From: Prauserella salsuginis
GTDB lineage: Bacteria > Actinomycetota > Actinomycetes > Mycobacteriales > Pseudonocardiaceae
Length of the DNA stretch: 64,000 bases
Assembly: GCF_024648885.1 (NCBI RefSeq)
Contig: NZ_JANBBF010000012.1
Location: 124,001 to 188,000 of the forward strand
Direction of reading: 5' to 3'
Of this stretch, positions 1-64,000 are shown piece by piece (the first letter of the stretch is position 1; every line of letters begins with the position of its first letter). The translations under genes and the position numbers were made by a program. The notes under the pieces were generated by a model. It was not told the DNA's origin. It worked only from the letters and a program-made list of their open reading frames with translations, and made no database searches.

Positions 1-239
1 GTGATGTCCATGTACTTCCACATGGGCAGCGAGACGAGCGCGTCGTGCAGGGCAGCTGAGTCCGCGGCCTCGTAGAGCCCGATCGTGGCGTTGCGGCCGG
101 GCACGCGCCAGAGTCGCTTGAGCACGCCCTCGGCGCGTAGTTCCATCGCGCGTTCGCGCTCGCCGCTCTTCAGCCTGTTGCGGACCTCGTCGGGAGTGTC
201 GTTCGGCAGCAGGTTCTCCGTGCGGACCAGGAACTCCAT
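1..239 (-). CDS. Muconolactone delta-isomerase-like protein (C-terminus beyond window)
   Basis: The 79 visible residues begin MEFLVRTE and continue through LWRVPGRNATIGLYEA to a LHDALVSLPMWKYMDI stretch. This is the layout of the small (about 95 residue) muconolactone isomerase family, where the LWR(V/I)xGR segment and the LPLFPYMDI-like end are conserved. Such enzymes shift the double bond of muconolactone in the catechol branch of the beta-ketoadipate pathway. Here the neighbours are gallate/protocatechuate 4,5-cleavage enzymes, so a different isomerase or tautomerase substrate is possible (inference). The gene is last in a leftward operon, 13 bp after the hydrolase gene. The 3' end lies off the window. 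Confidence 0.75.
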   Translation of the reverse strand, partial: MEFLVRTENLLPNDTPDEVRNRLKSGERERAMELRAEGVLKRLWRVPGRNATIGLYEAADSAALHDALVSLPMWKYMDI

Positions 240-252
240 ACGATCCTCTTCC

Positions 253-963
253 TCAGATTCGGTTGGCGACGTCGAGCAGCAGCGCCGCGAGTTCGTTCGG
301 TGCGGTGACCATGGCCTCGTGGCCAGTCGCGATCCGGTGGATCGGCCAGTCGCGGTTCGTGGCCCGCTCTGCTTGGCCCTGAAACACCCGCATCCAATCC
401 ACGCACTCGATGAACGCGGCTGCGACCTGGTCACTCCTACCGGTCAGCTGCAATGGCTCGGTATAGGTGAGCCACGGGTGGGGAGTGAGTCGGGGGATCA
501 GCCAGTCGAGGTCAGCCTGGTCGGTAACGCCGAGCTTGGTCAGCGACCGTGGCGGTACGAGCCAGCCGAATCCTGGTCCCGCCGCTGCTTCGCGCCAGTG
601 CTCCGCCACGCCCGCAGGAAGTAGGTCCACAGCTGCCTCGCCGTGGTCGCCGACGAACGCGTCGAGGTGCACCCGCAGGGAGAGACGTTCAGGGACGCGG
701 TCTGCGACACCGGTGACCACTTGGCCCGCGTAGCTGTGACCCACCAGCACGGCGTCGCGCACGTCGTAGCCTTCCAACAACCCGACGACGTCCTGGACAT
801 GGGTGGACAGTCCGACCTGCGGGGTGAGCGTGTGGGCGCGACCGGACAGCCCGGTCAGGGTGGGGGTGTGGACCTCGTGGCCGGCGGCGCGCAGTTCGGG
901 GACCAGGCGTTGCCAGGCCCAGCCGCCGTGCCAAGCTCCGTGGATCAGTACGAATGTGCTCAT
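253..963 (-). CDS. Alpha/beta hydrolase, methylesterase (salicylate-esterase) type
   Basis: This 236-residue protein has the single-domain alpha/beta hydrolase pattern. The oxyanion-hole HG is at residues 8-9, the nucleophile elbow GHSYAG has Ser77, and the likely catalytic His is near residue 215 in ATGHEAM. The short N-terminus (MSTFVLIHGAWHGGWAW) and GHSYAG are typical of the family that includes plant methylesterases and bacterial EstC-like esterases. I chose the ATG at 963 because it overlaps the stop of the upstream aldolase gene by 4 bp, which suggests translational coupling. It probably hydrolyses an ester or lactone of an aromatic or ring-cleavage intermediate; the substrate cannot be read from sequence. 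Confidence 0.8.
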   Translation of the reverse strand: MSTFVLIHGAWHGGWAWQRLVPELRAAGHEVHTPTLTGLSGRAHTLTPQVGLSTHVQDVVGLLEGYDVRDAVLVGHSYAGQVVTGVADRVPERLSLRVHLDAFVGDHGEAAVDLLPAGVAEHWREAAAGPGFGWLVPPRSLTKLGVTDQADLDWLIPRLTPHPWLTYTEPLQLTGRSDQVAAAFIECVDWMRVFQGQAERATNRDWPIHRIATGHEAMVTAPNELAALLLDVANRI

Positions 964-1664
964 CGGGAGTCCTCGGGATCGTCGGCGTCGACGTACCGGA
1001 CGCCGAGCCGCTCCAGAAGGGGCCGCATGTCGTAGACGTCGAGGCCGAGCTCGCCGTCGTGGAAACGGCGGCGCTTGGCCTTCTCGTTCGCCTCTCGCTT
1101 GGCCGCGGCTTCCACGACGGCTTCGCCCTCCGTCAACGGGACACAGAGCACTCCGTCGTCGTCGGCGACGATGATGTCCCCGGGATTGACCAGTTGGCCG
1201 GCGACGACGATCGGTACGTTCACCGACCCCGGGACGGACTTCGCGGTGCCTTGCGCGTGGACTGCACGCGACCACACGGGGAATCCCATCTCCTCGAGAT
1301 CGGCGATGTCGCGAACGCCGGCGTCTGTGACCAGGCCTCGGACCCCACGCCGCAGGAGCTGCGTGGCGAACAGATCACCGAACATGCCGTCGGTTGACCG
1401 CGACGTCGTGGCGACGACCAGGATGTCGCCTTCACCGCACTGTTCGATGCTCGCGTGGATCATCAGGTTGTCGCCCGGATGGGACAGCACAGTGACCGCC
1501 CGTCCGGCGATTCGCGCGCGGGGATAGATGGGCCGTAGTTCCGGGCCGAGTAGCCCGCGACGCCCATAGGCCTCATGGGAGGTCGCTACTCCACGCTTTG
1601 CGAGCGCCGCTGTGATCTGAGGCGTGGGGCCGCGGTCGGTTCGGTAGATGACGTGCTCGGTCAC
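960..1664 (-). CDS. 4-carboxy-4-hydroxy-2-oxoadipate aldolase / oxaloacetate decarboxylase (RraA fold)
   Basis: The 234-residue protein belongs to the RraA/HMG-CHA aldolase family. The diagnostic segment GLVTDAGVRD near residue 110 carries the Arg-Asp pair that binds pyruvate enolate and the divalent metal. It is followed by GFPVWSRAVHAQGT and a GDIIVADDDGV segment. The family cleaves 4-carboxy-4-hydroxy-2-oxoadipate to pyruvate and oxaloacetate in the protocatechuate 4,5-cleavage and gallate pathways. The adjacent GalB-like gene makes exactly that substrate, which strengthens the call over a generic RraA regulator. It overlaps the next gene by 4 bp on each side, so the set is co-translated. 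Confidence 0.85.
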   Translation of the reverse strand: MTEHVIYRTDRGPTPQITAALAKRGVATSHEAYGRRGLLGPELRPIYPRARIAGRAVTVLSHPGDNLMIHASIEQCGEGDILVVATTSRSTDGMFGDLFATQLLRRGVRGLVTDAGVRDIADLEEMGFPVWSRAVHAQGTAKSVPGSVNVPIVVAGQLVNPGDIIVADDDGVLCVPLTEGEAVVEAAAKREANEKAKRRRFHDGELGLDVYDMRPLLERLGVRYVDADDPEDSR

Positions 1665-2389
1665 AGCAGCACCTTCCCGACGACGGGGAAGACACGTTGG
1701 TACGCCTCGGCCTGCGTGATGGATTCCCCGCCGCCATTACGTACGGCCTGAACACCACGACGTAGACCGAGGTCGGTGTAGTACTCCACCAGGTGCGACT
1801 GTGCGCTCATGCACTCCATCGCCTTGCGCTTGCGGTCGAAGACCGGCGTGATGTCGAGGAGTAGGTTCGGTACGAACCCGCACTGCTCGGGTTGATGCGG
1901 CTCGAACTGGATAACCTGAGGTGCACCGATCGGCGGTGTTGAGCGGTCGTGCCCGGCGGCTTGCGAGACCTGGCGGGCGAGCAGGGTCGCCTCGTGCGCG
2001 GCATTGTGGTCGCGGTTGTATGGATCGGAGGCGACGTGCGTGAGGAGGATTTCGGGCTGTGCGTCGCGGATCTCGGCGACGATGCGATCGAGGCCCGCGT
2101 CGTCGACTCGCAAGGGATAGTCGCCGAGGTCAAGGAAGGTGATATGCGCGCCGAGGGCTTCCGCTGCCGCCTCGGCTTCGGCGCGCCGCTTACTTTTAGC
2201 GGTCTCCAACGTCATCCCGGCCTGCTTCCACAGGCCCTGGGACTCACCGCGCTCTCCGTAGCTTAGACACGTGATCCGGGCGTCGCACCCTCGCTCCGCG
2301 TATAGGGCGAGCGCGCCACCCGCCCGCCACACGAAGTCCCCGGAGTGCGCGCTGATCACCTGGATCGTGGGACGCTTGTGTTCAGCCAT
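1661..2389 (-). CDS. galB: 4-oxalomesaconate hydratase, GalB type (PIG-L fold)
   Basis: This 242-residue protein has the LmbE/PIG-L zinc-hydrolase fold. The N-terminal metal motif, usually AHPDD, reads AHSGD at residues 14-18 and is followed by FVWRAGGA; the second motif is DHNAAHEAT at 127-135. This AHxxDFVWRAGG form is what I recall for Pseudomonas GalB, which hydrates 4-oxalomesaconate to 4-carboxy-4-hydroxy-2-oxoadipate, the substrate of the aldolase encoded downstream. A longer reading upstream is open, but the ATG at 2389 fits the family N-terminus. It heads the leftward operon. No gallate or protocatechuate dioxygenase is present in the window, so the first half of the pathway must lie elsewhere. 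Confidence 0.8.
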   Translation of the reverse strand: MAEHKRPTIQVISAHSGDFVWRAGGALALYAERGCDARITCLSYGERGESQGLWKQAGMTLETAKSKRRAEAEAAAEALGAHITFLDLGDYPLRVDDAGLDRIVAEIRDAQPEILLTHVASDPYNRDHNAAHEATLLARQVSQAAGHDRSTPPIGAPQVIQFEPHQPEQCGFVPNLLLDITPVFDRKRKAMECMSAQSHLVEYYTDLGLRRGVQAVRNGGGESITQAEAYQRVFPVVGKVLL

Positions 2390-3269
2390 TGCTGCTGATC
2401 GCCTTTCTCCGACACTCGATTCCCATGGGCTCAGAGGGCGAGGACGAGCCGACGACGACGTAGGGCAGTCGGCTCTCCGGTTCACGACGTGCACCGATGT
2501 GCCAGGGCCTGTCGTCCTTGGTCGGGCCGCAGACCAAGCGCTGTGTTCTGAACCCATTGGGTAGCAACACATCGATGTGAGCGCCTAGTTGCCTCTGCGG
2601 CAACGGCTCGATGTAAGGCGATCCGCGCTCCAGTGAGGGCGAACGTTTCAGACTCGGTTATACGGGAGAGGATCTTGGCATTTCCTGTGACGCTGGCCGT
2701 CGTTCGGCCAGCTCGTGTGGACGTTCCCTCCACCTAGCCCATCTCCTTGCGCCGTTGCTAAGGCCACCGCGCGTCCGCGATAGCGACAGTGACCACATTA
2801 AGTACGGGGCGCCGTCTGGGTAACTCGCGAATGACCGGACCAGGTTGGGTGGCTTGACGTGTCGCCTCTACGTCATTCGTCGTAAGGCGGCCGGCCTGCA
2901 CGTCTCGAAATGTGCTCCTCCGACGCGCCAGGCTTACGGCGTCGTGAAGCAGTAAAGGGGCAACGTGGCCCAGCGGAACCTGCGGATCGGCGACGGCACA
3001 CTGATCATCGCTACGCCAAGGCCGGCGTGCTCAACCGCGCACAGGGTCGCGACATGGACGGCCGAGCGCGATCGATCTCCATCGACTCCTTGCCTACAGG
3101 TCAACGCGGTGCTTAGGTGGCCATCGACGATCCGCCGTATCTCGACGAGCAAGCCGGGGCAACGTTCCGGGGTGATGCTGAAGATGCTGATCTCGGCCAG
3201 AGTCGTAAGGACGACCGTCGCGTTGCTAGAGGCAATTCCGATCATCCAGAAGGCGATCATGGGCTGATG
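2390..3269. other. Long intergenic region with no convincing gene
   Basis: About 880 bp upstream of the galB-like gene. Reading frames are short on both strands and none gives a recognisable protein. One minus-strand frame ending just before galB (2382-2603) is open for about 70 codons but matches no family I know. The region presumably carries the promoter of the galB operon, and it grades into a transporter remnant at its right end. Confidence 0.5.
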
Positions 3270-3440
3270 GCCGCGTAGATGTGCGGGGCGTTCGAGACCG
3301 GTCAGCGCAAACTGGAGTTCCGCTGGGGTATCAGCTGTCGTCGTCGCTCTCCGGCGAGCTCGCACCGTTGACGGCCAGTAGCCTGCTCGCGCTCGGGGGG
3401 CTCGTGTACGTCGCGCTAATGTTCTGCGGGGAGAGAACCG
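3270..3440 (+). pseudogene. Remnant of an MFS metabolite transporter (C-terminal part)
   Basis: One plus-strand frame reads TGVPLGYQLSSSLSGELAPL and then a hydrophobic stretch ending VYVALMF. This resembles the conserved RY(S/T)GxSLGYQLAxxLGGGLAPL segment near the C-terminus of MHS-family proton symporters (aromatic-acid and shikimate type carriers). No start codon, no upstream helices in the same frame and no family-like continuation were found, so only a short decayed fragment remains. The limits are approximate. Confidence 0.45.
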
Positions 3441-3488
3441 CCGTGCGGAACCGGGATCAGCGAACGCGTGACGCGGAGCGGGAACCGC

Positions 3489-4394
3489 TCACTCCGGCAG
3501 CTCCCGGAACAGTGTCGCGAAACGCTCGGCCACCGGCGTCAAAACGGCGTCGGCGCGCCGGACCAGCCCGAGAGGCAGGTCCGGCCACCCGCCGACGACC
3601 GGCACGGGCATGATGCCGGGACGTGGCCCGCTCATTTCGGTGCTCAGCACCGAGACACCGGCACCGGCGGCGACGAGGCTCGCCGCGTTCTGCACCGTCG
3701 GCACGCGGACGACGTGATCGGGGCTCCCGCCAACCGAGGTGAACCGGTCGTCAAGCAGTCGCGACAGGCTGCGCGCGCCCGGCACCCTGGCGGGGAGGAT
3801 CCAGGTCAGTTCCCGCAGGTCGGCGAGCTCGACCGGCCCGCTCGACGCGAGATCCCACGAGGCCGGGGCGACCAGCGACAGCGGCAGCTCCTCGACCATC
3901 TCGACTGCAAACGCGGTGTCGTGCAGCGGAGGTAGCGGCTCTTCGGGAAGCACCGGTATCACGGCGAGATCGAGGTGCCCGTTCGCGAGGCTTTCCAGTA
4001 GATCCCGGACCGCGGTGTCCATGATCTCCAGCGTTACCTTCGGATGCTCGGCCAGATACGACGCGAGCTTGCCGCTGACGACCCGCCACATCCCCATCGG
4101 TTCGACCCCGAGCCGGAGCTCGCCCTCCAGGCCCTCCCCCATGGAGCGCAGCGTCGCCGAGATGCGCTGCTCCTCGGCGATCAGTCGCCTGCCCGCCGAT
4201 TCGAGATAACGGCCGGCCGCGGTGAGCTCGACGCCTCGTGGGAGCCGGTCGAACAGCCGCACTCCGAGCCCGGATTCGAGTTTCGCCATCGCTGTGCTCA
4301 GCGGTGGTTGGGACACGTGAAGTGCCTTGGCCGCTTCGGTGATCGACCCGGCCTCGGCGACGGCTAGGAAGTACTTCACGGTGCGGATGTCCAT
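3489..4394 (-). CDS. LysR-family transcriptional regulator
   Basis: The 301-residue protein has a classic LysR N-terminal winged helix-turn-helix at residues 1-60 (MDIRTVKYFLAVAEAGSITE, then AAKALHVSQPPLSTAMAKLE). A substrate-binding effector domain from about residue 90 contains the GHLDLAVIP strand. It is divergent from the ferredoxin-P450 series that starts at 4552, the usual arrangement for a LysR activator and its target operon. Its effector is probably the operon's substrate or an intermediate (inference). The intergenic region contains a short AT-rich dyad that could be its binding site. Confidence 0.9.
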   Translation of the reverse strand: MDIRTVKYFLAVAEAGSITEAAKALHVSQPPLSTAMAKLESGLGVRLFDRLPRGVELTAAGRYLESAGRRLIAEEQRISATLRSMGEGLEGELRLGVEPMGMWRVVSGKLASYLAEHPKVTLEIMDTAVRDLLESLANGHLDLAVIPVLPEEPLPPLHDTAFAVEMVEELPLSLVAPASWDLASSGPVELADLRELTWILPARVPGARSLSRLLDDRFTSVGGSPDHVVRVPTVQNAASLVAAGAGVSVLSTEMSGPRPGIMPVPVVGGWPDLPLGLVRRADAVLTPVAERFATLFRELPE

Positions 4395-4414
4395 CGGTAC
4401 AGCATAGGGGCTCG

Positions 4415-4431
4415 ATATACATGATTCATAT
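4415..4431. promoter_or_regulatory. Imperfect AT-rich dyad, candidate LysR operator
   Basis: The sequence ATATACATGATTCATAT is an imperfect palindrome 20 bp upstream of the LysR start, in the 157-bp divergent promoter region. It stands out as AT-rich in GC-rich DNA and is about the size of a T-N11-A LysR site. Assignment is by position and symmetry only. Confidence 0.35.
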
Positions 4432-4551
4432 GGGCAACCGAAGAAATTTATCTTTGTAGTATCCCAGAGATGGCATCAGAGTGTGACACAGGACCCAGGC
4501 AGGGCCGCGGCGCCGCCCGCGGTGCCCAGAAGAAGCGACGGGAGTTCCCCG

Positions 4552-4743
4552 ATGATAGAGATCAAAGTCGATTTCGAGAGGTGCGACGCGAACGGCACCT
4601 GCGCCGCGCTGATGCCGGACGTGTTCCGGATCGGCGAGGACGGGCGGCTCCGGCAGCTCGTGTCCGAAGTGGATGACGGCCGCGAAAACGAGCTCGACGA
4701 AGCCATCTTGTGCTGCCCGGTGGGGGCGATCTCCCGGTCATGA
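4552..4743 (+). CDS. [3Fe-4S] ferredoxin, P450 redox partner
   Basis: This 63-residue ferredoxin starts MIEIKVDFERCDANGTC. The cluster ligands are Cys11 and Cys17 (Cys-x5-Cys, with the central cysteine of a 4Fe motif missing) and Cys55 in the terminal CCPVGA. That is the single-cluster [3Fe-4S] form typical of actinobacterial P450 ferredoxins. I chose the ATG at 4552 because GGAG lies just upstream; an upstream in-frame GTG would add an atypical proline-rich leader. Its stop overlaps the P450 start by 4 bp, so the two are translationally coupled and it almost certainly feeds electrons to that P450. Confidence 0.9.
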   Translation: MIEIKVDFERCDANGTCAALMPDVFRIGEDGRLRQLVSEVDDGRENELDEAILCCPVGAISRS

Positions 4744-5912
4744 CGACGACTGCTGATTTCGATCCGTTCGCACCCGATGCCGGTCATGAGGGTGGGGCCG
4801 TTGATGGCCGAGCGCTCGTGTCGGGTCCCTACGGCTTCGCGGCTCTGGGCCACGAGCTCGCCTCGACGGTCCTGCGCGACCCCCGGTTCCAGAACTCGGC
4901 GCTGCGTCTGATGGAGGAGTTCGGCATCACCGAGGGGCCGGTCCACGACTTTCGCGCACGCAGCATCATCATGATCGAGGGCGACCCGCACATGCGGCTG
5001 CGCACGCCGCTCGCGCGCTTCATGAGCCCGGTGACCGTCGAGAGGATCCGTGGCGTTCTGCGCGCGATCGTCGAGACGATCACGGACGACCTCGACGACT
5101 CGAAGCCATTCGACTTCTATCGCCAGGTCGCCTACCGGATCCCGTCGATGGTCTACTGCCACCTCGCCGGTGCACCGTTCAGCGACGCGCCGAAGGTGCA
5201 GAGCCTGTCGGAGCGGACCCTCGCGCTGCTGCACCGCGACCGGAGTCTCGCGCCGTCGATTCGGGCCGCCTATGACGAGCTGTTCGACTATCTCGACGAC
5301 CTCATCCGCCGCAAGCGGGAGCAGGGGTTCGGTGAGGACATGCTGTCGTACCTGCTCAAACAGGGCGACGACGGCAAGCTCACCGAGCAGGAGGTGCTCA
5401 CCGAGGCGACCTCGATGCTGGAGGCGAGCTCGGTCAACACGGCGCACCAGGCGGGCCTAGTCGTCTGGACACTGCTGCGCGACCGGGACGTGTGGCGGCG
5501 GCTCGTCGCGGACCCAGAGCTGATACCGGCGGCGGTCGTCGAGGCGCTGCGGCTCTATCCGCGCACCGGACTGGTCAGCAAGATCGCGACGGAGGACGTC
5601 GAGCTTGGCGACGTCGTGATCCCACGCGGCTCGGACGTGCACGTGGCCGTCTGGTCGGCCAACCGCGACCCGGAGCGTTTCGAGAACCCGGGCGCCTTCA
5701 GCCTCGACCGCGAGTGCAACCAGCCGCTGACGTTCAGCACCGGCCCGCACAACTGCCTCGGGCAGGGGCTCGCGAAGGCCGAGATCGAGGAGGTCGTGCG
5801 CCACCTGGCCGAGCACTACCCGGACGCGGTCGTCGACGAGGACGCGACCCGCATCGGGCAGGCCGGTGGCCGGTGGCTCGTCGAGTCTCTGACCGTGGAC
5901 CTACGGCCGTGA
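4740..5912 (+). CDS. Cytochrome P450 monooxygenase
   Basis: The 390-residue bacterial class I P450 has the haem-binding loop FSTGPHNCLGQGLAKAE with axial Cys339 and a K-helix ExxR in EALRLYPR near residue 272. The I-helix segment, normally (A/G)Gx(D/E)T, reads EASSVNT, so the acidic residue before the Thr is Asn. This is a departure worth noting for oxygen activation or substrate anchoring. It starts within the ferredoxin stop codon and overlaps the PrpD-family gene by 4 bp. A ferredoxin reductase lies three genes downstream, completing an electron-transfer chain. It probably performs the first oxidation in this cluster; the substrate is unknown. Confidence 0.93.
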   Translation: MTTTADFDPFAPDAGHEGGAVDGRALVSGPYGFAALGHELASTVLRDPRFQNSALRLMEEFGITEGPVHDFRARSIIMIEGDPHMRLRTPLARFMSPVTVERIRGVLRAIVETITDDLDDSKPFDFYRQVAYRIPSMVYCHLAGAPFSDAPKVQSLSERTLALLHRDRSLAPSIRAAYDELFDYLDDLIRRKREQGFGEDMLSYLLKQGDDGKLTEQEVLTEATSMLEASSVNTAHQAGLVVWTLLRDRDVWRRLVADPELIPAAVVEALRLYPRTGLVSKIATEDVELGDVVIPRGSDVHVAVWSANRDPERFENPGAFSLDRECNQPLTFSTGPHNCLGQGLAKAEIEEVVRHLAEHYPDAVVDEDATRIGQAGGRWLVESLTVDLRP

Positions 5913-7297
5913 CGAGGGGACATGGGGAGATCCGCTCCCTGACCGAAAGCCTCGCCGATCACTGGTCCCACGTTGGATACGACGACATCCCTGGCGACGT
6001 CGTCGCCGACGTCAAGGACCACATCCTCGACACCCTCGCGGTCGCGCTGCGCGGTGCCACCACGGCCGAGGCAACGAGCGTCATCGACGCGCTTGCCGGT
6101 GTGCAGAGCACGTCCGTCGGCAGCACCGTCTGGGGCACCGGCCTGCGGCTTTCGCCCGCACAGGCGGCGCTGGCGAACGGAACCTCCGCGCACGCCAGGG
6201 ACTTCGACGACGGCGGCGGCCCCGGCCACGCCGGATCGACGGTGCTGCCCGCCGCGATGGCTGTCGCCGAGGCGACCGGCGCGAACGGCAAGGCGCTCAT
6301 CACCGCGACGATCGCCGGCTACGACATCGGGCACCGCGCGCTCGCCGCCCTCGGCGGATTCGGCACGCACACCGACCGAGGCTGGCATTCTAGCGGCACG
6401 ATGGGCAGCCTCGCGGCGGCGGGCGGGGCGGCGAAGTGCCTCGGCCTCGACGCGGAGCGGTACACCGACGCGCTCGGGATCGCGGGCTCGTTCACCGGCG
6501 GAGTGTGGGCGTTCAAGGACGATGGTGCCCAGACGAAGCGGTTGCATCCCGGGAAGGCGGGGGAGACCGGCGTTGACGCTGCGATCTTCGCCCGCGCCGG
6601 AATCACCGGCCCCCACCGGCTTTTCGAATCGCAGTGGGGCGGGTTGTTCGCGACGTACAACGGCGGCGTCGGACACCCGGATGTCGCGCTGAAAGACCTC
6701 GGTTCCGACTTCAACGTCGCGAGCGCGTATCTCAAGCCGTACGCGTGCTGCCGGGGCTGCCACTCGGCCGTCGACGTCGTGCTGGATCTGCTGCGTACAC
6801 GGTGCATTCGGGCCGAGGATGTCCGCTCGGTCCGCGTCACCGCCGGTGCGACGGCGTTGAGCATGCTTTCGGCCGATCCGATCGAGACGGTCTTCGACGC
6901 GCAGTTCAGCCTGCCGTACGCGGTGAGCCTGGCACTGTGCGGCGATCGCCTCGGCCTCGACGAGTACGAGCCTCCGCGCGTCGACGAGCCCCGCATCAAG
7001 GAGACCCTCGCCAAGATCTCCATGCACCTCGACGAGAGCATCGACCTGCTCGACGGTCCGCGCCTCGATGTCGAACTCACCGATGGCGAACGGCTCACTC
7101 TCGAATCCGGCGATCCTACTTTCGCCAAGGGATCGGCACCGAACCCGATGCGGCACGACGAGGTCGTCGCCAAGGCGACCGAACTCGTCGCACCGCTGGG
7201 CGGTGATGTTGCCCGCGGCCTCGTGAACGCCGTCGACCACCTCGACCACGCCCCCGACGTCACCGAGCTCCTGCACGTACTCGGCGACCGGTCATGA
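5909..7297 (+). CDS. MmgE/PrpD-family protein (2-methylcitrate dehydratase / cis-aconitate decarboxylase fold)
   Basis: The 462-residue protein is full length for the MmgE/PrpD family. Typical segments are AHARDFDD followed by GHAGSTVLPA near residue 100, GWHSSGTMGSLAAAG, KRLHPGKAGETG and KPYACCRGCHSAVD. These carry the conserved His, Lys and Tyr residues that line the active site of PrpD and of cis-aconitate decarboxylase. I use the GTG at 5909, inside the P450 stop, because the family N-terminus starts there. Known members dehydrate 2-methylcitrate or decarboxylate cis-aconitate. Next to a hydratase, CoA transferase and C-C lyase it probably handles a branched di- or tricarboxylic acid, but the reaction is not fixed by sequence. 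Confidence 0.88.
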   Translation: MTRGHGEIRSLTESLADHWSHVGYDDIPGDVVADVKDHILDTLAVALRGATTAEATSVIDALAGVQSTSVGSTVWGTGLRLSPAQAALANGTSAHARDFDDGGGPGHAGSTVLPAAMAVAEATGANGKALITATIAGYDIGHRALAALGGFGTHTDRGWHSSGTMGSLAAAGGAAKCLGLDAERYTDALGIAGSFTGGVWAFKDDGAQTKRLHPGKAGETGVDAAIFARAGITGPHRLFESQWGGLFATYNGGVGHPDVALKDLGSDFNVASAYLKPYACCRGCHSAVDVVLDLLRTRCIRAEDVRSVRVTAGATALSMLSADPIETVFDAQFSLPYAVSLALCGDRLGLDEYEPPRVDEPRIKETLAKISMHLDESIDLLDGPRLDVELTDGERLTLESGDPTFAKGSAPNPMRHDEVVAKATELVAPLGGDVARGLVNAVDHLDHAPDVTELLHVLGDRS

Positions 7298-8124
7298 ACG
7301 GAACGGAAACCATGTCGACCCCGGAGAAGCTCAAGCGCACCGAGATCATCGCCGCCGAACCGGCCGAGTCGATGGCTGGCCTGCTCGACATCGAGATGGG
7401 CCATGCCCTCGGCGACACCCTCGCGCCGCTGTGGCACTGGTGCTACCTGCTCGAACGCAGTCCTGAACGGGCGCTCGGCGAGGACGGCCACCCCGTCGAG
7501 GGCATCCCGGCGCCGCCCGGGCCCGATCGCCGCCGCATGTTCGCCGGTGGCCGCGTCACCACGCTCGGCGGGCTGAAGATCGGCAAGCCGGCCACGAAGG
7601 TCACCTCGATCGCGAAGTCGGTCGACAAGGAAGGCCGCACCGGGCGGCTGACCTTCACGACCGTGCTGCAGGAGATCTTCCAGGACGACCGGCTCGTCAT
7701 CCGCGAGGAGCAGGACATCGTCTACCGCGCGCCGGGATCGAACGCGCTGCCGACACCGCCACCGCCGCCGGAGCCCGCGGCCGGGCCGACCCTGGAACTC
7801 ACCGCAGACGAGCGGCTGCTGTTCCGCTTCTCCGCGCTGACCTACAACGCCCACCGGATACACTACGACCTCGACTGGTGCCGCAAGGAGGGCTACGACG
7901 GACTCGTCATCCACGGCCCGCTGCTGGCGTTCATGATGGGCGAGCACCTGCGCCGCGAAGGCATCGACCTGGTCGGGAAGACCTTCGGATACCGGCTCGT
8001 ATGCCCGATGACCCAGCCGCAGACGTTCACCATCGTCCCCGGCCCGGGCGGGCTCGACCACGGCGCCGAGGCCCGCAGCGCGACCGGAGCCGTCTGCGCC
8101 GTCGGCACCTTGATGGAGGGCTGA
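7294..8124 (+). CDS. MaoC/FAS1-like enoyl-CoA hydratase (mesaconyl- or itaconyl-CoA hydratase type)
   Basis: The 276-residue protein has two hot-dog halves. The C-terminal one has the MaoC signature TYNAHRIHYDLDWCRKEGYD and then LVIHGPLLAFMM, with the catalytic hydratase His. The length and the N-terminal LAPLWHWCYLLE segment match the HTD2/FAS1-like hydratases that include mesaconyl-C4-CoA hydratase and itaconyl-CoA hydratase. Such enzymes add water to give citramalyl-CoA, and a citramalyl-CoA-lyase-like gene lies at 11984 with a CoA transferase before it. The ATG at 7294 overlaps the PrpD stop; a second in-frame ATG at 7312 is possible. The exact acyl group is inferred from context. Confidence 0.8.
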   Translation: MNGTETMSTPEKLKRTEIIAAEPAESMAGLLDIEMGHALGDTLAPLWHWCYLLERSPERALGEDGHPVEGIPAPPGPDRRRMFAGGRVTTLGGLKIGKPATKVTSIAKSVDKEGRTGRLTFTTVLQEIFQDDRLVIREEQDIVYRAPGSNALPTPPPPPEPAAGPTLELTADERLLFRFSALTYNAHRIHYDLDWCRKEGYDGLVIHGPLLAFMMGEHLRREGIDLVGKTFGYRLVCPMTQPQTFTIVPGPGGLDHGAEARSATGAVCAVGTLMEG

Positions 8125-8127
8125 GCC

Positions 8128-9333
8128 GTGTCGACCTGTTCGTCAGACGTCCTGGTCGTCGGCGGCTCCGTGGCCGCCACCCGCGCCGCCGAGATCGTCG
8201 TCCGCAAGGCTCCCCAGCTGAGCGTTGTCGTCGTCAGCGACGAGTCCCACGCGCCGTACGAGCGCCCGCCGCTGTCCAAGACGGATCTCGACGATGCGAT
8301 GGATCTGGACGCGCTGACCTATCCGACGGTGGCCACGCTCCGCGATGCCGGGGTGGAGTTCGAACTCGCTACCCGTGCAGAGAGGCTCGACGTCGGTACG
8401 CGCACGGTCACGACCACCACCGGCTCGGTCGAATACGGCGCACTGGTGATCGCGACCGGATGCGAGCCGGTGATCCCGTCACTGCTCCGCGGACTCGATG
8501 ACGTCTACGCGCTGCGCTGTTACGAGGACGCGGTCGCGCTGCGCGCGGCCGTCGCGGGCTCGGACACCGCGGTGGCGATCGTCGGCGCCGGCTTCATCGG
8601 CGGAGAGTTCGCCGCGACCCTCGCGAAACAGGAGCGGGACGTGGCGCTCATCGACCTCGCGCCGAAACCGTTGGGGCGCTTCGGCGACGCTGTCGCGGCG
8701 TCCTACAAGCAGCTGCATCGCGACGCGGGCGTGACGCTGCACCTCGGCACGGCGGCCGTAGATGTGACCCACGACGGCGGACGGCGCGAACTCGTGCTCG
8801 ACGACGACACCCGAGTTCGGGCCGATGTCATTCTGCTCGGGGTCGGCGTCAGGCCCGCCGTCGACTGGCTCGCCGACTCTGGACTGACATTGGACAACGG
8901 AATCGTCTGCGACACGACCCTCCGGGCGGCCGACCGGGTGTACGCCGCGGGAGACGCCATCCGGTGGACGAACGCGCGTTTCGGATCGACGATGCGGATC
9001 GAGCACTGGACCAACGCGGCCCAACAGGGGCGCGTGGCGGGCATGAACGCCGCGAACGCTGTGCTCGGCGAGTCGCCCGTCGAATGCGCCAACGTCCCAT
9101 ACTTCTGGTCCGACCAGCACGGCGTCCGCATCCAGTTCGCCGGACACCGCACCGGCGACGAGGAGATCGTGGAGAGCCACGACGACAGCGGCTCACTCTA
9201 CCTGTACCGGCGGGGCGACGAGGTGACCGGAGCACTCGCCTTCGAGCGGCGCACGCAATTCGTCAAACTCCGCGCTGCCCTGAAGACGCCGCTGCCGTGG
9301 GAGACCGCGCGGGAGCTGGCGGAACTCGCGTAG
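8128..9333 (+). CDS. FAD-dependent ferredoxin reductase
   Basis: The 401-residue NAD(P)H-dependent reductase has an N-terminal FAD Rossmann segment (VLVVGGSVAATRAAE), the ERPPLSK motif near residue 50, a second nucleotide-binding GxGxxG (AIVGAGFIGGEFAATLAKQ) near residue 150, and VYAAGDA near residue 270. This is the ferredoxin/rubredoxin reductase family that serves class I P450s and Rieske oxygenases. It starts at GTG 8128, four bases after the hydratase stop. With the [3Fe-4S] ferredoxin and the P450 of the same series it forms a complete redox chain. A hairpin follows the gene. Confidence 0.92.
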   Translation: MSTCSSDVLVVGGSVAATRAAEIVVRKAPQLSVVVVSDESHAPYERPPLSKTDLDDAMDLDALTYPTVATLRDAGVEFELATRAERLDVGTRTVTTTTGSVEYGALVIATGCEPVIPSLLRGLDDVYALRCYEDAVALRAAVAGSDTAVAIVGAGFIGGEFAATLAKQERDVALIDLAPKPLGRFGDAVAASYKQLHRDAGVTLHLGTAAVDVTHDGGRRELVLDDDTRVRADVILLGVGVRPAVDWLADSGLTLDNGIVCDTTLRAADRVYAAGDAIRWTNARFGSTMRIEHWTNAAQQGRVAGMNAANAVLGESPVECANVPYFWSDQHGVRIQFAGHRTGDEEIVESHDDSGSLYLYRRGDEVTGALAFERRTQFVKLRAALKTPLPWETARELAELA

Positions 9334-9342
9334 CGACCACGA

Positions 9343-9365
9343 CACCCGGCACCACGGTCCGGGTG
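9343..9365 (+). terminator. Hairpin after the ferredoxin reductase
   Basis: Arms CACCCGG and CCGGGTG are separated by 9 nt and lie 10 bp past the reductase stop, in the 209-bp gap before the next gene. There is no T tract. It may attenuate transcription between the P450 set and the flavin monooxygenase group. Confidence 0.4.
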
Positions 9366-9542
9366 GGCCCGAACGAGTTTAGGAAGGAGTAGCCAGCGTC
9401 GGTGAGCCGTCGTGGCCGGAAGTTGATTTGTGACACGTATGGGAGGTCGAAACGATGGGTATTGGTGGCTTGACGCGATTTCCTCCACGCTGGAAGAAAG
9501 GCTTCAAAGCGAAGGCCGGTGCGAGGGGACGGGGAGGAAGCC

Positions 9543-10748
9543 GTGCGTGAAGATCACCAGGTCGTTGTCGTCGGGGCGGGACCGACTGGGCTGTTGACCG
9601 CACTCGGTCTTGCGCAGCAAGATATCGACGTCACCGTGGTCGAGCGAGCGCCCGGTCTGCAGGACGCGCCGCGCGCGATCGTCTACCATTGGTCCACGCT
9701 TGGCGGGATCGAGCGCCTGGGCCTCTTCGACGCCGCCGTGCGGGAAGGTTTCCTCAAACAGGACTACGCCTACCGCGTGCACAAGACCGGCGAGATCATC
9801 GAATACGGCCTCAAACCACTGGAAGGTAAGGTCAAGCACCCCTACAACCTCCACATGGGACAGGGTGTGCTCGCCCAGGTAATCCTCCGTGAGGCCGAGA
9901 CGCACGACAACATCCGGATCCTGTGGGGCCACGAGGTTGTCGACGTCGCGCCCGACAATGCCGGAGTCGATGTCCGGGTCCAGGTCGTCGACGACGAGAC
10001 GACCGTGCGCGGCGCATGGCTCGTCGGTGCGGACGGAGCTAACTCGCGGGTGCGTAGCGCCCTCGATCTCGGGTTCGACGGCATGACCTGGCCCGAGCGG
10101 TTCGTGGCCACTAACATCCGCTTCCCTGACGACCGCGAGGGCTGGGCCCAGTCGACTTTCTACGTTGACGACGAGTACGGTGCCATCATCGCCAAGATCG
10201 ACGAATCCGGCGAGCACGGGCTATGGCGCTACACGTTCATGGAGGACGACGCGCTGCCCGCCGAGACTGTGGCTGACCGGCTGCCCCGGTTCTTGTCTGC
10301 GGTCTTCGGTGACGACGTCGCGGATCGGATCGAAGTCGACGCGATCTCGCCGTATCGGATGCATCAGCGCAGCGCCTCGACGTTCCGCGCGGGCCGGGTC
10401 TTGCTGGCGGGCGACGCCGCCCATGTGACGAACCCGTGCGGCGGTCTCGGGCTCACGATGGGGCTCTTTGACGCCTACGCGCTGATCGAGGCGCTCGGTG
10501 GCGTGATCCGCGACGGCGTGCAAGACGGTGTCCTCGACGCCTACGCCGAGCAGCGGCGTACCGCGTTCGAGGAGAAGGCCAGTCCCCGCGCATCGGCGAA
10601 CAAGCAGTTGATCTTCCACTCCAGTGATCTCGCGAAGCTCGACAAGGACTTGGAACTCTTCCGGCGCATGTCGAAAGATTCCGAACTGGCAGCCGATGTC
10701 CTCTACTTCACCAAAACGCTGGAGTGTCCGTCGCTGCTCGCAGGCTGA
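9543..10748 (+). CDS. FAD-dependent aromatic hydroxylase (PHBH/MhpA fold, short form)
   Basis: The 401-residue class A flavin monooxygenase has the N-terminal GxGxxG (VVVVGAGPTGLLTALGLAQQ), the DG motif in LVGADGANSRVR near residue 165, and the GD motif VLLAGDAAHVTNPCGGLGLT near residue 290. It lacks the C-terminal thioredoxin-like domain of MhpA-type enzymes (500-600 residues). A GGAGGAAG ribosome site at 9532 sets the GTG start at 9543. It probably hydroxylates a phenolic ring using NAD(P)H. Because the hydroxyquinol-pathway genes downstream are preceded only by a decayed hydroxylase, this enzyme could supply the ring hydroxylation (inference). Confidence 0.9.
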   Translation: MREDHQVVVVGAGPTGLLTALGLAQQDIDVTVVERAPGLQDAPRAIVYHWSTLGGIERLGLFDAAVREGFLKQDYAYRVHKTGEIIEYGLKPLEGKVKHPYNLHMGQGVLAQVILREAETHDNIRILWGHEVVDVAPDNAGVDVRVQVVDDETTVRGAWLVGADGANSRVRSALDLGFDGMTWPERFVATNIRFPDDREGWAQSTFYVDDEYGAIIAKIDESGEHGLWRYTFMEDDALPAETVADRLPRFLSAVFGDDVADRIEVDAISPYRMHQRSASTFRAGRVLLAGDAAHVTNPCGGLGLTMGLFDAYALIEALGGVIRDGVQDGVLDAYAEQRRTAFEEKASPRASANKQLIFHSSDLAKLDKDLELFRRMSKDSELAADVLYFTKTLECPSLLAG

Positions 10749-10829
10749 CCCATGAGGCCGTGCCCCTATCCAGCCCGCCGCGTCAGCGGCGCTTCTGTCC
10801 GCTGAACCCGATCTCATGTAAGGATCCGC

Positions 10830-11987
10830 ATGACTCCGCTCTCCGGGCTCGTCGTCGTCGCTCTCGAGCAGGCGGTCGCCGCTCCCTTCGCCACCCGCCA
10901 GCTCGCCGATCTGGGCGCCCGCGTCATCAAGATCGAGCGCCCCGGGGTGGGGGACTTCGCCCGGCGCTACGACGAGACGGTCCACGGACAGGCCAGCCAC
11001 TTCGTCTGGCTCAACCGGGGCAAGGAATCGGTGAGCCTGGACCTGAAGAGCGACGACGGTCGAGCGACGATCCAAACGCTGGTGAGCCGGGCCGACGTGT
11101 TCATCCAGAACCTCGCTCCCGGCGCGGCCGAGCGGCTCGGACTCAGTGCCGACGCGCTGCGCGAGGAAAACCCGGGACTCGTCCACGTGTCGATCTCCGG
11201 CTATGGCGACGGCGGCCCGTACTCGACGAAGAAGGCCTACGACCTGCTGGTCCAGTGCGAGGCCGGGCTCGTGTCGATCACCGGCACGCCGGATGAGCCC
11301 TCCAAGGTCGGCATCTCCATCGCCGACATCGCCTCGGGCATGTACGCCTACACCGGCATCCTGACCGCGATCATCCAGCGTCAGCAGACCGGAACCGGAG
11401 TCACGATCGAGGTCTCGATGCTGGAGGCGCTCTCGGAGTGGATGGGCTACCCGCTCAACTACGCGATGTACGGGGGAGAGGCCCCGCCGCGCACCGGCGC
11501 ACGCCATGCGTCGATCTATCCGTACGGTCCGTTCACCTGCGGTGATGGGAACCTCGTGTTCCTCGGTCTGCAGAACGAGCGCGAATGGGCCGTGTTCTGC
11601 GAGCGGATCCTGGAGAAGGTCGAGCTGACCCAGGACCAGCGCTTCAGCCGCAACTCGCTGCGCGTCGAGCACAGCGACGCGCTCCGCAGCGAGATCGAAC
11701 GCGCTTTCGTCGGCAGTGCGGCCGAGGAGATCGCCGCGAAACTGGAAAGTGCGGGCATCGCCAACGCCGTGCTCCGGGACATGCACGGGCTCGCCGACCA
11801 CCCGCATCTGGAGGCGCGCGATCGCTGGCGGACCTACGATTCACCTCGCGGGCAGCTGCGTGGCCTCATCCCGCCCGTCACGTTCGCGGGCTCCGAGCCG
11901 CTGATGGGCGCGATTCCCGACATCGGCGAGCACACCGACACGGTGCTCGCCGAATTCGGTATGCCGCGATCCTCGGGCGCGTCGTGA
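10830..11987 (+). CDS. CaiB/BaiF-family CoA transferase (dicarboxylate type)
   Basis: The 385-residue protein shows the family III CoA-transferase layout. It begins MTPLSGLVVVALEQAVAAPF, then LGARVIKIERPGVGDFAR, LNRGKESVSLDLK, a catalytic-Asp region in KKAYDLLVQCEAGL near residue 140, and the C-terminal HPHLEARDRW. Members move CoA between carboxylic acids without a covalent acetate intermediate, and some act on itaconate, mesaconate or citramalate. It overlaps the citramalyl-CoA-lyase-like gene by 4 bp (GTGA), so the two are co-translated. The context favours activation of a branched C5 dicarboxylic acid or a larger analogue as its CoA ester. Confidence 0.88.
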   Translation: MTPLSGLVVVALEQAVAAPFATRQLADLGARVIKIERPGVGDFARRYDETVHGQASHFVWLNRGKESVSLDLKSDDGRATIQTLVSRADVFIQNLAPGAAERLGLSADALREENPGLVHVSISGYGDGGPYSTKKAYDLLVQCEAGLVSITGTPDEPSKVGISIADIASGMYAYTGILTAIIQRQQTGTGVTIEVSMLEALSEWMGYPLNYAMYGGEAPPRTGARHASIYPYGPFTCGDGNLVFLGLQNEREWAVFCERILEKVELTQDQRFSRNSLRVEHSDALRSEIERAFVGSAAEEIAAKLESAGIANAVLRDMHGLADHPHLEARDRWRTYDSPRGQLRGLIPPVTFAGSEPLMGAIPDIGEHTDTVLAEFGMPRSSGAS

Positions 11988-12811
11988 ACACGAATCAGTT
12001 CTCCTGCGCGGTGCTCGTCCGTACCGCTCGGTCGCTGCTGTTCGTGCCCGGCGACCGCCCGGGGCGTTTCGACCAGGCCGCGGCCGCGGGCGCCGACGCG
12101 GTCATCCTCGATCTGGAGGACGCCGTCTCCTCGGAGCGCAAGGAAATCGCTCGCACCGAGGTCGCCAGCTGGCTCGACCGCGGCGACTACGCGTGCGTGC
12201 GCGTCAATGCGGTCGGCGGTCCCGAGCACCAGCGTGATCTCGACGCACTCCGGGCGCTGCCGGGACTGCTCGCGGTGATGGTCCCCAAACCGGACGATCC
12301 CGCTCGGCTCGCTGCCATCGCTGAACACGTGCGCATGCCGATGATCGCACTCGTCGAGACGGCCACCAGCCTCCTGCGGGCGACCGAGCTCGCGGCGGTT
12401 CCGGGTGTTGAGCGGCTGGCGTTCGGCCACCTCGACTACGCCGCCGACATCGGTGCGACTCCGACGCAGACGGCGATGCGGCACGCGCGCTCGACGCTTG
12501 TGGCCGTGTCCAGGGCAGCGGGCGTCGCAGGGCCGATCGACGGCGTGACAACAGCGATCGACGACCTCGGCGGCCTCTCGAAAGACGTCGCGTGTGCGAG
12601 GGAACTCGGCATGACCGGCAAGCTACTCGTGCATCCACGCCAGGTCGTGGGCACACACAACGGCTTTCGCCCTACCGACGACGAGATCCGTTGGGCGCGC
12701 AGCGTCACCGACGCCACGACGACCGGCGACGAGGCCTTGAGCGTTGACGGCCAGATGGTCGACGCGCCGGTGCTGGCGCGCGCCGCGGCGCTCCTGCACC
12801 AGGCGGAATGA
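11984..12811 (+). CDS. HpcH/HpaI-family acyl-CoA lyase (citramalyl-CoA / citryl-CoA lyase-like)
   Basis: The 275-residue lyase belongs to the CitE/Mcl family: RSLLFVPGDRPGRFDQAA near residue 14, AVILDLEDAVSSERK near residue 35 with the metal-ligand acidic residues, VRVNAVG, and LVETATSLL near residue 125. Its length matches stand-alone CitE-like citramalyl-CoA lyases, which cleave to acetyl-CoA and pyruvate, more than the trimeric citrate-lyase subunit. The GTG at 11984 overlaps the CoA-transferase stop. Together with the transferase and the MaoC hydratase it makes a complete activate-hydrate-cleave module. The side chain of the substrate is unknown. Confidence 0.85.
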   Translation: MNTNQFSCAVLVRTARSLLFVPGDRPGRFDQAAAAGADAVILDLEDAVSSERKEIARTEVASWLDRGDYACVRVNAVGGPEHQRDLDALRALPGLLAVMVPKPDDPARLAAIAEHVRMPMIALVETATSLLRATELAAVPGVERLAFGHLDYAADIGATPTQTAMRHARSTLVAVSRAAGVAGPIDGVTTAIDDLGGLSKDVACARELGMTGKLLVHPRQVVGTHNGFRPTDDEIRWARSVTDATTTGDEALSVDGQMVDAPVLARAAALLHQAE

Positions 12812-12859
12812 GCATGGATCACGCTGACCCCAGAGCGGACGAAACGGAAGTGAGCAGAA

Positions 12860-13654
12860 GTGGCTGAGCAGAACACGAGGGGCGCTGCAGCGATCACCGG
12901 CGGCGCGGGCGGCCTCGGGGCTGAGATCGCCACCCGGCTGGCGCGGCAGGGCTTCTCGCTCACGCTCCTCGATCTGCACGACGAGGGGCTGCGGCGAGTC
13001 GAGGAACAACTCGGAGCGGCCGTGTCCGAAACCGCCGTCCTGAGCATCGCCCTCGACCTTACGGATGAGGACGGGGTAGCCGCGGCATTCGACCGGATCG
13101 ACGAGCGATTCGGGCGGCTCGACGCTCTGGTCAACACCGCGGGCGGCAGCGGCACCGACCAGATTCGCAGCCTCGACGAACTCTCGGCCGACGTCTGGCG
13201 CCACGTCGTCGACGACAACCTGACCAGCGCCTTCCTGTGCTGTAAGCACGCCGTCCCGATCATGAAACGGGCCGGCTACGGCCGCATCGTCAACTTCTCC
13301 TCGGCGGTGGCTAACGGCAAGACCGAACCGTCCGGAGCTGTCGGCACCCGGCTCCCCTACGCGGCCTCGAAGGCCGCCATCAACGGCCTCACCAAGCAAC
13401 TCGCCAAGGACCTCGGAGGCACCGGCATCACCGTCAACTCGCTCTCACCAGGGCTGGTGTTGCCGAAGGAACGGCGAGTGCGAGACAGCTTCGAGGCACT
13501 CCCTGCCGAGGCCCAGGCCGCGGCGCGGGCGGCGATCCCGGCCGGACGCACCGGCACCGGCGCCGAGGTCGCCGCCGCCGTGGCCTACCTGGTCTCTGAG
13601 GAAGCCGGGTTCACCACCGGCAGCGTCATGAGCGTCGACGGCGCCGAAGTCTGA
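12860..13654 (+). CDS. Short-chain dehydrogenase/reductase
   Basis: The 264-residue classical SDR has the cofactor motif TGGAGGLG near residue 13, NTAGG near residue 95, catalytic Ser in NFSSAV and YAASK as the YxxxK motif near residue 173. It probably oxidises or reduces a hydroxyl or keto group with NAD(P). The start is GTG at 12860, with GGAAG upstream. It follows the lyase by 48 bp on the same strand and is followed by a hydrolase, so it belongs to the catabolic series, but nothing fixes its substrate. Confidence 0.87.
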   Translation: MAEQNTRGAAAITGGAGGLGAEIATRLARQGFSLTLLDLHDEGLRRVEEQLGAAVSETAVLSIALDLTDEDGVAAAFDRIDERFGRLDALVNTAGGSGTDQIRSLDELSADVWRHVVDDNLTSAFLCCKHAVPIMKRAGYGRIVNFSSAVANGKTEPSGAVGTRLPYAASKAAINGLTKQLAKDLGGTGITVNSLSPGLVLPKERRVRDSFEALPAEAQAAARAAIPAGRTGTGAEVAAAVAYLVSEEAGFTTGSVMSVDGAEV

Positions 13655-13698
13655 CCACCCCGATGTCCCATCAAACCCACCGACCACGAAGGACGAAC

Positions 13699-14391
13699 AT
13701 GCTGCCCCACCCCTTGGTGCTCGTGCCCGCTCTCGGCTCGGACGAACGACTCTGGCAACCCCTGATCGAACGGCTCGGTGACACCGTCGATACCGTCGTG
13801 ATTCGAGGAGAAGGTGACGCGATCTCGGCGATGGCCGACAGCGTGGTCGCCCAGACCCCGGAAAGGTTCTACCTGGCAGGCAACTCGATGGGCGGCTACG
13901 TGGCGCTCGACATCGTGCTCCGCTACCCGGAGCGTGTGACCGGACTAGTGCTGCTGAACACGTCGGCCATCGCGGCGGCACCGGAGCGCAGAGACGCCTC
14001 GCTCAAGCTGATCGAGCAAGTCGAGAACGGCGGATTCGCGGAAGCGGTCGCGACCATCTCGGCTCCGGTCGCACCCGGTCGTCCGGATGTCAGCGCGATC
14101 GCGGCGGCAATGGCCCTGGATCTCGGCCCGGCCGTGTTCAACGACCACCAGACGGCGGTGAGCAACCGCGGGGACCGCAGAGCCGAACTCGGTGACCTGA
14201 CCGTACCAACGCTGGTCATCACCGGGGACAAAGACAGGGTCGTGCCTGCCGAACTCGGCGAGGAACTCGCGAAGCTGATTCCCGGTGCGGAGCTGGCCGT
14301 GCTGGAAGGCGTCGGGCACCTTTCGCCTCTCGAAGCCCCCGGCGATGTCGCCACACACCTGATCACGTGGCTGGAGCGGAGTTCGCAGTAA
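13699..14391 (+). CDS. Alpha/beta hydrolase
   Basis: The 230-residue protein has an alpha/beta hydrolase fold with nucleophile elbow GNSMGG, catalytic Asp in ITGDKDRVVP and catalytic His in GVGHLSPLE near the C-terminus. I start it at ATG 13699 with GAAGGA upstream; an in-frame ATG at 13663 would add a basic, non-family leader. The fold covers enol-lactone hydrolases and ring-cleavage product hydrolases. The position between the CoA module and the hydroxyquinol genes suggests an ester or lactone substrate. Confidence 0.82.
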   Translation: MLPHPLVLVPALGSDERLWQPLIERLGDTVDTVVIRGEGDAISAMADSVVAQTPERFYLAGNSMGGYVALDIVLRYPERVTGLVLLNTSAIAAAPERRDASLKLIEQVENGGFAEAVATISAPVAPGRPDVSAIAAAMALDLGPAVFNDHQTAVSNRGDRRAELGDLTVPTLVITGDKDRVVPAELGEELAKLIPGAELAVLEGVGHLSPLEAPGDVATHLITWLERSSQ

Positions 14392-14689
14392 TGGGCCACC
14401 TCAGTGGTCGCGACCGGGACGGTGCGCGACTCACTCGCTCCATCGACCGGAGTCAGGGGCAGTGGTCGGCGGGCGACCTCGTGCGCCTCGTTGGCGTCGA
14501 GTCCGACCGTCCGAAGCATGTATTCGGCGAAGACGGCGCCGGGGCCGGTGCGGTGTTGGGGCGACGCGAACATATCGTCGAGCACGCAGTCCAGTCCCGG
14601 ATCGGGCCGGTCTCGCCGCACGACGCGGTTCTCGGGAATGGTGGGTGGAATGGAGACGCCCCCACTTGCCGGTGTCCACGCGATCCAGA

Positions 14690-15026
14690 GGCAAGGGGCA
14701 CGTCACTTATGGCGGCGCCACCGGGCAATCCGACGAGACCGTCGGGCGGGGCTGGGCGCTTATCTCCGCCGCCGGGACACGGTGGCGTGCTCGCCCCGAT
14801 CCGGTAGCGGCTGCTCGATCGGCTCGGCGGGCTCGCTGTCACCATCGGGCCGGTCGGCAGTGGCGCCGAGATGATCGACGCCGTCGGCCTCTACGAGGCC
14901 TGGCTCGCCAAGCACGATCGGAAAAATCTATTCATACGGCCTGATTTCACCGTCGCCGCTACCGCGGCCGACGATGAAAGCCTGCAGGTCGCGTTTCATA
15001 GCGTCACCGGGGCACTCGCGCGCTGA
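14690..15026 (+). pseudogene. Decayed C-terminus of an MhpA-like FAD aromatic hydroxylase
   Basis: A plus-strand frame at about 14808-15026 reads LLDRLGGLAVTIGPVG, then YEAWLAKHDRKNLFIRPDFT and a final VAATAADDESLQ, ending at TGA 15024-15026. This is the thioredoxin-like tail of MhpA/resorcinol-hydroxylase type monooxygenases, where VRPDxYVxxxA near the end is conserved. A second frame just upstream (around 14700-14780) reads DETVGRGWALISAAG, which matches the DDVxGxGFxLL segment of the same domain, so at least one frameshift separates them. No FAD-binding domain is left, and 14392-14690 holds nothing I recognise. The fragment sits immediately before maleylacetate reductase, where the hydroxylase of a resorcinol operon would be. 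Confidence 0.7.
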
Positions 15027-15042
15027 CGGAGGAGACGAGTTT

Positions 15043-16107
15043 ATGAGGTTCACGCATGAGACGCTGCCGCAACGGGTCGTTTTCGCTCCCGGCGACGCGC
15101 CGTATGCGGTGGCCAACGAGGTCGCGGCGCTGAACGGGTCTAAGGTCATGCTCCTCGCGTCGGAACGCGAGGTAGCCCTGGCCGACCCGATCGCCGATCG
15201 GATCCCAGTGGTCCTGCTGCACGACGAGGTAGTCATGCACGTGCCGGCCGACGTCGCGGCGCGTGCCCGCGACACGGCGATGGCCACCGGAGCGGATGTC
15301 CTGGTCTGCGTCGGCGGCGGGTCGACCACGGGGCTGGCGAAGGCGGTCGCGCTGGCCAGCGGCCTGCCGATCGTCGCCGTGCCCACCACCTACGCGGGGT
15401 CGGAGGCCACGAATGTCTGGGGCCTGACCGAGGGCGGGACCAAGACGACCGGTGTCGACGCCGCGGTGCTTCCGCGCTCGATCGTCTACGACGCGCACCT
15501 GCTGAGCACGCTACCCGGGGAGTCGGCTGTCGCGTCGGGACTGAACGCGATGGCGCACTGCGTGGACTCGATGTGGGGTCCGCGAGCCGACCCGATCGAC
15601 CGCGCCTTCGCCGGCGAGGGCATCCGGGGGCTGGCGACCGGGCTCCGGCGCGTTGCGGCCGACCCGGCCGACGTCGGCGGCATCGAGCAGATGCTCTACG
15701 GCGCCTACCTCGCCGCGGTCGCGTTCGCCTCCGCCGGATCCGGTATGCACCACAAGATCTGCCACGTGCTCGGCGGTATGTTCGACCTCCCGCACGCCGA
15801 GACCCACTCCGTCGTTCTGCCGCACGTGCTGGCTTTCAACGCGCCGAACGCCCCGGAGGGGGAACGCCGGATCGCGGCCGCGTTCGACGCCGACACCGCC
15901 GTCGAGGGACTTGCCGCACTGCGCGACGAGCTCAACGCTCCCGGCGCGCTTCGGGACCACGGGATGCCCGAGGCCGGGATCGCTGACGCGCTAGCCCCGA
16001 TCAAGAAGGCGATCCCGGCCGACAATCCCACACCCGTCACGGACGAGAACCTGACCACGCTGCTGGAAGCGGCCTGGTCCGGTCTCGACGACCGAAGGAG
16101 CCGATGA
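15043..16107 (+). CDS. Maleylacetate reductase
   Basis: The 354-residue iron-type alcohol-dehydrogenase-fold enzyme reduces maleylacetate to 3-oxoadipate with NAD(P)H. Visible motifs are [17 protein letters not shown] near residue 92 (cofactor), [15 protein letters not shown] near residue 117, [17 protein letters not shown] near residue 170, and [21 protein letters not shown] near residue 240 with the metal-region histidines. This MHHKxCHxLGGxxxLPHA segment is characteristic of maleylacetate reductases. GGAGGAG at 15028 sets the ATG at 15043. It overlaps the hydroxyquinol dioxygenase gene, and the two catalyse consecutive steps. Confidence 0.95.
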
Positions 16108-17015
16108 TGCACCCCCACGCCGACCATGTCCCCCGCGAGGTCACGTCCGAGCAGCAGGCTGTCGAACAGCGCCTGGTCGAGCGTGTCGTCGCCTCGTTCG
16201 ACGCCTGCGGTGACCCGCGGCTCAAGGAGGTGATGACCTCCCTGGTCCGGCACCTGCACTCCTTCATCCGTGAGGTTCAACTGACCGAGCCGGAATGGGA
16301 CGCGGCCATCGAATTTCTCACCAGGGCCGGGCACATTACCGACGACGTCCGTCAGGAGTTCATCCTGCTGTCGGACACCCTCGGTGCCTCGATGCAGACC
16401 ATCAACGTCAACAACCAGGCCTACGGCGACGCCACCGACGCCACCGTGTTCGGCCCGTTCTTCGTCGAGGACTCACCGGCGATCGAGAACGGCGACGACC
16501 TGGCCTTCGGCGCGTCCGGCGAGCCATGCTGGGTCGAGGGCACCGTCACCGACACCGAAGGAAACCCGTTGGCCGGTGCGCGGATCGAGGTCTGGGAAGC
16601 GGACGAGGATGGCCGCTACGACGTGCAGTACGACGCAGGAAAGAGGGCGGCCCGCGCACACCTGTTCACCGACGTGAACGGTGCCTACCGATTCTGGGGG
16701 CTGACGCCCACACCGTATCCGATCCCAGACGACGGCCCGGTTGGCGAGATGCTCGCCGTGGTCGGCCGCTCGCCGCTGCGGGCCGCGCACCTGCACTTCA
16801 TGGTCTCCGCCGACCACCACCGCAAGCTTGTGACCCACATTTTCCCCGAGGGCGACTCGATCCTGTGGGATGACACCGTCTTCGGTGTGAAGGAGTCACT
16901 GATCAAGCGGTTCGAGTCGCAGCCCGCAGGCACGCCGACGCCGGACGGTCGCGAGATCGAGGGCACCTGGTCCCGGGTGCGATTCGACATCGTGCTGGCG
17001 TCGGCCGCGGCGTGA
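16104..17015 (+). CDS. Hydroxyquinol 1,2-dioxygenase (intradiol)
   Basis: The 303-residue intradiol ring-cleavage enzyme converts hydroxyquinol to maleylacetate via 3-hydroxy-cis,cis-muconate. The non-haem Fe(III) ligands can be placed as Tyr172 (DGRYDVQY), Tyr205 ([12 protein letters not shown]), His229 and His231 (RAAHLHFMV). Their spacing of 33, 24 and 2 equals that of the characterised Nocardioides enzyme. The N-terminal helical dimerisation domain is present (residues 1-105). AAGGAG at 16095 serves ATG 16104 or ATG 16107. Coupled to maleylacetate reductase, it feeds 3-oxoadipate to the beta-ketoadipate pathway. A hairpin follows. Confidence 0.95.
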
Positions 17016-17031
17016 TCAGGACGATGCCGCG

Positions 17032-17066
17032 CCGGTCACCTCCGATTCTCGTCGGAGTGCGACCGG
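17032..17066 (+). terminator. Bipartite hairpin after the hydroxyquinol dioxygenase
   Basis: Outer arms CCGGTC/GACCGG enclose inner arms CTCCGA/TCGGAG around a 6-nt loop, starting 17 bp after the stop codon. The position at the end of the long plus-strand series suits a factor-independent-like terminator, though no T tract follows. Confidence 0.5.
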
Positions 17067-17479
17067 AGCGGCGTGATCGTGTGCCTCAGCAGTGGCATTC
17101 GTAGTGCGCGCGTCGCTTGGCATACCAGGCCTGCCACCGCTGGGGCTATCGATCCCGCCAGCATCGCGTGTGCGGCGCGCCTGGTGAGGTCGGCTTCGTC
17201 CCGATTACTAAGCGCAGCGCGCCGATACTCCAGGCGTGCATCATCGTCGGTGACGAATCCCAGCCCGACGAGTGCAGCGCACGCCAGCAGCCGCTCGGTC
17301 GGCGCGCGGCCGTGCTCGGATCGAGCGGGTGAAGATGTAGGCGGCCGCGATCAGGAAATAGCATCAGCAGTGCGCAGCTGTGGTAACCGAAGTTCCATAC
17401 CGAGATTGCCTGCGGTCACAACGATAACGATCTGCCGACGGCGAGAACGTTGGCAGGTGGTCGCCCGGCCGGGGTTCGC
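17067..17479. other. Intergenic region, possibly a decayed minus-strand gene
   Basis: About 410 bp between the dioxygenase and the NmrA-type gene. On the minus strand a frame around 17290-17080 reads ERLLACAALVGLGFVTDDDA and then a second hydrophobic-looking stretch. A neighbouring frame upstream of it reads FLIAAAYIFTRSIR. A frameshift would join the two into a membrane-like protein, but I recognise no family and there is no start. I treat it as non-coding with a possible gene remnant. Confidence 0.3.
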
Positions 17480-18421
17480 TCACGACACGGCGGCGTCGAT
17501 CTTGTCGTAGCGCATCGACTTCGCACGCTCCATCACGGTACGCAGTGGCTCGGGTTCGTGCCCGGTGATCTGTTCGACGTGTCGGGACTGGATTGCCTGG
17601 TAGCCCTTGGCGATCGCGATTTCGGCGGTTACCAGCTCGTCGCTGGCCCACATGTGTCCGTCGGGGCTGGGCGGCATGTCCGGGTCGTAGGTCCGGGGGA
17701 TACCGATCGAGTCGTAGAACGCGAGGCGTTCCTCGGCGGTGATCGGCACGTACTCGATCGGCCTCCCGTACACCTCGGTGCCGATCGCGGCGATCCGCTC
17801 GAAATTCAGTAGCTCGGGACCGGTGATCTCGTAGACCGCACCCGCGTGTGCCTCCGGGTCGAGTAGGCACGCGGCCGCGCTGCGTGCGACATTGGCCTTC
17901 GACACCGGGGCGAGGTAGCCGTCGCCGGTGGCCTGTTCCATCCGCCCGGTGTCGGCGCCCGGTGCTACGAGGATGTTGCTGACGATCTCGGCATAGAGCG
18001 CGTTTCGCAGAAATGTGTATTCCAGTCCGGACACCCGTAGATCCAGTTCACTCTGGTAGTGGTCGATCGCGGACAACGCCGGATTGCGCCGCTGCACCCC
18101 GCCGACGGAGGTGTAGACGATATGACGGATGCCTGCCTTCTGCGCGGCAGCGATGACGTTGCGGTGTTCCTCGACGCGGCGTCCCAGGTTAAGCCCGCTG
18201 ATCAGGAACAGGACGTCGCCGCCCTGGTAGGCGGCTTCGAGTAGCTCCAGCTTCCGATGGTCGCCCTCGCGCAGGAGGATTCCGGGCCCGGTGTGGTGGG
18301 CGAGCTTATCCGGTGTACGGGACACGAGCGTCAACTCGCGGTTTGGATCGGCCCGTAGTAGGAGATCGGTGACGCGGCGTCCCAGATCTCCCGAGGCTCC
18401 GCTGACGACGATGCGACTCAT
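17480..18421 (-). CDS. NmrA-like / QorB-type NAD(P)-binding reductase
   Basis: The 313-residue atypical short-chain reductase begins MSRIVVSGASGDLGRRVTDL, with the NmrA-type GASGxLG nucleotide motif. It continues with HRNVIAAAQKAGIRHIVYTS near residue 105 and LEYTFLRNALYAE, as in NmrA and NAD(P)H:quinone oxidoreductase 2 proteins. AAGGAG precedes the ATG at 18421. It is divergent from the ABM-ferredoxin-P450 series. The role could be quinone or enone reduction of an aromatic intermediate, or redox sensing; the sequence does not decide. Confidence 0.82.
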   Translation of the reverse strand: MSRIVVSGASGDLGRRVTDLLLRADPNRELTLVSRTPDKLAHHTGPGILLREGDHRKLELLEAAYQGGDVLFLISGLNLGRRVEEHRNVIAAAQKAGIRHIVYTSVGGVQRRNPALSAIDHYQSELDLRVSGLEYTFLRNALYAEIVSNILVAPGADTGRMEQATGDGYLAPVSKANVARSAAACLLDPEAHAGAVYEITGPELLNFERIAAIGTEVYGRPIEYVPITAEERLAFYDSIGIPRTYDPDMPPSPDGHMWASDELVTAEIAIAKGYQAIQSRHVEQITGHEPEPLRTVMERAKSMRYDKIDAAVS

Positions 18422-18665
18422 TCGAAACTCCTTGTGCTCGACGTGTGATCGACCGGGCGGCCCGCCCGTGAACTGTGTCTCGTACCTTGACGGAGTTTCC
18501 GGCGCCTGACGATGCCGGGAATATGGCGGCTGCCATACCTCCCGTGCATGGTCAGGGCAACGTTTCTGGTGTTGTCGCGCCACCGGCTTGACGTCGACAG
18601 TGACCAGGTCGCCTTACGAATGCCGAGATCGAGGTAGCCGACATGCCGTCCATCGACTTTCGGTT

Positions 18666-18971
18666 GTGATCGCCGTGATCGTCGAGCATGCCGAATTCCG
18701 TGTGCTGCCCGGGAGAGGGGCCGAGCTCGAGGCCGCTTTCGCGCGGATCAGCGATCTTCTCCTGGGAGCGCAGGGGTGCCACGGAGCAGAACTGCTGCAC
18801 AGCGTCGACCACGAGGACACCTACCTGCTCCGGGTGTGGTGGGAGAACCTCGAAGACCACACCGAAGTCTTTGCTCGCACCGAAGCGGGAATGTCGCTGG
18901 CCGCCGTACTGGGGCCGTACTGCGATGGCCCGCCCCACGTTGTCCACTACGGAGGCAGTGCACATGCCTGA
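18666..18971 (+). CDS. Antibiotic-biosynthesis-monooxygenase (ABM) domain protein
   Basis: This protein of about 101 residues is a single ABM ferredoxin-like beta-alpha-beta domain. Typical parts are the first strand AEFRVLPGRGAELEAAFARI, GCHGAELLHSVDHEDTYLLR, WENLEDHTEVF with the conserved W/E and H, and a final VVHYGG. Members include cofactor-free quinone-forming monooxygenases and small accessory proteins. There are in-frame GTG starts at 18666 and 18675 and no clear ribosome site, so the start is uncertain. It overlaps the ferredoxin gene by 8 bp and must be co-expressed with the P450 set. Confidence 0.78.
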   Translation: MIAVIVEHAEFRVLPGRGAELEAAFARISDLLLGAQGCHGAELLHSVDHEDTYLLRVWWENLEDHTEVFARTEAGMSLAAVLGPYCDGPPHVVHYGGSAHA

Positions 18972-19290
18972 GATCGTGTTCCACCAGCCTGGCGGCCGTG
19001 TCGCCACCGTCGAGACCGAAGCGGGCGTGAGCGTGATGCGCGCGGCCGTCCAGAACGCTGTGGAGGGCATCGTCGGCGAGTGCGGCGGTCAGGCAATGTG
19101 TGCGACTTGCCATGTTCTCGTCCACGAGTCCGTTCTGGACGGTCTGCCGCCGATCGGCGACGACGAGGAAGAGATGCTCGACTGTACGGCGGCGCCGCGC
19201 GATCCACGACGGAGCAGGCTGGGCTGCCAGCTGATCATGGGTACCGATCTTCCGAAGGTTGCGGTCGATGTCCCCGAAACCCAGCTCTGA
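18964..19290 (+). CDS. [2Fe-2S] ferredoxin, adrenodoxin/putidaredoxin type
   Basis: The 108-residue ferredoxin has cluster ligands Cys40, Cys46, Cys49 and Cys88 in the adrenodoxin-type C-x5-C-x2-C-x(n)-C arrangement, and an acidic GDDEEEMLD stretch at 65-73 typical of reductase/P450 docking. It overlaps the ABM gene by 8 bp and the reductase gene start by 23 bp. It is the electron carrier between the FAD reductase at 19268 and the P450 at 20566. Confidence 0.93.
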   Translation: MPEIVFHQPGGRVATVETEAGVSVMRAAVQNAVEGIVGECGGQAMCATCHVLVHESVLDGLPPIGDDEEEMLDCTAAPRDPRRSRLGCQLIMGTDLPKVAVDVPETQL

Positions 19291-20569
19291 GCCCGGCGTG
19301 GTCGTCATCGGCGCCGGACAGGCCGGTGTCCACGTCGCCGACGCACTGCGCGAGGGTGGATACCACGGTGCGGTGACCATCGTCGGCGACGAGCCCGGCG
19401 TGCCCTACGAGCGGCCGCCGCTGTCCAAGGGCTTCCTGGTCGGGACCACCGCGCCCGAGTCGTTGCGCCTGCGCGATCCCGAGCACTTCATGAAACGGCG
19501 GATCAAGCTGCGTATTGGCGTCGCAGCGAGAAGGGTCGACACGGTCGGCAGGACCGTCGCCCTCGCTGACGGGATGCGGCTGGGCTACGACCACCTCGTC
19601 CTGGCCACCGGCGCCGCACCACGAGGGTTGCCGATCCCCGGCAGCGACCTTACCGGGGTGTGCTGTCTGCGCACCGTCGCCGACGCGCGGTGGCTCCGGG
19701 AACGGATGCGCTCGGCCCGGTCGGTCGTGATCGTCGGCGGCGGATTCATCGGCATGGAAATCGCGGCGACGACGCGTGGGCGCGGACCGCACACTACCGT
19801 ATTGGAAGCGGCGGACCGTCCACTCGAGCGGGCACTGTCGCCGACCATGGCACGGCACCTAGTCGAGGCACATCGACGGTCGGGTGTGGACGTCCGGCTT
19901 GGCGAAAGAGTCACCGGACTCGTGGGCGAGCGGGGGCACGTCACGGGCGTCGTCGGCGCGAGCGGGCACACATACCCGGCGGATCTGGTCGTTGTGGCGA
20001 TCGGGGTGTCCCCGCGCGCCGAACTGGCCGAGGCCGCCGGAGTGCGGGTCGCGGACGGGATCCTCGTCGACGGCTCGCTGCGCACGACGGTTCCGGAGAT
20101 CTTCGCCGTCGGCGACTGCGCGCGGCACCCGAACGTCCACGCCGGGGCAATGGTGCGGATCGAGTCCGTGCAGAACGCTACCGACCAGGCGCGGCACGTC
20201 GCGGACACGATCCTCGGCACCGTCGATGAGCCGTATGCGCGGCTGCCGTGGTTCTGGAGCCACCAGGGTGAACTGAGGTTGCAGATTGCCGGGCTGCGCG
20301 GGCCGGACGAATACGACGTCGTGCTGGGCGCCCCGGAGTCGGGGCGGTTCTCTGTGTGCGGTTATCGGGACGGACGGCTCGTTGCGGTCGAGACGCTCAA
20401 CCGGCCCGCGGACCACCAGGCGGCGCGGCGCCTCCTTCAGGCGGGAGTCTCCCCGGACCCGGCCCTGCTGAGTGATCACGCCTTCGATCTCAAGGACTTC
20501 GCGAAGCGAGAGGTGCCCTCGGCCGACCGGGTTCCCCGTCCGCTTCCCACCCGAGAGGAGCACTCATGA
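19268..20569 (+). CDS. FAD-dependent ferredoxin reductase (putidaredoxin-reductase type)
   Basis: The 433-residue reductase has an FAD motif VVVIGAGQAGVHVADAL near residue 11, ERPPLSKGFL near residue 50, a second Rossmann motif VVIVGGGFIGMEIAATTR near residue 155, and IFAVGDCARHPN near residue 280. It continues with the C-terminal PWFWSHQGELRLQIAGL domain of the putidaredoxin/rhodocoxin reductase family. I use ATG 19268, with GAAGG upstream. It completes a three-component chain with the adjacent [2Fe-2S] ferredoxin and P450; its stop overlaps the P450 start by 4 bp. Confidence 0.93.
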   Translation: MSPKPSSEPGVVVIGAGQAGVHVADALREGGYHGAVTIVGDEPGVPYERPPLSKGFLVGTTAPESLRLRDPEHFMKRRIKLRIGVAARRVDTVGRTVALADGMRLGYDHLVLATGAAPRGLPIPGSDLTGVCCLRTVADARWLRERMRSARSVVIVGGGFIGMEIAATTRGRGPHTTVLEAADRPLERALSPTMARHLVEAHRRSGVDVRLGERVTGLVGERGHVTGVVGASGHTYPADLVVVAIGVSPRAELAEAAGVRVADGILVDGSLRTTVPEIFAVGDCARHPNVHAGAMVRIESVQNATDQARHVADTILGTVDEPYARLPWFWSHQGELRLQIAGLRGPDEYDVVLGAPESGRFSVCGYRDGRLVAVETLNRPADHQAARRLLQAGVSPDPALLSDHAFDLKDFAKREVPSADRVPRPLPTREEHS

Positions 20570-21756
20570 CGACCGAAGTACCGACCGCAGACTGGATCGA
20601 CCCGGTCACGATGAACGCCGACCCGTACCCATCCTACCGCCGCCTCCGGCAGGAGAGCCCGGTTGCCTGGGTGCCCGCGCTCGGGCAGTTCCTGGCTACC
20701 GGCTACCGGGCGTGCCGGGCGATTGAGGATGACCAGCGGAGTTTCAGTGCCGGATGCACGTCTGGGACCAGCGCCAAGATGGCCCGCGCACTCGGCGGTC
20801 AGCCGATGGTGAACAAGGACGACCCCGACCACACGCACGAGCGCCGCGTCATCAACCCGGGTCTCCGGCCGAAACAGCTCCGCGATCGATGGACACCCGT
20901 CTTCGAGGCCAACGCGCGCACCTACCTTGAAACCCTCCGCGAGCACGGACCCGACGACGCGGATCTCAACCGTGACTACGCGGCCCCGGTGGCGGCTCGG
21001 AACCTCATCGACCTGCTGGGATTCCGGGACGTCGAGGTCGACGTCATGCGGGAGTGGTCGAACGCGTTCGTCAGCGGAGTCGGCAACCTCTTCGACGACC
21101 CGGAGACGTGGAAGCGTAACGATCGAGCGTGTGCCGAGGTTGGTGCCGTCCTCGACGAACTCGTCCCATACTACCGCTCCCACCCCGACGATTCGATGAT
21201 CTCGGCGCTCGCGAACGCAGAGCTCACCGACGAGCAGATCCTTGCGAACGTCAACCTCACCATCACCGGTGGCATGAACGAGCCCCAGCACGCGGTGACG
21301 AGCACGGTGTGGGCCCTCGACCGGCACCGGGAGCAGCGCGATCAGACGCTGGACGATCCTGCGTTGTGGCCTGCGGTGTTCGACGAGACGGTGCGTTGGC
21401 TCTCGCCGATCGGCATGTATCCGAGGCAGGCGACCGAGGACGTCGTGCTCAACGGCGTCACGGTGCCGGAGGGAGCGCTCATCGGCGTCGTGGTCGCCGC
21501 TGCGAACCGCGACAACGGTGAGTTCGAGCGGGGCGAGGAGTTCGACATCCATCGCCCTAAACGGCCGCACCTCGCCTTCGGCAGCGGCGTGCACATGTGC
21601 GCCGGGCACTGGGCGGCGCGGATTGCGATCGGTGAGATCGCCGTCCCGCTGCTCTACGGCGAACTTCCCGGATTTCGGCCCGACACCCGGCGGGACGAAT
21701 CTTGGTTCGGCTGGTTTTTCCGGGGACTGACCGAATTGCCTGTCACTTGGGACTGA
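20566..21756 (+). CDS. Cytochrome P450, similar to the aromatic O-demethylase GcoA group
   Basis: The 396-residue P450 has haem loop FGSGVHMCAGHWAARI with Cys345. In the I helix, residues 235-240 read GGMNEP, with Glu-Pro in place of the usual acid-Thr pair. The start (MTTEVPTADWIDPVTMNADP), the HRPKRPHLAFGSG segment and the FGWFFRGLTELPVTW ending resemble Amycolatopsis GcoA as I recall it, which removes methyl groups from guaiacol-type ethers. GcoA uses a fused one-protein reductase, whereas this gene has separate ferredoxin and reductase genes upstream. It probably O-demethylates or hydroxylates an alkoxy- or alkyl-aromatic; the substrate is inferred from resemblance only. Confidence 0.88.
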   Translation: MTTEVPTADWIDPVTMNADPYPSYRRLRQESPVAWVPALGQFLATGYRACRAIEDDQRSFSAGCTSGTSAKMARALGGQPMVNKDDPDHTHERRVINPGLRPKQLRDRWTPVFEANARTYLETLREHGPDDADLNRDYAAPVAARNLIDLLGFRDVEVDVMREWSNAFVSGVGNLFDDPETWKRNDRACAEVGAVLDELVPYYRSHPDDSMISALANAELTDEQILANVNLTITGGMNEPQHAVTSTVWALDRHREQRDQTLDDPALWPAVFDETVRWLSPIGMYPRQATEDVVLNGVTVPEGALIGVVVAAANRDNGEFERGEEFDIHRPKRPHLAFGSGVHMCAGHWAARIAIGEIAVPLLYGELPGFRPDTRRDESWFGWFFRGLTELPVTWD

Positions 21757-21800
21757 GCCTACGGACTGCCCTTTAGCATCAACAACAAACAGGAGAAGAA

Positions 21801-23286
21801 ATGTCCCTCACCGGCGAGCGCTTCACTGAACTTGACCGCGTCCAATTCTTCATCGACGGAGCATGGGCGGACCCGGTCGGCGACGGCGTGAACCACCAGA
21901 CCGAGGCCGCGACCGGCGAGATCATCGGCACCGCGGCGCTCGGCGGCGCCCCGGACATCGACGCGGCGGTCCGCGCCGCGCGTCGCGGCGTGCGACGACG
22001 GGCCGTGGGGACGGTCGACTGCGCCGGAACGGGCCGCGACGCTGCGCCGCCTCGCCGACGTACTCGAAACCAGGGCAGCCGACACCGCCCGGCTCGTCAG
22101 CCGCGAGAACGGTATGCCGATCGGGTTCTCTGAGCAGGTCAACGGTGGTCTTCCTGGCGCGATGCTGCGGACCTACGCCGACGTCGTCGAGAACCTCGTC
22201 CTCGAACGTGCCCAGTCGAGCCAGGCCGGATCGACGATCGTGCGGCGCGAGCCTCTCGGCGTGGTCGCCGCGATTGTGCCGTGGAACTTCCCGCAGGCCC
22301 TCGCCGCGTTCAAGATCGCGCCCGCGCTGGCGGCCGGGAACACGGTCGTCCTGAAACCCTCCCCGGAGACCGCGCTCGACGCCTACGTCTGGGCCGACGC
22401 CGCCCATGAGGCCGGACTGCCGGACGGCGTGCTCAACATCGTCGTCGGTGACCGTGACGCGGGCGCCGCGCTGGTCACGCATCCGCTGGTAGACAAGATC
22501 TCCTTCACCGGCTCGACCGAGGCGGGGCGCCAGATCGGCGCCGAAGCGGGCCGGCTCGTCCGCCCGGTCACCCTCGAACTCGGCGGGAAGTCCCCCGGCG
22601 TGTTCCTCGACGACGGCGACGTCGACAGCCTGGTCACCGCGCTCGACGGCGCGTCGTATCTCAACAACAGCCAGACCTGCACGACGCAGTCGCGGATTCT
22701 GGTCGCGCGCTCCCGCTACAACGAGGTGCTCGATGCGCTCGCCGACCACGCCACCAACCACTTCACGATCGGCGACCCGCTCGACCCGTCGGTGACGCTC
22801 GGGCCGATGGCGTCGAGCAGGCAGCTCGATCGCGTCCTCGGCTACATCGACGCCGCGAAGAACTCCGGCGCACGCATGATCGCAGGCGGCGGCCGCCCGG
22901 CTGGGCTCGACCGAGGCTACTTCGTCGAGCCGACCGTGTTCGCCGACGTCGACAACCACGACACGCTTGCGCGCGAAGAGGTGTTCGGCCCGGTCATCGC
23001 CGTGATCCCCTTCGACGGCGAAGCGGAGGCGGTTCGGATCGCCAACGACACGAACTTCGGGCTCGCCAGCGTCGTCTACAGTACAGACGAGGACCACGCG
23101 CTGAACGTCGCCCGCAAGATCCGCTCGGGCACCGTCGGCCTGAACTACTACATGCTCGACATCGGCGCGCCCTACGGCGGATACAAGGAATCCGGCCTGG
23201 GCCGCGAACTCGGCGGCGAAATCGGCATCGAGGGATACCTGCAGTATAAGTCTATCTACGCGTCGGCACGGTATCTCGGGGAGTGA
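21801..23286 (+). pseudogene. Aldehyde dehydrogenase with a +1 frameshift near position 21987
   Basis: The reading starts at ATG 21801 with AGGAGAAG upstream and runs MSLTGERFTELDRVQFFIDG up to AAVRAARR, then loses homology. Reading one base later from about 21991 restores it: CDDGPWGRSTAPERAATLRR, then SRENGMPIGF and the rest of a full ALDH to 23286. The corrected protein would be 494 residues, with PWNFPQALAAFKIAPALAAG (cofactor), LELGGKSPG (Glu) and SQTCTTQSRIL (catalytic Cys). An extra G in the run CGTCGCGGCG explains the break. It is either a recent pseudogene or a sequence error. It would oxidise the aldehyde made by the P450 upstream. Confidence 0.85.
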
Positions 23287-23302
23287 GTGCGGTTCAGGGC
23301 TT

Positions 23303-24298
23303 TTACTCGCCGCGCAGCACCGCGGATGGCGAACGGCCGTACCGGCGGCGGAAGGCGGCCGCGAAGCGCGGCACGTGCCCGAATCCCCAACGATTCGCGA
23401 TCTCGGCGACGGTCCGGCCCTTGGCGTGCACCAGGTCGTCGTGGGCGCGTGCGAGCCGCACCCGCTCGACGTACTGCCGAGGCGCCACGTCGAGAACGGT
23501 GCGGAAATCGCGTTGCAGCGTCCGTTCGGAGACTCCGGCGAACGCACTCAGCGATTTCAGCGAGAGATCCGCTTCCGGTTCTGATTCGATGAGGGCGAGC
23601 ACGCGTCTGACCCTGTATGGAACAGTCGAACGGGAATCGTCCCGACGCAATTCGGTGCTGTAATTGTGCGGCTGCGCCGACAGCAGCCCGGCGATGAGGA
23701 AGTTCGCCCACGCCGATGCCCCTTCGGGGCTCGATCCGAGTCCGGTCGGGTCATCGAGATCGTGCGCTAGCAACGCGATCGTGCGCACCCAGGTCGCCGA
23801 CGCAGGTGCCGTCATGTCGACCCGCAGATTGAAGAGGACCGGGTCGTAGAGAGTCCGCCCCAGCATCCGTTCCAGTTGCTTCTCGAGGGCCTCCCGGTCG
23901 ATGCGCACGTGGAGTTGGGTGTAGCCGGTGCCGAAACGCATGGTGGTGTGCATGCACGGCGAGATGATTCCGCCCGTACTGGGGCCGAGGAGTACGGAGG
24001 AATCGGCGCAGTCGATCCGGTTCGTCCCGGCTAGCGCGAAATGCACGTCGTAATACGACAGCACCTCGGGAATCTCGACGCGGACATCGCTGCCGTAATG
24101 TCGGAGATAGATCAGCGAGACCGGGCCGATGGTCGCGGCGGACATGTCGCTGGTCGGAGCGATGGACGACGTGGTCGTCTCGATCCGGAACGGCCCCAAC
24201 TGCTGGGAAAGGAGTTCCAGTGCCCGCGCCGAACCGTCGGCGCGGACGATCTCGTACCGGGAAGGAAGAACGGGGAGAACCGAGGCCGCTGTATTCAC
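23303..24298 (-). CDS. AraC-family transcriptional regulator
   Basis: The 331-residue regulator has an N-terminal AraC-binding-like cupin region (residues 20-200, with RHYGSDVRVEIPEVLSYYDV). The C-terminal double helix-turn-helix from about residue 225 has LSLKSLSAFAGVSERTLQRD and VAEIANRWGFGHVPRFAAAF. The GTG at 24298 is preceded by GGAGG at the right distance. It faces the aldehyde-dehydrogenase end of the P450 series and is divergent from a LysR gene. It is likely to control the P450/aldehyde-dehydrogenase genes, as NphR- and ThcR-like regulators do next to P450 loci in other actinomycetes (inference). Confidence 0.9.
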   Translation of the reverse strand: MNTAASVLPVLPSRYEIVRADGSARALELLSQQLGPFRIETTTSSIAPTSDMSAATIGPVSLIYLRHYGSDVRVEIPEVLSYYDVHFALAGTNRIDCADSSVLLGPSTGGIISPCMHTTMRFGTGYTQLHVRIDREALEKQLERMLGRTLYDPVLFNLRVDMTAPASATWVRTIALLAHDLDDPTGLGSSPEGASAWANFLIAGLLSAQPHNYSTELRRDDSRSTVPYRVRRVLALIESEPEADLSLKSLSAFAGVSERTLQRDFRTVLDVAPRQYVERVRLARAHDDLVHAKGRTVAEIANRWGFGHVPRFAAAFRRRYGRSPSAVLRGE

Positions 24299-24485
24299 GA
24301 TGCACCTCCGCACGATGCGGGAACAGGGTACACAACGGGCTGCGGCGACTGTCAAGACAGCGAGCGCGTCGATGCGATGTCGCGAAACGGATTGCCGTTG
24401 CGGCTTTCAGCTCGTCGTGGGCACGCCACACGTCGTAAGGTTGAATGCGCTGGATACAGCAGTGTCGCTGTGAGTGGAGGCTAGA

Positions 24486-25394
24486 GTGGAAGTCCGCGAG
24501 CTCGAGTGGTTCATCGCCCTGGCCCGCACGGAGAACGTCACGAGCGCGGCCGATCGGCTGCACATCAGCCAGCCGACGCTCTCGCGTGCACTCGGGCGGC
24601 TCGAACGCAAGCTCGGAGTGAAGCTGTTTGACCGCCAGCAGAATCGGTTGTACCTGAGCAAGTTCGGCGAGATCTTCCAATCGCACGTCCTGCGCGCGAT
24701 CACCGAACTCGAACAGGGTGAGGAGCGGGTCAGGACGCTCGCCGATCCGGAATGCGGCACCGTGTCCCTCGGATTCCTGCACTCGTTCGGTGGCTGGCTC
24801 GTGCCGTCGGTGCTGGACCGGTACCGCACGATCGCGCCGACCACGACGTTCGAGCTGATGGGTGCGGCGATGGACTCGATTGTCGATGCTGTCCGGGACG
24901 GTCGGCTCGACGTCGGCTTCGTCGCTCCGGAACCGGTCGCGATCGACGTGTTGTGGGTTCCGCTCGGCCGGGAAATACTGTGCCTGGAGGTGCCGGAGGG
25001 CGACGAGTTCGAGGGCCGCGCGGAGATCTCGATCGCGGAGATCGGTCGGCGGCAGATGCTCGCGCTTGGCGAGGAGTACGGACTTCGGCACGTCGTGGAC
25101 CGGCTCTTCGATGACGCGGGAGTCGTACCCCAGATATCGATCGAGGCGACCGAGCTGTCGACGCTGAAGGCACTGGTACGGCACGGAAGTGGGATCGCGA
25201 TCGTGCCGCTTCCCCCGGACGGTGGTTCCTCGTCGACGATTATCCCGATCAGCGACGAGAACGCTTTCCGCTTCTACGGTGCGGTGACCAGGCAGTGCGG
25301 TCCGACAGGCAGCGCGGCCCGGTCGTTCGTTGACTTCGTCGCAGGCGAGGCCGATGTCCGTTCGCTCGGGGGCGAGCACGGTGCGGCGGTGTGA
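24486..25394 (+). CDS. LysR-family transcriptional regulator
   Basis: The 302-residue LysR protein has a winged helix-turn-helix at residues 1-60 (VEVRELEWFIALARTENVTS, then LHISQPTLSRALGRLERKLG) and an effector domain with GRLDVGFVAPE near residue 140. GGAGG at 24476 favours the GTG at 24486 over the GTG at 24474. It is divergent from the AraC gene (187-bp shared promoter region) and convergent with the extradiol gene at 25472. It could act on either neighbouring module. Confidence 0.9.
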   Translation: MEVRELEWFIALARTENVTSAADRLHISQPTLSRALGRLERKLGVKLFDRQQNRLYLSKFGEIFQSHVLRAITELEQGEERVRTLADPECGTVSLGFLHSFGGWLVPSVLDRYRTIAPTTTFELMGAAMDSIVDAVRDGRLDVGFVAPEPVAIDVLWVPLGREILCLEVPEGDEFEGRAEISIAEIGRRQMLALGEEYGLRHVVDRLFDDAGVVPQISIEATELSTLKALVRHGSGIAIVPLPPDGGSSSTIIPISDENAFRFYGAVTRQCGPTGSAARSFVDFVAGEADVRSLGGEHGAAV

Positions 25395-25471
25395 CCGCGA
25401 GCTGTCAAACCGGTGACTGGCCGAGCCGGTGCGGAAGGCATGCGATCACGTCCGGATCGGCTGGGCCCTTC

Positions 25472-26689
25472 TCAGCCGAGCGGACCCCAGAAGGTCTCGC
25501 CACCGTAGGTGTCCGACAAGGGCTCCAGCGCCTCCGGCCAGACTCCCGGGGTGACTTTCCTGCGCTGGTCGGGACGCCGGACGGCGCCGTCCCAGCCCAC
25601 CTGTTCCATGTAGTAGTAGAGCTGCACGACGTGGCCGTCCGGGTCGACCGCGTGTAGAACGTAGTCGATGCCGGGATGGATCTCCTGCGGCAAGTCGAGG
25701 AACTTGACGTCGCGCTCCTCGAGGAAGGCCTTCGCAGTCCGCAGCTGCTCGTACGATCCGAGCTGGATACCGAACGACAGCAGCGTGCTGTGCTCGCTGA
25801 CGCCGAGTGCGCTCCGCAGCGCGAGGGGGAACAGCCCGATGCTATGGTGCTCGGTGTTGGCGCGCAGGAACGCCGCGCGGTGTCCCTCGACGGCCGTGTC
25901 CTCGCTTGCGGTCAGCCCGAGCATCTTTGTGTAGAAGTGCTGGGCCTCGGCGACGTCTTCGACGAAGATTCCGACCGGCCCGATCCGGACGGCCTTGAAC
26001 GGGCGTCCGAGCAGCACGCCGCCAACGTCGTGCGTCTTGTCCGACCTGTCGGCCCAGCGGTGTCCCGAGGTCAGGTCAACGCCGTCGGCGAGGGCCTCGG
26101 CGAGCTCGGTGACCTCCGCTTTGAACGGGAGCTCGGGGTGGTCGTCGCGCCACGGCCACATCGATTCCGGTTTGCTGAGCCCATCCCAGCCGATCTGCTC
26201 GATACCGTACTCGAGCTCGTTCGTATGGCCGGTGGGGTCGGGGAAGTAAGTGTGCCAGTTCGAGCCGGGGTCGCGGCCGTACCGGGCGATCTTCTTGCCC
26301 TGCGATTCCAGCCATTTGCGTGCTTCGACAATCTCGCGCAGTGTACTAACCTGCCATGTGATCTGGTTGATCGTGATGTCCGGGCGGTCCGGCGACTCTC
26401 TGAGCTGTACCCACGGACGTGGCATCAGCACGAACGTATGGTGGTCGCTGTTGTGGCGCAGGAAGTAGATCTTGCTGTCTGGTACCTGGTCGAGCCAGTC
26501 GCCCGGGTCAGCCTTTGCGAGCTCCACGGTGTCCGAGACGGTGAAGCCGAGCAGGTCGCGATAGAATCGCGCGGACGCGCCGGTGTCGGCGACGCTGATG
26601 CCGAAGTGGTTGAGCCGCCGGATCTTGAACGGGCGGTCGTAGAGGATGCCGCCGACCGAGTACTTCTCCGTCGTCGCGTTGTCCGTCAT
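25472..26689 (-). CDS. Two-domain VOC protein, type I extradiol-dioxygenase-like
   Basis: The 405-residue protein is built of two vicinal-oxygen-chelate domains (about 20-170 and 225-375), longer than the usual 290-310 residues. The N-terminal domain keeps a full His-His-Glu set: His28 (LNHFGISVAD), His83/84 (SDHHTFVLM) and Glu158 or Glu160 (GHTNELEYG). In the C-terminal domain the first position reads IGPVGIFVED and the last GHVVQLYYY, so two of three ligands are missing. In typical type I extradiol enzymes the C-terminal domain is the metal-binding one. It follows the FAH gene by 3 bp and is last in the HsaAB-like operon, so meta-cleavage of a catechol is likely. A 21-nt hairpin (25458-25478) overlaps its stop. 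Confidence 0.8.
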   Translation of the reverse strand: MTDNATTEKYSVGGILYDRPFKIRRLNHFGISVADTGASARFYRDLLGFTVSDTVELAKADPGDWLDQVPDSKIYFLRHNSDHHTFVLMPRPWVQLRESPDRPDITINQITWQVSTLREIVEARKWLESQGKKIARYGRDPGSNWHTYFPDPTGHTNELEYGIEQIGWDGLSKPESMWPWRDDHPELPFKAEVTELAEALADGVDLTSGHRWADRSDKTHDVGGVLLGRPFKAVRIGPVGIFVEDVAEAQHFYTKMLGLTASEDTAVEGHRAAFLRANTEHHSIGLFPLALRSALGVSEHSTLLSFGIQLGSYEQLRTAKAFLEERDVKFLDLPQEIHPGIDYVLHAVDPDGHVVQLYYYMEQVGWDGAVRRPDQRRKVTPGVWPEALEPLSDTYGGETFWGPLG

Positions 26690-26692
26690 GTC

Positions 26693-27694
26693 TCAGTCCG
26701 CCTTGGTCACGTCGTTGCGTAGGGAACCCAGCACGGTAGAAGTGACTTCGACACGGTCGCCGGGCTTGAGGAATCGGGAGTCGTCGGAAAAGGTGCCGTC
26801 GTCGAGTCGCTTGCTGGAATCGACGGCGGTGCCTTTCGGGGTACCGGAGAGAATCATGTCGCCGGGGTACAGCGTCATGTCGCGCGAGAGGTGCGCGCCT
26901 AGGGCCCCGAAGTCGTGGATCATCGAAGCTGTGTTGCCGTTCTGGCGGAGCTCGCCGTTGACGCGGGTCTCGATTGGGATGTCGTGTGGGTCGATGTCGT
27001 CGTCGATTACGATCCACGGACCCAGGCCGGCCGCGGTGTCAAAGTTCTTCGAGTACTGGAAGTCCGGGCCGAAGGACACGTTGTCGCGGACGGACCAGTC
27101 GTTGGCCAGCGTGTAGCCCCAGATATGGGCGCGGAACCCGTCGGCGGGGATGTCGCGGCCGCGCGGGCCGATGATGGCCGCGACCTCGGCTTCATAGTCG
27201 AGGTGCTCGGTGCGTGCGGGGTAACGTACGTCGTCGCCATCGATCGAGGTGCAGCGGGCGTCCTTGATGAAGTACTTCGGCCTGCCCTCCTGGAGCCGGG
27301 CGAGGGTGGCCTGCGCGTCGGCGTCGTCGGTGTTGTCGGCGGCGGCCTGCATGTGGTCGGCGAAGTTCGCCAGCGCGGCGAAGATACGGGAGGCACCCTC
27401 GATCGGTGCGTGCAGCATGATCTCGTCGAGTGCGAAGCGGAGCTGTTCGCCGTCAACGCCGACGCCGTCGCCGGAGAGATGCTCGACGGCCGCACGGGCA
27501 CCGTCGAGCGCGGGCTTCCCCTCGGTGATGAAGGCGTTGAGGCCGGCCGGAACCTCGGAGTCGGCCCGGGCCGACGGGCGAGCCGTGTCGGTGGTGTCGG
27601 CGAGGTACCTCGCATAGGCGGCGTTGGCGTCGATGATGCTGCCGTCGTGTGCGATGCCGACGCGGCGGGCCGGTCCGAAGACTGCGATCTTCAT
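26693..27694 (-). CDS. Fumarylacetoacetate hydrolase (FAH) family protein
   Basis: The 333-residue protein has the FAH C-terminal fold: EHLDYEAEVAAIIGPRG near residue 165 with the metal-ligand Glu residues, GYTLANDWSVRDN near residue 200, and ILSGTPKGTAVD near residue 285. The extended N-terminal 110 residues are larger than in the short bacterial hydrolases. FAH members cleave a C-C bond next to a 1,3-diketone, or decarboxylate or hydrate 2-oxo acids. Next to an extradiol-like enzyme it probably processes the ring-cleavage product. It starts 32 bp after the NTF2-like gene in the same operon. Confidence 0.87.
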   Translation of the reverse strand: MKIAVFGPARRVGIAHDGSIIDANAAYARYLADTTDTARPSARADSEVPAGLNAFITEGKPALDGARAAVEHLSGDGVGVDGEQLRFALDEIMLHAPIEGASRIFAALANFADHMQAAADNTDDADAQATLARLQEGRPKYFIKDARCTSIDGDDVRYPARTEHLDYEAEVAAIIGPRGRDIPADGFRAHIWGYTLANDWSVRDNVSFGPDFQYSKNFDTAAGLGPWIVIDDDIDPHDIPIETRVNGELRQNGNTASMIHDFGALGAHLSRDMTLYPGDMILSGTPKGTAVDSSKRLDDGTFSDDSRFLKPGDRVEVTSTVLGSLRNDVTKAD

Positions 27695-27726
27695 GATTCT
27701 CCTGGTAGCGGGTCGTTCTTGCTGGT

Positions 27727-28104
27727 TCAGCGTGCGTCGGGGTCGACGCCGACCTTGTCGAACAGCCGCCCGTCGGTTTGCGTGAGGCTGTAGATCGTGA
27801 GGCGCTGGATTTTGCTGTCGCGGACGGTGAAGAAATCGCCGAGCGTCACGTGTTCGCCGTTGGCGATGAGGTCGATCTCGACGGCGACGTGCTCGCCGTC
27901 GACGATTGGGTCCTGGGGACTGGGCTTCATGGCGCCGGGTGCGAGCCCGTTCTCGTACATGCGGCGGATGGCGTCGGCGCCATGAAACGTGCCAGCAGAG
28001 TTCTGCAGTACGGCGTCGGAGGCGAAGAGGTCGGCGACGGCGATCGGATCACCTGCGGTGACCCCGGCGAAGTAGGCGGCGACGACGTCGGTTGGACTGC
28101 TCAT
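27727..28104 (-). CDS. NTF2-like (SnoaL/ketosteroid-isomerase fold) protein
   Basis: This small 125-residue cone-barrel protein begins MSSPTDVVAAYFAGVTAGDP, then VADLFASDAVLQNSAGTFHG and a C-terminal LTIYSLTQTDGRLFDKVG. The fold is shared by ketosteroid isomerases, SnoaL-like cyclases and small dehydratases, so function is open. AAGGGA precedes the ATG at 28104. It lies between the flavin-reductase and FAH genes of the ring-cleavage operon, where an isomerase or dehydratase role on an intermediate is plausible. Confidence 0.75.
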   Translation of the reverse strand: MSSPTDVVAAYFAGVTAGDPIAVADLFASDAVLQNSAGTFHGADAIRRMYENGLAPGAMKPSPQDPIVDGEHVAVEIDLIANGEHVTLGDFFTVRDSKIQRLTIYSLTQTDGRLFDKVGVDPDAR

Positions 28105-28142
28105 GGGCGTGGTTCCCTTCTGAGACCAAGGTTTCGGGGGAG

Positions 28143-28676
28143 TCAGGTCGCGGCCAGGCCCGCGGTCTCGTCCATGGCGACGAATCCGCCACGCAGGAAG
28201 ATCAGCGGAGGGTCGTCGGCGCGCAGCTCTAGCGAGTCGACGTGACAGACGACCTGGTAGTGGTCGCCGATCGGGTCGATCTTGAAACGGGAACACTCGA
28301 GTGTCACGATCGCATCGTCGAGTAGCGGGGGGCCGTCCTCGGAGGATTGCCAGGCGACGCCGTCGAAGCGGTCGACACCGCGACGAGAGAACGCTGCGCA
28401 GAGGTTGCGCTGCGCATGCCCGAGGACGTTGACGCCGAAGCGGTCGGATCCGTGCAGTCGCTTCCATGTCGAGGACCCCAGAGCGACGTAGAACGCGATC
28501 AGCGGAGGGTCGAGAGAGACCGAGGTGAAGGACCCGATGGTCATCCCGACCGGCCCCGAGCGCGTCCGACCGGTGATGACGGCGACGCTGGTGGGCACGT
28601 GTCCGAGGGCGCGCCGGTAAGCGTCGGTGTCCGTAATGGACACGGGAATCCTGGCACTGAGGGTGTCAGTTGCCAC
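28143..28676 (-). CDS. Flavin reductase of a two-component monooxygenase (HsaB-like)
   Basis: The 177-residue flavin reductase has a split-barrel FMN-binding fold: ALGHVPTSVAVITGRT, GMTIGSFTSVSLDPPLIAFY near residue 45, and FGVNVLGHAQRNLCAAFSRR near residue 80. These are hallmarks of the HpaC/HsaB class that supplies reduced FMN to a partner oxygenase. AAGGAG lies upstream of the GTG at 28676. It follows the acyl-CoA-dehydrogenase-fold oxygenase gene by 13 bp, which is its probable partner. Confidence 0.9.
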   Translation of the reverse strand: MATDTLSARIPVSITDTDAYRRALGHVPTSVAVITGRTRSGPVGMTIGSFTSVSLDPPLIAFYVALGSSTWKRLHGSDRFGVNVLGHAQRNLCAAFSRRGVDRFDGVAWQSSEDGPPLLDDAIVTLECSRFKIDPIGDHYQVVCHVDSLELRADDPPLIFLRGGFVAMDETAGLAAT

Positions 28677-28689
28677 GGCGGGCTCCTTC

Positions 28690-29889
28690 CTAGAGCGCGA
28701 TCGCGGGCTCGTCATTGCCGAGTAGCAGACGGCCATAGGCCTCCCGGCCGATCTCGGTGGTGACGAGCGCGTGCCTGCTCGCCGCCTCGCAGTCCCGCCA
28801 AATCCGGCTGAGGACATTGGCATCAGCGAACGAACCGGCGCCGTTGGCCGTCAGCAGGAGGTCGATCTCCTCCTTGACCAGCTCCGCGACGACACCGATG
28901 TCGTTGCGGAGGCGGGCGAGCGTCTCCAGATTCAGGGGTTGCCGATCGACCGCCGCGCGGTCGATGTCCAGACACATCCGCTGGGTCAGCAGTTCGGCGA
29001 GGTGCAGCTTGGTGGCGGCCTTGGCGACGCCCAGCTGATGCGTCGGCGATTCCTTAGCCTGCCGGTAGGCGGTGTAGGCGACGGGCTTTCCAGGCAGCTT
29101 CGCTCGGGTCAGCTCCAACGCGTGCCTGCCGAGCCCGAGCTGCGGCGCGATGAGGATCGCGGCGGCTACGGCGTTGAACGGCATGTCGCTCATCCGGTCG
29201 TCGGTGAATGGCGAGCGGAACCGGGACGCGAACATGTCCTTCACTCGCTGCACGCGGTACTCGGGTACGAAGTGGTCCTCGATGACGATCGTGTCGCTTC
29301 CGGTGCCTTTCATCCCGGCCACGAACCAGGTCGGTTCGATTGTGAACGCCTCCCTGGGGACCTGCGCCATCGCCTGCTCGCCGTCCTCGAGCGTGATCGT
29401 CAGGCTGGCCCAGTCAGCGATAAACGAACCTGATCCGTAGGGCCAGCGGCCGCTCACGCGGTAGCCGCCTTCGACCGGTTCGCTGCGGTCACCTGGGGAG
29501 AAGATGCCACAGATCTTGGGGCGGTCATGACCACGGAAAATGTCGTCCTGACACTGCTCGGAGAACGTGGAGCCGAAGCCGGTGCCGACAGCCATCAGCC
29601 CGGTCACCCATCCGGTCGAGCCGTCGCCGCGCGCTACCTCGGCGATCGCTTCAATGGCCGTGCGCAGTGTCGCGTCAGGCCCGCCGAGCCGCTTCGGCAC
29701 CATCAGGTGGAACAGTCCGGCCTCGTCGAGTGCCGTCGTCACCTCCGGGACCACGCGGCGGGCCTCGGCCCCCTGGGCGGCGTGCTCGCGGATCAGCGGG
29801 ATCAACTCGGTGGCGCGGGCGACCAGCTCGGAGTCGGGAGTCGCGAGGTCCTCGGTAGCCGAAGGAATGTCGGTGGCCAGGTCAGTCAT
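28690..29889 (-). CDS. Flavin-dependent monooxygenase, acyl-CoA-dehydrogenase fold (HsaA-like)
   Basis: The 399-residue protein of the acyl-CoA dehydrogenase superfamily has ARATELIPLIREHAAQGAEA near residue 20, LFHLMVPKRLGGPDA near residue 53, GDGSTGWVTGL near residue 80, RVSGRWPYGSGS near residue 140 and GTGSDTIVIEDHFVP near residue 185. This set is typical of FMNH2-dependent aromatic hydroxylases such as HsaA, not of true acyl-CoA dehydrogenases. With the flavin reductase it probably converts a phenol to a catechol for the extradiol-like enzyme at the operon end. The ATG at 29889 gives the family N-terminus. It heads the operon. Confidence 0.87.
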   Translation of the reverse strand: MTDLATDIPSATEDLATPDSELVARATELIPLIREHAAQGAEARRVVPEVTTALDEAGLFHLMVPKRLGGPDATLRTAIEAIAEVARGDGSTGWVTGLMAVGTGFGSTFSEQCQDDIFRGHDRPKICGIFSPGDRSEPVEGGYRVSGRWPYGSGSFIADWASLTITLEDGEQAMAQVPREAFTIEPTWFVAGMKGTGSDTIVIEDHFVPEYRVQRVKDMFASRFRSPFTDDRMSDMPFNAVAAAILIAPQLGLGRHALELTRAKLPGKPVAYTAYRQAKESPTHQLGVAKAATKLHLAELLTQRMCLDIDRAAVDRQPLNLETLARLRNDIGVVAELVKEEIDLLLTANGAGSFADANVLSRIWRDCEAASRHALVTTEIGREAYGRLLLGNDEPAIAL

Positions 29890-30221
29890 GGTTCTCTCGA
29901 TTCGGACTCGGTGACGGGTATCGCGGGGTATGTCACGAGCATTGTTCTCGGCGACGGTGCGTGACAATGCCGGGAAATTCGCGACGGTCATTCACCGGGC
30001 GCATGGCGCGCCAATGAGCGGCTCCAACCGCGGTCACGCGTAAGCCCGTGCGGTTAGAAGCCGGGACGTTGGGGTTGACCGCGTGGACAAGGTTCGCCTG
30101 CCTGGAGGTCGTGTCTCTGACGATATCGGTCAACCACAAGGGATCCGGGCAGTAAACGTCCATGCCGCGCGCAGTGTTGTTGACGACCAACGCGCTCGTC
30201 GTGGCACGGGGCGACACGACG

Positions 30222-30530
30222 AACGACACACGTTACCGGTTCAGCTCGATCGCCGCTTCCCGGGAATTGAACGTGATGGTGCTTGGCGGTACTACACCGT
30301 TCATCGCCACGATGTTGGTGGAGATCGCGAACGGTTCACCGTAGTTGGTGGTTGTGTTCGTGATCGTCTGTCGGCTGCTCACCATCGGTTCGGTACTGAC
30401 GGCCAGGCGTGGTTATGAGCCGGATGGCCGTGTTGTGGTCGACACGATCTCGTCTCCGCGTACTGCGGCCCTGGATGATGTCAGGCGCGCAACCGACGTT
30501 GTCGTCATGAAGGCCCTCGGTCCGGCGTGA
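30222..30530 (+). pseudogene. C-terminal remnant of an MHS-family MFS transporter with an in-frame stop
   Basis: The plus-strand frame reads LNVMVLGGTTPFIATMLVEI and then GSP, stops at TAG 30342-30344, and resumes in the same frame with LVVVFVIVCRLLTIGSVLTA before ending at 30530. GGTTPFIATxLV followed by two hydrophobic helices is the conserved C-terminal part of ProP/MHS-type proton symporters. Upstream in 29890-30221 I see no further transporter helices and no other gene. It was probably the uptake system of a former neighbouring module. A convergent terminator-like hairpin overlaps its end. Confidence 0.65.
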
Positions 30531-30550
30531 AAGCCTGGTCCGAGGGCCTT
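30510..30550. terminator. Hairpin at the end of the mutarotase gene
   Basis: Perfect 11-bp arms AAGGCCCTCGG and CCGAGGGCCTT are separated by 19 nt. The hairpin lies 43 bp past the mutarotase stop (minus) and overlaps the end of the transporter remnant (plus). It is well placed to act in both directions. Confidence 0.6.
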
Positions 30551-30592
30551 ATCTGTACACGATGAATACCACGGCGGTCCGGGGCGTCGTCG

Positions 30593-31471
30593 TCAATTGG
30601 TGTCGGTGACGCGGATTCCGTAGGTGAAGGTTTCCGATGCGCCGGGTGGTAGGAGGCGCAGACCAGGGCGGTGCCGGAATTCGCCGACGTCGCCTTGCCG
30701 GCACGGAAGGCCCGTCCACGGTTCGAGGCAAAGGAGTTGCCCGGTGGGTGGGGACCAGATCGCGAGGTGGTCGAACCCTTCCCTGAGGGTGAGGGTCAGT
30801 GACGGCGAACCTGCGGCGCCGAGTGTGACGCTGCGACTGGCGAGTCGGTCGAAGATGGCGGCGCCGTCGTCGAACAACGGGGGATCGAGCGGTAGAACCC
30901 GCCCTCGGACGGGTGAGGGGTAGCGCTGCGGTCGTAGTAGGACGTCGGTAACGCGGCGGATCGGTTGTGGCTCGGGTCGGTCGAAAACGACGGTGTGCGC
31001 ACGCCGTGTGGTGGTCGCCGGCAACGGCCATCGGAATGCCGGGTGGACGCCGAGCGCGAAGGGGAGCGGCTCGTCGCCCGGGTTATCGACGCGGTAGCGA
31101 GCCACGAGTTCATGGTCGGCGACCCAGTGATCGACGGTGAGCCGGAAGCGAAACGGGAAGGCCCGCCGGGTCGCGGCGTCGTCGACGAGGACATGGCCGG
31201 TGCCGACGCGACGAAACCGCTGACGTCGCGCGATGCCGTGTTGCGGCATGATGTAATGCTGGCCACGATGGCGGATCCGGTCGCCTTCCGAACGGCCGAT
31301 GACGGGAAAGAGCACCGGCGCGTGCCACGGCCAGGTTCTGCCCGCCTGCCACAACAGCTCCTGCCCGCCAGGCGTGGTTAGTGAGATCAGCTGAGCTCCG
31401 AGGTCGGCCACGGTCGCCGTGAGGGTTCCGTCGCCTGCAACGGTCATCGTGTCGTTCACACCATCTCCCAT
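30593..31471 (-). CDS. Aldose 1-epimerase family protein (mutarotase fold)
   Basis: The 292-residue galactose-mutarotase-like protein has PVLFPVIGRSEGDRIRH near residue 68, MPQHGIARRQRF near residue 90 (catalytic-type His), FALGVHPAFRWPL near residue 155 (second His) and LLCLEPWTGLP near residue 250 (catalytic-type Glu). The family interconverts alpha and beta anomers of free sugars or hexose phosphates. It is divergent from a sugar porter that begins a sugar-acid catabolic cluster, so it probably prepares the imported aldose for the dehydrogenase. Starts at 31471 and 31447 are both possible. Confidence 0.87.
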   Translation of the reverse strand: MGDGVNDTMTVAGDGTLTATVADLGAQLISLTTPGGQELLWQAGRTWPWHAPVLFPVIGRSEGDRIRHRGQHYIMPQHGIARRQRFRRVGTGHVLVDDAATRRAFPFRFRLTVDHWVADHELVARYRVDNPGDEPLPFALGVHPAFRWPLPATTTRRAHTVVFDRPEPQPIRRVTDVLLRPQRYPSPVRGRVLPLDPPLFDDGAAIFDRLASRSVTLGAAGSPSLTLTLREGFDHLAIWSPPTGQLLCLEPWTGLPCRQGDVGEFRHRPGLRLLPPGASETFTYGIRVTDTN

Positions 31472-31569
31472 GTCAGTCTTGTCTTCGGTGATGAGTCTCG
31501 ACAGTTGGGACGTAAAACCGCGGGGCGTGCCGCTCGCCGGGACATCTCCAAACGTCCTGACAGGGAGTA

Positions 31570-31598
31570 TTGCCCGCATCGTCGATGCTGGCTAGAGT
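31570..31598 (+). promoter_or_regulatory. Sigma70-type promoter for the sugar cluster
   Basis: TTGCCC (31570-31575) and TAGAGT (31593-31598) are separated by 17 bp, about 100 bp before the sugar-porter start. An inverted repeat follows directly, over the expected transcription start. Confidence 0.5.
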
Positions 31599-31605
31599 CA
31601 TCGTG

Positions 31606-31642
31606 GTCCCGATGAACGGAATCGAGTGCCGATAATCGGGAC
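31606..31642. promoter_or_regulatory. Inverted repeat, candidate repressor operator
   Basis: GTCCCGAT (31606-31613) is mirrored by ATCGGGAC (31635-31642) with 21 nt between them. It lies just downstream of the predicted -10 and upstream of the sugar porter, a position where a bound repressor would block transcription. The IclR protein at the end of the cluster is one candidate regulator. Confidence 0.45.
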
Positions 31643-31697
31643 AAGCACCAGAGTCCGGTCGCCAGTGGCGGCGGCCGCTCAGAGAGGAGTACGCGAC

Positions 31698-33080
31698 ATG
31701 GCTGCTGCGCCGACCCGGGTCCCGCGGCCCGCGGTCATCTACTTCTTCGGGGCGCTCGGAGGAATCCTGTTCGGCTACGAGACCGGGATCATCGCGGGTG
31801 CGCTGGCATACATCCACGAGACACCGGGATTCGAGCCGAACGCCGTGGCGACTGGCCTGATTGTCGGTGGTATCTCGTTGGGCGCGATCGCGGGAGCGTT
31901 GCTGGCCGGCAAGCTGGCCGATCGAGTCGGCCGGCGCCGCGTGATCCTGGGGCTCGGCGCAATCTTCATCATCGGCTCGATCGCGTGCGCGGTGGCCCCG
32001 GACAACACGATGCTGATCATCGCGCGGGTGTTCCTCGGGCTCGGCGTGGGCGGTTCATCGGCGCTGGTCCCGGTCTACATGTCCGAGATGGCACCTGCGC
32101 GTATGCGCGGACGGCTGGCCGGATTGAACCAACTTATGATCGTGACCGGACTGCTGCTGGGTTACCTCGTGAATCTCGCCTTGGCGGGATCGGGTGACTG
32201 GCGTCTGATGTTGGCCAGCGGGGCACTACCCGCGGTGCTGCTCGTCGCAGGGTTGCCGCTGTTGCCGGAGAGTCCTCGATGGCTCGTGGCACACGGGCGG
32301 ACCGAGGAAGCACGCATCCTGCTGGAGGCGACGCGAAGTGAGGCCGAGGCCGAAGTGGACCTGGCCCAGATCGACAAGGTGAGCGAACCTACAGGCAGTC
32401 GCCGGGAGCTGTTCTCTCGATGGGTGCGACCTGCAGTCATCGTGGGTGTCGGGATTCCGATTCTTACGCAGTTCACAGGTTTGAACATCGTCACCTACTA
32501 CGCACCCACCATATTCGACGGACTCGGAATCGAACACCAGAACGCGCTGGCTTTCACGGTCATCCTCGGTGCTGTCAAGGTCGCCGCGGTCGCGGTAGGA
32601 CTGACGTTCATCGACAGGGTGGGCAGGCGACGCCTGTTCAGTGTCGGTAGCGCGGTCATGGCCGTGTGCATGTTGTGGATGGCGTACGAGGCGGCGAAGG
32701 GCGATGCGCTCAATCCCCTGTCGATGCTCATCGCGATGTCCGCCATGTTCGTGGGCTACTCCGTGACGTGGGGTCCGGTGAACTGGGTCGTGCTCGGCGA
32801 GATCTATCCCCTTCGTGTCCGGGGTGCCGGAATGGGCCTGTCGGGAATGATCACGTGGGCGGCGACGCTGGCGATCACCTTCGGGTTCCCCATCATGCGG
32901 GACGGATGGGGGTTGACGGCCAGCATGATCTTTTTCGCGGCCTGCAACGTGGTCGGACTCGTTTTCGTGTGGCGCTACGTACTCGAAACGAAGGGTCGCA
33001 CGTTGGAGGACATCGAACTGGACCTGCGTCATCGCGCCGAGCCTGCGAAACAGAAGTCCGCGGTCACGGCCGTGCGGTGA
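31698..33080 (+). CDS. MFS sugar porter (sugar:proton symporter family)
   Basis: The 460-residue carrier has about 12 hydrophobic segments and sugar-porter signatures: LGGILFGYETGIIAGAL in TM1, GKLADRVGRRRVIL after TM2, PVYMSEMAPARMRGRL, LPESPRWL before the central loop, TQFTGLNIVTYYAP in TM7, DRVGRRRLF and the terminal LETKGRTLEDIE. It is a plasma-membrane importer for a monosaccharide. GGAG at 31685 supports ATG 31698. It is the first gene of the plus-strand sugar cluster and is closely followed by an SDR. Confidence 0.93.
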   Translation: MAAAPTRVPRPAVIYFFGALGGILFGYETGIIAGALAYIHETPGFEPNAVATGLIVGGISLGAIAGALLAGKLADRVGRRRVILGLGAIFIIGSIACAVAPDNTMLIIARVFLGLGVGGSSALVPVYMSEMAPARMRGRLAGLNQLMIVTGLLLGYLVNLALAGSGDWRLMLASGALPAVLLVAGLPLLPESPRWLVAHGRTEEARILLEATRSEAEAEVDLAQIDKVSEPTGSRRELFSRWVRPAVIVGVGIPILTQFTGLNIVTYYAPTIFDGLGIEHQNALAFTVILGAVKVAAVAVGLTFIDRVGRRRLFSVGSAVMAVCMLWMAYEAAKGDALNPLSMLIAMSAMFVGYSVTWGPVNWVVLGEIYPLRVRGAGMGLSGMITWAATLAITFGFPIMRDGWGLTASMIFFAACNVVGLVFVWRYVLETKGRTLEDIELDLRHRAEPAKQKSAVTAVR

Positions 33081-33109
33081 CGGACAAACACGGCAACGAA
33101 GGGCACCGA

Positions 33110-33964
33110 ATGGATAGGACATCACCGACCGGGTATGGACTGCTCGACGGGAGAGTCGCGTTGATCACCGGTGGGGCGCGGAACATCGGGCGTGCCATAG
33201 CGATGCGATGCGGAGCGGAAGGCGCCGCCGTGGCCGTCGCCGACGTAGACGCCGATCGCGTGACGTCGGTGGCCGACGAGATCGAGCAAGCCGGAGGCAC
33301 GGCCTTCGGCGTAGCCGTGGACATGTCGACAGAGGAGGGTGTCGGGTCGGCATTCGAGAGCGTTGAACAGCGTTTCGGGCTCGTTGACGTGCTCATCAAC
33401 AATGCCTACGCCCGTGGACCCCGTGCGGCGTGGGGACCGTTCCTGCATGTCACGCCGAGCGCCTGGGACGAGTTCACGCGTGTCAATCTGGGCCTCCTGT
33501 TCCATCCGACTCATCGCATGGCATCGGCGTTAGCCGAGCGGGGGCGGAAGGGAACGATCGTGAACATCAGCTCCCACGGTGCTGCGCGTGCGCACCGCAA
33601 CTACATTCCCTACGACACGGTGAAGGGCGGAACCGACTCGTTCACCAGGTCCGTGGCCGTCGACCTGGCACCCTGGGGAATCCGGGTGAACGGTCTGAGG
33701 CCTGGTGCCGTCGAGGTCGACTCGGACGATCCGGATCCACATGTCAGGCGGCATCGTGCCGAGCAGATCCCCCTGGGCCGTGCCGGGGTGCCCGACGACA
33801 TCGCGAGCAGTGCGATCTACCTGGCGTCCGATCTCTCGCAGTGGGTGACGGGGCAGACCTTCAACGTCGATGGGGGAATGGCTGCCCAAGCCCGCGCGCC
33901 ACAGGTGGAGACGCAGCGCGTCTGGACACCCGCCAACATCGCCGATCACCGGCCAGGGGGCTGA
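33110..33964 (+). CDS. SDR, probable sugar dehydrogenase
   Basis: The 284-residue classical SDR has TGGARNIG near residue 17, NNAYARG near residue 92, a catalytic Ser in NISSHGAAR and a YDTVK motif near residue 166. The C-terminus is extended by about 25 residues. GAAGGG precedes ATG 33110; a GTG at 33077 overlapping the porter stop is an alternative. In this cluster the likely role is NAD(P)-dependent oxidation of an aldose to an aldonolactone, which the following dehydratase would use after hydrolysis (inference). No lactonase gene is visible. Confidence 0.85.
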   Translation: MDRTSPTGYGLLDGRVALITGGARNIGRAIAMRCGAEGAAVAVADVDADRVTSVADEIEQAGGTAFGVAVDMSTEEGVGSAFESVEQRFGLVDVLINNAYARGPRAAWGPFLHVTPSAWDEFTRVNLGLLFHPTHRMASALAERGRKGTIVNISSHGAARAHRNYIPYDTVKGGTDSFTRSVAVDLAPWGIRVNGLRPGAVEVDSDDPDPHVRRHRAEQIPLGRAGVPDDIASSAIYLASDLSQWVTGQTFNVDGGMAAQARAPQVETQRVWTPANIADHRPGG

Positions 33965-33977
33965 GGTGGACGGACAC

Positions 33978-35168
33978 ATGAGGACGCGCCCATTCGTGAC
34001 CGAGGTCGAGACCTTTCCGCTCGAGGTCGAGCTGGAGGACGGCGGGTACGGTTCGGCGCGTGCGAGGGTCGCTGCTCGTGTCGCCACCCTCGTCAAGATC
34101 ACGACGTCGGACGGCGTATCCGGCTGGGGAGAGGCGTTCGGCCCACCGCGACAGGTGGCACCGTTCCTGGCCGATATCGCACGCGAGGTCGTGGGCACTC
34201 CGGTCGACGTCCGCGAGACCCGCACCCTCGACATGGTGTCCCAGGGCTACCACCATCTGTCCTGGGGACTTCCGGTCGCCGCAGCGAGTGGTATCGACAT
34301 CGCGCTCTGGGATGCGTACGCGCGTACGTTCGGCGTACCCGCCAGCCACCTCCTCGGCGGCGCACTGCACACGACGGTGCACGCCTACGCATCGAGCGGA
34401 TACGTCACGCGAGACCAGGATCTCGGACGCTTTCGCGACACGATGGCCAAGCATGCCGCGGAGGGGTTCACCGCGGTGAAGATCAAACTGGGAATCGCGC
34501 CGCGTGACGACCGTGCGCGTACCGAGGCTGCTCGGGAAGCGATGGGCGGTGACGGCGTCGTGATCGTCGACTACAACGGCAACGCCACCGCCGCGACTCT
34601 CGTGCGGTCTGTCGACGGAATCCGCGACCTCGACCCGTACTGGGTGGAGGAGCCCGTGGGTCCGGACGATCTCGCGGGCTGGCGGGCGGTGCGTGGCGTC
34701 GGAGTCCCGCTTTCGGCTGGCGAGGCGTTGTACACGCGGTACGGGTTCCGTGATCCGATCGCCGAACGCCGTATCGACATCGTGCAGCCGGACCTGACCA
34801 AGTGCGGCGGCTTCAGTGAAGGACAGGTCATCCGGCAGCTCGCGGCCGCGTGGAACCTGCAACTCTCGCCACATTGCTGGGGGACCGGCGTGGCCCAGGC
34901 CGCCACCCTCCAGTTCCTGGCCGCCACTCCTACCGTGCCGTTCGGCATGGCGGGCGAGCCGCCGCTGTTCTTCGAGTTCGACCGCGGCCACAACCCGCTC
35001 CGGGAAGGAGTCCTGGTGGATCCGGTCGCAGCCCGTGGCGGCGTGGTCGCCATTCCCGACGGCCCCGGACTGGGCGTGACGATCGACGAGGAGTGGGTGC
35101 GAGGACACGCCATGAAGGAACACGGAGTCCGGCTTCGTGCGCACGCCACAAGCAGTACAAGGAGATGA
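33978..35168 (+). CDS. Enolase-superfamily sugar-acid dehydratase (mandelate racemase subgroup)
   Basis: The 396-residue protein shows the two-domain enolase-superfamily layout. The barrel carries FTAVKIKLG (KxK acid/base) near residue 165, VDYNGNA (first metal Asp) near residue 198, WVEEPVG (Glu), SAGEALY (Glu), QPDLTKCGG and LSPHCWGTG (His of the His-Asp dyad). This residue set points to the mandelate racemase subgroup, whose members dehydrate aldonic and aldaric acids to 2-keto-3-deoxy acids. The ATG at 33978 or the GTG at 33966 may start translation. It probably dehydrates the aldonate made by the SDR. The sugar (pentose or 6-deoxyhexose) cannot be told. Confidence 0.85.
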   Translation: MRTRPFVTEVETFPLEVELEDGGYGSARARVAARVATLVKITTSDGVSGWGEAFGPPRQVAPFLADIAREVVGTPVDVRETRTLDMVSQGYHHLSWGLPVAAASGIDIALWDAYARTFGVPASHLLGGALHTTVHAYASSGYVTRDQDLGRFRDTMAKHAAEGFTAVKIKLGIAPRDDRARTEAAREAMGGDGVVIVDYNGNATAATLVRSVDGIRDLDPYWVEEPVGPDDLAGWRAVRGVGVPLSAGEALYTRYGFRDPIAERRIDIVQPDLTKCGGFSEGQVIRQLAAAWNLQLSPHCWGTGVAQAATLQFLAATPTVPFGMAGEPPLFFEFDRGHNPLREGVLVDPVAARGGVVAIPDGPGLGVTIDEEWVRGHAMKEHGVRLRAHATSSTRR

Positions 35169-35172
35169 CTCG

Positions 35173-36681
35173 ATGACATCGATCCACAGCGTGGATCCTC
35201 GGACCGGAAGCGCCGTCGAGGAGGTGACGCACGAGACAACCCGGGAGGAGCTGGACCAGATCGTGCGCGCGGCGGTGCGAGCGCAGTATGCACTCGAGGA
35301 TGCGGGCCGGGCCGGACGCGCGGCGATGCTACGGGAGATGGCGGGGGCCCTCGAAGCCGACCGGGCGGGCATCGTGACCATCGCCGACAGGGAAACAGCG
35401 CTCGGCCCGGACCGGCTCAACGCCGAGTTGACGCGCACCTGCTACCAGCTGCGTCTGTTCGCCGAGACAGTCGAGGAGGGCGGTTACCTCGAAGCCGTGC
35501 TCGACTCGGCAGGCGACACGTCCATGGGTCCGAGGCCGGACCTTCGGCGGATGCTGGTTCCCCTTGGCGTCGTCGGCGTGTTCGGCGCCAGCAACTTCCC
35601 CCTGGCGTTCTCGGTTCCGGGCGGGGACACGGCATCGGCGCTTGCTGCGGGCTGTTCCGTCGTGGTGAAGGCTCACGGCTCGCATCCGGCGACGTCGGCG
35701 CGTTGTGCGGCGGCCCTGCGTGCGGGTGCCAGCGCCGCAGGTCTGCCCGACGAGGTCGTCGCCGTGGTCTACGGCCAACCGGCGGGCGCGCTGTTGGTGC
35801 GGCACGAGTCGGTGCGCGCCGTCGGATTCACCGGCTCGGTGGGAGGTGGCCGCGCCCTTCTGGATCTGATCCACGCGCGGCCCGATCCCATTCCGTTCTA
35901 CGGTGAACTGGCCAGCCTCAACCCGGTGATCGTGACCCCGTCGGCGCTCCGAGAGCGTGCCGAGGAGATCGGTACCGGCTTCGCGGACTCGGTGACGGGG
36001 TCGGCGGGGCAGTTGTGCACCAAGCCCGGTCTGGCACTTGTCCCGGAAGGCTCGGACGGGGACCGGTTCGTCGCTGCGGCGACATCGCGCATCGCAGCCG
36101 GATCGAACGACCGCATCCTGCTCAACGGGCGGATTTGGCAGTCCTATACGGACACGACCGCGGCGTGGCGGGCGCTACCGGACACGCGCGTGCTCCACGA
36201 TGGCGCCGCCGCTGCACCCGCGGTCTCGCCGTTCGTGCTCGAGACCACTGCGCGAGACCTGAACCCGATGTTGACCGAGGAGTGCTTCGGACCCTGCGCC
36301 GTGATCGCACGGTTCGTCGATGAGGCCGAACTCGATGCCGTGCTGGAGACCTTGCCGGCGTCGCTGACGGCCACCGTGCACGGCGACGACACCGGGCAGC
36401 TCCGCCGGCTCGGTGAGCGGTTGGGACGCAAGGCGGGAAGGCTGCTGTTCGGCGGGTTCCCGACCGGAGTCGCGGTGAGCGACGCCCAGAACCACGGTGG
36501 TCCGTGGCCGGCGACGAACAGCCTGCACACATCGGTCGGGACTACCGCCATCCGCCGGTTCCTCCGGCCCGTCACCTGGCAGAACGCTCCCCAAGACGTC
36601 CTGCCTGCCGAGTTGCGCGATGGTCCCTCCGTCGTACCTCGGCGGATCGACGGCTTCGTGGCGCTTCCGGACAAGGAGTGA
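35173..36681 (+). CDS. Alpha-ketoglutaric semialdehyde dehydrogenase (2,5-dioxovalerate dehydrogenase type)
   Basis: The 502-residue aldehyde dehydrogenase has FGASNFPLAFSVPGGDTASA near residue 138, CSVVVKAHGSHPATS near residue 160, FTGSVGGGRAL near residue 225, and catalytic Cys282 in SAGQLCTKPG. The FGASNFPxAFSxxGGDTASA segment, with KAHxxHPxTS, distinguishes the 2,5-dioxopentanoate dehydrogenases from other ALDHs. It oxidises 2-oxoglutarate semialdehyde to 2-oxoglutarate, the last step of the oxidative pentose and aldarate pathways. AGGAG at 35159 serves the ATG at 35173. It is followed within 5 bp by an FAH gene whose family can make its substrate. Confidence 0.9.
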   Translation: MTSIHSVDPRTGSAVEEVTHETTREELDQIVRAAVRAQYALEDAGRAGRAAMLREMAGALEADRAGIVTIADRETALGPDRLNAELTRTCYQLRLFAETVEEGGYLEAVLDSAGDTSMGPRPDLRRMLVPLGVVGVFGASNFPLAFSVPGGDTASALAAGCSVVVKAHGSHPATSARCAAALRAGASAAGLPDEVVAVVYGQPAGALLVRHESVRAVGFTGSVGGGRALLDLIHARPDPIPFYGELASLNPVIVTPSALRERAEEIGTGFADSVTGSAGQLCTKPGLALVPEGSDGDRFVAAATSRIAAGSNDRILLNGRIWQSYTDTTAAWRALPDTRVLHDGAAAAPAVSPFVLETTARDLNPMLTEECFGPCAVIARFVDEAELDAVLETLPASLTATVHGDDTGQLRRLGERLGRKAGRLLFGGFPTGVAVSDAQNHGGPWPATNSLHTSVGTTAIRRFLRPVTWQNAPQDVLPAELRDGPSVVPRRIDGFVALPDKE

Positions 36682-36686
36682 CGGGC

Positions 36687-37487
36687 ATGCGTATCGGGCG
36701 GCTGGTCGACGGCAGGTGTGTGATCGATACCGGCGACGGCTTTTGGCGTTCCGCAGCCGAGGGGGTCACCGTCGAATCGGTGGTCGCGGGAGGACATGCA
36801 GAGACTGTGGGGAAACCGGTCGACGATCCGGTGTTCACCGCGCCCTACCGTCCCGGCACGATCATCGGCGTCGGACTGAATTTTCTCGACACCGTCGCGC
36901 AGATGGGCTGGGAGCAACCGAGCGCACCGTACCTGTTTCCGAAACTGTCCTCGAGCGTGATCGGTGACGGAGACGCCATCGTGCTCGACGACTCGCTGAC
37001 CGCTCGGCTGGACTGGGAGGTCGAACTGGCCGTGGTCATCGGGCGGACCACGAAGAACGTTTCCGCGTCGGAGGCATTGAAGCATGTCTTCGGCTATACC
37101 GGGGCCAACGACGTCTCCGCTCGCGACGTCCAGGCCGAGGACGGTCAATGGCTACGTGGCAAGGGAATGGACACTTACTGCCCGCTGGGCCCCGTGGTGG
37201 TGAACGCCGACGTGATTCCGGACCCGCAGGCGGTGCGGTTACAGACGTGGGTCAACGGTCAGCAGTGGCAGAACGGGACGACTGCGGACATGGTTTTCAC
37301 CGTGGCCGAGTTGGTCGCCTATTGCAGCGCCCACTTCACGCTGGAGCCGGGCGACGTGATTCTCACCGGAACTCCGGCCGGCTGCGGAGATTTCGCCGTG
37401 CCGCGCCGTGGCTTGCGGCAAGGAGACGTCGTCGAGACCCAAGTCGCCGGCATCGGACGGCTCCGGAACCCGGTTCGTGCAATCTAG
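36687..37487 (+). CDS. FAH-family protein, candidate 2-keto-3-deoxypentonate dehydratase
   Basis: The 266-residue short FAH protein has IIGVGLNFLDTVAQMGWE near residue 55, RLDWEVELAVVIGRTTKN near residue 105 with metal Glu residues, FGYTGANDVSARDVQAEDGQ near residue 135, MDTYCPLGP and ILTGTPAGCGDF near residue 225. FAH enzymes can act as 2-keto-3-deoxy-D-arabinonate dehydratases (as in Sulfolobus), giving 2-oxoglutarate semialdehyde. The adjacent semialdehyde dehydrogenase makes this the most economical reading. A hydrolase acting on a 2,4-diketo-3-deoxy sugar acid is the alternative. Confidence 0.82.
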   Translation: MRIGRLVDGRCVIDTGDGFWRSAAEGVTVESVVAGGHAETVGKPVDDPVFTAPYRPGTIIGVGLNFLDTVAQMGWEQPSAPYLFPKLSSSVIGDGDAIVLDDSLTARLDWEVELAVVIGRTTKNVSASEALKHVFGYTGANDVSARDVQAEDGQWLRGKGMDTYCPLGPVVVNADVIPDPQAVRLQTWVNGQQWQNGTTADMVFTVAELVAYCSAHFTLEPGDVILTGTPAGCGDFAVPRRGLRQGDVVETQVAGIGRLRNPVRAI

Positions 37488-37500
37488 AGAGGAGCAGACC

Positions 37501-38268
37501 ATGGATGCTGCAGGAGCAGCCCCCGGCCGCCGTCCGTTGGATCCGAAGGTGCGGCAGTTCCTTGCCGAGGCGAGTACGGCCACTCTGGCCACGCACCTGT
37601 ACAAGCACGGGATCAGACAACCTTTTCTGGTAGGTGTCCGTCCCATCGGCCCCGCTTTTGACGGCTTCGTCGGTGAGGCTTTCACGATGCGGTTCATTCC
37701 GTCCCGGGAAGACGTCGAACCGCTCGACGATCCGTACCGCACCGGAAACGTCCTGCAATGGGAGGCGGTCGAGAGCGTCGAGGAGGGGCAGGTCATCGTC
37801 GTCGACAGCCGCGGTGACATCAGCGCGGCCTCGGGCGGAGACATGCTGCTCACCAGGGCGTCCAAACGTGGCGCGACCGGGTTCGTCACCGACGGAGCCG
37901 TGCGCGACGGGCATGCGCTGGCCGAACTCGGTTTCCCCGTCTACTCGCAGGGCATCACGTCCACGACCCGGCCGGCGGCCTTCCACGTAGCCGACCTGCA
38001 ATCGCCGATCGGTTGTGCCGGAGTCGCTGTCTATCCCGGTGACGTTCTCGTCGGTGACCGCGACGGCGTGGTGGTCGTCCCGCGCGCGCTCGCGGACGAC
38101 ATCGCCGAACCCGCTCGTGATCAGGAGTTCCTCGAAAGCTATCTGCACAGCCGGGTTCAGAACGGCGAATCGCTGTGGGGGCTGTACCCGCCGGAACAGG
38201 CCACGCTGGACGATTACGCGTCCTGGTGCGCAAGCCGCTCCGATGATCGACCGCACAACAACCATTGA
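37501..38268 (+). CDS. RraA-family aldolase-like protein
   Basis: The 255-residue RraA-fold protein has ASTATLATHLYKHGIRQPFL near residue 20, GDMLLTRASKRGATGFVTDG followed by AVRDGHALAELGFPVYS near residue 130, and GDVLVGDRDGVVVVP near residue 180. The TDGAVRD segment has the Arg and Asp that bind pyruvate enolate and metal in HMG/CHA aldolases. In a sugar-acid cluster it may cleave a 2-keto-4-hydroxy acid to pyruvate plus an aldehyde acid (inference). It has a strong GAGAGGAG ribosome site and differs from the RraA protein at 960-1664, so the two are not a local duplication. Confidence 0.82.
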   Translation: MDAAGAAPGRRPLDPKVRQFLAEASTATLATHLYKHGIRQPFLVGVRPIGPAFDGFVGEAFTMRFIPSREDVEPLDDPYRTGNVLQWEAVESVEEGQVIVVDSRGDISAASGGDMLLTRASKRGATGFVTDGAVRDGHALAELGFPVYSQGITSTTRPAAFHVADLQSPIGCAGVAVYPGDVLVGDRDGVVVVPRALADDIAEPARDQEFLESYLHSRVQNGESLWGLYPPEQATLDDYASWCASRSDDRPHNNH

Positions 38269-38279
38269 GGATTAGCCAC

Positions 38280-38756
38280 ATGAACCGAGAACAGCTCGCC
38301 GAGCACATGGAAGCCACGATTCGAACGTACTTCGATGGCTGTAACGAGGCCGATGTCGAGAAGATGGCCGCGTGTTTCACTCCGGACGCCGTGCACTACT
38401 TCCCACCCGGGATGTACGGCGGTGCGTGGCGCGGCAACACCACCATCGGTGAGAACTGGGCACATTTCGTCGCGACCAAGGGGTCCGCGTGGACGATCGA
38501 CCGACTTGTGACGATTCCGGAGAGCCACGAGGCCGTCATCGAATGGACCCACTACAAAACCGCCGAGGCGACAATCCTGCGCGGTGACGAGTGGTATGTG
38601 TTCGACCCCGATTCCGGGCTGATCACCGAGATCCGCGCCTATTACGCCTCACCGGTCGACCGTTCCCGCCCTGAGCTCCGGCTCGAGGACTTCGACTATG
38701 CAGGTCGCGGGTACCACCTCGAATGCCCGGTGGTCCGTCCGCACGCGAGCCAGTAG
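38280..38756 (+). CDS. SnoaL/NTF2-like protein
   Basis: The 158-residue NTF2-fold protein begins MNREQLAEHMEATIRTYFDG, then CFTPDAVHYFPPGMYGGAWR near residue 38, and a C-terminal ITEIRAYYASPVDRSRPELR. The FTPDAVHxFPPGxxGGxxRG segment is seen in SnoaL-like proteins beside sugar and aromatic catabolic genes. The function is unknown; a lactone- or tautomer-directed role is possible. GAGG lies 10 bp upstream of ATG 38280. It is transcribed with the RraA gene 11 bp before it. Confidence 0.72.
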   Translation: MNREQLAEHMEATIRTYFDGCNEADVEKMAACFTPDAVHYFPPGMYGGAWRGNTTIGENWAHFVATKGSAWTIDRLVTIPESHEAVIEWTHYKTAEATILRGDEWYVFDPDSGLITEIRAYYASPVDRSRPELRLEDFDYAGRGYHLECPVVRPHASQ

Positions 38757-38813
38757 GTCTCCTGAACTTCACCAGCTTCACTCTCTTTGTCACCGCCGAC
38801 GGAAGCGAGTGTC

Positions 38814-40181
38814 ATGTCCGACACCACCGATGTCACGCCGAAAGTGCCCCTGGAGAGCGCGACCTCCAAAATAATGCGTCGCATCGTGCCGCTGTTCGCG
38901 GTGATGATGCTGTGCAACCAACTCAACAGATCGAACATCGGTTATGCACAGCACTACCTCGAGGCCGATCTCGGGATTGGTGCCGCCGCATACGGACTCG
39001 GCGCTGGCCTGTTCTTCATCGCCTACACGGTGTTTGAGCTACCCAGTAATATGCTCATGGAGCGATTCGGGCCGAAGATCTGGTTGTCCCGTATCTGCAT
39101 CAGCTGGGGTGTCATCTCCGCAGCGACGATGTTCGTGCAGGGCCCGACCAGCTTTTACGTACTGCGGTTCCTGCTCGGCGTCGCCGAGGCGGGTTTCGTG
39201 CCCGCCGTGCTGTACTACCTGACCAAATGGCTCCCGAACTCGTTCCGCGGCAGGGCCAACGCCCGGTACGCGGTCGGTGCGCTTCTGGCCTTCTCGCTGT
39301 CCGGACCGTTGTCCGCTCCGTTGCTTGGGCTGGACGGCGCGATGAGCCTGCATGGATGGCAGTGGTTGTTCCTCATCGAAGGACTGCTGTCGGTGGCTGT
39401 CGGTGTCTTCGCGATATTCTGGCTGGACAGCAAGATCGCGGACGCTCGGTGGCTCAGCGACGACGAGAAGTCGGCGCTGACGTCGACGATCGAGGCCGAG
39501 GAGGAAGCCGTCGCCGCGGCGCACACGGGCGGCGGGAAGCCTCGCTGGTACCACGTCTTGTGGGACCGTAAAGTCCTCCTCCTCGTGTTCATCTACTTCT
39601 GCGTACAGATGTCGATCTATGCGAACACGTTCTGGTTGCCCGCGATCGTGCGGGGAATCGGTGGTCTGTCCGATCTCGAAGTCGGCTTGTTGTCCTCGCT
39701 GCCATGGGTGTGCGCCATCGCGTCGATGTTCACACTGGCGAGGATCGGCGATCGCACCGGGAAACGGAGGGTGCTGCTGGTCGGCGCCCTGCTGACCGCG
39801 GCGGTCGGCTCCTTCGGGGCAGCAGTGGTCTCACCGTGGCTCGCACTGGTGTTTCTCTGCGTCGCGGCCATGGGATTCAAGTCGATCAGCCCGATCTTCT
39901 GGCCGATCGTTCAGCGCACGCTGCATCCGGTGACGGTGGGGTTCGCCATCGCCATCATCAACTCCATCGCCAACCTGGGTGGATTCGTGGCGCCGTACGG
40001 CTTCGGACTGGTGGAACAGCACACCGGAAGTACCGAGCTCGCGCTCATGGCGCTCGCCGGCGTATCCCTGCTCGCGGCCGCCGCATGTGCGTTCGTACGG
40101 GACAAGCCGGAGGTCGGCCCGGATGCTTCGATGCCGGCGTCGGCTGACCGCGACACTCCGGCAGTGACACCGAAAGGATGA
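38814..40181 (+). CDS. MFS transporter, anion:cation symporter (ACS) family
   Basis: The 455-residue membrane carrier has about 12 hydrophobic segments. ACS-family marks are NRSNIGYAQHYLEADLGIG in TM1, TVFELPSNMLMERFGPKIWL after TM2, LLGVAEAGFVPAVLYYLTKW, FRGRANARYAVG and a long central loop near residue 230. The family imports organic anions such as galactonate, glucarate, tartrate and hydroxyphenylacetate. Directly upstream of a galactarate/talarate-type dehydratase, it probably imports an aldarate or aldonate. Its stop overlaps the possible first ATG of the dehydratase. Confidence 0.92.
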   Translation: MSDTTDVTPKVPLESATSKIMRRIVPLFAVMMLCNQLNRSNIGYAQHYLEADLGIGAAAYGLGAGLFFIAYTVFELPSNMLMERFGPKIWLSRICISWGVISAATMFVQGPTSFYVLRFLLGVAEAGFVPAVLYYLTKWLPNSFRGRANARYAVGALLAFSLSGPLSAPLLGLDGAMSLHGWQWLFLIEGLLSVAVGVFAIFWLDSKIADARWLSDDEKSALTSTIEAEEEAVAAAHTGGGKPRWYHVLWDRKVLLLVFIYFCVQMSIYANTFWLPAIVRGIGGLSDLEVGLLSSLPWVCAIASMFTLARIGDRTGKRRVLLVGALLTAAVGSFGAAVVSPWLALVFLCVAAMGFKSISPIFWPIVQRTLHPVTVGFAIAIINSIANLGGFVAPYGFGLVEQHTGSTELALMALAGVSLLAAAACAFVRDKPEVGPDASMPASADRDTPAVTPKG

Positions 40182-40183
40182 CC

Positions 40184-41356
40184 ATGACCATGGCCCAGAG
40201 CCACGACTACTCACGACGAAAGAACACCACGGACGCGATCTCGCGGGTCGAGCTGTCGCTGGTGCGGCTTCCGCTGCATTCGCCCATCAGCGATGCGAAG
40301 GTGCTGACCGGGCGGCAGAAGCCCTTGACCGAGATCGCGTTCCTGTTCGCCGAGATCACCACCGAAGCGGGCTACTCGGGGATCGGCTTCGGGTATTCGA
40401 AACGTGCGGGTGGGCCAGGAATGTATGCCCACGCCAAGGAGATCGCGGATGAACTCATCGGGGAAGACCCCAGCGACATCGGCAAGATATGGGACAAACT
40501 GGTGTGGGCCGGCGCCTCGATGGGGCGCACGGGCCTGACGACACAGGCGATCGCGGCCTTCGACATCGCGCTGTGGGACCTGAAGGCCAAGCGCGCCGGC
40601 CTCCCGCTGGCGAAGCTGCTCGGGGCCCATCGCGATGCGGTGCGCTGCTACAACACATCCGGTGGATATCTGTCGATGCCACTCGAGCAAGTGCTCGAGA
40701 ACGTCACGACTTCGGTGGCCCGCGGTATCGGCGGCATCAAGATCAAAGTCGGCCAACCCGACGTGAAGGAAGACCTGCGCCGCGTCGAAGCGGTGCGACA
40801 CCATCTCGGTGACACGTTCCCGCTGATGGTGGACGCCAACCAGCAATGGGATCGGGCTACCGCTCTTCGGGTCGGACGTGCCCTTGAGCGCTTCGATCTC
40901 ACCTGGATCGAGGAACCGGTCGACTGTTACGACGCCGAAGGTCACGCGAGACTCGCCGCAACGTTGGACACGCCCATCGCGACCGGGGAGATGCTCACGA
41001 GCATCGATGAACACTGGAACCTCATTCGGCAGGACGCCTCGGATTTCGTTCAGCCCGACGCGCCGCGGGTCGGCGGTATCACCCCGTTCCTTCGCATCAT
41101 GGCGTTGGCGGACCACCGGAAGCTCTCGCTGGCCCCTCACTTCGCCATGGAGATCCATCTCCATCTGGCCGCCGCGTACCCCGGCATCACCTGGCTCGAA
41201 CACTTCGAATGGCTGGAGCCCCTGTTCAACGAACGCCTCGAACTTCGCGACGGTCACATGACGGTGCCCGACCGTCCTGGCCTCGGGTTCTCGCTGTCGG
41301 AGCAGGCGCGAGCGTGGACCAGTGACCGGGTGACGGTGACGGAACCGCGAGTGTGA
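40184..41356 (+). CDS. L-talarate/galactarate dehydratase-like enolase-superfamily enzyme
   Basis: The 390-residue mandelate racemase subgroup enzyme has IGGIKIKVGQP (KxK) near residue 185, LMVDANQQWDRA near residue 215, WIEEPVDCYDAEGHARLA near residue 240, PIATGEML, QPDAPRVGGITPFLRIM near residue 285, and LAPHFAMEIHLHLAAAYP near residue 318. The PHFAMEIHLHLAAAYP and WLEHFEWLEPLFNE blocks strongly recall the L-talarate/galactarate dehydratases, which form 5-keto-4-deoxyglucarate. The ATG at 40184 is spaced 6 bp from AAAGGA. The product could be channelled to the semialdehyde dehydrogenase or the RraA aldolase of the same cluster. A terminator hairpin follows. Confidence 0.88.
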   Translation: MTMAQSHDYSRRKNTTDAISRVELSLVRLPLHSPISDAKVLTGRQKPLTEIAFLFAEITTEAGYSGIGFGYSKRAGGPGMYAHAKEIADELIGEDPSDIGKIWDKLVWAGASMGRTGLTTQAIAAFDIALWDLKAKRAGLPLAKLLGAHRDAVRCYNTSGGYLSMPLEQVLENVTTSVARGIGGIKIKVGQPDVKEDLRRVEAVRHHLGDTFPLMVDANQQWDRATALRVGRALERFDLTWIEEPVDCYDAEGHARLAATLDTPIATGEMLTSIDEHWNLIRQDASDFVQPDAPRVGGITPFLRIMALADHRKLSLAPHFAMEIHLHLAAAYPGITWLEHFEWLEPLFNERLELRDGHMTVPDRPGLGFSLSEQARAWTSDRVTVTEPRV

Positions 41357-41364
41357 GCATGTTG

Positions 41365-41397
41365 CTGTTCCCTGCGGCCCGCGGTCGCAGGGAACAG
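41365..41397 (+). terminator. Strong hairpin closing the sugar-acid operon
   Basis: Perfect 12-bp arms CTGTTCCCTGCG and CGCAGGGAACAG with a 9-nt loop begin 9 bp after the dehydratase stop. It separates the operon from the IclR gene. Confidence 0.75.
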
Positions 41398-41450
41398 CGG
41401 AGGGGCTCGTCGTTAGGCCGTTCCGGCTGACTGGCCCCTGTCTTCAATGG

Positions 41451-41479
41451 CACACTGTCCCGGTCAGCAGGACAGTGTG
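41451..41479. promoter_or_regulatory. Inverted repeat upstream of the IclR gene, candidate autoregulatory operator
   Basis: Perfect 10-bp arms CACACTGTCC and GGACAGTGTG are separated by 9 nt and end 11 bp before the IclR start. The size and symmetry fit an operator for a dimeric regulator. It is not followed by a T tract and lies upstream of a start codon, so a terminator is less likely. Confidence 0.5.
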
Positions 41480-41490
41480 AGAGGACAGCA

Positions 41491-42270
41491 GTGACCGACA
41501 GTGAACTGCCCAAGGGGTCGCTCGATCGCGGCTTGACGATCCTGACCTACCTGTCGACGGCGGGGGAGTCACCGGTGTCGGAGCTCGCGACCGTGGTCGG
41601 CATGAGCCGAAGCGCGGCGTACCGGATCGTCGATCGCCTGCGCGAAGCCGACTATGTGGTCGACAGTGACGCCGGCCGGGTCAAGCTCGGGCCGGCGGCC
41701 GCGCGACTGGCCATGGCCGCGGTGCAGACCACCGACGTGGTGCATGTGGCGCCGGAGCTGCTGCGGTTGCTCGCCCAGCAGACTCGCGAGACCGTGGGTC
41801 TGGGCGTGCTCTCGGGAGATGAGATGGTGTTCGTTTACCGGGAACGCGGACCGCAGTCGGTCACGGTGAACGCCGAGCTCGGCGCTCGCCGTCCACTCCA
41901 CTGCACCGCCATCGGCAAGGCGTACCTCAGCGCCATGACGGCGGCGGAACGTCGGGCGCTCGTGCGGGCACCGAAGCTCACGCGCTACACCGAACGCACC
42001 ATCACCAGCCGTACCGAGCTCGACCGTGAGCTCGAGACATCACGAAACCGCGGGTGGACGGTCGAACGGGGTGAATTCGACGACGCCAGCACGTGCTGCG
42101 GCGCGCCGATACTCGACCACACGGGTGCACCCGTCGCGGCCATTTCGGTGGCCGGGCTCCGCGACCGTATGGAGAACGTCCTCGACAGGGTCGGTCCTAC
42201 CGTGGCGAGTACTGCGGACGCCATCTCCCGCCGTCTCGGTTACAACCCGGATGCCAGTCCCAGCGCGTAG
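41491..42270 (+). CDS. IclR-family transcriptional regulator
   Basis: The 259-residue IclR protein has an N-terminal winged helix at 10-70 (SLDRGLTILTYLSTAGESPV, then LATVVGMSRSAAYRIVDRLR). The GAF-like effector domain has LGARRPLHCTAIGKAYLSAM near residue 130 and GEFDDASTCCGAPILD near residue 195. AGAGGA supports GTG 41491. It sits at the end of the sugar-acid cluster and probably responds to a 2-keto-3-deoxy acid or another small carboxylate, as known IclR members do. Confidence 0.92.
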   Translation: MTDSELPKGSLDRGLTILTYLSTAGESPVSELATVVGMSRSAAYRIVDRLREADYVVDSDAGRVKLGPAAARLAMAAVQTTDVVHVAPELLRLLAQQTRETVGLGVLSGDEMVFVYRERGPQSVTVNAELGARRPLHCTAIGKAYLSAMTAAERRALVRAPKLTRYTERTITSRTELDRELETSRNRGWTVERGEFDDASTCCGAPILDHTGAPVAAISVAGLRDRMENVLDRVGPTVASTADAISRRLGYNPDASPSA

Positions 42271-42453
42271 TGACAAGCTCGGGTTCGAGGAACCGGCTGT
42301 GGGTGCGGTGCTGGTGTGAACCTCGTGGTCCAGCTGTCGGGGTCGGCTGTCCTGCCGCGCAGCTGCCCTGGCTGCGGCAACGACCATGCGTTCGTAGGCG
42401 CCGCCTCCGGGGTCGCCGTTCCCCGGCGACGACGCCCGGAGAGGGCCGCGGAA

Positions 42454-43113
42454 TCAACTCACCAGGTTGGCTGCGGCCTCGTCCATGTGGCTGCGCACGA
42501 ATTCGTGGGCCTTGTGGGCCTCGCCGCTCGCGATGATGTCGACGATCTCGACGTGCGGGCCGACAGCCATGTTGGCGACGGCGCGGTCGCGGCCGGCCCA
42601 CATGACAGACATCCGGATGGCCCCCTCGAGTCCCTCCCAGGAACGCAGCAGGACGGAGTTGCCGGAGAGCCGGCACAGCTCGCGGTGGAAGGTCAGGTCG
42701 ACTTCGATGCGTTCGCCGACCTCGGCGTCCTGGTTATCGACCATCGCTTGCACGGCCTCGCGTAGCACGGTCACGGCGGAGTCCCGGTCGGGGCGAGCGG
42801 CGAGGGACTCGGCGGCCAGTGACTCGAGGGCCGCTCGGACTGCGAACAGGTGGACGATCTCCTCGGTGTCGAGGGTCCGAACCGCGAGGCCGCCCCTGGC
42901 GTTGGTCGAGATGATGCCCTCCTGTTGCAGCTGGCGCATCGCCTCTCGCAGTGTGCCGCGGCTGATGCCGAGCTTCTCCGAGAGGTCGGTCTCGACAAGG
43001 TGGGTGCCGGGCGCGAGCTCGCCGGTGCTGATCGCCCGTCGCAGCGCGAGTAGCGCGCGTTGACGGAGGCTGGTGCGTTCGAGCCCGGCGAGAGCTCCGG
43101 AGGTGCTGTTCAT
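42454..43113 (-). CDS. GntR-family regulator, FadR (FCD) subgroup
   Basis: The 219-residue protein has a GntR winged helix at 15-75 (LRQRALLALRRAISTGELAP, then LSEKLGISRGTLREAMRQLQ) and an all-helical FCD domain with VDLTFHRELCRLSGN near residue 140 and a metal-type His at HVEIVDII. It is the last gene of the minus-strand transketolase operon. A copy of half of the 20-bp palindrome found upstream of the operon's first gene lies 44 bp before its start, which suggests the protein binds both sites. Confidence 0.92.
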   Translation of the reverse strand: MNSTSGALAGLERTSLRQRALLALRRAISTGELAPGTHLVETDLSEKLGISRGTLREAMRQLQQEGIISTNARGGLAVRTLDTEEIVHLFAVRAALESLAAESLAARPDRDSAVTVLREAVQAMVDNQDAEVGERIEVDLTFHRELCRLSGNSVLLRSWEGLEGAIRMSVMWAGRDRAVANMAVGPHVEIVDIIASGEAHKAHEFVRSHMDEAAANLVS

Positions 43114-43156
43114 CGTTTCCTTCGTTGTCGTCGGCCGGGCCCAGCTTACCCGGCCT

Positions 43157-43169
43157 GTCGACTGTTGAC
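43157..43169. promoter_or_regulatory. Half-site like the GntR palindrome, upstream of the gntR gene
   Basis: GTCGACTGTTGAC differs at two of 13 positions from the left part of the perfect palindrome at 48303-48322. It lies between the transketolase C-terminal gene and the GntR gene, so autoregulation is plausible. Confidence 0.4.
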
Positions 43170-44192
43170 CTATCGGTGTGCGGCGCCGTGCATGGCGCGG
43201 ATCCGCTCGACGAGCTTGCCCGTGCTGACGCCGTACCGGTCCGAGAGCGTTGGCAGCGCGCCGGCATCGAGGAACTCGTCGGGCAGGCCGACGGGGGTGA
43301 CCTGCCGGCCGCTCCCGTTACGTACCAGCGTGTGTGCGACGGCGTCGAACAGGCCGCCGATGACCGTGTGGTTCTCGCACGTCATCACCAGCCGGTCCTT
43401 GCCCAGCTCGCGCAGGATCGTGTCCTCGTCGAGTGGTTTGAGTGTCGGGACGTGCAGGACGGCCACGTCGATCCGGTCTGCCTCCAGGGCCCGGGCAGCC
43501 TCGAGCGCACGTTCGGTCATCAGTCCGGTGGACACCAGGAGTACATCGGCACCGTCCCGGACCAGTTTGGCCTTGCCGAGCTCGAAGGAGTAGTCGTACT
43601 CGTCGAGCACCCGTGGCACCTTGCCCCGCAGGATGCGGGTGTACGTCGGGCCGTCGTGTGCGGCCAGCTGCGGCACTGCCTGTTCGATGTCCACGGCGTC
43701 GCACGGGTCGACGATGGTCAGGTCGGGCATGCCGCGCAGGATCGCGAGGTCTTCTGTGGCTTGGTGCGAGGGTCCGTAGCCGGTCGTCAGCCCCGGTAGT
43801 GCGCACACCATGTTGACGTTGAGACCGGCCTCGGCGATGTCCAGGCAAAGGAAGTCGTAGGCCCGGCGGGTGGCGAAGACCGAGTACGTCGACACGAAGG
43901 GGACGAACCCCTCCAGTGCCAGGCCGGCGGCGGAGCCCACCAGAGCTTGCTCTGCCATCCCGATCTGGTAAAAGCGGTCCGGCATCGCGTCACGGAAGAC
44001 GTGCAGATCCGTGTATTTCGCCAGGTCGGCGGATAGTCCGATGATCCGGTCGTCCTCCTGGGCCAGTTCGACCAGGGCATGACCGAGGGGTGCGGCGGTG
44101 ACGCGTTGGTCCTCGCGGGCCAGCGACGCGCTCATCGCGTCGGAGGTGAGCCGCTTCGGGGCAGTCGTGGCGGTGCTGGTGTGAATGCTCAT
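43170..44192 (-). CDS. Transketolase-like protein, C-terminal subunit
   Basis: The 340-residue subunit holds the pyrimidine-binding and C-terminal domains of transketolase. It has IIGLSADLAKYTDLHVFRDA near residue 50, FYQIGMAEQALVGSAAGLAL with the thiamine-activating Glu near residue 80, the YSVFATRRAYDFL segment and GYGPSHQATEDLAILRGMP near residue 140. Some archaea and many bacteria split transketolase in this way, and split forms often work on non-standard ketoses. It overlaps its N-terminal partner by 4 bp (ATGA). No third subunit or ordinary transketolase is seen nearby. Confidence 0.9.
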   Translation of the reverse strand: MSIHTSTATTAPKRLTSDAMSASLAREDQRVTAAPLGHALVELAQEDDRIIGLSADLAKYTDLHVFRDAMPDRFYQIGMAEQALVGSAAGLALEGFVPFVSTYSVFATRRAYDFLCLDIAEAGLNVNMVCALPGLTTGYGPSHQATEDLAILRGMPDLTIVDPCDAVDIEQAVPQLAAHDGPTYTRILRGKVPRVLDEYDYSFELGKAKLVRDGADVLLVSTGLMTERALEAARALEADRIDVAVLHVPTLKPLDEDTILRELGKDRLVMTCENHTVIGGLFDAVAHTLVRNGSGRQVTPVGLPDEFLDAGALPTLSDRYGVSTGKLVERIRAMHGAAHR

Positions 44193-45085
44193 GCTTCGTA
44201 GGACTCCTTGAGCTGCTGGTGGGCCTTGGCCCATTCGTCGGGGGCGACCCGCATGAAGTGCAGTTTTTCCCTGTTCTCGAGGAACTCCACGCCCTTGCCG
44301 AGCTTCGTGTCGACGACGAGGCAGCGTGGCTTGCCGGCCTCCTCCGCCCGGAGCTCCTCCAGGGCGGTGAGCAGGGCCGGCAGGTCGTGGCCGTCGACTC
44401 GGCGGGCGATCCATCCGAATGTCTCGAACTTCTGGTCGACCGGTTCCATCCCGAGTACGCCGCTGCTTTTTCCGTCCGCCTGCTGGTCGTTGAAGTCCAC
44501 GATCGCGATCAGGTTGTCGAGTTGGTGGTGCCCGGCGACCGCGGCGGCCTCCCACGTCGATCCTTCGTTGAGCTCGCCGTCGGAGAGAATGTTGTAGACG
44601 AATGCGGGGTTGTCCCTGCGCTTGAGGCCCATGGCGATCCCGTTGGCGATCGTCAGCCCGTGGCCGAGCGAGCCACCGGAGATCTCGACCCCCGGTGTAT
44701 AGGAGGCCATGGCCGACATCGGTAGTCGCGAGTCGTCGCTCGCGTAGGTGTCCAGCTCTTCTGCGGGAAGCACCTTCGCCTCGGCCAGAGCGGCGTACAG
44801 CGCCAGCGCGTAGTGCCCGATGGAGAGCAGGCAGCGGTCGCGGCCCTCCCACTCCGGGTCGTCAGGACGCAGTGCCAGCTGGTCGGCGTACAACACGGCG
44901 AGCACGTCGGCGATGTCGAGCGCCTGCCCGATATAGCCCTGCCCCTGCACCTCCGCCTGGATGAGGGCGTTACTGCGGATGTTGAACGCAGCCTCGCGGA
45001 TGCGCTCGAGCCGCTTCTGCCCGGTGACGGTGGTCTCGGCAGGGATCCTCTCGCCGGTCGCGCGGGTGCTGTCCTCTGTCTTCAT
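44189..45085 (-). CDS. Transketolase-like protein, N-terminal (thiamine-diphosphate) subunit
   Basis: The 298-residue subunit has AEVQGQGYIGQALDIADVLA near residue 45, LSIGHYALALYAALAEA near residue 85, GVEISGGSLGHGLTIANGIA near residue 125, and the thiamine-diphosphate motif SDGELNEGSTWEAAAVAGHH near residue 155. A GGAG site precedes ATG 45085, and the longer upstream reading is not needed. With its partner it transfers a two-carbon ketol unit or cleaves a ketose. Adjacent redox enzymes suggest that the ketose derives from a polyol or sugar acid rather than from central metabolism. Confidence 0.9.
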   Translation of the reverse strand: MKTEDSTRATGERIPAETTVTGQKRLERIREAAFNIRSNALIQAEVQGQGYIGQALDIADVLAVLYADQLALRPDDPEWEGRDRCLLSIGHYALALYAALAEAKVLPAEELDTYASDDSRLPMSAMASYTPGVEISGGSLGHGLTIANGIAMGLKRRDNPAFVYNILSDGELNEGSTWEAAAVAGHHQLDNLIAIVDFNDQQADGKSSGVLGMEPVDQKFETFGWIARRVDGHDLPALLTALEELRAEEAGKPRCLVVDTKLGKGVEFLENREKLHFMRVAPDEWAKAHQQLKESYEA

Positions 45086-46020
45086 CTGGTATCTCCAGTA
45101 GTGAGGTCGGTTGCGGGGTCGTTGTGGGCGAACGATGTGGGCGTGAGTGCGCAATAGGTGCGAATGACCTGTGAGTCGTCCTGCTCGGCCAGGCCGGCGT
45201 CGGCGGCGGCACGGAACCTGGCGGCCGCCGCCTCGAGCAGCGGAGTATCAAGTCCCGCCGTCGCCGCGACGTCGGCCACCAGCCCGGAATCCTTGACGAA
45301 GATGCTGACTGCGCTGGTCACCTCGGTGTCCGGGCCTTGAAGCATCCGGTGACCACGGTCGCTGAGCATCCAGGACCCGCCGGCGCCACCGGCGACGGCC
45401 GGTAGAACCTCCGCGGGGTCGAGTCCGAGGGCCTCGGCCAGAGCTAGCGCCTCGGCGGCAGCGACCAGATGGACTGAGCAGAGCAGCTGGTTCACCGCCT
45501 TCATGGCTTGTCCACGGCCGGCCTCGGCGCCGCAGTGGATCACCTGGCCGAGCGCGTCCAGCGCCGGGCGCAGCCGGGCCAGGGCCTCGGGTGGCCCTGA
45601 GCCGAAGAGCAGCAGCTCGCCGGTGCGGGCACGGGATACGCCGCCGGTGACCGGAACGTCCAGGACGCTCACGCCTTCGGGAGCCCCGGCGACCAGCTCT
45701 GTCACGGCGTCGGGGCCCACCGTGCTCATCACGACGAGAGTGCTGCCCGGGGTCATGCGGGCGAGCACGCCGTCGGGACCGAGCGTGATCGTCCGCAGCT
45801 GCTCGGCGGTGGCGACCATGCACATCACGGCCTCGGCCTCGTCCACTGAAGCGGTGTCGGTCGTCGTGCGCATCCCCTCGCCGGCGGCGTGCTGCAGCCG
45901 GTCGGGGTCTGTGTCGACGGCGGTGACGTCGGCACCGGCGCGGGCCAGCTGGGTTGCCATCGGCAGCCCGATAGCCCCGATACCGACGAAGGTGATGGCC
46001 GGGGGAGTTGGCAGGGTCAT
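45082..46020 (-). CDS. 3-hydroxyisobutyrate-dehydrogenase-family oxidoreductase
   Basis: The 312-residue beta-hydroxyacid dehydrogenase has an N-terminal FVGIGAIGLPMATQLARAGA (NAD motif), DVPVTGGVSRARTGELLLFG near residue 120 (substrate loop) and GQAMKAVNQLL near residue 170 with the catalytic Lys. Relatives include tartronate semialdehyde reductase and sulfolactaldehyde reductase, so it handles a small hydroxyacid or aldehyde acid. Its stop overlaps the transketolase N-subunit start. It may process the fragment released by the transketolase, or prepare its substrate. Confidence 0.88.
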   Translation of the reverse strand: MTLPTPPAITFVGIGAIGLPMATQLARAGADVTAVDTDPDRLQHAAGEGMRTTTDTASVDEAEAVMCMVATAEQLRTITLGPDGVLARMTPGSTLVVMSTVGPDAVTELVAGAPEGVSVLDVPVTGGVSRARTGELLLFGSGPPEALARLRPALDALGQVIHCGAEAGRGQAMKAVNQLLCSVHLVAAAEALALAEALGLDPAEVLPAVAGGAGGSWMLSDRGHRMLQGPDTEVTSAVSIFVKDSGLVADVAATAGLDTPLLEAAAARFRAAADAGLAEQDDSQVIRTYCALTPTSFAHNDPATDLTTGDTR

Positions 46021-46043
46021 CGTCTTGTCCTCCTCTCCGGAAC

Positions 46044-47423
46044 TCAGAGCACGAGGCCCAGCAGCAGGCAGACGCCGAGCCCGACGACGGCGAACGTGGA
46101 CTGGGCGAGGGTGTAGATCTTGAACGTGCCTTTGACGGTGAATCCGAGCATCTGCTTGAAGATCCAGAAGGTGTTGTCGGTGACGTGCCCGCCGAACGCA
46201 GCTCCCGTGCCTGCGGCGAGCAGGATGAGGATCGCCGGGGTCGAGATCGTGCCCACGATCGGCGCGAGCAGCGTGGCCGCGGTGATAGCTGCCACCGACG
46301 CCGAGCCCTGGGCGAGCCGCAGCACCGCGGCGACGATCCAGGCGAGCAGGACCGGGATGGAGGCGTTGGCGGTGAAAGCGCTGCCGAGCATGTCGCTGAT
46401 ACCGACCTTGTTGATCACCTCACCGAGCGAACCGGCGACGCCGGTGAAGAGCAGGATCGAACCGGAGGTCTGGGCGCCCTTGGTGATCAGGTCGTCGATG
46501 CCGTCGCGCCCCACGGCCGGGAGGGCGAGCACGATGCCGATCAGCAAGCCGATGATCAGGGCGACGACGGGGCTGCCGAGGAAGGCGAGGAACGGGATCG
46601 AGTTGCCGGTGACCTCGCCGATGGTGTTGATCACGATGAGCACGATCGGGACGATGACCGGCAGCATCGCCACGAGGAGCGGCTGCTGGCGCGTCTTGAC
46701 CGCCGGGCTTCGGGCTGCGCCCGGACCGTCGGAATGCGTCGTAGTGGTGTCGGTCGCGGCCACCGCGAACAACGAGTCGTCGAAGTCGGGTTCGCGGTCG
46801 GTGTCCGGGTTGAAGATCAGCCTCATCAGCCGGTCGTGCAGGAAGATGCTGCCGAGGATGAAGACGATCCCGAGCGGCACACCCCACAGCAGCACCGTGC
46901 CGAGCGGGACGCCCAGCGGGCCGGCGATGGTGACGGCGGCGACGCCTGGCACGACGATCAGCAGACCCACCTCGAGCCCGATCGCGAGGGATCCGGCGAG
47001 TGTGGCCAGGCTGCGGCCCGTTCGCTTGGCGATCGCACCGGCGATCGGAGCGAGGATCACCAGCGCGACGTCGAAGTAGATCGCCGGGAAGACAATGCCG
47101 GAGGTGAGTCCCAGCACGTACGGTGACCGTTTCGGGCCCGCGAGAGCGAGGAATCTGTCGACCACGCGTTGCAGCGTGCCGGTGGCCGAGAGGGTCGTCC
47201 CGATCATCACGCCGAAGCCGATGATGAGGCCGACTTCTGCCATCAGGCTGCCGAATCCGTCGGTGACAGCGGTGACGGAGTCGGCGAACCCCATGCCGCC
47301 AGCGACGCCGAGGTAGAGCGCGCCGACGACCAGCGAGATAACGGGGTTGATGCGCAGCGCCACGATCATCAGCACGATGCCGATCACCGTGATGGCCAGG
47401 TGTGTCAGAAGTAATGCGTCCAC
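46044..47423 (-). CDS. GntP-family gluconate/sugar-acid permease
   Basis: The 459-residue membrane protein has 12-14 hydrophobic segments and GntP-family features: LRINPVISLVVGALYLGVAG near residue 24, GFGVMIGTTLSATGTLQRVV near residue 70, the YVLGLTSGIVFPAIYFDVAL segment and the final GTGAAFGGHVTDNTFWIFKQ near residue 405. The family imports gluconate and related hydroxy acids by proton symport. It is 23 bp before the dehydrogenase gene, and its presence argues that the operon's substrate is a sugar acid. Confidence 0.92.
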   Translation of the reverse strand: MDALLLTHLAITVIGIVLMIVALRINPVISLVVGALYLGVAGGMGFADSVTAVTDGFGSLMAEVGLIIGFGVMIGTTLSATGTLQRVVDRFLALAGPKRSPYVLGLTSGIVFPAIYFDVALVILAPIAGAIAKRTGRSLATLAGSLAIGLEVGLLIVVPGVAAVTIAGPLGVPLGTVLLWGVPLGIVFILGSIFLHDRLMRLIFNPDTDREPDFDDSLFAVAATDTTTTHSDGPGAARSPAVKTRQQPLLVAMLPVIVPIVLIVINTIGEVTGNSIPFLAFLGSPVVALIIGLLIGIVLALPAVGRDGIDDLITKGAQTSGSILLFTGVAGSLGEVINKVGISDMLGSAFTANASIPVLLAWIVAAVLRLAQGSASVAAITAATLLAPIVGTISTPAILILLAAGTGAAFGGHVTDNTFWIFKQMLGFTVKGTFKIYTLAQSTFAVVGLGVCLLLGLVL

Positions 47424-47475
47424 GGGGGGTCTCCGGAGGGATCGGGCGACGATGGCCGATGGTCAGTGGAGGTCG

Positions 47476-48246
47476 TCAGTGCAGGTGGCTTCCGCCGTTG
47501 ACGTCGAGGGTGACGCCGGTCAGGTATGAGGAATCCGCTGAACAGAGGAAGGTGATGGCCGCTGCGACCTCCTCGGTCGTCGCGGTGCGGCCGACCGGAA
47601 TGGAGCCGGCGATCTGCGCTTCCTGCTCGGCAGTGCTACCGACCCGGATGTCGGTATCGACCGCACCGGGAGTGACCGCGTTGACGGTGACCCCGGTCGG
47701 TCCGAGCTCACGGGCCAGTGCCTTGGTGAAACCGAGGATGGCGGCCTTCGCCGCAGAGTAGGGCACCTTGCCGAAGACGCCGCCGCCGCGCTGGGCAGAG
47801 ACCGACGACATGTTGACGATGCGCCCCCAGCCGCTGTCGACCATCCGGGGAAGGAAAGCCTTGGTGACCAGGTAGGTCCCGGTCGCGTTGACGTCCATCA
47901 CCCGGCGCCACAGGTCGAGGGTCGTGTCGAGGAAGTCGACCGGCGAGGTGATGCCCGCGATGTTGACGACGGCACCGATCTCGGGCAGCCGACCGGCCGT
48001 GACTTCAGCGGTCACTGCGTCCCGCGCTGCGTCGACCGCGGTCTCATCAGCGACGTCCACCGCGTGTCCGAACGCCGGTACGCCGTGTTCGGATGTGATG
48101 GACTTCGCCACCACCTCCGCCCGGTCCCCGGCCAGGTCGAGGACCGCGACAGCCCAGCCGTCGCGGGCGAAGCGTCGCGCGGTGGCGATGCCGATTCCGT
48201 TCTCGCTGCTCGCTCCGGTGATGACGGCGGTGCGCTGCGAACTCAT
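47476..48246 (-). CDS. SDR, first gene of the split-transketolase operon
   Basis: The 256-residue classical SDR has TGASSENGIGIATAR near residue 10 (with two extra residues in the glycine motif), NIAGITSPVDF near residue 92, NMSSVSAQRGGGVFGKVPYS with YSAAK near residue 160, and a C-terminal SSYLTGVTLDVNGGSHLH. It probably oxidises the imported hydroxyacid or polyol to a ketose acid. The likely GntR operator lies 57 bp upstream of its ATG, so its promoter drives the operon. Confidence 0.88.
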   Translation of the reverse strand: MSSQRTAVITGASSENGIGIATARRFARDGWAVAVLDLAGDRAEVVAKSITSEHGVPAFGHAVDVADETAVDAARDAVTAEVTAGRLPEIGAVVNIAGITSPVDFLDTTLDLWRRVMDVNATGTYLVTKAFLPRMVDSGWGRIVNMSSVSAQRGGGVFGKVPYSAAKAAILGFTKALARELGPTGVTVNAVTPGAVDTDIRVGSTAEQEAQIAGSIPVGRTATTEEVAAAITFLCSADSSYLTGVTLDVNGGSHLH

Positions 48247-48302
48247 GGTGCTCCCTTGCTCCTGTTCGGGTGGGGCGCTGTGGTGGCGAGCACGCTAGAG
48301 CT

Positions 48303-48322
48303 GTTGACTGTTAACAGTCAAC
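48303..48322. promoter_or_regulatory. Perfect 20-bp palindrome, likely GntR operator
   Basis: GTTGACTGTTAACAGTCAAC is a perfect palindrome 57 bp upstream of the SDR that begins the operon. A related half-site occurs before the operon's own GntR gene at 43157. The TTGAC at its left edge could also overlap a -35 element. Confidence 0.75.
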
Positions 48323-48429
48323 CCCAGGATTCAGGCGCCCTGTCTCATGGGCAGCGGACCTGGCCGTTTCCGGGGGCTATGCGGTTGGTCAAGCTGCGGG
48401 CGCGGCAGTGGGACTGGGTGCGGGTGTCG

Positions 48430-49274
48430 ACAGTGGGTGTGATTGCGGATCGTGGTGTAGAGCTCGCGCATGCTGAGGCGGTGCGCTTCCTTGATCGCCA
48501 GGACTACGAGACGGCGGCCGGTCTGGGCGGCGATGCCGAGGTTGACACCGTCGAGATGGGTGGTGTCGGCGCGCTCGGTGTCCACGCGAGAGTTGAGGCG
48601 TGCGCATCCGGCCGGCGTCGACCAGCATCAGACCCGCGCCGGCGTAGCACCGGCGACGGCGTCGCCGAGAACCTGTTGGCACGCGGGTAGGTCGTTGGCG
48701 CCGCGCGGAAGTCGGGCATGCCGTAGGCCACTTCCTTGGCCGCGGGCGAGGCGCGGCGAACTGCGGTGCGAGCGGTAAGGAGATCGCGTACTTGTTGTGC
48801 TGCACGAAGAATACGACCGGTGCGGCGAACACGGCGGCGAAGTTGCACGCCTCGTGGAAGTCGCCCTCGCTCGTTGCGCCGTCGCCTGCGGCGCGACGCG
48901 ATGCGTACCCGTAGTGCCAATCCCCCGCAGCATGCTCGAGTAGCCCGAGCGGGTTCTCATCTCGCGCAGCGATTGCCGCGGTGTCGCGGTAGGTCGGGAG
49001 CACCAGTCCCGTCCGCGAGGGCCGAGGCACAGGCGTCCCGGCACCTCTCCTGTCCACGTGAGGACGGGGAGGCCGCCAACCCGACCTTCCGCACGCACCA
49101 GCGTGCTGGCACCTGATCGTTCAGCTGGGGGGCGAACACCAGCCGACGGTGATCGTTGGTTAGCGCATCCGGGGCGCGTGCCGTCGCGTCGCTCACCAGA
49201 AGGACGAATTCGTCAAGCACGCGAGCCGTGCTGCGGGCCGCTTCGAGCGGGCCCGCACTCACCCGTACCGCCAT
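48430..49274 (-). pseudogene. Decayed second copy of branched-chain 2-oxoacid dehydrogenase E1 alpha
   Basis: Reading leftwards from an ATG at 49274, fragments in several frames align in order with the intact E1alpha at 61148. They are ARVLDEF near the start, RLVFAPQLNDQ, LPTYRDTAAIAARDENPLGL, AGDWHYGYASR, GDGATSEGDFHEACNFAAVF, VFFVQHNKYAISLPL, AYGMPDFRA and NDLPACQQVLGDAV. About 40 residues between HYGYASR and GDGATSEG are deleted, and at least three frameshifts are needed. The thiamine-diphosphate motif survives in one frame, so decay is moderate. No E1beta or E2 remnant follows. The left limit is approximate. Confidence 0.82.
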
Positions 49275-49998
49275 CGGCAAGACTCTGTGGATGGAGCGTG
49301 TCAACATTGCCGGACAAACGGCTACCGTTGAAATAGTTCGCGAGACGGGGCAACCGAGTTGGCCGAATCGATCTACTCTCGCGCCGCCGAGCCTCAGGGG
49401 CGAGGCTAGTGGACAGTCTTCAGGACGCGGTCGATCGGACATCGTCGGCGAGCTTGCAGCGGACGCCTGGGTTCCGGCGGTGCCTTGGCCAGGTGTCTGA
49501 CGATCTCGCGTGTGAGCGCCTACGCGTGTGTCGAATGACTGGTGGTCGACGGCGTGATCACCGGTTTCCACGTTGGGGTCGATACGGTGAGACTGCGTTT
49601 GACGACGTTGTACCCATCGCGGCCGTGGAAGGACGATGTACTACGCGACCGAAGCGACAACGTGGTCGAACTGAGATCGATGCTGTCGTTGCGCCTGTTC
49701 GGCGACGTTCGCAGAAAACATGTTCCTCGCCACCACCACCCCTGTCGCGGTTCGGAAGACTGTCCAAACTTTTGTTCATGACCACCTTTTCCCAGCGGAG
49801 ATAACGAGGCTTGGGGCGGTCACCGTTTCAGCGGGTGTATGGCGGTCTCTTGATGAGAATTTGCGTTTCGGTCCTGCCGAGCCCCGAACACCTCAACGCT
49901 GGTCGGGCAGAGCGCGGCACGCGCGCAGCTCTCGAATGTTGAGAGTCTGGGTGGTCGGCGATGCGGCGGGGCGGAGGTCAACATGCTGCAGCGCACCC
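49275..49998. other. Intergenic region without recognisable genes
   Basis: About 720 bp between the E1alpha remnant and the DUF1636 gene. Open frames on both strands (for example 49409-49804 plus) are compositionally poor and match no family I know. The right third is more AT-rich than its surroundings, which may reflect old decayed DNA. No repeats or terminators were noticed. Confidence 0.4.
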
Positions 49999-50367
49999 TT
50001 AGCGACTCGGGCTATGTGCGTGGCGGGGTGCGCGTTTGAGCGTGATGGAGCTGATGCGGTCGGCGAGGCTTTCGGGGACATGCCAGTCTTCGGGTGCTCC
50101 GGTGAGGCAGGCGTCGTGGCCGAGAGCGGCTTCGATAATGGCTTGGACGTCGTGAGCGGTGAGACCGGCGAAGCGGATGCGGGCTTTGCCCGGGCCATCG
50201 ATGGCCACTACACCGTGGTTCGGGCAGCCACCGAGGCAGTGCACCTTGCGCACGTCGATCTTGTCAACCGCTGGGGCGGTAGTGAGCGCGGCGGTCAGGG
50301 ACTGGGCGAATTCGCCGCTGTGCTGAGGCGCGTAGCGCGGGCAGGTGCGGCAGACGAGCAGGGTCAC
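49999..50367 (-). CDS. DUF1636 protein, cysteine-rich (putative metal or Fe-S binding)
   Basis: The 122-residue protein begins VTLLVCRTCPRYAPQHSGEF, with a CxxC pair at residues 6-9, and has a second pair in VHCLGGCPNHGVVAIDGPGK near residue 52. The C-terminal EDWHVPESLADRISS ending completes the DUF1636 pattern. A GGAGG site 6 bp upstream fixes the GTG at 50367 and removes a long non-family leader. The spacing of the cysteine pairs recalls thioredoxin-like [2Fe-2S] proteins. DUF1636 genes are often near cobalamin or metal-handling genes; none is present here, and its relation to the amidohydrolase upstream is unclear. Confidence 0.8.
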   Translation of the reverse strand: MTLLVCRTCPRYAPQHSGEFAQSLTAALTTAPAVDKIDVRKVHCLGGCPNHGVVAIDGPGKARIRFAGLTAHDVQAIIEAALGHDACLTGAPEDWHVPESLADRISSITLKRAPRHAHSPSR

Positions 50368-50508
50368 TGGTGCCTCCGGTTGAGCAGGACGTCGTGCTGG
50401 GTTGAGTGCTGATCGGGTACGGGCGCCGTGCACGTGTTCTGTGAGGGGGTAACAAGCTAGCGGCTTCATCGAGCCGCCTGAACGTGGCGGCTCGATGAAG
50501 CGCACTGG

Positions 50509-51747
50509 TCAATTCGCCTCGGGTGTTTCCTTGTGGAATCTGCCGTCTTTCATGATGTAGTTGAGCTTGTCGTGGTCTTGTAGCACGGTGATGTCGGCGA
50601 GTGGGTCGCCGTCGACGAGGAGGAGGTCGGCGAGGTATCCGGGCTGGACCTTGCCGAGCTCGCCCGGGCGTTGCATGATTTCGCCGCCGAGTGCGGTGGC
50701 GGCCAGGATCGCTTCCATCGGGGTGAATCCGAAGCGTTCGACGAAGTGTTGCAGGTCACGGGCGTAGGTGCCGTGGGGTGTCCAGGCGAACCCGTAGTCT
50801 CCGCCGGGCAGGACCTTGATGCCGCGCTTGTGCATTTCGATCATCGCTTCGGTAGCGATTTCCAGCTCGCGCTTGTAGCCGGCGGCTTCGGCGGCCTCGG
50901 GTGGGTAGCCGAAGTCGGCGGCCTCGTAGAGGGTGGCGATCAGCCAGTTCACCGCTGGGGCCACGAACACCCAGTCCTTGGCCTGCTCGAGCATGTCCAT
51001 GCCTTCGGGATCGGTGAAGCTGGCGTGGTAGATGATGTCGACGCCGTGGCGCACGCACATCTTCACGCTTTCGGCGCTGCGGGCGTGTGCGCAGACGCGC
51101 TTACCTCGCCGGTGTGCTTCGGCGACCGCGGCGGCGACCTCTTCGTCGGAGAAGTAGGTGTCCTCGGCTCGTTGGGTGCCGGTGATCTCTTCGCCGGTCA
51201 TGGACAGCTTGATCTGGTCAACGCCGATCTCGATCAGTTCCCGGACGGCCTTGCGCATGCCTTCGGGTCCGTCGGCGAACACGGTGATGCCCTTGACCAG
51301 GGCCCCGCCGGTAACGGCGATTTCCGGGCCGTTGGCCAGGTATCGCGGGCCGGGAATGCGGCCGGCGTCGATCGCGTCGCGTACGACGACATCGAGACGC
51401 ATCTTCGCCGAGGCGGCGCCCACTCCCATCGTGTAGCCGGAGTCGAGGAACGTCTTGGCCGATTCCACGGTGAATAGGAGGTGTTCCTCGACCGGCAGGG
51501 TACCCAGCCCGTCCATATCGGCGCTGTTGTTCCAGGTCAGGTGGGTGTGTGCGTCGCAGAGGCCGGACATGAGCGTGCGGCCGCGGCCTTCTATCACGCG
51601 GGCGTCTTTTGCGGCGCCGGGGGAGGTGGTGCCGACCGAGACGATTCGGTCGTGATCTACCAGGACGTCGCCGCGGTAGGGTTCGGCGCCAGTGGAGTCC
51701 AAGATGGATACGTCGCGGAACAGGGTCTTGTTTCGGCTGATGGACAT
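50509..51747 (-). CDS. Metal-dependent amidohydrolase (imidazolonepropionase/prolidase-like)
   Basis: The 412-residue amidohydrolase-superfamily protein has the HxH metal motif in GLCDAHTHLTWNNSADM near residue 65, a candidate carboxylated Lys in VDQIKLSMTGEE near residue 180, KRVCAHARSAES near residue 220 (His), IIYHASFTDPEGMD near residue 240 (His), and LPGGDYGFAWTPHG near residue 315 (Asp). It hydrolyses a C-N or ester bond, as Xaa-Pro/Xaa-Arg dipeptidases and related enzymes do. GGAG precedes ATG 51747. It lies in a leftward operon after the FAH and hydrolase genes, which suggests degradation of an amide or lactam compound. Confidence 0.87.
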   Translation of the reverse strand: MSISRNKTLFRDVSILDSTGAEPYRGDVLVDHDRIVSVGTTSPGAAKDARVIEGRGRTLMSGLCDAHTHLTWNNSADMDGLGTLPVEEHLLFTVESAKTFLDSGYTMGVGAASAKMRLDVVVRDAIDAGRIPGPRYLANGPEIAVTGGALVKGITVFADGPEGMRKAVRELIEIGVDQIKLSMTGEEITGTQRAEDTYFSDEEVAAAVAEAHRRGKRVCAHARSAESVKMCVRHGVDIIYHASFTDPEGMDMLEQAKDWVFVAPAVNWLIATLYEAADFGYPPEAAEAAGYKRELEIATEAMIEMHKRGIKVLPGGDYGFAWTPHGTYARDLQHFVERFGFTPMEAILAATALGGEIMQRPGELGKVQPGYLADLLLVDGDPLADITVLQDHDKLNYIMKDGRFHKETPEAN

Positions 51748-51843
51748 GGATATCTCCTCACCTTTGAGGGCGGGGACGACGCCGCTGGAGTGCCGCGCGG
51801 CCGCTACCGGATCGCGGCGTCGCCCCAAAGCTTTTCGAGTTGA

Positions 51844-52605
51844 TCAGAGAAACTTCCGCAGTAGGTCGGTGACCTCGCCTGCGGCTTCGACGGCGGTCCA
51901 GTGACCGACGTCCGGGAGTACTTCCACGACGGCGTTGCCGTGGCCGGCGGCGAGCTGCTCACTGACCGCGCCGGGACCGACCTTGTCTTCGGACCCAGTG
52001 ATCAGCAGCAACGGCAGACGCGTGGGCACCGGGCCGGGATCGGTCGCGGCGGCCAGGGCTTCACAGTTGCGTGCATAGCCTTCGGGGTCTTGGCGCATGA
52101 CCAATTCGCGCACGAATGCCGCGACCTCGGGCTTGTTCCTGCGGGTGGCCTCGGACAGTGCGTTGGCGACTATGCCCGGTGCTACGGCTGCGGTGCCTTG
52201 GGCGCGCACCAGTCCGGCGCGGTCGCGCTGGGCTTGGCGCCCGGTCTCGGCGGGTTCGGCCACCGCGCCCAGTAATGCCAGCGAGGAGACCTTGCCCGGG
52301 TGACGCGCGGCGAGTTCGCGCACCACGAGTGTGCCCATCGAATGCCCGATGACGGCGGCGGAGTCCACCCCGAGTTCGCCGAGCACGGCGGCGAGATCGT
52401 CGGCATGCGAGGCGATGCTCACTCCCGCACGGGTGGCCGATCGGCCGGCGCCTGCCGAGTCCACCCGGATGACGCGGTGGGTTGCGGCCAACGTATCGGC
52501 CTGCGCTTGGTAGAAGTTCGACGTGCCGCCGAGGCCGTGCACCATCAGCACAGCAGGGCCGTCGCCGTCGACCTCGACGGCGAGCTCGGCACCATTGATC
52601 TTCAC
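51844..52605 (-). CDS. Alpha/beta hydrolase (3-oxoadipate enol-lactonase-like)
   Basis: The 253-residue protein has MVHGLGGTSNFYQAQ near residue 21 (oxyanion hole), nucleophile elbow GHSMGTLVV near residue 88, LITGSEDKVGPG near residue 200 (Asp) and DVGHWTAVEAAGEV near residue 232 (His). AAGGAG lies 8 bp upstream of the GTG at 52605; an in-frame ATG at 52626 is possible. The fold fits lactonases, esterases and C-C hydrolases. It sits 17 bp after the FAH gene in the same operon. Confidence 0.83.
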   Translation of the reverse strand: MKINGAELAVEVDGDGPAVLMVHGLGGTSNFYQAQADTLAATHRVIRVDSAGAGRSATRAGVSIASHADDLAAVLGELGVDSAAVIGHSMGTLVVRELAARHPGKVSSLALLGAVAEPAETGRQAQRDRAGLVRAQGTAAVAPGIVANALSEATRRNKPEVAAFVRELVMRQDPEGYARNCEALAAATDPGPVPTRLPLLLITGSEDKVGPGAVSEQLAAGHGNAVVEVLPDVGHWTAVEAAGEVTDLLRKFL

Positions 52606-52622
52606 GAGTGCTGCTCCTTTCC

Positions 52623-53507
52623 TCACTGGATTCGGTTCCTGAGCTTTCCGAGGTTGCTGATCGACACCTCGACGACGTCGCCGCTGTTGAGGAACTGGGG
52701 CGGGTCGAATCCGATTCCGACGCCGGCGGGCGTGCCGGTGGCGATGACGTCGCCCGGTTCGAGGGTGATCCCGCCCGAGATGGTCGAGATCAGGTCGGGG
52801 ATGTCGAAGATGAGATCCTTGACTAGTGCCAACTGGCGGGTCTCGCCGTTGACGGTCGTCTCCAGCTCGAGTGCGGCAACGTCAGTGATCTCATCGGCGG
52901 TGACCGCGTACGGTCCCATCGGGCAGTGCGTGTCCAGCGATTTGCCGAGCAACCACTGCTTGTGGTCTCGCTGCACGTCCCGGGCCGTGACGTCGTTGAC
53001 GATCGTGTAGCCCCACACGTGGTCGAAGGCGTCGTCGCGGCTGATCCCGAGCCCGCCCCGTCCGATGATCACCGCCAGCTCACCCTCGTAGTCCAGCTCC
53101 GCGGTGACGTCGGGATGGGACCCCACGACGTCGTAGGGTCCAGTCACCGACGTGGTGGCTTTCGAGAACACCACCGGGCGCTGAGGCAGTTCCTCAGAAC
53201 GACTCGGCGTGTCGTACCCGCTGCGGCCGAACTCGGCGACGTGTGCTTTGTAGTTCTTGCCCACACAGAACACGTTGCGCCGCGGACGCGGAATCGGTGC
53301 GCGCAACGTGACTTCGTGCAAGGGTGTTGCCGGCTGCGTCGTGGCGTTGGCGGCCAGAACCTCGCCGAGTTCAGCCCAGTGCTCGATCACTCCGATCACC
53401 CCGAACCCCACAGGCAGCAACCCGCTGACGTCGCGGACCACGCCGGCTTCGGAATCGATGACCCCGACCCGATCGCCCGCCTCAGCGGAGTACGTCACCA
53501 GTTTCAT
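52623..53507 (-). CDS. FAH-family hydrolase/isomerase
   Basis: The 294-residue protein has NVFCVGKNYKAHVAEFG near residue 80 (His), ELDYEGELAVIIGRGG near residue 138 (metal Glu), GYTIVNDVTARDVQRDHKQW near residue 168, LDTHCPMGPYAV and ATGTPAGVGIGFDPP near residue 260. This is the 5-oxopent-3-ene-tricarboxylate decarboxylase / fumarylpyruvate hydrolase group. It heads the operon containing a hydrolase and an amidohydrolase. The shared promoter region with the divergent GntR gene contains repeated TGGTCT boxes. Confidence 0.87.
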   Translation of the reverse strand: MKLVTYSAEAGDRVGVIDSEAGVVRDVSGLLPVGFGVIGVIEHWAELGEVLAANATTQPATPLHEVTLRAPIPRPRRNVFCVGKNYKAHVAEFGRSGYDTPSRSEELPQRPVVFSKATTSVTGPYDVVGSHPDVTAELDYEGELAVIIGRGGLGISRDDAFDHVWGYTIVNDVTARDVQRDHKQWLLGKSLDTHCPMGPYAVTADEITDVAALELETTVNGETRQLALVKDLIFDIPDLISTISGGITLEPGDVIATGTPAGVGIGFDPPQFLNSGDVVEVSISNLGKLRNRIQ

Positions 53508-53510
53508 GTG

Positions 53511-53631
53511 AACCAATCCTGACCATTTGAGACCAATAAGCGATAGTCGGGACCATACTCGGCGCGACATGCACTGTCGATACCTGGCAAACTTGAAACC
53601 AAAGTCGACAACATTGGTCTTTATTGGTCTC
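53511..53631. promoter_or_regulatory. Clustered TTGGTCT/AGACCAA boxes in the FAH-GntR divergent promoter
   Basis: GAGACCAATAA (53529-53539) is the exact inverse of TTATTGGTCTC (53621-53631), and ATTGGTCT is repeated directly at 53613-53620 and 53623-53630. Looser GACCA copies lie at 53521 and 53551. Such multiple half-sites between divergent genes suit a FadR-type GntR dimer binding at both promoters. The GntR gene may be leaderless: TAGAGT (53643-53648) ends 6 bp before its GTG. Confidence 0.6.
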
Positions 53632-53654
53632 GAGTTGGATGCTAGAGTGGGCGC

Positions 53655-54317
53655 GTGACATCAGTGGAACGGTCGCTGAGGGCTCTGGTGAGCGAAGGTG
53701 CCAAGGCCGGCACTCTCGCGCCGGGGGACAAGCTGCCCACCGAACGTGACCTCGTCGAACGGCTGTCCGCGCCGCGCAGTGCCGTACGCCGTGCCTTGGA
53801 ACGACTGGAAGATGACGGGCTAGTTATCCGTCACGTCGGTCGCGGCACGTTCCTCACCGACGCCGTCGCACCCTATGCCGACGGCGCGCCGGCCGACACC
53901 AGCCCGGCCGAAATCATGCAGGTCCGGCAACTCCTGGAACCGCAGGTGGCCACGCTCGCCGCGCGAGTGGCCACTCAAGCCGACCTCGCCCGCATCGACG
54001 AAGCGCTCGAGGCCGGCGGCTCCGCCGATGATTTCGAGGGCTTCGAACGCTTCGACGCCGTGCTGCACCGCTCGATCGCCACTGCAGCGCACAACGGGCT
54101 GCTCATGTCGATGTTCGAAGTCATGAACACGGCCCGCTCGCTGCCCGTGTGGGGAAACCTCAAGCGGCGCACCTCTACTCCCAAAGTGCGCCGCTGTTAT
54201 CACCGCCAACACACCGAGATCGTCGAAGCTCTCCGCGACCGCGATCCCGACGGCGCGGGCGAGGCCATGCGCCGCCACCTACAACACGTCGCCGACAGCC
54301 TCCTAGGCCGCGGATAG
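53655..54317 (+). CDS. GntR-family regulator, FadR (FCD) subgroup
   Basis: The 220-residue protein has a GntR winged helix at residues 5-70 (LAPGDKLPTERDLVERLSAP, then RRALERLEDDGLVIRHVGRG). A C-terminal helical FCD domain contains ILEPQ-like QLLEPQVATLAARVAT near residue 92, a metal-type His in DAVLHRSIATAAHNGLLMS near residue 135 and HTEIVEALRDRDPDGAGEAM near residue 180. It is divergent from the FAH-hydrolase-amidohydrolase operon, which it probably represses. Confidence 0.92.
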   Translation: MTSVERSLRALVSEGAKAGTLAPGDKLPTERDLVERLSAPRSAVRRALERLEDDGLVIRHVGRGTFLTDAVAPYADGAPADTSPAEIMQVRQLLEPQVATLAARVATQADLARIDEALEAGGSADDFEGFERFDAVLHRSIATAAHNGLLMSMFEVMNTARSLPVWGNLKRRTSTPKVRRCYHRQHTEIVEALRDRDPDGAGEAMRRHLQHVADSLLGRG

Positions 54318-54389
54318 GATAGGACGTGTCCGTATTCTCGTCGTCTTGGTGGGGTGTTCCACAGGTTTCTGACAGTGTCGCAGTTGCCG

Positions 54390-54510
54390 TGTCCGCGGCT
54401 GGTGGAGATCGCCTCGGCAATGTTGTCTCTGGCGGTTGGCGAATCGTCGTTCGTTTTCGGAGCAGAGTTCCTCGTCGAGGATGGGTTTGTTACCGACAAC
54501 GATCCGGCAC
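54390..54510 (+). pseudogene. C-terminal remnant of a short-chain dehydrogenase
   Basis: The plus frame reads LVEIASAMLSLAVGESSFVF and then GAEFLVEDGFVTD. This matches the C-terminal block of classical SDRs (PxEIAxAxLFLASDESSFVTGAExxVDGGxT). No upstream SDR core or start codon remains. From 54511 to 54742 I see nothing coding. Confidence 0.55.
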
Positions 54511-54742
54511 CCGCCCCGGCCCGCCAAGCCGGTGGGCCGGGGTATGTGACCTTGCATGTGCCTGCTCTCTTGTCCCGACTACGGGGTAGGAGTCGCGTGA
54601 ACTACTAACCGTGCCGGGCTTCTTGTCGGCCCCGCGGAAGCGTGTTTTGATCTTGTGGAATCGGGTGATTCGTGCTTCGCGGCCGCTTCGGTCGGCTGGA
54701 TCGTTACCTCAGCCATCGGTGCAGCGGCCGGTCATACGAGGC

Positions 54743-55020
54743 CTATTCGTATGTGGCCCGTGCGTGTGTTTTGGCCGGGTTGCGGTAGTTTTCGGCGTTG
54801 GTGCGGGTTGCGGCTTGTTCGTCAGTGGTGAGCGGGCGGCGCGCTTTGCTGGTAGTCCTGCGACCAGCTAGCCGGGTGGATTTCGGTGCCTTCGAGGACG
54901 ACCGCGCCGACTGCGATGAGACTGTCTGCGCCGAGTCTGGCTCCGTTGAGGACGACGGCGCCCATGCCGAGGGTCGGTGTGGTCGTCTTCGATGGTGTAG
55001 CCGTGCAGGACAGCGCGGTG
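54743..55020 (-). pseudogene. Decayed gamma-carbonic-anhydrase/PaaY-type hexapeptide protein
   Basis: Three minus-strand frames read in order give HRAVLHGYTIED, then LGMGAVVLNGARLGADSLIA, VGAVVLEGTEI, and finally RPLTTDEQAATRTNAENYRN. This is the C-terminal half of a left-handed beta-helix gamma-carbonic anhydrase or PaaY protein, with two frameshifts. The N-terminal half is missing and is replaced directly by the HMG-CoA-lyase remnant. Confidence 0.72.
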
Positions 55021-55350
55021 CGGTGGAGAGTGCATTCTCGTCAATCGCGGTGGGGAGGTCGCGAGCATGCAGGTGTGTCACGGATTCGTCGGTGGCGATG
55101 TTTGCCGTGCGCGCCGGGAGCGAAGGGGTATCCGCGGTAGCCGCCTGCGGCGCTGTCGAAGTGGACGATGCCTAAGTTGATGGCTGCGTCCACAGTGCGC
55201 TAGGCCGGCCCGTGCGCGTTGTGGAGGTGAAGGAGAACTCGACGTCGGGGAGTGTAGCGCGAACGTGGCCGAGGAAGTCATGACCTGGTCGGGGTCGGCG
55301 GCGTCCAGCTTTGTTGGCGAGGCCGATGCGCCCGATGCCCATGTCCGCGA
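55021..55350 (-). pseudogene. Decayed HMG-CoA-lyase-family gene, C-terminal part
   Basis: Minus-strand fragments in order are FLGHVRATLPDVE, LHLHNAHGPA, a TAG stop (55200-55202), then RTVDAAINLGIVHFDSAAGG and YPFAPGA, then after a frameshift NIATDESVTHLHARDLPT. The HLHNxxG, VxxFDxxxGG and CPFAPGAxGNxATE-like blocks are the signature of HMG-CoA-lyase-type aldolases. One in-frame stop and two frameshifts make it non-functional. From 55351 to 55597 no gene is seen. Confidence 0.72.
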
Positions 55351-55597
55351 AGCGCTGCGACGTGTCGCGCCGAACGAATCACCAGGCGCTAACCTCCGAT
55401 CTCGTCCGGTAACCAGTCATGGACTCTCTGTCCGCTCGCCGCGCGACAAGATCTGGAGTCGTTGCCGAAGGTTCCTGACGCTCACAGAACGAGCCGTGCG
55501 CCGCTCAAGGCGCTGCGGACGCTTCTTGGTCAGGACAGAGATCGCGCTGGGACATATCCAGGTCGGGGGTGGAACGCGTAAGGGCCTTTCTGATGTA

Positions 55598-56725
55598 TCA
55601 GGCGCGGGCGAGGTCGATCGCCGTCCATGCCATCGCGGTGGCGCCGTCGAGCACAGCCTTGTCGGCGGCCTGGGTGATGCAGGCCGCAGTGAACTCGGGT
55701 TGATGGTTCACTGCGGGCAGGCAGTCCAGCCCCAGCATCGGGTGGATAGTGGGCACGACGTGGGAGACATTGCCCATGTCGGTTGCTGCGCCGCCCGGCG
55801 AGCCGCCGGACAGGTCCGGGAAGACACGCCCGAGCGCCTCGGCGTTGGCCCGGTACATGTCGAGCATGGTCGCGTCGGGCCGCAGGTCGGCGTAGTCGAG
55901 GGAGATCGGTGTGGTGGTCAGTTCACATCCGGTAGCCAGTGCCCCGGCATCGAAACAGTTCTGCACGCGCTGCTTGAGTCGGGAGAGGCACTCCAGTGTG
56001 GACGATCGGACTATCCACCCTCCGCGGCTTGCGTCCGGGATGATGTTCGCCGCAGTGCCGGCCTCCGTGACGATGCCGGAGATGCGGTCGTCCGGACCAG
56101 TCTGTTGGCGCAGAAGTCCGACTGCGACCTGCGCGACGGTCATCGCATCGGCGGCGTTGACGCCGTGCTGTGGATACGCCCCCGCATGTGCGGGCTTCCC
56201 TCGGTAGGAGATCTCGAATTGCGAGACGGCGAGGCCGGGCATCGCGGCCATCTCCACTGCGCCGGGATGGACCATCATTGCCGCGTCCATCCCCTCGAAG
56301 GCTCCGCGTTCGAGCATGAGGATCTTGCCTCCACCGCCCTCCTCCGCCGGGGTGCCGAGGACGGTCACCGTCAACCCCAGGTCGTCGGCAAGACCGGCGA
56401 GCGCCGCTCCGGCCCCGACGGCAGCGGCGGCGATGATGTTGTGGCCGCAGGCGTGGCCCATGTCGGGGAGTGCGTCGTACTCGGCGCAGATCCCGATGTG
56501 CAGCGGCCCCGTTCCGGCGGTCGCACGGACAGCGGTGGGAAGGCCATAGCAGCCGTGCTCGACCTCGAACCCGGCCACGGTGAGAGCCTCCGCCACCCAC
56601 GCGCTCGCCCGCTCTTCCTCGAATGCGAGTTCTGGGTGGGTGTGGATGCGATGGGAAAGCTCGATCAGCCGGTCGCGCCGAGCGCCGACCGCATCGGCGG
56701 CGTACTGCTTGGCGTCGGCCGTCAT
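55598..56725 (-). CDS. M20-family amidohydrolase (aminoacylase/AbgB-like)
   Basis: The 375-residue M20 metallopeptidase-fold enzyme has LSHRIHTHPELAFEE near residue 25, ICAEYDALPDMGHACGHN near residue 80 (metal Asp, Cys and His), TPAEEGGGGKILMLERGAFE near residue 120 (catalytic Glu pair), the dimerisation domain near 170-280 with YRGKPAHAGAYPQHGVNAAD, and TIHPMLG near residue 335. The GAEYDALPxxGHACGHN form is typical of the ACY1L2/AbgB group, which cleaves N-acyl or aminobenzoyl-glutamate type amides. GGAGG precedes ATG 56725. It overlaps the aldehyde-dehydrogenase gene by 4 bp. Confidence 0.9.
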   Translation of the reverse strand: MTADAKQYAADAVGARRDRLIELSHRIHTHPELAFEEERASAWVAEALTVAGFEVEHGCYGLPTAVRATAGTGPLHIGICAEYDALPDMGHACGHNIIAAAAVGAGAALAGLADDLGLTVTVLGTPAEEGGGGKILMLERGAFEGMDAAMMVHPGAVEMAAMPGLAVSQFEISYRGKPAHAGAYPQHGVNAADAMTVAQVAVGLLRQQTGPDDRISGIVTEAGTAANIIPDASRGGWIVRSSTLECLSRLKQRVQNCFDAGALATGCELTTTPISLDYADLRPDATMLDMYRANAEALGRVFPDLSGGSPGGAATDMGNVSHVVPTIHPMLGLDCLPAVNHQPEFTAACITQAADKAVLDGATAMAWTAIDLARA

Positions 56726-58146
56726 GCGTCCTCCGTCGGTGCAGTGTGGATGGAAGCTGGGCGGGTGGCCGCGTCGTAGGCGGCTCGGGAGCCGGTGGCG
56801 CCCATGCCACTGTCGCCGGCCGGCTCGTACAGCCTCTCGGGGCCGCCGCCCTGCCACTGGTTTACCCATACGACCCCGGCGGGGATGCGTCGCGCGGCGA
56901 CCATGTGCTCGGGGTCGGCGGTGTACACCGTGGCGGCGAGCCCCAAGCGCGTCTTGGCCGCTTCTGCCAGTCCTTCCTCGAAGGAGGACACAACCATTAC
57001 CGGGGCGAGGGGGCCGAAGGTCTCCTCGTTCATGACCAGCATGGAGCCGTCCACGTCCGTGAGGACGGTGGCGGGGTAGAAGAAGCCCTTGCCACCCCGC
57101 TCCTTCCCGCCAGTGCGGACGGTCGCGCCGCGTTCGGCCGCGTCGGCGACGTGGCGTGCGACGATGTCGCGTTGCCGCTGGTCCACCAGCGGGCCCAGAA
57201 CGGTGGTCTCGTCGCGTCCGTCTCCGAGGGTGTACGTTCCCGCGACGTCGACGAGGGCGTCGATGAATTCCTCGGCGATGTCACGGTGCACGTAGATGCG
57301 TTCCATGGACGTGCAGATCTGGCCGGAGTTGGCGAACGCGCCGAAGGCGACCGCCGCGGCGGTCGCGGCCGGGTCGACGCCCGCGTCGACGACGACGGGG
57401 TCCTTACCGCCGAGTTCGAGGATCGAGCGGCGCAGCAGAGCTCCGCTTTCCCGGCCGACCGCCCGGCCCGCCTCGACCGAGCCGGTGAAGTGCACCAGCC
57501 CGATCCGCTCGTCGGCGACGAGCGGCACACCAGCCCGGGAGTCGCCGTGCACGAGGTTGACCGTCCCGGGTGGCAGATCGGCCAGTTCCAGCAGCCGCGC
57601 CGCCGACATCGGCGACCGCTCGGACGGCTTGAGCACGACGGTGTTGCCCGCGGCAAGTAGCGGGCCGATCGCGCCGAGCGTCATGGGTACCGGGAAGTTC
57701 CAGGGGACGATGACGGCGGCGGCTCCGAGCGGATGGCGCAGGAGGGTGGTGCTGCTCCCGTCCGGACCGGCGACCGTCTTGTCGAACGGGTAGTCCAGGG
57801 CTTCGGCGACGGTGGTCTTGAACAGCTGTGCGGCGGCGCCGATGAAGCCGGTGCCGAGGGAGACGGGTTTGCCCATCTCGCGACACTCGATCTCCGCCAG
57901 CTCGGATGCTTGCTCGGCGACGGCGTCCGCCCACCTCGTCAACCGCGCTACACGCTCCGCGACGGGTAGCACCGCCCAGGCGGGCTGTGCTTCGACGGCC
58001 GCTCCCACTGCCTGGCGGACGTCCTCGGGTGATCCGCTGGGGCAACGGGCCGTGATCTCCTCGGTGGCGGGGTCGATCACGTCGTGGAACGCCTCGCCGC
58101 GGGTGTCTTGCCAGTGTCCGCCGATCAGGTTCTGCAGGGTTTTCAC
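56722..58146 (-). CDS. NAD(P)-dependent aldehyde dehydrogenase
   Basis: The 474-residue ALDH has IVPWNFPVPMTLGAIGPLLA near residue 148, LKPSERSP, FTGSVEAGRAVG near residue 215, LELGGKDPVVV (Glu) near residue 243, catalytic Cys in NSGQICTSMERIYV near residue 278, and EETFGPLAPVM near residue 365. It resembles betaine-aldehyde and succinate-semialdehyde type enzymes. It lies between the GMC oxidoreductase and the M20 amidohydrolase; the pair would turn an alcohol into an acid in two steps. Confidence 0.9.
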   Translation of the reverse strand: MKTLQNLIGGHWQDTRGEAFHDVIDPATEEITARCPSGSPEDVRQAVGAAVEAQPAWAVLPVAERVARLTRWADAVAEQASELAEIECREMGKPVSLGTGFIGAAAQLFKTTVAEALDYPFDKTVAGPDGSSTTLLRHPLGAAAVIVPWNFPVPMTLGAIGPLLAAGNTVVLKPSERSPMSAARLLELADLPPGTVNLVHGDSRAGVPLVADERIGLVHFTGSVEAGRAVGRESGALLRRSILELGGKDPVVVDAGVDPAATAAAVAFGAFANSGQICTSMERIYVHRDIAEEFIDALVDVAGTYTLGDGRDETTVLGPLVDQRQRDIVARHVADAAERGATVRTGGKERGGKGFFYPATVLTDVDGSMLVMNEETFGPLAPVMVVSSFEEGLAEAAKTRLGLAATVYTADPEHMVAARRIPAGVVWVNQWQGGGPERLYEPAGDSGMGATGSRAAYDAATRPASIHTAPTEDA

Positions 58147-58178
58147 AGGGTGTGCTCCTTCGCCGGGGCGGCGGACGG

Positions 58179-59744
58179 TCAGTCGAGACGGTCGGCCATC
58201 AGTTCGCCGAGCATGATCGATGCGACGTTGGTGTTGGCCCGCGGGACGGACGGGAAGATCGATGCGTCAACCACGCGAAGGCCCTCGACCCCGCGTATGC
58301 GGCAGGAGGGGTCGACCACCGCGGAGTCGTCGTCGGCCGCCCCCATTCGGCACGTGCTGGTGCCGTGCTGGGCGTCCACCGCGGTCGCCAGCAGGTGGTC
58401 GTCGAGTTCGGCATCGTTGTCCAGCACCGCGAACAGGTCGCTGTTGGCGTCCTCGACCGACCCGTCGACGACGGTCGCCGCCTCAGGGCTGCGGGCCATC
58501 TCCACCAGGGTGCGGACACCGTTACGCAGTCGCGCGAGGTCGCGGTCGTCCGACAGCATCCGCTCCCGGATTTCGGGCTGAGCCTGAGGGTCGGTGGAGG
58601 TCAGCGACAGCACTCCGCGCGAGTGGTTGTGGTTCAGCCACACCCCGAAGCCGCCCATCGGCGACCGCGTGTCAGCACTGGCCATGGACAGCACGTTCAT
58701 GTTCAGCGACACCAACATCATGTCGTGAGGGGCGGCGCCGGGCGCACCGCTGCTGTAGCGGACACAGACGTTGGTGTGGCGGTCGTCGTCGGTCTTGATC
58801 GCGGCCTCCGTGGTCAGCGGCAGCCCGACGACCACCATCGGATGGTCCTGCATACCGCGGCCGACCGGGAGGTCCGCCACGACCGCGAGGCCGAGACGGT
58901 GCAGGTCCGCAGCCGGGCCGATGCCCGAGCGCAACAGAATCGCCGGTGAGTGGACCACGCCGGCGCTGAGCACGACCTCGTCCGCGTACTCGGTCGTCGC
59001 CGCGCCGCCGGTGATCACGCGGACGCCGACGGCCCGGCCGCCCTCGACGACGACCCGGTCGACCAGCGCGTCGCCGCGGACGGTGAGCCCGGTCAGCGAC
59101 CGAACCGGTTCGAGATAGCCGTCGTTGACCGTGACCCGGCGGCCGCCGCGCGAGTTGATCGGGTATGGCGAGACCCCGGCCGCACCGGGCGCGTTCACGT
59201 CCGGCGCCCAGGGGTGCCCGGCGGCCTGGGCGGCCGCTGACAGTGCGCCGTCCACCCCGCCCCACTGTTCCTGCGGCGTCCGGAAGATCGGCGTCGGTCC
59301 GCCGCGCCCGTGGTAGGGCTCGTCGCCGAACTCCTCGTCGTCCTCGAGCTTGGCGAAGTAGGGCAGGACGTCCTCGGGTGACCAGCCGGCGCATCCGGCG
59401 GCGGCCCAGTCCTCGAAGTCTTCCATCGGCGGGCGAATGGCGATCTGCCCGTTGATCGACGAACTGCCGCCCGCGCCTCGGCCGCGCCAGTACGGTGCCT
59501 GGGGCTGCTTGTCCGTCCGAGCCGAGTTGATGCCCTCCCAGACCAGGCCCGCCACGGCGGTGGGATCCATCAGCGCGCGGGCGGGGTTGGGTGACCGCCA
59601 CGCCTCAGGCATCTGCGCGGTCCGATAGTCGGGGCCGGCCTCCAGGAGCAGGACGCGCTTGCCGCGTTCGGCCGAGCGAGCGGCGAGGGCCGCGCCCGCG
59701 GAGCCCGCTCCTACGACGATGATGTCCCAGCCCGGGTCTGTCAC
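58179..59744 (-). CDS. GMC-family FAD alcohol dehydrogenase (choline-dehydrogenase-like)
   Basis: The 521-residue GMC oxidoreductase has the FAD motif DIIVVGAGSAGAALAARSAE with LLLEAGPD near residue 34, RGRGAGGSSSINGQIAIRPP near residue 88, VLSAGVVHSPAILLRSGIGP near residue 255, HGTSTCRMG near residue 455 (active-site His) and ANTNVASIMLGELMADRL at the end. AGGAGG sets the GTG at 59744. It oxidises a primary alcohol to an aldehyde for the ALDH encoded downstream. It is divergent from a GbsR-type regulator, which suggests a choline-like substrate, but the M20 gene in the operon points to an amide-bearing alcohol. Confidence 0.9.
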   Translation of the reverse strand: MTDPGWDIIVVGAGSAGAALAARSAERGKRVLLLEAGPDYRTAQMPEAWRSPNPARALMDPTAVAGLVWEGINSARTDKQPQAPYWRGRGAGGSSSINGQIAIRPPMEDFEDWAAAGCAGWSPEDVLPYFAKLEDDEEFGDEPYHGRGGPTPIFRTPQEQWGGVDGALSAAAQAAGHPWAPDVNAPGAAGVSPYPINSRGGRRVTVNDGYLEPVRSLTGLTVRGDALVDRVVVEGGRAVGVRVITGGAATTEYADEVVLSAGVVHSPAILLRSGIGPAADLHRLGLAVVADLPVGRGMQDHPMVVVGLPLTTEAAIKTDDDRHTNVCVRYSSGAPGAAPHDMMLVSLNMNVLSMASADTRSPMGGFGVWLNHNHSRGVLSLTSTDPQAQPEIRERMLSDDRDLARLRNGVRTLVEMARSPEAATVVDGSVEDANSDLFAVLDNDAELDDHLLATAVDAQHGTSTCRMGAADDDSAVVDPSCRIRGVEGLRVVDASIFPSVPRANTNVASIMLGELMADRLD

Positions 59745-59831
59745 GGTGAACCTCCTGTGTTCGGATCAGGAGTACGAGCCCGGGGATCTCCGGACCGTTG
59801 CTGGACCGTATAGTTGTCCCCCGAGTCATGT

Positions 59832-59867
59832 TCAGTCAATAGTGAATTTTCATTTCTGATTGACCGA
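59832..59867. promoter_or_regulatory. Inverted repeat between the GMC and GbsR genes
   Basis: TCAGTCAAT (59832-59840) and ATTGACCGA (59859-59867) form 9-bp arms with one mismatch around an AT-rich 18-bp centre, in the 134-bp divergent promoter region. It is a good candidate operator for the GbsR-type protein. Confidence 0.5.
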
Positions 59868-59878
59868 TTGGAGTTTCG

Positions 59879-60415
59879 GTGGTGTCCAGCCGTGCCGGCG
59901 ACGGTCCTCCCGACGATGCCAACTCTCTGATCGACGACTTCGGCCTGTACATCGGGCGCGCAATGGGGTGGCCGCCGATGGCCGGGCGTGCCGCGGGGGT
60001 GCTGATGCTCAGCGAGAGCCCCATGACGATGACGCAGCTCCAAGACGCTCTTCATGCGAGCAAGGGCTCGATGTCCGAGACGACGAGGCTGCTGGTGTTG
60101 AGCGGGACCGTCCGGCGTTTCAAGGAACCGGGGTCTCGCCGGTACGTGTACGAATGGCGCGACGATGCCTGGATCGGCTGCTTGCAGCACCAGATCGAGG
60201 GAACGACCGATCTGCTGGCGCTGGCGGAGAACGCGCAGGCACGCGACGCGGCGCTGCCCGAGCGGCAGCGCGCACGTCTACGCGACATGCACGAGTTCTA
60301 CACCTTCATGGTCCAGCGTCTCGAAACGCTCCTCGCCGAGTACCGGGCGTTCCGCGAGCACGGCGACCCTGACCACGTGGCTGCTCGAGACCGCGCTGCG
60401 GGCGGAGACGGCTGA
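59879..60415 (+). CDS. GbsR/MarR-type transcriptional regulator
   Basis: The 178-residue protein shows the GbsR pattern: IDDFGLYIGRAMGWPPMAGR near residue 20, then a winged helix with AGVLMLSESPMTMTQLQDAL, LHASKGSMSETTRLLVLSG near residue 58 and FKEPGSRRYVYEWRDDAW near residue 82. A long C-terminal helix region follows. GbsR proteins repress choline and betaine uptake and oxidation genes in response to choline. Here the target is probably the divergent GMC-ALDH-M20 operon. Starts at GTG 59879 and 59882 are both possible. Confidence 0.85.
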   Translation: MVSSRAGDGPPDDANSLIDDFGLYIGRAMGWPPMAGRAAGVLMLSESPMTMTQLQDALHASKGSMSETTRLLVLSGTVRRFKEPGSRRYVYEWRDDAWIGCLQHQIEGTTDLLALAENAQARDAALPERQRARLRDMHEFYTFMVQRLETLLAEYRAFREHGDPDHVAARDRAAGGDG

Positions 60416-60534
60416 GAACCTGCGCGGTGAGGTCGGACAACCCTGCATCGTCGGCTGCGACGGCAGCAACGGGCTTGCAACACTCCCGGATTCGAGCTGC
60501 GGAAAGGGCCGTTCCGCCGTTCCTTCACGCGAAC

Positions 60535-60996
60535 TCAGTCGGCTGGCCGGTGGTTGGTGTCGTCCTCGAAGACGAGGAAGGTGCGGGTGCCGAGCACGCC
60601 GGGGATGGCTTGCAGTTGCTCGAGTACGACGTGGCGGAGTGCGTCGTTGTCGGCTGCTCTGATCAGGAGGATCACGTCGAATTCGCCGCCGGTCAGTGCC
60701 ATGTGGTGGACCTCGGGGATGGCACGTAGCCGGTCTTTGAGATCGCGCCAGCTGTTCTGTCGGACGGTCAGGGTGACGTAGGCCGAGGTGGTCAGTCCGA
60801 GTTTCGTCGGGTCCACGGTGGCCGTGAATCCCGTGATGACGCCGTTCTGCACGAGCCGTTCGAGGCGTGTGTAGGCGTTGGCGCGGGAAATGGAGACGCG
60901 TTCGGCGAGCGCTCGGCCCGACAGGCGGCCGTCGGCTTGTAGTTCGGCGACGATGCGGCGGTCCGTCTCATCGATGTCGGTTTCCAATGGTCTCAT
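60535..60996 (-). CDS. Lrp/AsnC-family transcriptional regulator
   Basis: The 153-residue protein has an N-terminal AsnC-type helix-turn-helix (DIDETDRRIVAELQADGRLS, then LAERVSISRANAYTRLERLV) and a C-terminal RAM effector domain with VHHMALTGGEFDVILLI near residue 105. I take the ATG at 60996; a TTG at 61029 overlapping the palindrome is unlikely. It is divergent from the 2-oxoacid dehydrogenase genes and is probably their BkdR-like regulator, responding to a branched-chain amino acid or oxo acid (inference). Confidence 0.92.
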   Translation of the reverse strand: MRPLETDIDETDRRIVAELQADGRLSGRALAERVSISRANAYTRLERLVQNGVITGFTATVDPTKLGLTTSAYVTLTVRQNSWRDLKDRLRAIPEVHHMALTGGEFDVILLIRAADNDALRHVVLEQLQAIPGVLGTRTFLVFEDDTNHRPAD

Positions 60997-61022
60997 TTCC
61001 CGTGGTCGGCTGAGTGGGATGT

Positions 61023-61034
61023 GTGCCAATTGGC
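61023..61034. promoter_or_regulatory. Palindrome TGCCAATTGGCA, candidate Lrp operator
   Basis: A perfect 12-bp palindrome with an AATT centre lies 27 bp upstream of the Lrp/AsnC start and 114 bp upstream of E1alpha. Position and symmetry suit an Lrp-type dimer acting on both genes. Confidence 0.55.
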
Positions 61035-61147
61035 ATGGCAGTGCCGCCTATGAAAGACGACCATCTCAACTTTGTCGTCGTCTGTAGCTATCTGGCACGC
61101 CATGCTGCCACGCTCTCGATACGTTTGTCTCGCGGTGGAGGAGTGGA

Positions 61148-62224
61148 ATGAGTGTCGACGAGCTCGGCGCAGCGGTGGCCACGGTGCGGATCCTGGACGA
61201 AGCGGGCGATCTCGTCGACGGGGCTGACCGGCCGGATTCGGATGCGCTGTTGGCGGGGTACCGTCAGCTCGTACACGGCCGCAGGCTCAATGAGCAAGCC
61301 GGTGCGCTCGTCCGGCAGGGCAGATTGGCCGTCTACCCGTCGTCGCGGGGCCAAGAGGCATGCCAGGTCGCTTGTGTCACGGCACTGTCCGAAGGCGACT
61401 GGTTGTTCCCGACCTATCGGGACGCGGTCGCGATCGCCACGCGAGGTGTCGATCCGGTCGAGGTCCTCAGCATGCTGAAGGGCGACTGGCACTGCGGCTA
61501 CGACCCGGCACAGCATCGTGTGGCTCCGCAGGCCACGCCCTTGGCTACGCAGTTGCTGCACGCCGTCGGGGTGGCTCATGCGGCGCGGCTCAAGGGTGAG
61601 GACACCGTTGTCATGGCGCTGTGCGGCGACGGGGCGACGAGCGAAGGTGACTTCCACGAGGCCTGCAACTTCGCGGCCGTGTTCGCCTCACCTGTCGTGT
61701 TCTTCGTGCAGAACAACAAGTACGCGATCTCCGTCCCGCTCGCACGCCAATCGGTAGCACCGTCCTTGGCGTCGAAGGCCGTCGGTTACGGCATGCCGGG
61801 TGTGCGGGTCGACGGCAACGACCTCGGTGCACTGTCCACAGTGCTCGGTGAAGCGGTCGAACAGGCGCGCAGGGGAGGCGGTCCGACGCTCGTCGAAGCC
61901 GATACCTACCGCGTGGAGGCGCATACCAACGCCGACGATGCGACGCGCTACCGGACCACTGACGAGGTCGACGAGTGGGCAGGGCGGGACCCGCTCACCC
62001 GCGTGTCTGCCTATCTACGCGGGGTGGGTGCGCTCGACGACGACATCGAGGCGGAGTTCGCCGCCGACGCCGACCGCATGGCCGCCCGGGTTCGAGAGGG
62101 GCTCGGCGTTGACGTCGCCCCGGACCCGGATGAGCTGTTCGCGCACGTCTACGCCACCCCGACCCAGCAGCTCGTGCAGCAGCGGGCCGCGCTGCAGGGC
62201 GAGTTCGACGTCGAGGAGGCGTGA
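61148..62224 (+). CDS. Branched-chain 2-oxoacid dehydrogenase E1 component, alpha subunit
   Basis: The 358-residue thiamine-diphosphate E1alpha has LAVYPSSRGQEACQVACVTA near residue 58, WLFPTYRDAVAIATRG near residue 88, GDWHCGYDPAQHRVAPQATP near residue 110, and the ThDP motif GDGATSEGDFHEACNFAAVF near residue 160 followed by VFFVQNNKYAISVPL. Those blocks, and the SEGDFHEA wording, favour branched-chain over pyruvate complexes. A GGAGGAG-like site precedes ATG 61148. With E1beta and E2 it forms the 2-oxoacid dehydrogenase that oxidises branched 2-oxoacids to acyl-CoA. A decayed paralogue is at 48430-49274. Confidence 0.92.
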   Translation: MSVDELGAAVATVRILDEAGDLVDGADRPDSDALLAGYRQLVHGRRLNEQAGALVRQGRLAVYPSSRGQEACQVACVTALSEGDWLFPTYRDAVAIATRGVDPVEVLSMLKGDWHCGYDPAQHRVAPQATPLATQLLHAVGVAHAARLKGEDTVVMALCGDGATSEGDFHEACNFAAVFASPVVFFVQNNKYAISVPLARQSVAPSLASKAVGYGMPGVRVDGNDLGALSTVLGEAVEQARRGGGPTLVEADTYRVEAHTNADDATRYRTTDEVDEWAGRDPLTRVSAYLRGVGALDDDIEAEFAADADRMAARVREGLGVDVAPDPDELFAHVYATPTQQLVQQRAALQGEFDVEEA

Positions 62225-63210
62225 TGACCGCAAAGATGACCATGGCGCAGGCGATCAACAGTGCGTTGCGGGATGCCATGACCGCGGACGAGTCGGTGGT
62301 CGTGTTCGGCGAGGATGTCGGTCCGCTGGGTGGTGTCTTCCGCGTGACGGAGGGCCTGACGCGCGACTTCGGTGAGGACCGCTGTTTCGACACTCCGCTT
62401 GCCGAGTCGGGCATCGTGGGGATGGCCGCCGGGATGGCCATGAACGGCATGCGTCCGGTTGTCGAGATGCAGTTCGACGCCTTCGCCTACCCGGCGTTCG
62501 AACAGATCGTCAGTCACGTAGCGAAGTTCGGCAATCGGACGCGGGGCACGCTCCGACTGCCGATGGTCATCCGGATTCCGTATGCCGGTGGGATCGGCGG
62601 TGTCGAGCACCATTGCGACTCGTCGGAGGCCTACTACGCCCATACCGCGGGCCTGACGGTCGTCGCCCCGGCCGACAACACCGATGCCTACGCGCTGCTT
62701 CGTGCCGCGATCGAGTGGCCCGACCCGGTCGTGTACCTGGAGCCGAAGCGTCACTACTTCAGCAACGAAGAGGTCGATCTCGCCGCGGCCGATTCGACGA
62801 TCGGCCGCGCGGCCGTGGTGCGCAAGGGCCGGGACGCCACGCTGATCGCCTACGGCCCCTCGGTTCCTGTCGCGCTCGCCGCAGCGGAGGAAGCGGCCAC
62901 CGAGGGTCGTGACCTCGGCGTCGTGGACCTGCGGTCCATCGTGCCGTTCGACGACGACACCGTGTGCGAGCAGGTCAAGCACACGGGCCGAGCCGTGGTG
63001 GTGGCCGAGGCGCCGGGCTTCGCGTCGGTCGCCTCGGAGATCGCGGCGCGCGTGACGGAGCGCTGCTTCCACTATCTGGAAGCGCCGGTTCGGCGGGTCA
63101 CCGGCTTCGACATTCCCTATCCCGCGCCGAAACTCGAGCATTTTCACCTGCCGGACACCGCACGGATTCTCGATGCGGTCGACGAGCTTCAGTGGGAGGA
63201 GCAGCCGTGA
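62224..63210 (+). CDS. Branched-chain 2-oxoacid dehydrogenase E1 component, beta subunit
   Basis: The 328-residue E1beta has VVVFGEDVGPLGGVFRVTEG near residue 22, FDTPLAESGIVGMAAGMAMN near residue 57, VEMQFDAFAYPAFEQIVSHV near residue 83, RIPYAGGIGGVEHHCDSSEA near residue 120 and VVAEAPGFASVASEIAARV near residue 262. The HHCDSSEAYYAHTAGL segment is typical of branched-chain complexes. The ATG at 62224 overlaps the last base of the E1alpha stop; a GTG at 62221 is also in frame. Its stop overlaps the E2 start by 4 bp. Confidence 0.92.
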   Translation: MTAKMTMAQAINSALRDAMTADESVVVFGEDVGPLGGVFRVTEGLTRDFGEDRCFDTPLAESGIVGMAAGMAMNGMRPVVEMQFDAFAYPAFEQIVSHVAKFGNRTRGTLRLPMVIRIPYAGGIGGVEHHCDSSEAYYAHTAGLTVVAPADNTDAYALLRAAIEWPDPVVYLEPKRHYFSNEEVDLAAADSTIGRAAVVRKGRDATLIAYGPSVPVALAAAEEAATEGRDLGVVDLRSIVPFDDDTVCEQVKHTGRAVVVAEAPGFASVASEIAARVTERCFHYLEAPVRRVTGFDIPYPAPKLEHFHLPDTARILDAVDELQWEEQP

Positions 63211-64000
63211 GCGAAGAAGTGTTCACCTTGCCCGACCTCGGTGAGGGATTGACCGAGGCGACGTTGCTGCGGTGGCTCGTGACGGTGGGCGACGTCGTCG
63301 CCGTCGACGCCCCGGTGGCGGAGGTCGAGACGGCGAAGGCTTCGGTCGAGGTTCCCTCACCGTTCGAAGGTCGGATCACGCAGCTGCACGGCGACGAGGG
63401 CGTGGCGGTGCAGGTCGGCCAGCCGCTGATCACGGTCGACGTCCCGTCCACCGTCGGCGAAGCCGACTCGGCGGACGCGGACCGGTACGTGGAGGAAGAG
63501 CGCGCCGGGTCGGGCAATGTGCTCATCGGCTACGGCACCGGCAACGGCCCCGGACGACGTCGCCGTACCGCGAAGAAACGTGAACCCGCCCCGCAACCGT
63601 CAGCGCCCGCTGATGCGGGCGCACAGGCGTCAACGGCCGCAGCGGCCCCGCCGCGGCGACCTGTGCAGTCGCCGATCGTGCGCAAGCTTGCTCGCGAGCG
63701 CGGTGTCGATCTGAGCACAGTGGCCGGGAGCGGTCCCGGCGGACTGATCACGCGCAGCGACGTCGAGGCGGCGGGCCGGCCGACCGAACCGGCGGCTTCT
63801 CAGGCAGCGTCGCACGCTGCACGCGTCGATGCGGACACCGACGGCCGGACAGGGCTCCCGATCCATGCGCGAGTGCCGCTGACCGGGCTACGCAAGGCAG
63901 TCGCAGACACGCTGAGCCGGAGCCGCAGCGAGATACCGGAAGCGACCACGTGGGTGGACGTGGACGCCACGGAGCTGCTCGAACTGCGCCGGACACTCGG
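63207..64000 (+). CDS. Dihydrolipoamide acyltransferase E2 (N-terminal part, cut by window end)
   Basis: The frame from GTG 63207 (overlapping the E1beta stop) stays open to the window edge for 264 codons. It begins VSEEVFTLPDLGEGLTEATL, a lipoyl domain with the lipoylation Lys in VETAKASVEVPSPF near residue 45. A Pro/Ala-rich linker follows at about 115-155, then the E1/E3-binding domain SPIVRKLARERGVDLSTVAG near residue 155 with GGLITRSDVEA. The start of the catalytic domain is LTGLRKAVADTLSRS near residue 222. There is a single lipoyl domain. It transfers the acyl group from E1 to CoA. Confidence 0.9.
   Translation, partial: MSEEVFTLPDLGEGLTEATLLRWLVTVGDVVAVDAPVAEVETAKASVEVPSPFEGRITQLHGDEGVAVQVGQPLITVDVPSTVGEADSADADRYVEEERAGSGNVLIGYGTGNGPGRRRRTAKKREPAPQPSAPADAGAQASTAAAAPPRRPVQSPIVRKLARERGVDLSTVAGSGPGGLITRSDVEAAGRPTEPAASQAASHAARVDADTDGRTGLPIHARVPLTGLRKAVADTLSRSRSEIPEATTWVDVDATELLELRRTL

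Follow-up and report, generated by a model that had tools for sequence, protein, structure and literature searches.

The locus examined here raises the question of which compound is degraded where a ferredoxin, a P450 and a PrpD-family enzyme lie in one series with a flavin hydroxylase and three CoA enzymes of the itaconate kind. It lies in a 64,000-nucleotide stretch of Prauserella salsuginis DNA (the window). We propose that it belongs to an island of genes that degrade a plant phenolic, whose molecule probably contains two aromatic rings and would partly pass through itaconate enzymes, and we regard the chances of this reading as evenly balanced. Gene families, conserved synteny and homology to an itaconate-type operon form its demonstrated layer.

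A preliminary description had placed eight gene families at 4552-12811, in one strand series with several 4-bp overlaps. Searches of Pfam, NCBIfam or PDB sequences assigned all eight as described, and 4-bp overlaps were present at four of the seven junctions. The series had been taken to end at 12811; these eight genes make up about one half of a more extensive unit. Genes for an SDR, an alpha/beta hydrolase, a maleylacetate reductase and a hydroxyquinol 1,2-dioxygenase continue the strand series as far as 17015. Seven further conserved genes (both components of a phenol hydroxylase, VOC dioxygenase, FAH, ALDH, NmrA and ABM) lie in a second ring-cleavage block at 17480-29991. We refer to 4552-17015 as the lower block and to 17480-29991 as the upper block. 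The genes are as follows.

3489..4394, minus strand: LysR regulator, divergent from the operon (Pfam LysR_substrate and HTH_1)
4552..4743, plus strand: small ferredoxin, presumed P450 partner (Fer4_15/Fer4_13)
4740..5912, plus strand: cytochrome P450 (PF00067)
5909..7297, plus strand: MmgE/PrpD-family enzyme (PF03972/PF19305)
7294..8124, plus strand: MaoC-like, itaconyl-CoA-hydratase type (PDB 8huc and 8khg, profile)
8128..9333, plus strand: ferredoxin reductase (Pyr_redox_2, Reductase_C)
9543..10748 (alternative start 9519), plus strand: flavin hydroxylase, HspB/PnpA type (PDB 7da9, 6ain)
10830..11987, plus strand: CaiB class III CoA-transferase, itaconate type (PF02515, E 3.5e-108)
11984..12811, plus strand: CitE-like acyl-CoA lyase, citramalyl-CoA lyase type (PDB 9nzb/8khl)
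12860..13654, plus strand: SDR oxidoreductase (adh_short_C2)
13663..14391, plus strand: alpha/beta hydrolase, PcaD-like
14974..16107, plus strand: maleylacetate reductase (MAR; PDB 3iv7, 3w5s, 3hl0)
16104..17015, plus strand: hydroxyquinol 1,2-dioxygenase (HQDO; PDB 1tmx)
17480..18583, minus strand: NmrA-type NAD(P)-binding protein
18588..18971, plus strand: ABM-domain small protein (PF03992)
19259..21756, plus strand: second ferredoxin reductase and second P450, variable island part
22114..23286, plus strand: aldehyde dehydrogenase (ALDH)
25472..26689, minus strand: two-domain VOC dioxygenase, extradiol type (weak BphC matches)
26693..27694, minus strand: FAH-family hydrolase/decarboxylase
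28143..29991, minus strand: two-component flavin monooxygenase, HsaA/HPA-hydroxylase type (reductase 28143-28823, oxygenase 28690-29991)

Conserved synteny, which the preliminary description had proposed as a check, was found. The complete 20-gene set, a count that excludes the second ferredoxin reductase and P450 (19259..21756), is present in four other records: the R. koreensis R85 plasmid, Rhodococcoides trifolii, Arthrobacter 9V and Streptomyces LUP47B. Genome G1012, which shares its genus with Streptomyces NBC_01446 and was encountered only once the gene list had been fixed, carries 17 of the 20. The island is rare, and its carriers are scattered soil and plant bacteria. Neighbors of PrpD were counted in the fetched flanks of 16 loci that have an orthologue of it (60-76% identity), at identity thresholds chosen by hand, gene by gene. 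MaoC was present at all 16, P450 and CaiB at 13 each, the flavin hydroxylase (FMO) and ferredoxin (67-78% identity) at 12, ferredoxin reductase and alpha/beta hydrolase at 11, and CitE at nine. Lower counts were obtained for the reductase and the oxygenase of the two-component monooxygenase (eight each), ABM and FAH (seven each), LysR (56-65% identity), SDR, NmrA and ALDH (six each), and the second ferredoxin reductase/P450 (two). In contrast, among 57 loci whose PrpD is only distantly related (27-36% identity; 44 of them at least 15 kb, the remainder shorter), none carries any of the 21 other genes, and the gene association around PrpD is therefore not chance.

The preliminary description had read transferase, hydratase and lyase as an itaconate-like set, and they do look like one. 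A P. aeruginosa plasmid carries an itaconate-type operon whose CoA-transferase shares 57.6% identity over 377 aa with CaiB. CaiB matches seven NCBIfam models and scores under the cut-off of each. MaoC, with a Pfam match (20.9 bits) slightly under the cut-off of 22, matched in a profile search (A2) PDB 8huc (E 2.9e-53) and 8khg, a solved itaconyl-CoA hydratase (E 6.6e-53), and is 40.3% identical to its homologue in the plasmid operon. CitE matched PDB structures named acyl-CoA lyase beta chain (E 2e-49 and 2.9e-49) and is 41.9% identical to the P. aeruginosa lyase; its NCBIfam RipC score is 131.6 bits against a cut-off of 375.

The plasmid operon, with the order LysR-MaoC-ACAD-VOC-PrpD-CaiB-lyase-TRAP, was equated with that of strain PAO1 through gene order and product names. 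According to PMC12599236, PAO1 genes of the ict-ich-ccl kind (pa0878, pa0882 and pa0883) are needed for growth on itaconate. Like the island, the Pseudomonas system joins CaiB, MaoC, a CoA-ester lyase, a PrpD-family gene and LysR in one locus; unlike the island, it is without a ferredoxin-P450 pair, a ring hydroxylase and a ring-cleavage operon, and its only VOC gene encodes 126 aa. Conversely, the window holds no TRAP transporter homologue: three P. aeruginosa TRAP proteins gave no match there at E <= 1e-3, while the CoA-transferase of the same operon did. This parallel, including the operon's own PrpD gene, had been overlooked in the preliminary description.

The module might act on a substituted (aryl- or alkyl-bearing) itaconate or mesaconate rather than on itaconate itself, if a substituted hydroxyquinol gave a substituted maleylacetate that was then reduced. 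HQDO and MAR share the strand series with the CoA module, which would suit such an origin. The same genome also holds a second CaiB/CitE pair (L115; CaiB 60% and CitE 48% identical to the Pseudomonas enzymes) and a second MaoC (L110, 46%); as these copies are nearer to the Pseudomonas enzymes than those of the window, the latter could be specialized. On the other hand, plain itaconate is favored by four Bradyrhizobium loci, whose PrpD shares 60-62% identity with the window protein (as does the P450, at 63%, in three of the four), because their CaiB and MaoC are nearer to the Pseudomonas enzymes (CaiB 67-69% versus 57% to the window, MaoC 46-51% versus 38-41%). In the CaiB tree, which has several long branches, two Bradyrhizobium rows cluster with P. 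aeruginosa at moderate support (84/82), and the L115 paralogue also falls in this group; in the MaoC tree all four rows do so (95/90). Thiolase matches at E <= 1e-3 were absent from the window, which also speaks against a substituted substrate, though the 20 matches elsewhere in the genome could serve. We rate the substituted substrate as unlikely. For the complete itaconate route, a lyase matching the P. aeruginosa enzyme at E <= 1e-35 was absent from Gordonia and three Bradyrhizobium genomes, four of the eight that were searched, and in the fourth Bradyrhizobium the match sits on another contig. The missing close citramalyl-CoA lyase in these four genomes counts against the full route, as does the absence of a thiolase match and of TRAP homologues from the window.

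The module can also occur apart from ring genes. A Salinibacterium locus (L036) holds PrpD-MaoC-CaiB-CitE with no island ring genes within its flanks, and its genome gave no HQDO, FMO or VOC matches; the module alone is therefore no proof of an aromatic origin. In Ustilago, a P450 is said to oxidize itaconate to hydroxyparaconate. P450 and PrpD of the island might similarly take itaconate, or a C5 acid related to it, as their direct substrate, the ring genes being mere neighbors that serve another compound, and both the Salinibacterium module and the 4-bp overlap of the window P450 and PrpD genes would agree with this. The Salinibacterium module is, however, also without an adjoining P450 of such kind, and P450, PrpD, FMO and CaiB occur together across Rhodococcus/Rhodococcoides, Arthrobacter, Streptomyces, Gordonia and Bradyrhizobium, so that we consider direct action on a C5 acid quite improbable.

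In all ten non-Bradyrhizobium loci that bear the P450, it lies directly 5' of PrpD with 20-50 bp between aligned ends, and its I-helix reads ASSVNT in all 12 aligned rows. The ferredoxin translation has the spacing C-x2-N-x2-C...CP, which is compatible with a [3Fe-4S] ferredoxin. Among PDB sequences, PrpD matched IDS-epimerase first and then cis-aconitate decarboxylase; it is 30.9% identical to the PrpD-family protein of the P. aeruginosa plasmid operon, and its best score against the NCBIfam equivalogs for 2-methylcitrate dehydratase PrpD was 44.6 bits, below the cut-off of 950. We take the active-site set of cis-aconitate decarboxylase to be D93, T97, H103, H159, K207, H277 and Y318, a numbering that agrees, shifted by one, with the aligned chain of 462 residues (u1030). 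The window protein retains D98, H107, H160 and K210; Gly102 stands at the place of T97, and no His or Tyr, respectively, was found at the places of H277 and Y318, where the alignment is loose. Because T97, H277 and Y318 are not retained, a role as decarboxylase is unlikely. That PrpD is a dehydratase is only a guess.

On the ring side, the flavin hydroxylase matched HspB (7da9, E 5.4e-97) and PnpA (6ain, E 6.3e-75), the sole PDB sequences at E <= 1e-30, and is by sequence closest to ipso-hydroxylases that remove a side group. Its closest solved relative, HspB (6-hydroxy-3-succinoylpyridine 3-monooxygenase), takes a succinoyl (acyl) side chain off the ring; unlike in the reaction proposed here, the substrate is a pyridine and the side chain a linear C4 unit. 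The identities of HQDO and MAR are clear from PDB matches: HQDO to 1tmx (E 1.7e-139), and MAR to 3iv7, deposited as alcohol dehydrogenase IV (E 9.4e-133), 3w5s (E 1.5e-64) and 3hl0 (E 1.5e-62). Their genes overlap as a pair. The island shares this pair with the known hydroxyquinol pathway, from which it differs in linking HQDO and MAR with a P450-PrpD pair and a CoA module of the itaconate type. The preliminary description had suggested as oxidized substrate either an alkylated or terpenoid-like branched dicarboxylic acid or an aromatic carrying such a chain. The latter gains support from the presence of HQDO and MAR in the same series and from the closeness of the flavin hydroxylase to HspB and PnpA. 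The former is not supported; nothing was found pointing to terpenoids.

Alternatively, an extradiol substrate and a hydroxyquinol substrate might each have a pathway of their own, the two merely sharing one mobile catabolic island. The flavin hydroxylase was found at E <= 1e-80 in 14 of 15 genomes, and the VOC dioxygenase at E <= 1e-60 in eight. S. brasiliensis and four Bradyrhizobium genomes have the lower block without a VOC gene at this threshold, and the order of the two blocks differs among genomes, which would favor separate pathways; the lower block standing alone also fits the single route. Against this, all eight VOC-bearing genomes also have PrpD, P450, MaoC and FMO, a test that is one-sided because all genomes were selected by PrpD. 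We consider such sharing by separate pathways rather improbable.

For the single route, we infer every reaction, the reaction order, the role of PrpD and the substrate. The upper block (two-component phenol hydroxylase, extradiol-type dioxygenase, ALDH and FAH) would degrade one ring. P450 and its partners in the lower block would prepare the leftover aryl acid, and the HspB-like hydroxylase would hydroxylate the ring carbon bearing the side chain, which would thereby be freed. The ring would proceed as hydroxyquinol through HQDO and MAR to 3-oxoadipate, and the side chain would yield a C5 acid with a branched skeleton: either itaconate or 2-(hydroxymethyl)succinate, its hydrate, from which PrpD may remove water. 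CaiB would then carry out CoA activation, MaoC hydration to citramalyl-CoA and CitE cleavage to pyruvate and acetyl-CoA. By carbon skeleton, lignans or isoflavonoids fit as substrate candidates; on paper, isoflavonoid C4-C3(C2)-C1'-C2' and lignan C7-C8(C9)-C8'-C9' reproduce the itaconate carbon frame exactly. In its strictest form, which we put forward tentatively and consider rather doubtful, itaconate is an obligate intermediate. Loss of one ring of a lignan or isoflavonoid through the upper block would leave a ketone acid with a 2,4- or 3,4-dihydroxyaryl group, Ar-CO-CH(CH2OH)-CH2-COOH, or the corresponding lactone or chromanone; the flavin hydroxylase would cut it to hydroxyquinol and 2-(hydroxymethyl)succinate, PrpD would dehydrate the latter to itaconate, and the Ict-Ich-Ccl set would finish the route.

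The preliminary description knew no pathway with such a combination, and none was found in the open-licence literature. The later enzymes of the ifc and fde clusters are of the extradiol and FAH types, and their pathway includes an FAD A-ring 8-hydroxylase of the IfcA/FdeE type. Like the route proposed for the island, the Variovorax isoflavone cluster ifc (PMC11069340) and the naringenin cluster fde hydroxylate a phenol ring of a two-ring flavonoid, cleave a ring and process what is left. Compared by description, the main text on ifc differs: CoA, transferase, hydratase, PrpD, hydroxyquinol and itaconate are not named in it, and P450 occurs there only as a plant enzyme. The window VOC dioxygenase, whose PDB matches to BphC are weak (best E 6e-7), shares 46% identity with a VOC gene carried by a plasmid of Sphingobium CFD-1, in a stretch that is presumably the carbofuran-phenol cluster cfd of sphingomonads (PMC8292978). 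That plasmid also has FAH, acyl-CoA-dehydrogenase-family and CoA-transferase genes; the other related genes are only 25-31% identical to those of the window, and, unlike the island, the annotated stretches are without P450, PrpD, HQDO and MAR.

Being compact and rare, and present in full in named strains, the island is directly testable. If our reading is true, a plant phenolic would be degraded via itaconate, linking two fields that we did not find joined in the open-licence literature, and selection for itaconate-degrading genes would have an environmental source beyond fungi or macrophages. It would also give a function to a group of the PrpD family, with a new reaction for PrpD, and add a P450 that accompanies PrpD in two phyla.

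Family searches bore out the eight gene families that the preliminary description had assigned at 4552..12811: ferredoxin, P450, PrpD, MaoC-type hydratase, ferredoxin reductase, flavin hydroxylase, CaiB-type CoA-transferase and CitE-like lyase (window, 64 kb, GC 67%; host genome, 5.64 Mb). The 4-bp overlaps it had claimed were found at the ferredoxin/P450, P450/PrpD, PrpD/MaoC and CaiB/CitE junctions, the remaining three junctions being +3, +209 and +81 bp. The series was correctly placed but drawn too short, as further genes follow on the same strand:

from 12860, same strand as the eight genes: SDR
from 13663, same strand as the eight genes: alpha/beta hydrolase
from 14974, same strand, preceded by a 582-bp gap: maleylacetate reductase
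from 16104, same strand, 4-bp overlap with the maleylacetate reductase gene: hydroxyquinol 1,2-dioxygenase

In the 582-bp gap between the hydrolase and maleylacetate reductase genes, a 156-aa reading frame (14404-14871) had no Pfam match at E <= 1e-5. These twelve genes form a lower block (4552-17015), followed by an upper block (17480-29991). Elsewhere in the window, two MR_MLE enolases, an aldehyde dehydrogenase, an FAH hydrolase, an RraA-like aldolase and an MFS transporter lie in one cluster (33870-41356), which looks like sugar-acid catabolism, and a PIG-L deacetylase gene adjoins one for an RraA-like aldolase on the minus strand (963-2572).

The conserved synteny that the preliminary description had proposed to look for was found across the PrpD-orthologue loci. 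Scanning the genome contigs for PrpD gave 72 loci, 15 at 60-76% and 57 at 27-36% identity; with the Rhodococcus koreensis R85 plasmid added to the 15, there were 16 orthologous loci. Within their fetched flanks we found MaoC in all 16, P450 and CaiB in 13, ferredoxin and flavin hydroxylase in 12, ferredoxin reductase and alpha/beta hydrolase in 11, CitE in 9, the oxygenase and its reductase in 8 each, ABM and FAH in 7, LysR, SDR, maleylacetate reductase, hydroxyquinol dioxygenase, NmrA and aldehyde dehydrogenase in 6 each, and the VOC dioxygenase in 5, counts that vary with flank length (20 kb for R85, <=10 kb for each of the 15 loci on contigs), with where contigs end and with the hand-chosen identity thresholds. 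None of the 57 distant loci, 13 of them shorter than 15 kb, carried any of the 21 other genes. Distant PrpD homologues on Diaphorobacter, Burkholderia and Paracoccus plasmids stood in other gene contexts, the Burkholderia record being without annotation there.

Longer flanks were available for seven loci, either extended or long from the start, and were scored for 20 island genes, leaving out the second P450 and its reductase. All 20 were present in R. koreensis R85, Rhodococcoides trifolii, Arthrobacter 9V and Streptomyces LUP47B, 18 in Streptomyces NBC_01446 (without LysR and ABM) and 15 in Gordonia amarae (without LysR, ferredoxin, ferredoxin reductase, CitE and NmrA). Genome G1012, of the same genus as NBC_01446, came from a later search and played no part in drawing up the gene list; it held 17 (without LysR, NmrA and ABM). 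A gene of the DOPA-dioxygenase family (LigB-type extradiol, L031:5427-6290) lies near the R. trifolii island. Contig G799:C37 of Pimelobacter simplex 3E encodes a protein related to the flavin hydroxylase (50%), some 11 kb away from PrpD and just beyond the fetched locus L034. Whole-genome searches found the VOC dioxygenase in 8 of 15 genomes (71-75% identity), the flavin hydroxylase in 14 and the hydroxyquinol dioxygenase family also in 14; most genomes hold several copies of the last, so not every copy belongs to the island.

The island is rare among the sampled genomes. At E <= 1e-90 a PrpD orthologue was found in 1 of 397 order genomes and 1 of 396 phylum genomes (the own genome in each case), in 4 of 295 from the genus of Streptomyces NBC_01446 (one new, three already in the set) and in 4 of 242 from the genus of Bradyrhizobium macuxiense (none of them new to the set), counts that may be lower bounds because the first pass scored just 4 to 6 candidates per genome. 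The literature searched gave no account of this gene combination.

To the transferase, hydratase and lyase the preliminary description had ascribed the three activities of itaconate or mesaconate catabolism, and all three are homologous to enzymes of a characterised kind of operon. A P. aeruginosa plasmid shows the gene order LysR-MaoC-ACAD-VOC-MmgE/PrpD-CaiB-CoA ester lyase-TRAP. According to PMC12599236, growth of P. aeruginosa on itaconate requires pa0878, pa0882 and pa0883; gene order and product names lead us to equate the plasmid copy with the operon of these genes. Identities to the plasmid operon were 57.6% for CaiB, 41.9% for CitE, 40.3% for MaoC and 30.9% for PrpD, and the MaoC profile of the window matched a solved itaconyl-CoA hydratase; on this homology the assignment of the three activities rests. 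A PrpD gene beside CaiB, MaoC and lyase genes is thus already known from P. aeruginosa, although the main text of PMC12599236 mentions neither pa0881 nor PrpD. The TRAP proteins have no homologue in the window. Transfer of CoA to bile acids or fatty acids appears disfavoured, since among the relatives compared CaiB is nearest to itaconate-type CoA-transferases. The own genome holds a second CaiB/CitE pair (locus L115, G000:C1) and, elsewhere, a second itaconyl-CoA-hydratase-like MaoC adjoining an acyl-CoA dehydrogenase (locus L110, G000:C1). Both are closer to the Pseudomonas enzymes, and the window copies may therefore be specialised.

At four Bradyrhizobium loci PrpD is orthologous to the actinobacterial gene (60-62% identity), as are ferredoxin (71-73%), P450 (63%) and ferredoxin reductase (60-61%) at the three loci with these genes inside the flank. 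Bradyrhizobium CaiB, however, is 67-69% identical to the P. aeruginosa enzyme vs 57% to that of the window, and MaoC 46-51% vs 38-41%. In trees containing long branches, two Bradyrhizobium CaiB rows (support 84/82) and four MaoC rows (95/90) grouped with P. aeruginosa. Either the front end was joined to itaconate enzymes twice, or CaiB and MaoC were swapped for others of the same kind; both histories suggest that the pathway makes itaconate or a very close compound. A result against an itaconate product is that at E <= 1e-35 the lyase was absent from 4 of the 8 genomes searched, namely Gordonia and three of the four Bradyrhizobium; in the fourth, the lyase match and PrpD lie on different contigs. 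The eight comprised six genomes without a lyase in the flanks, Pimelobacter as positive control and Streptomyces LUP47B, whose lyase had been found before this search.

The closest solved relatives of PrpD are IDS-epimerase and cis-aconitate decarboxylase. D98, H107, H160 and K210 coincide with conserved positions and KP..CCR is invariant in the alignment (19 rows), while Thr97, His277 and Tyr318 of the decarboxylase are not kept; the structure was modelled with high confidence (pLDDT 88). Residues and scores argue against a cis-aconitate decarboxylase or a methylcitrate dehydratase. A role in dehydrating 2-(hydroxymethyl)succinate would be in keeping with the chemistry of the family.

Among PDB entries, the flavin hydroxylase matched solely HspB and PnpA at E <= 1e-30. 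HspB acts on a hydroxypyridine, exchanging its succinoyl side chain for OH; a reaction of this type on a 2,4- or 3,4-dihydroxyaryl ketone would yield hydroxyquinol, the substrate of the dioxygenase encoded six genes downstream. A parallel for such aryl release are the lignan degraders SG-MS1 and SG-MS2, in which aromatic moieties are said in PMC12607616 to go to protocatechuate and methoxyhydroquinone. The upper block encodes an HsaA/HPA-hydroxylase-type oxygenase and an HsaB-type reductase (all scores under curated cut-offs), FAH and aldehyde dehydrogenase. Its two-domain VOC dioxygenase, whose model is too poor for use (pLDDT 55), is 46% identical to one on a Sphingobium CFD-1 plasmid; the cfd pathway is described in PMC8292978. 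A thiolase for the 3-oxoadipate end had no match inside the window and 20 elsewhere in the genome. Rhodococcus plasmids pLP337 and pGD02.2.2 (loci L137 and L138) encode a protein related to the flavin hydroxylase (53-54%) together with maleylacetate reductase, two P450s, a lactonase and VOC proteins, apparently a sister aromatic cluster.

The P450 at 4740-5912 carries ASSVNT in its I-helix in 12 of 12 aligned rows, without the acid-threonine pair usual in this motif. Among 60 of its 65 PDB matches at E <= 1e-30, none had 'demethylase' in the molecule name, although many names read just 'Cytochrome P450'; the enzyme may still be a known type of aryl O-demethylase. A further pair may widen the substrate range, its P450 being 71 and 70% identical to the two Streptomyces copies:

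19259-21756: second ferredoxin reductase and P450, common to only two Streptomyces loci of 16

No identified gene speaks for the alkylated or terpenoid dicarboxylic substrate considered in the preliminary description. On paper, hydroxyquinol plus itaconate gives a C11 aryl acid, a frame for which an isoflavanone with its B ring reduced to CH2COOH and a lignan cut between C7' and C8' are candidate sources. By reasoning alone, 2-aryl flavonoids of the naringenin type would give not this frame but a linear C5 chain, a poorer match to a branched-acid lyase. Trifolium, lupin, apple rhizosphere and legume nodules are the likely isolation sources, judging by strain names and by the record for R85, which is a weak hint. 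The VOC gene is missing from S. brasiliensis and the four Bradyrhizobium genomes, all of which have the lower block. Close to that block, Bradyrhizobium (L037) encodes an ABC transporter ATPase as well as a Peripla_BP_6 protein, and S. brasiliensis (L039) a branched-chain-type permease, a hint that genomes with the lower block alone import an aryl acid.

The original observation thus holds and is extended, and its interpretation holds in part. The island is a new variant assembled from known catabolic parts, and it raises the possibility that bacteria break down plant phenolics by way of itaconate.
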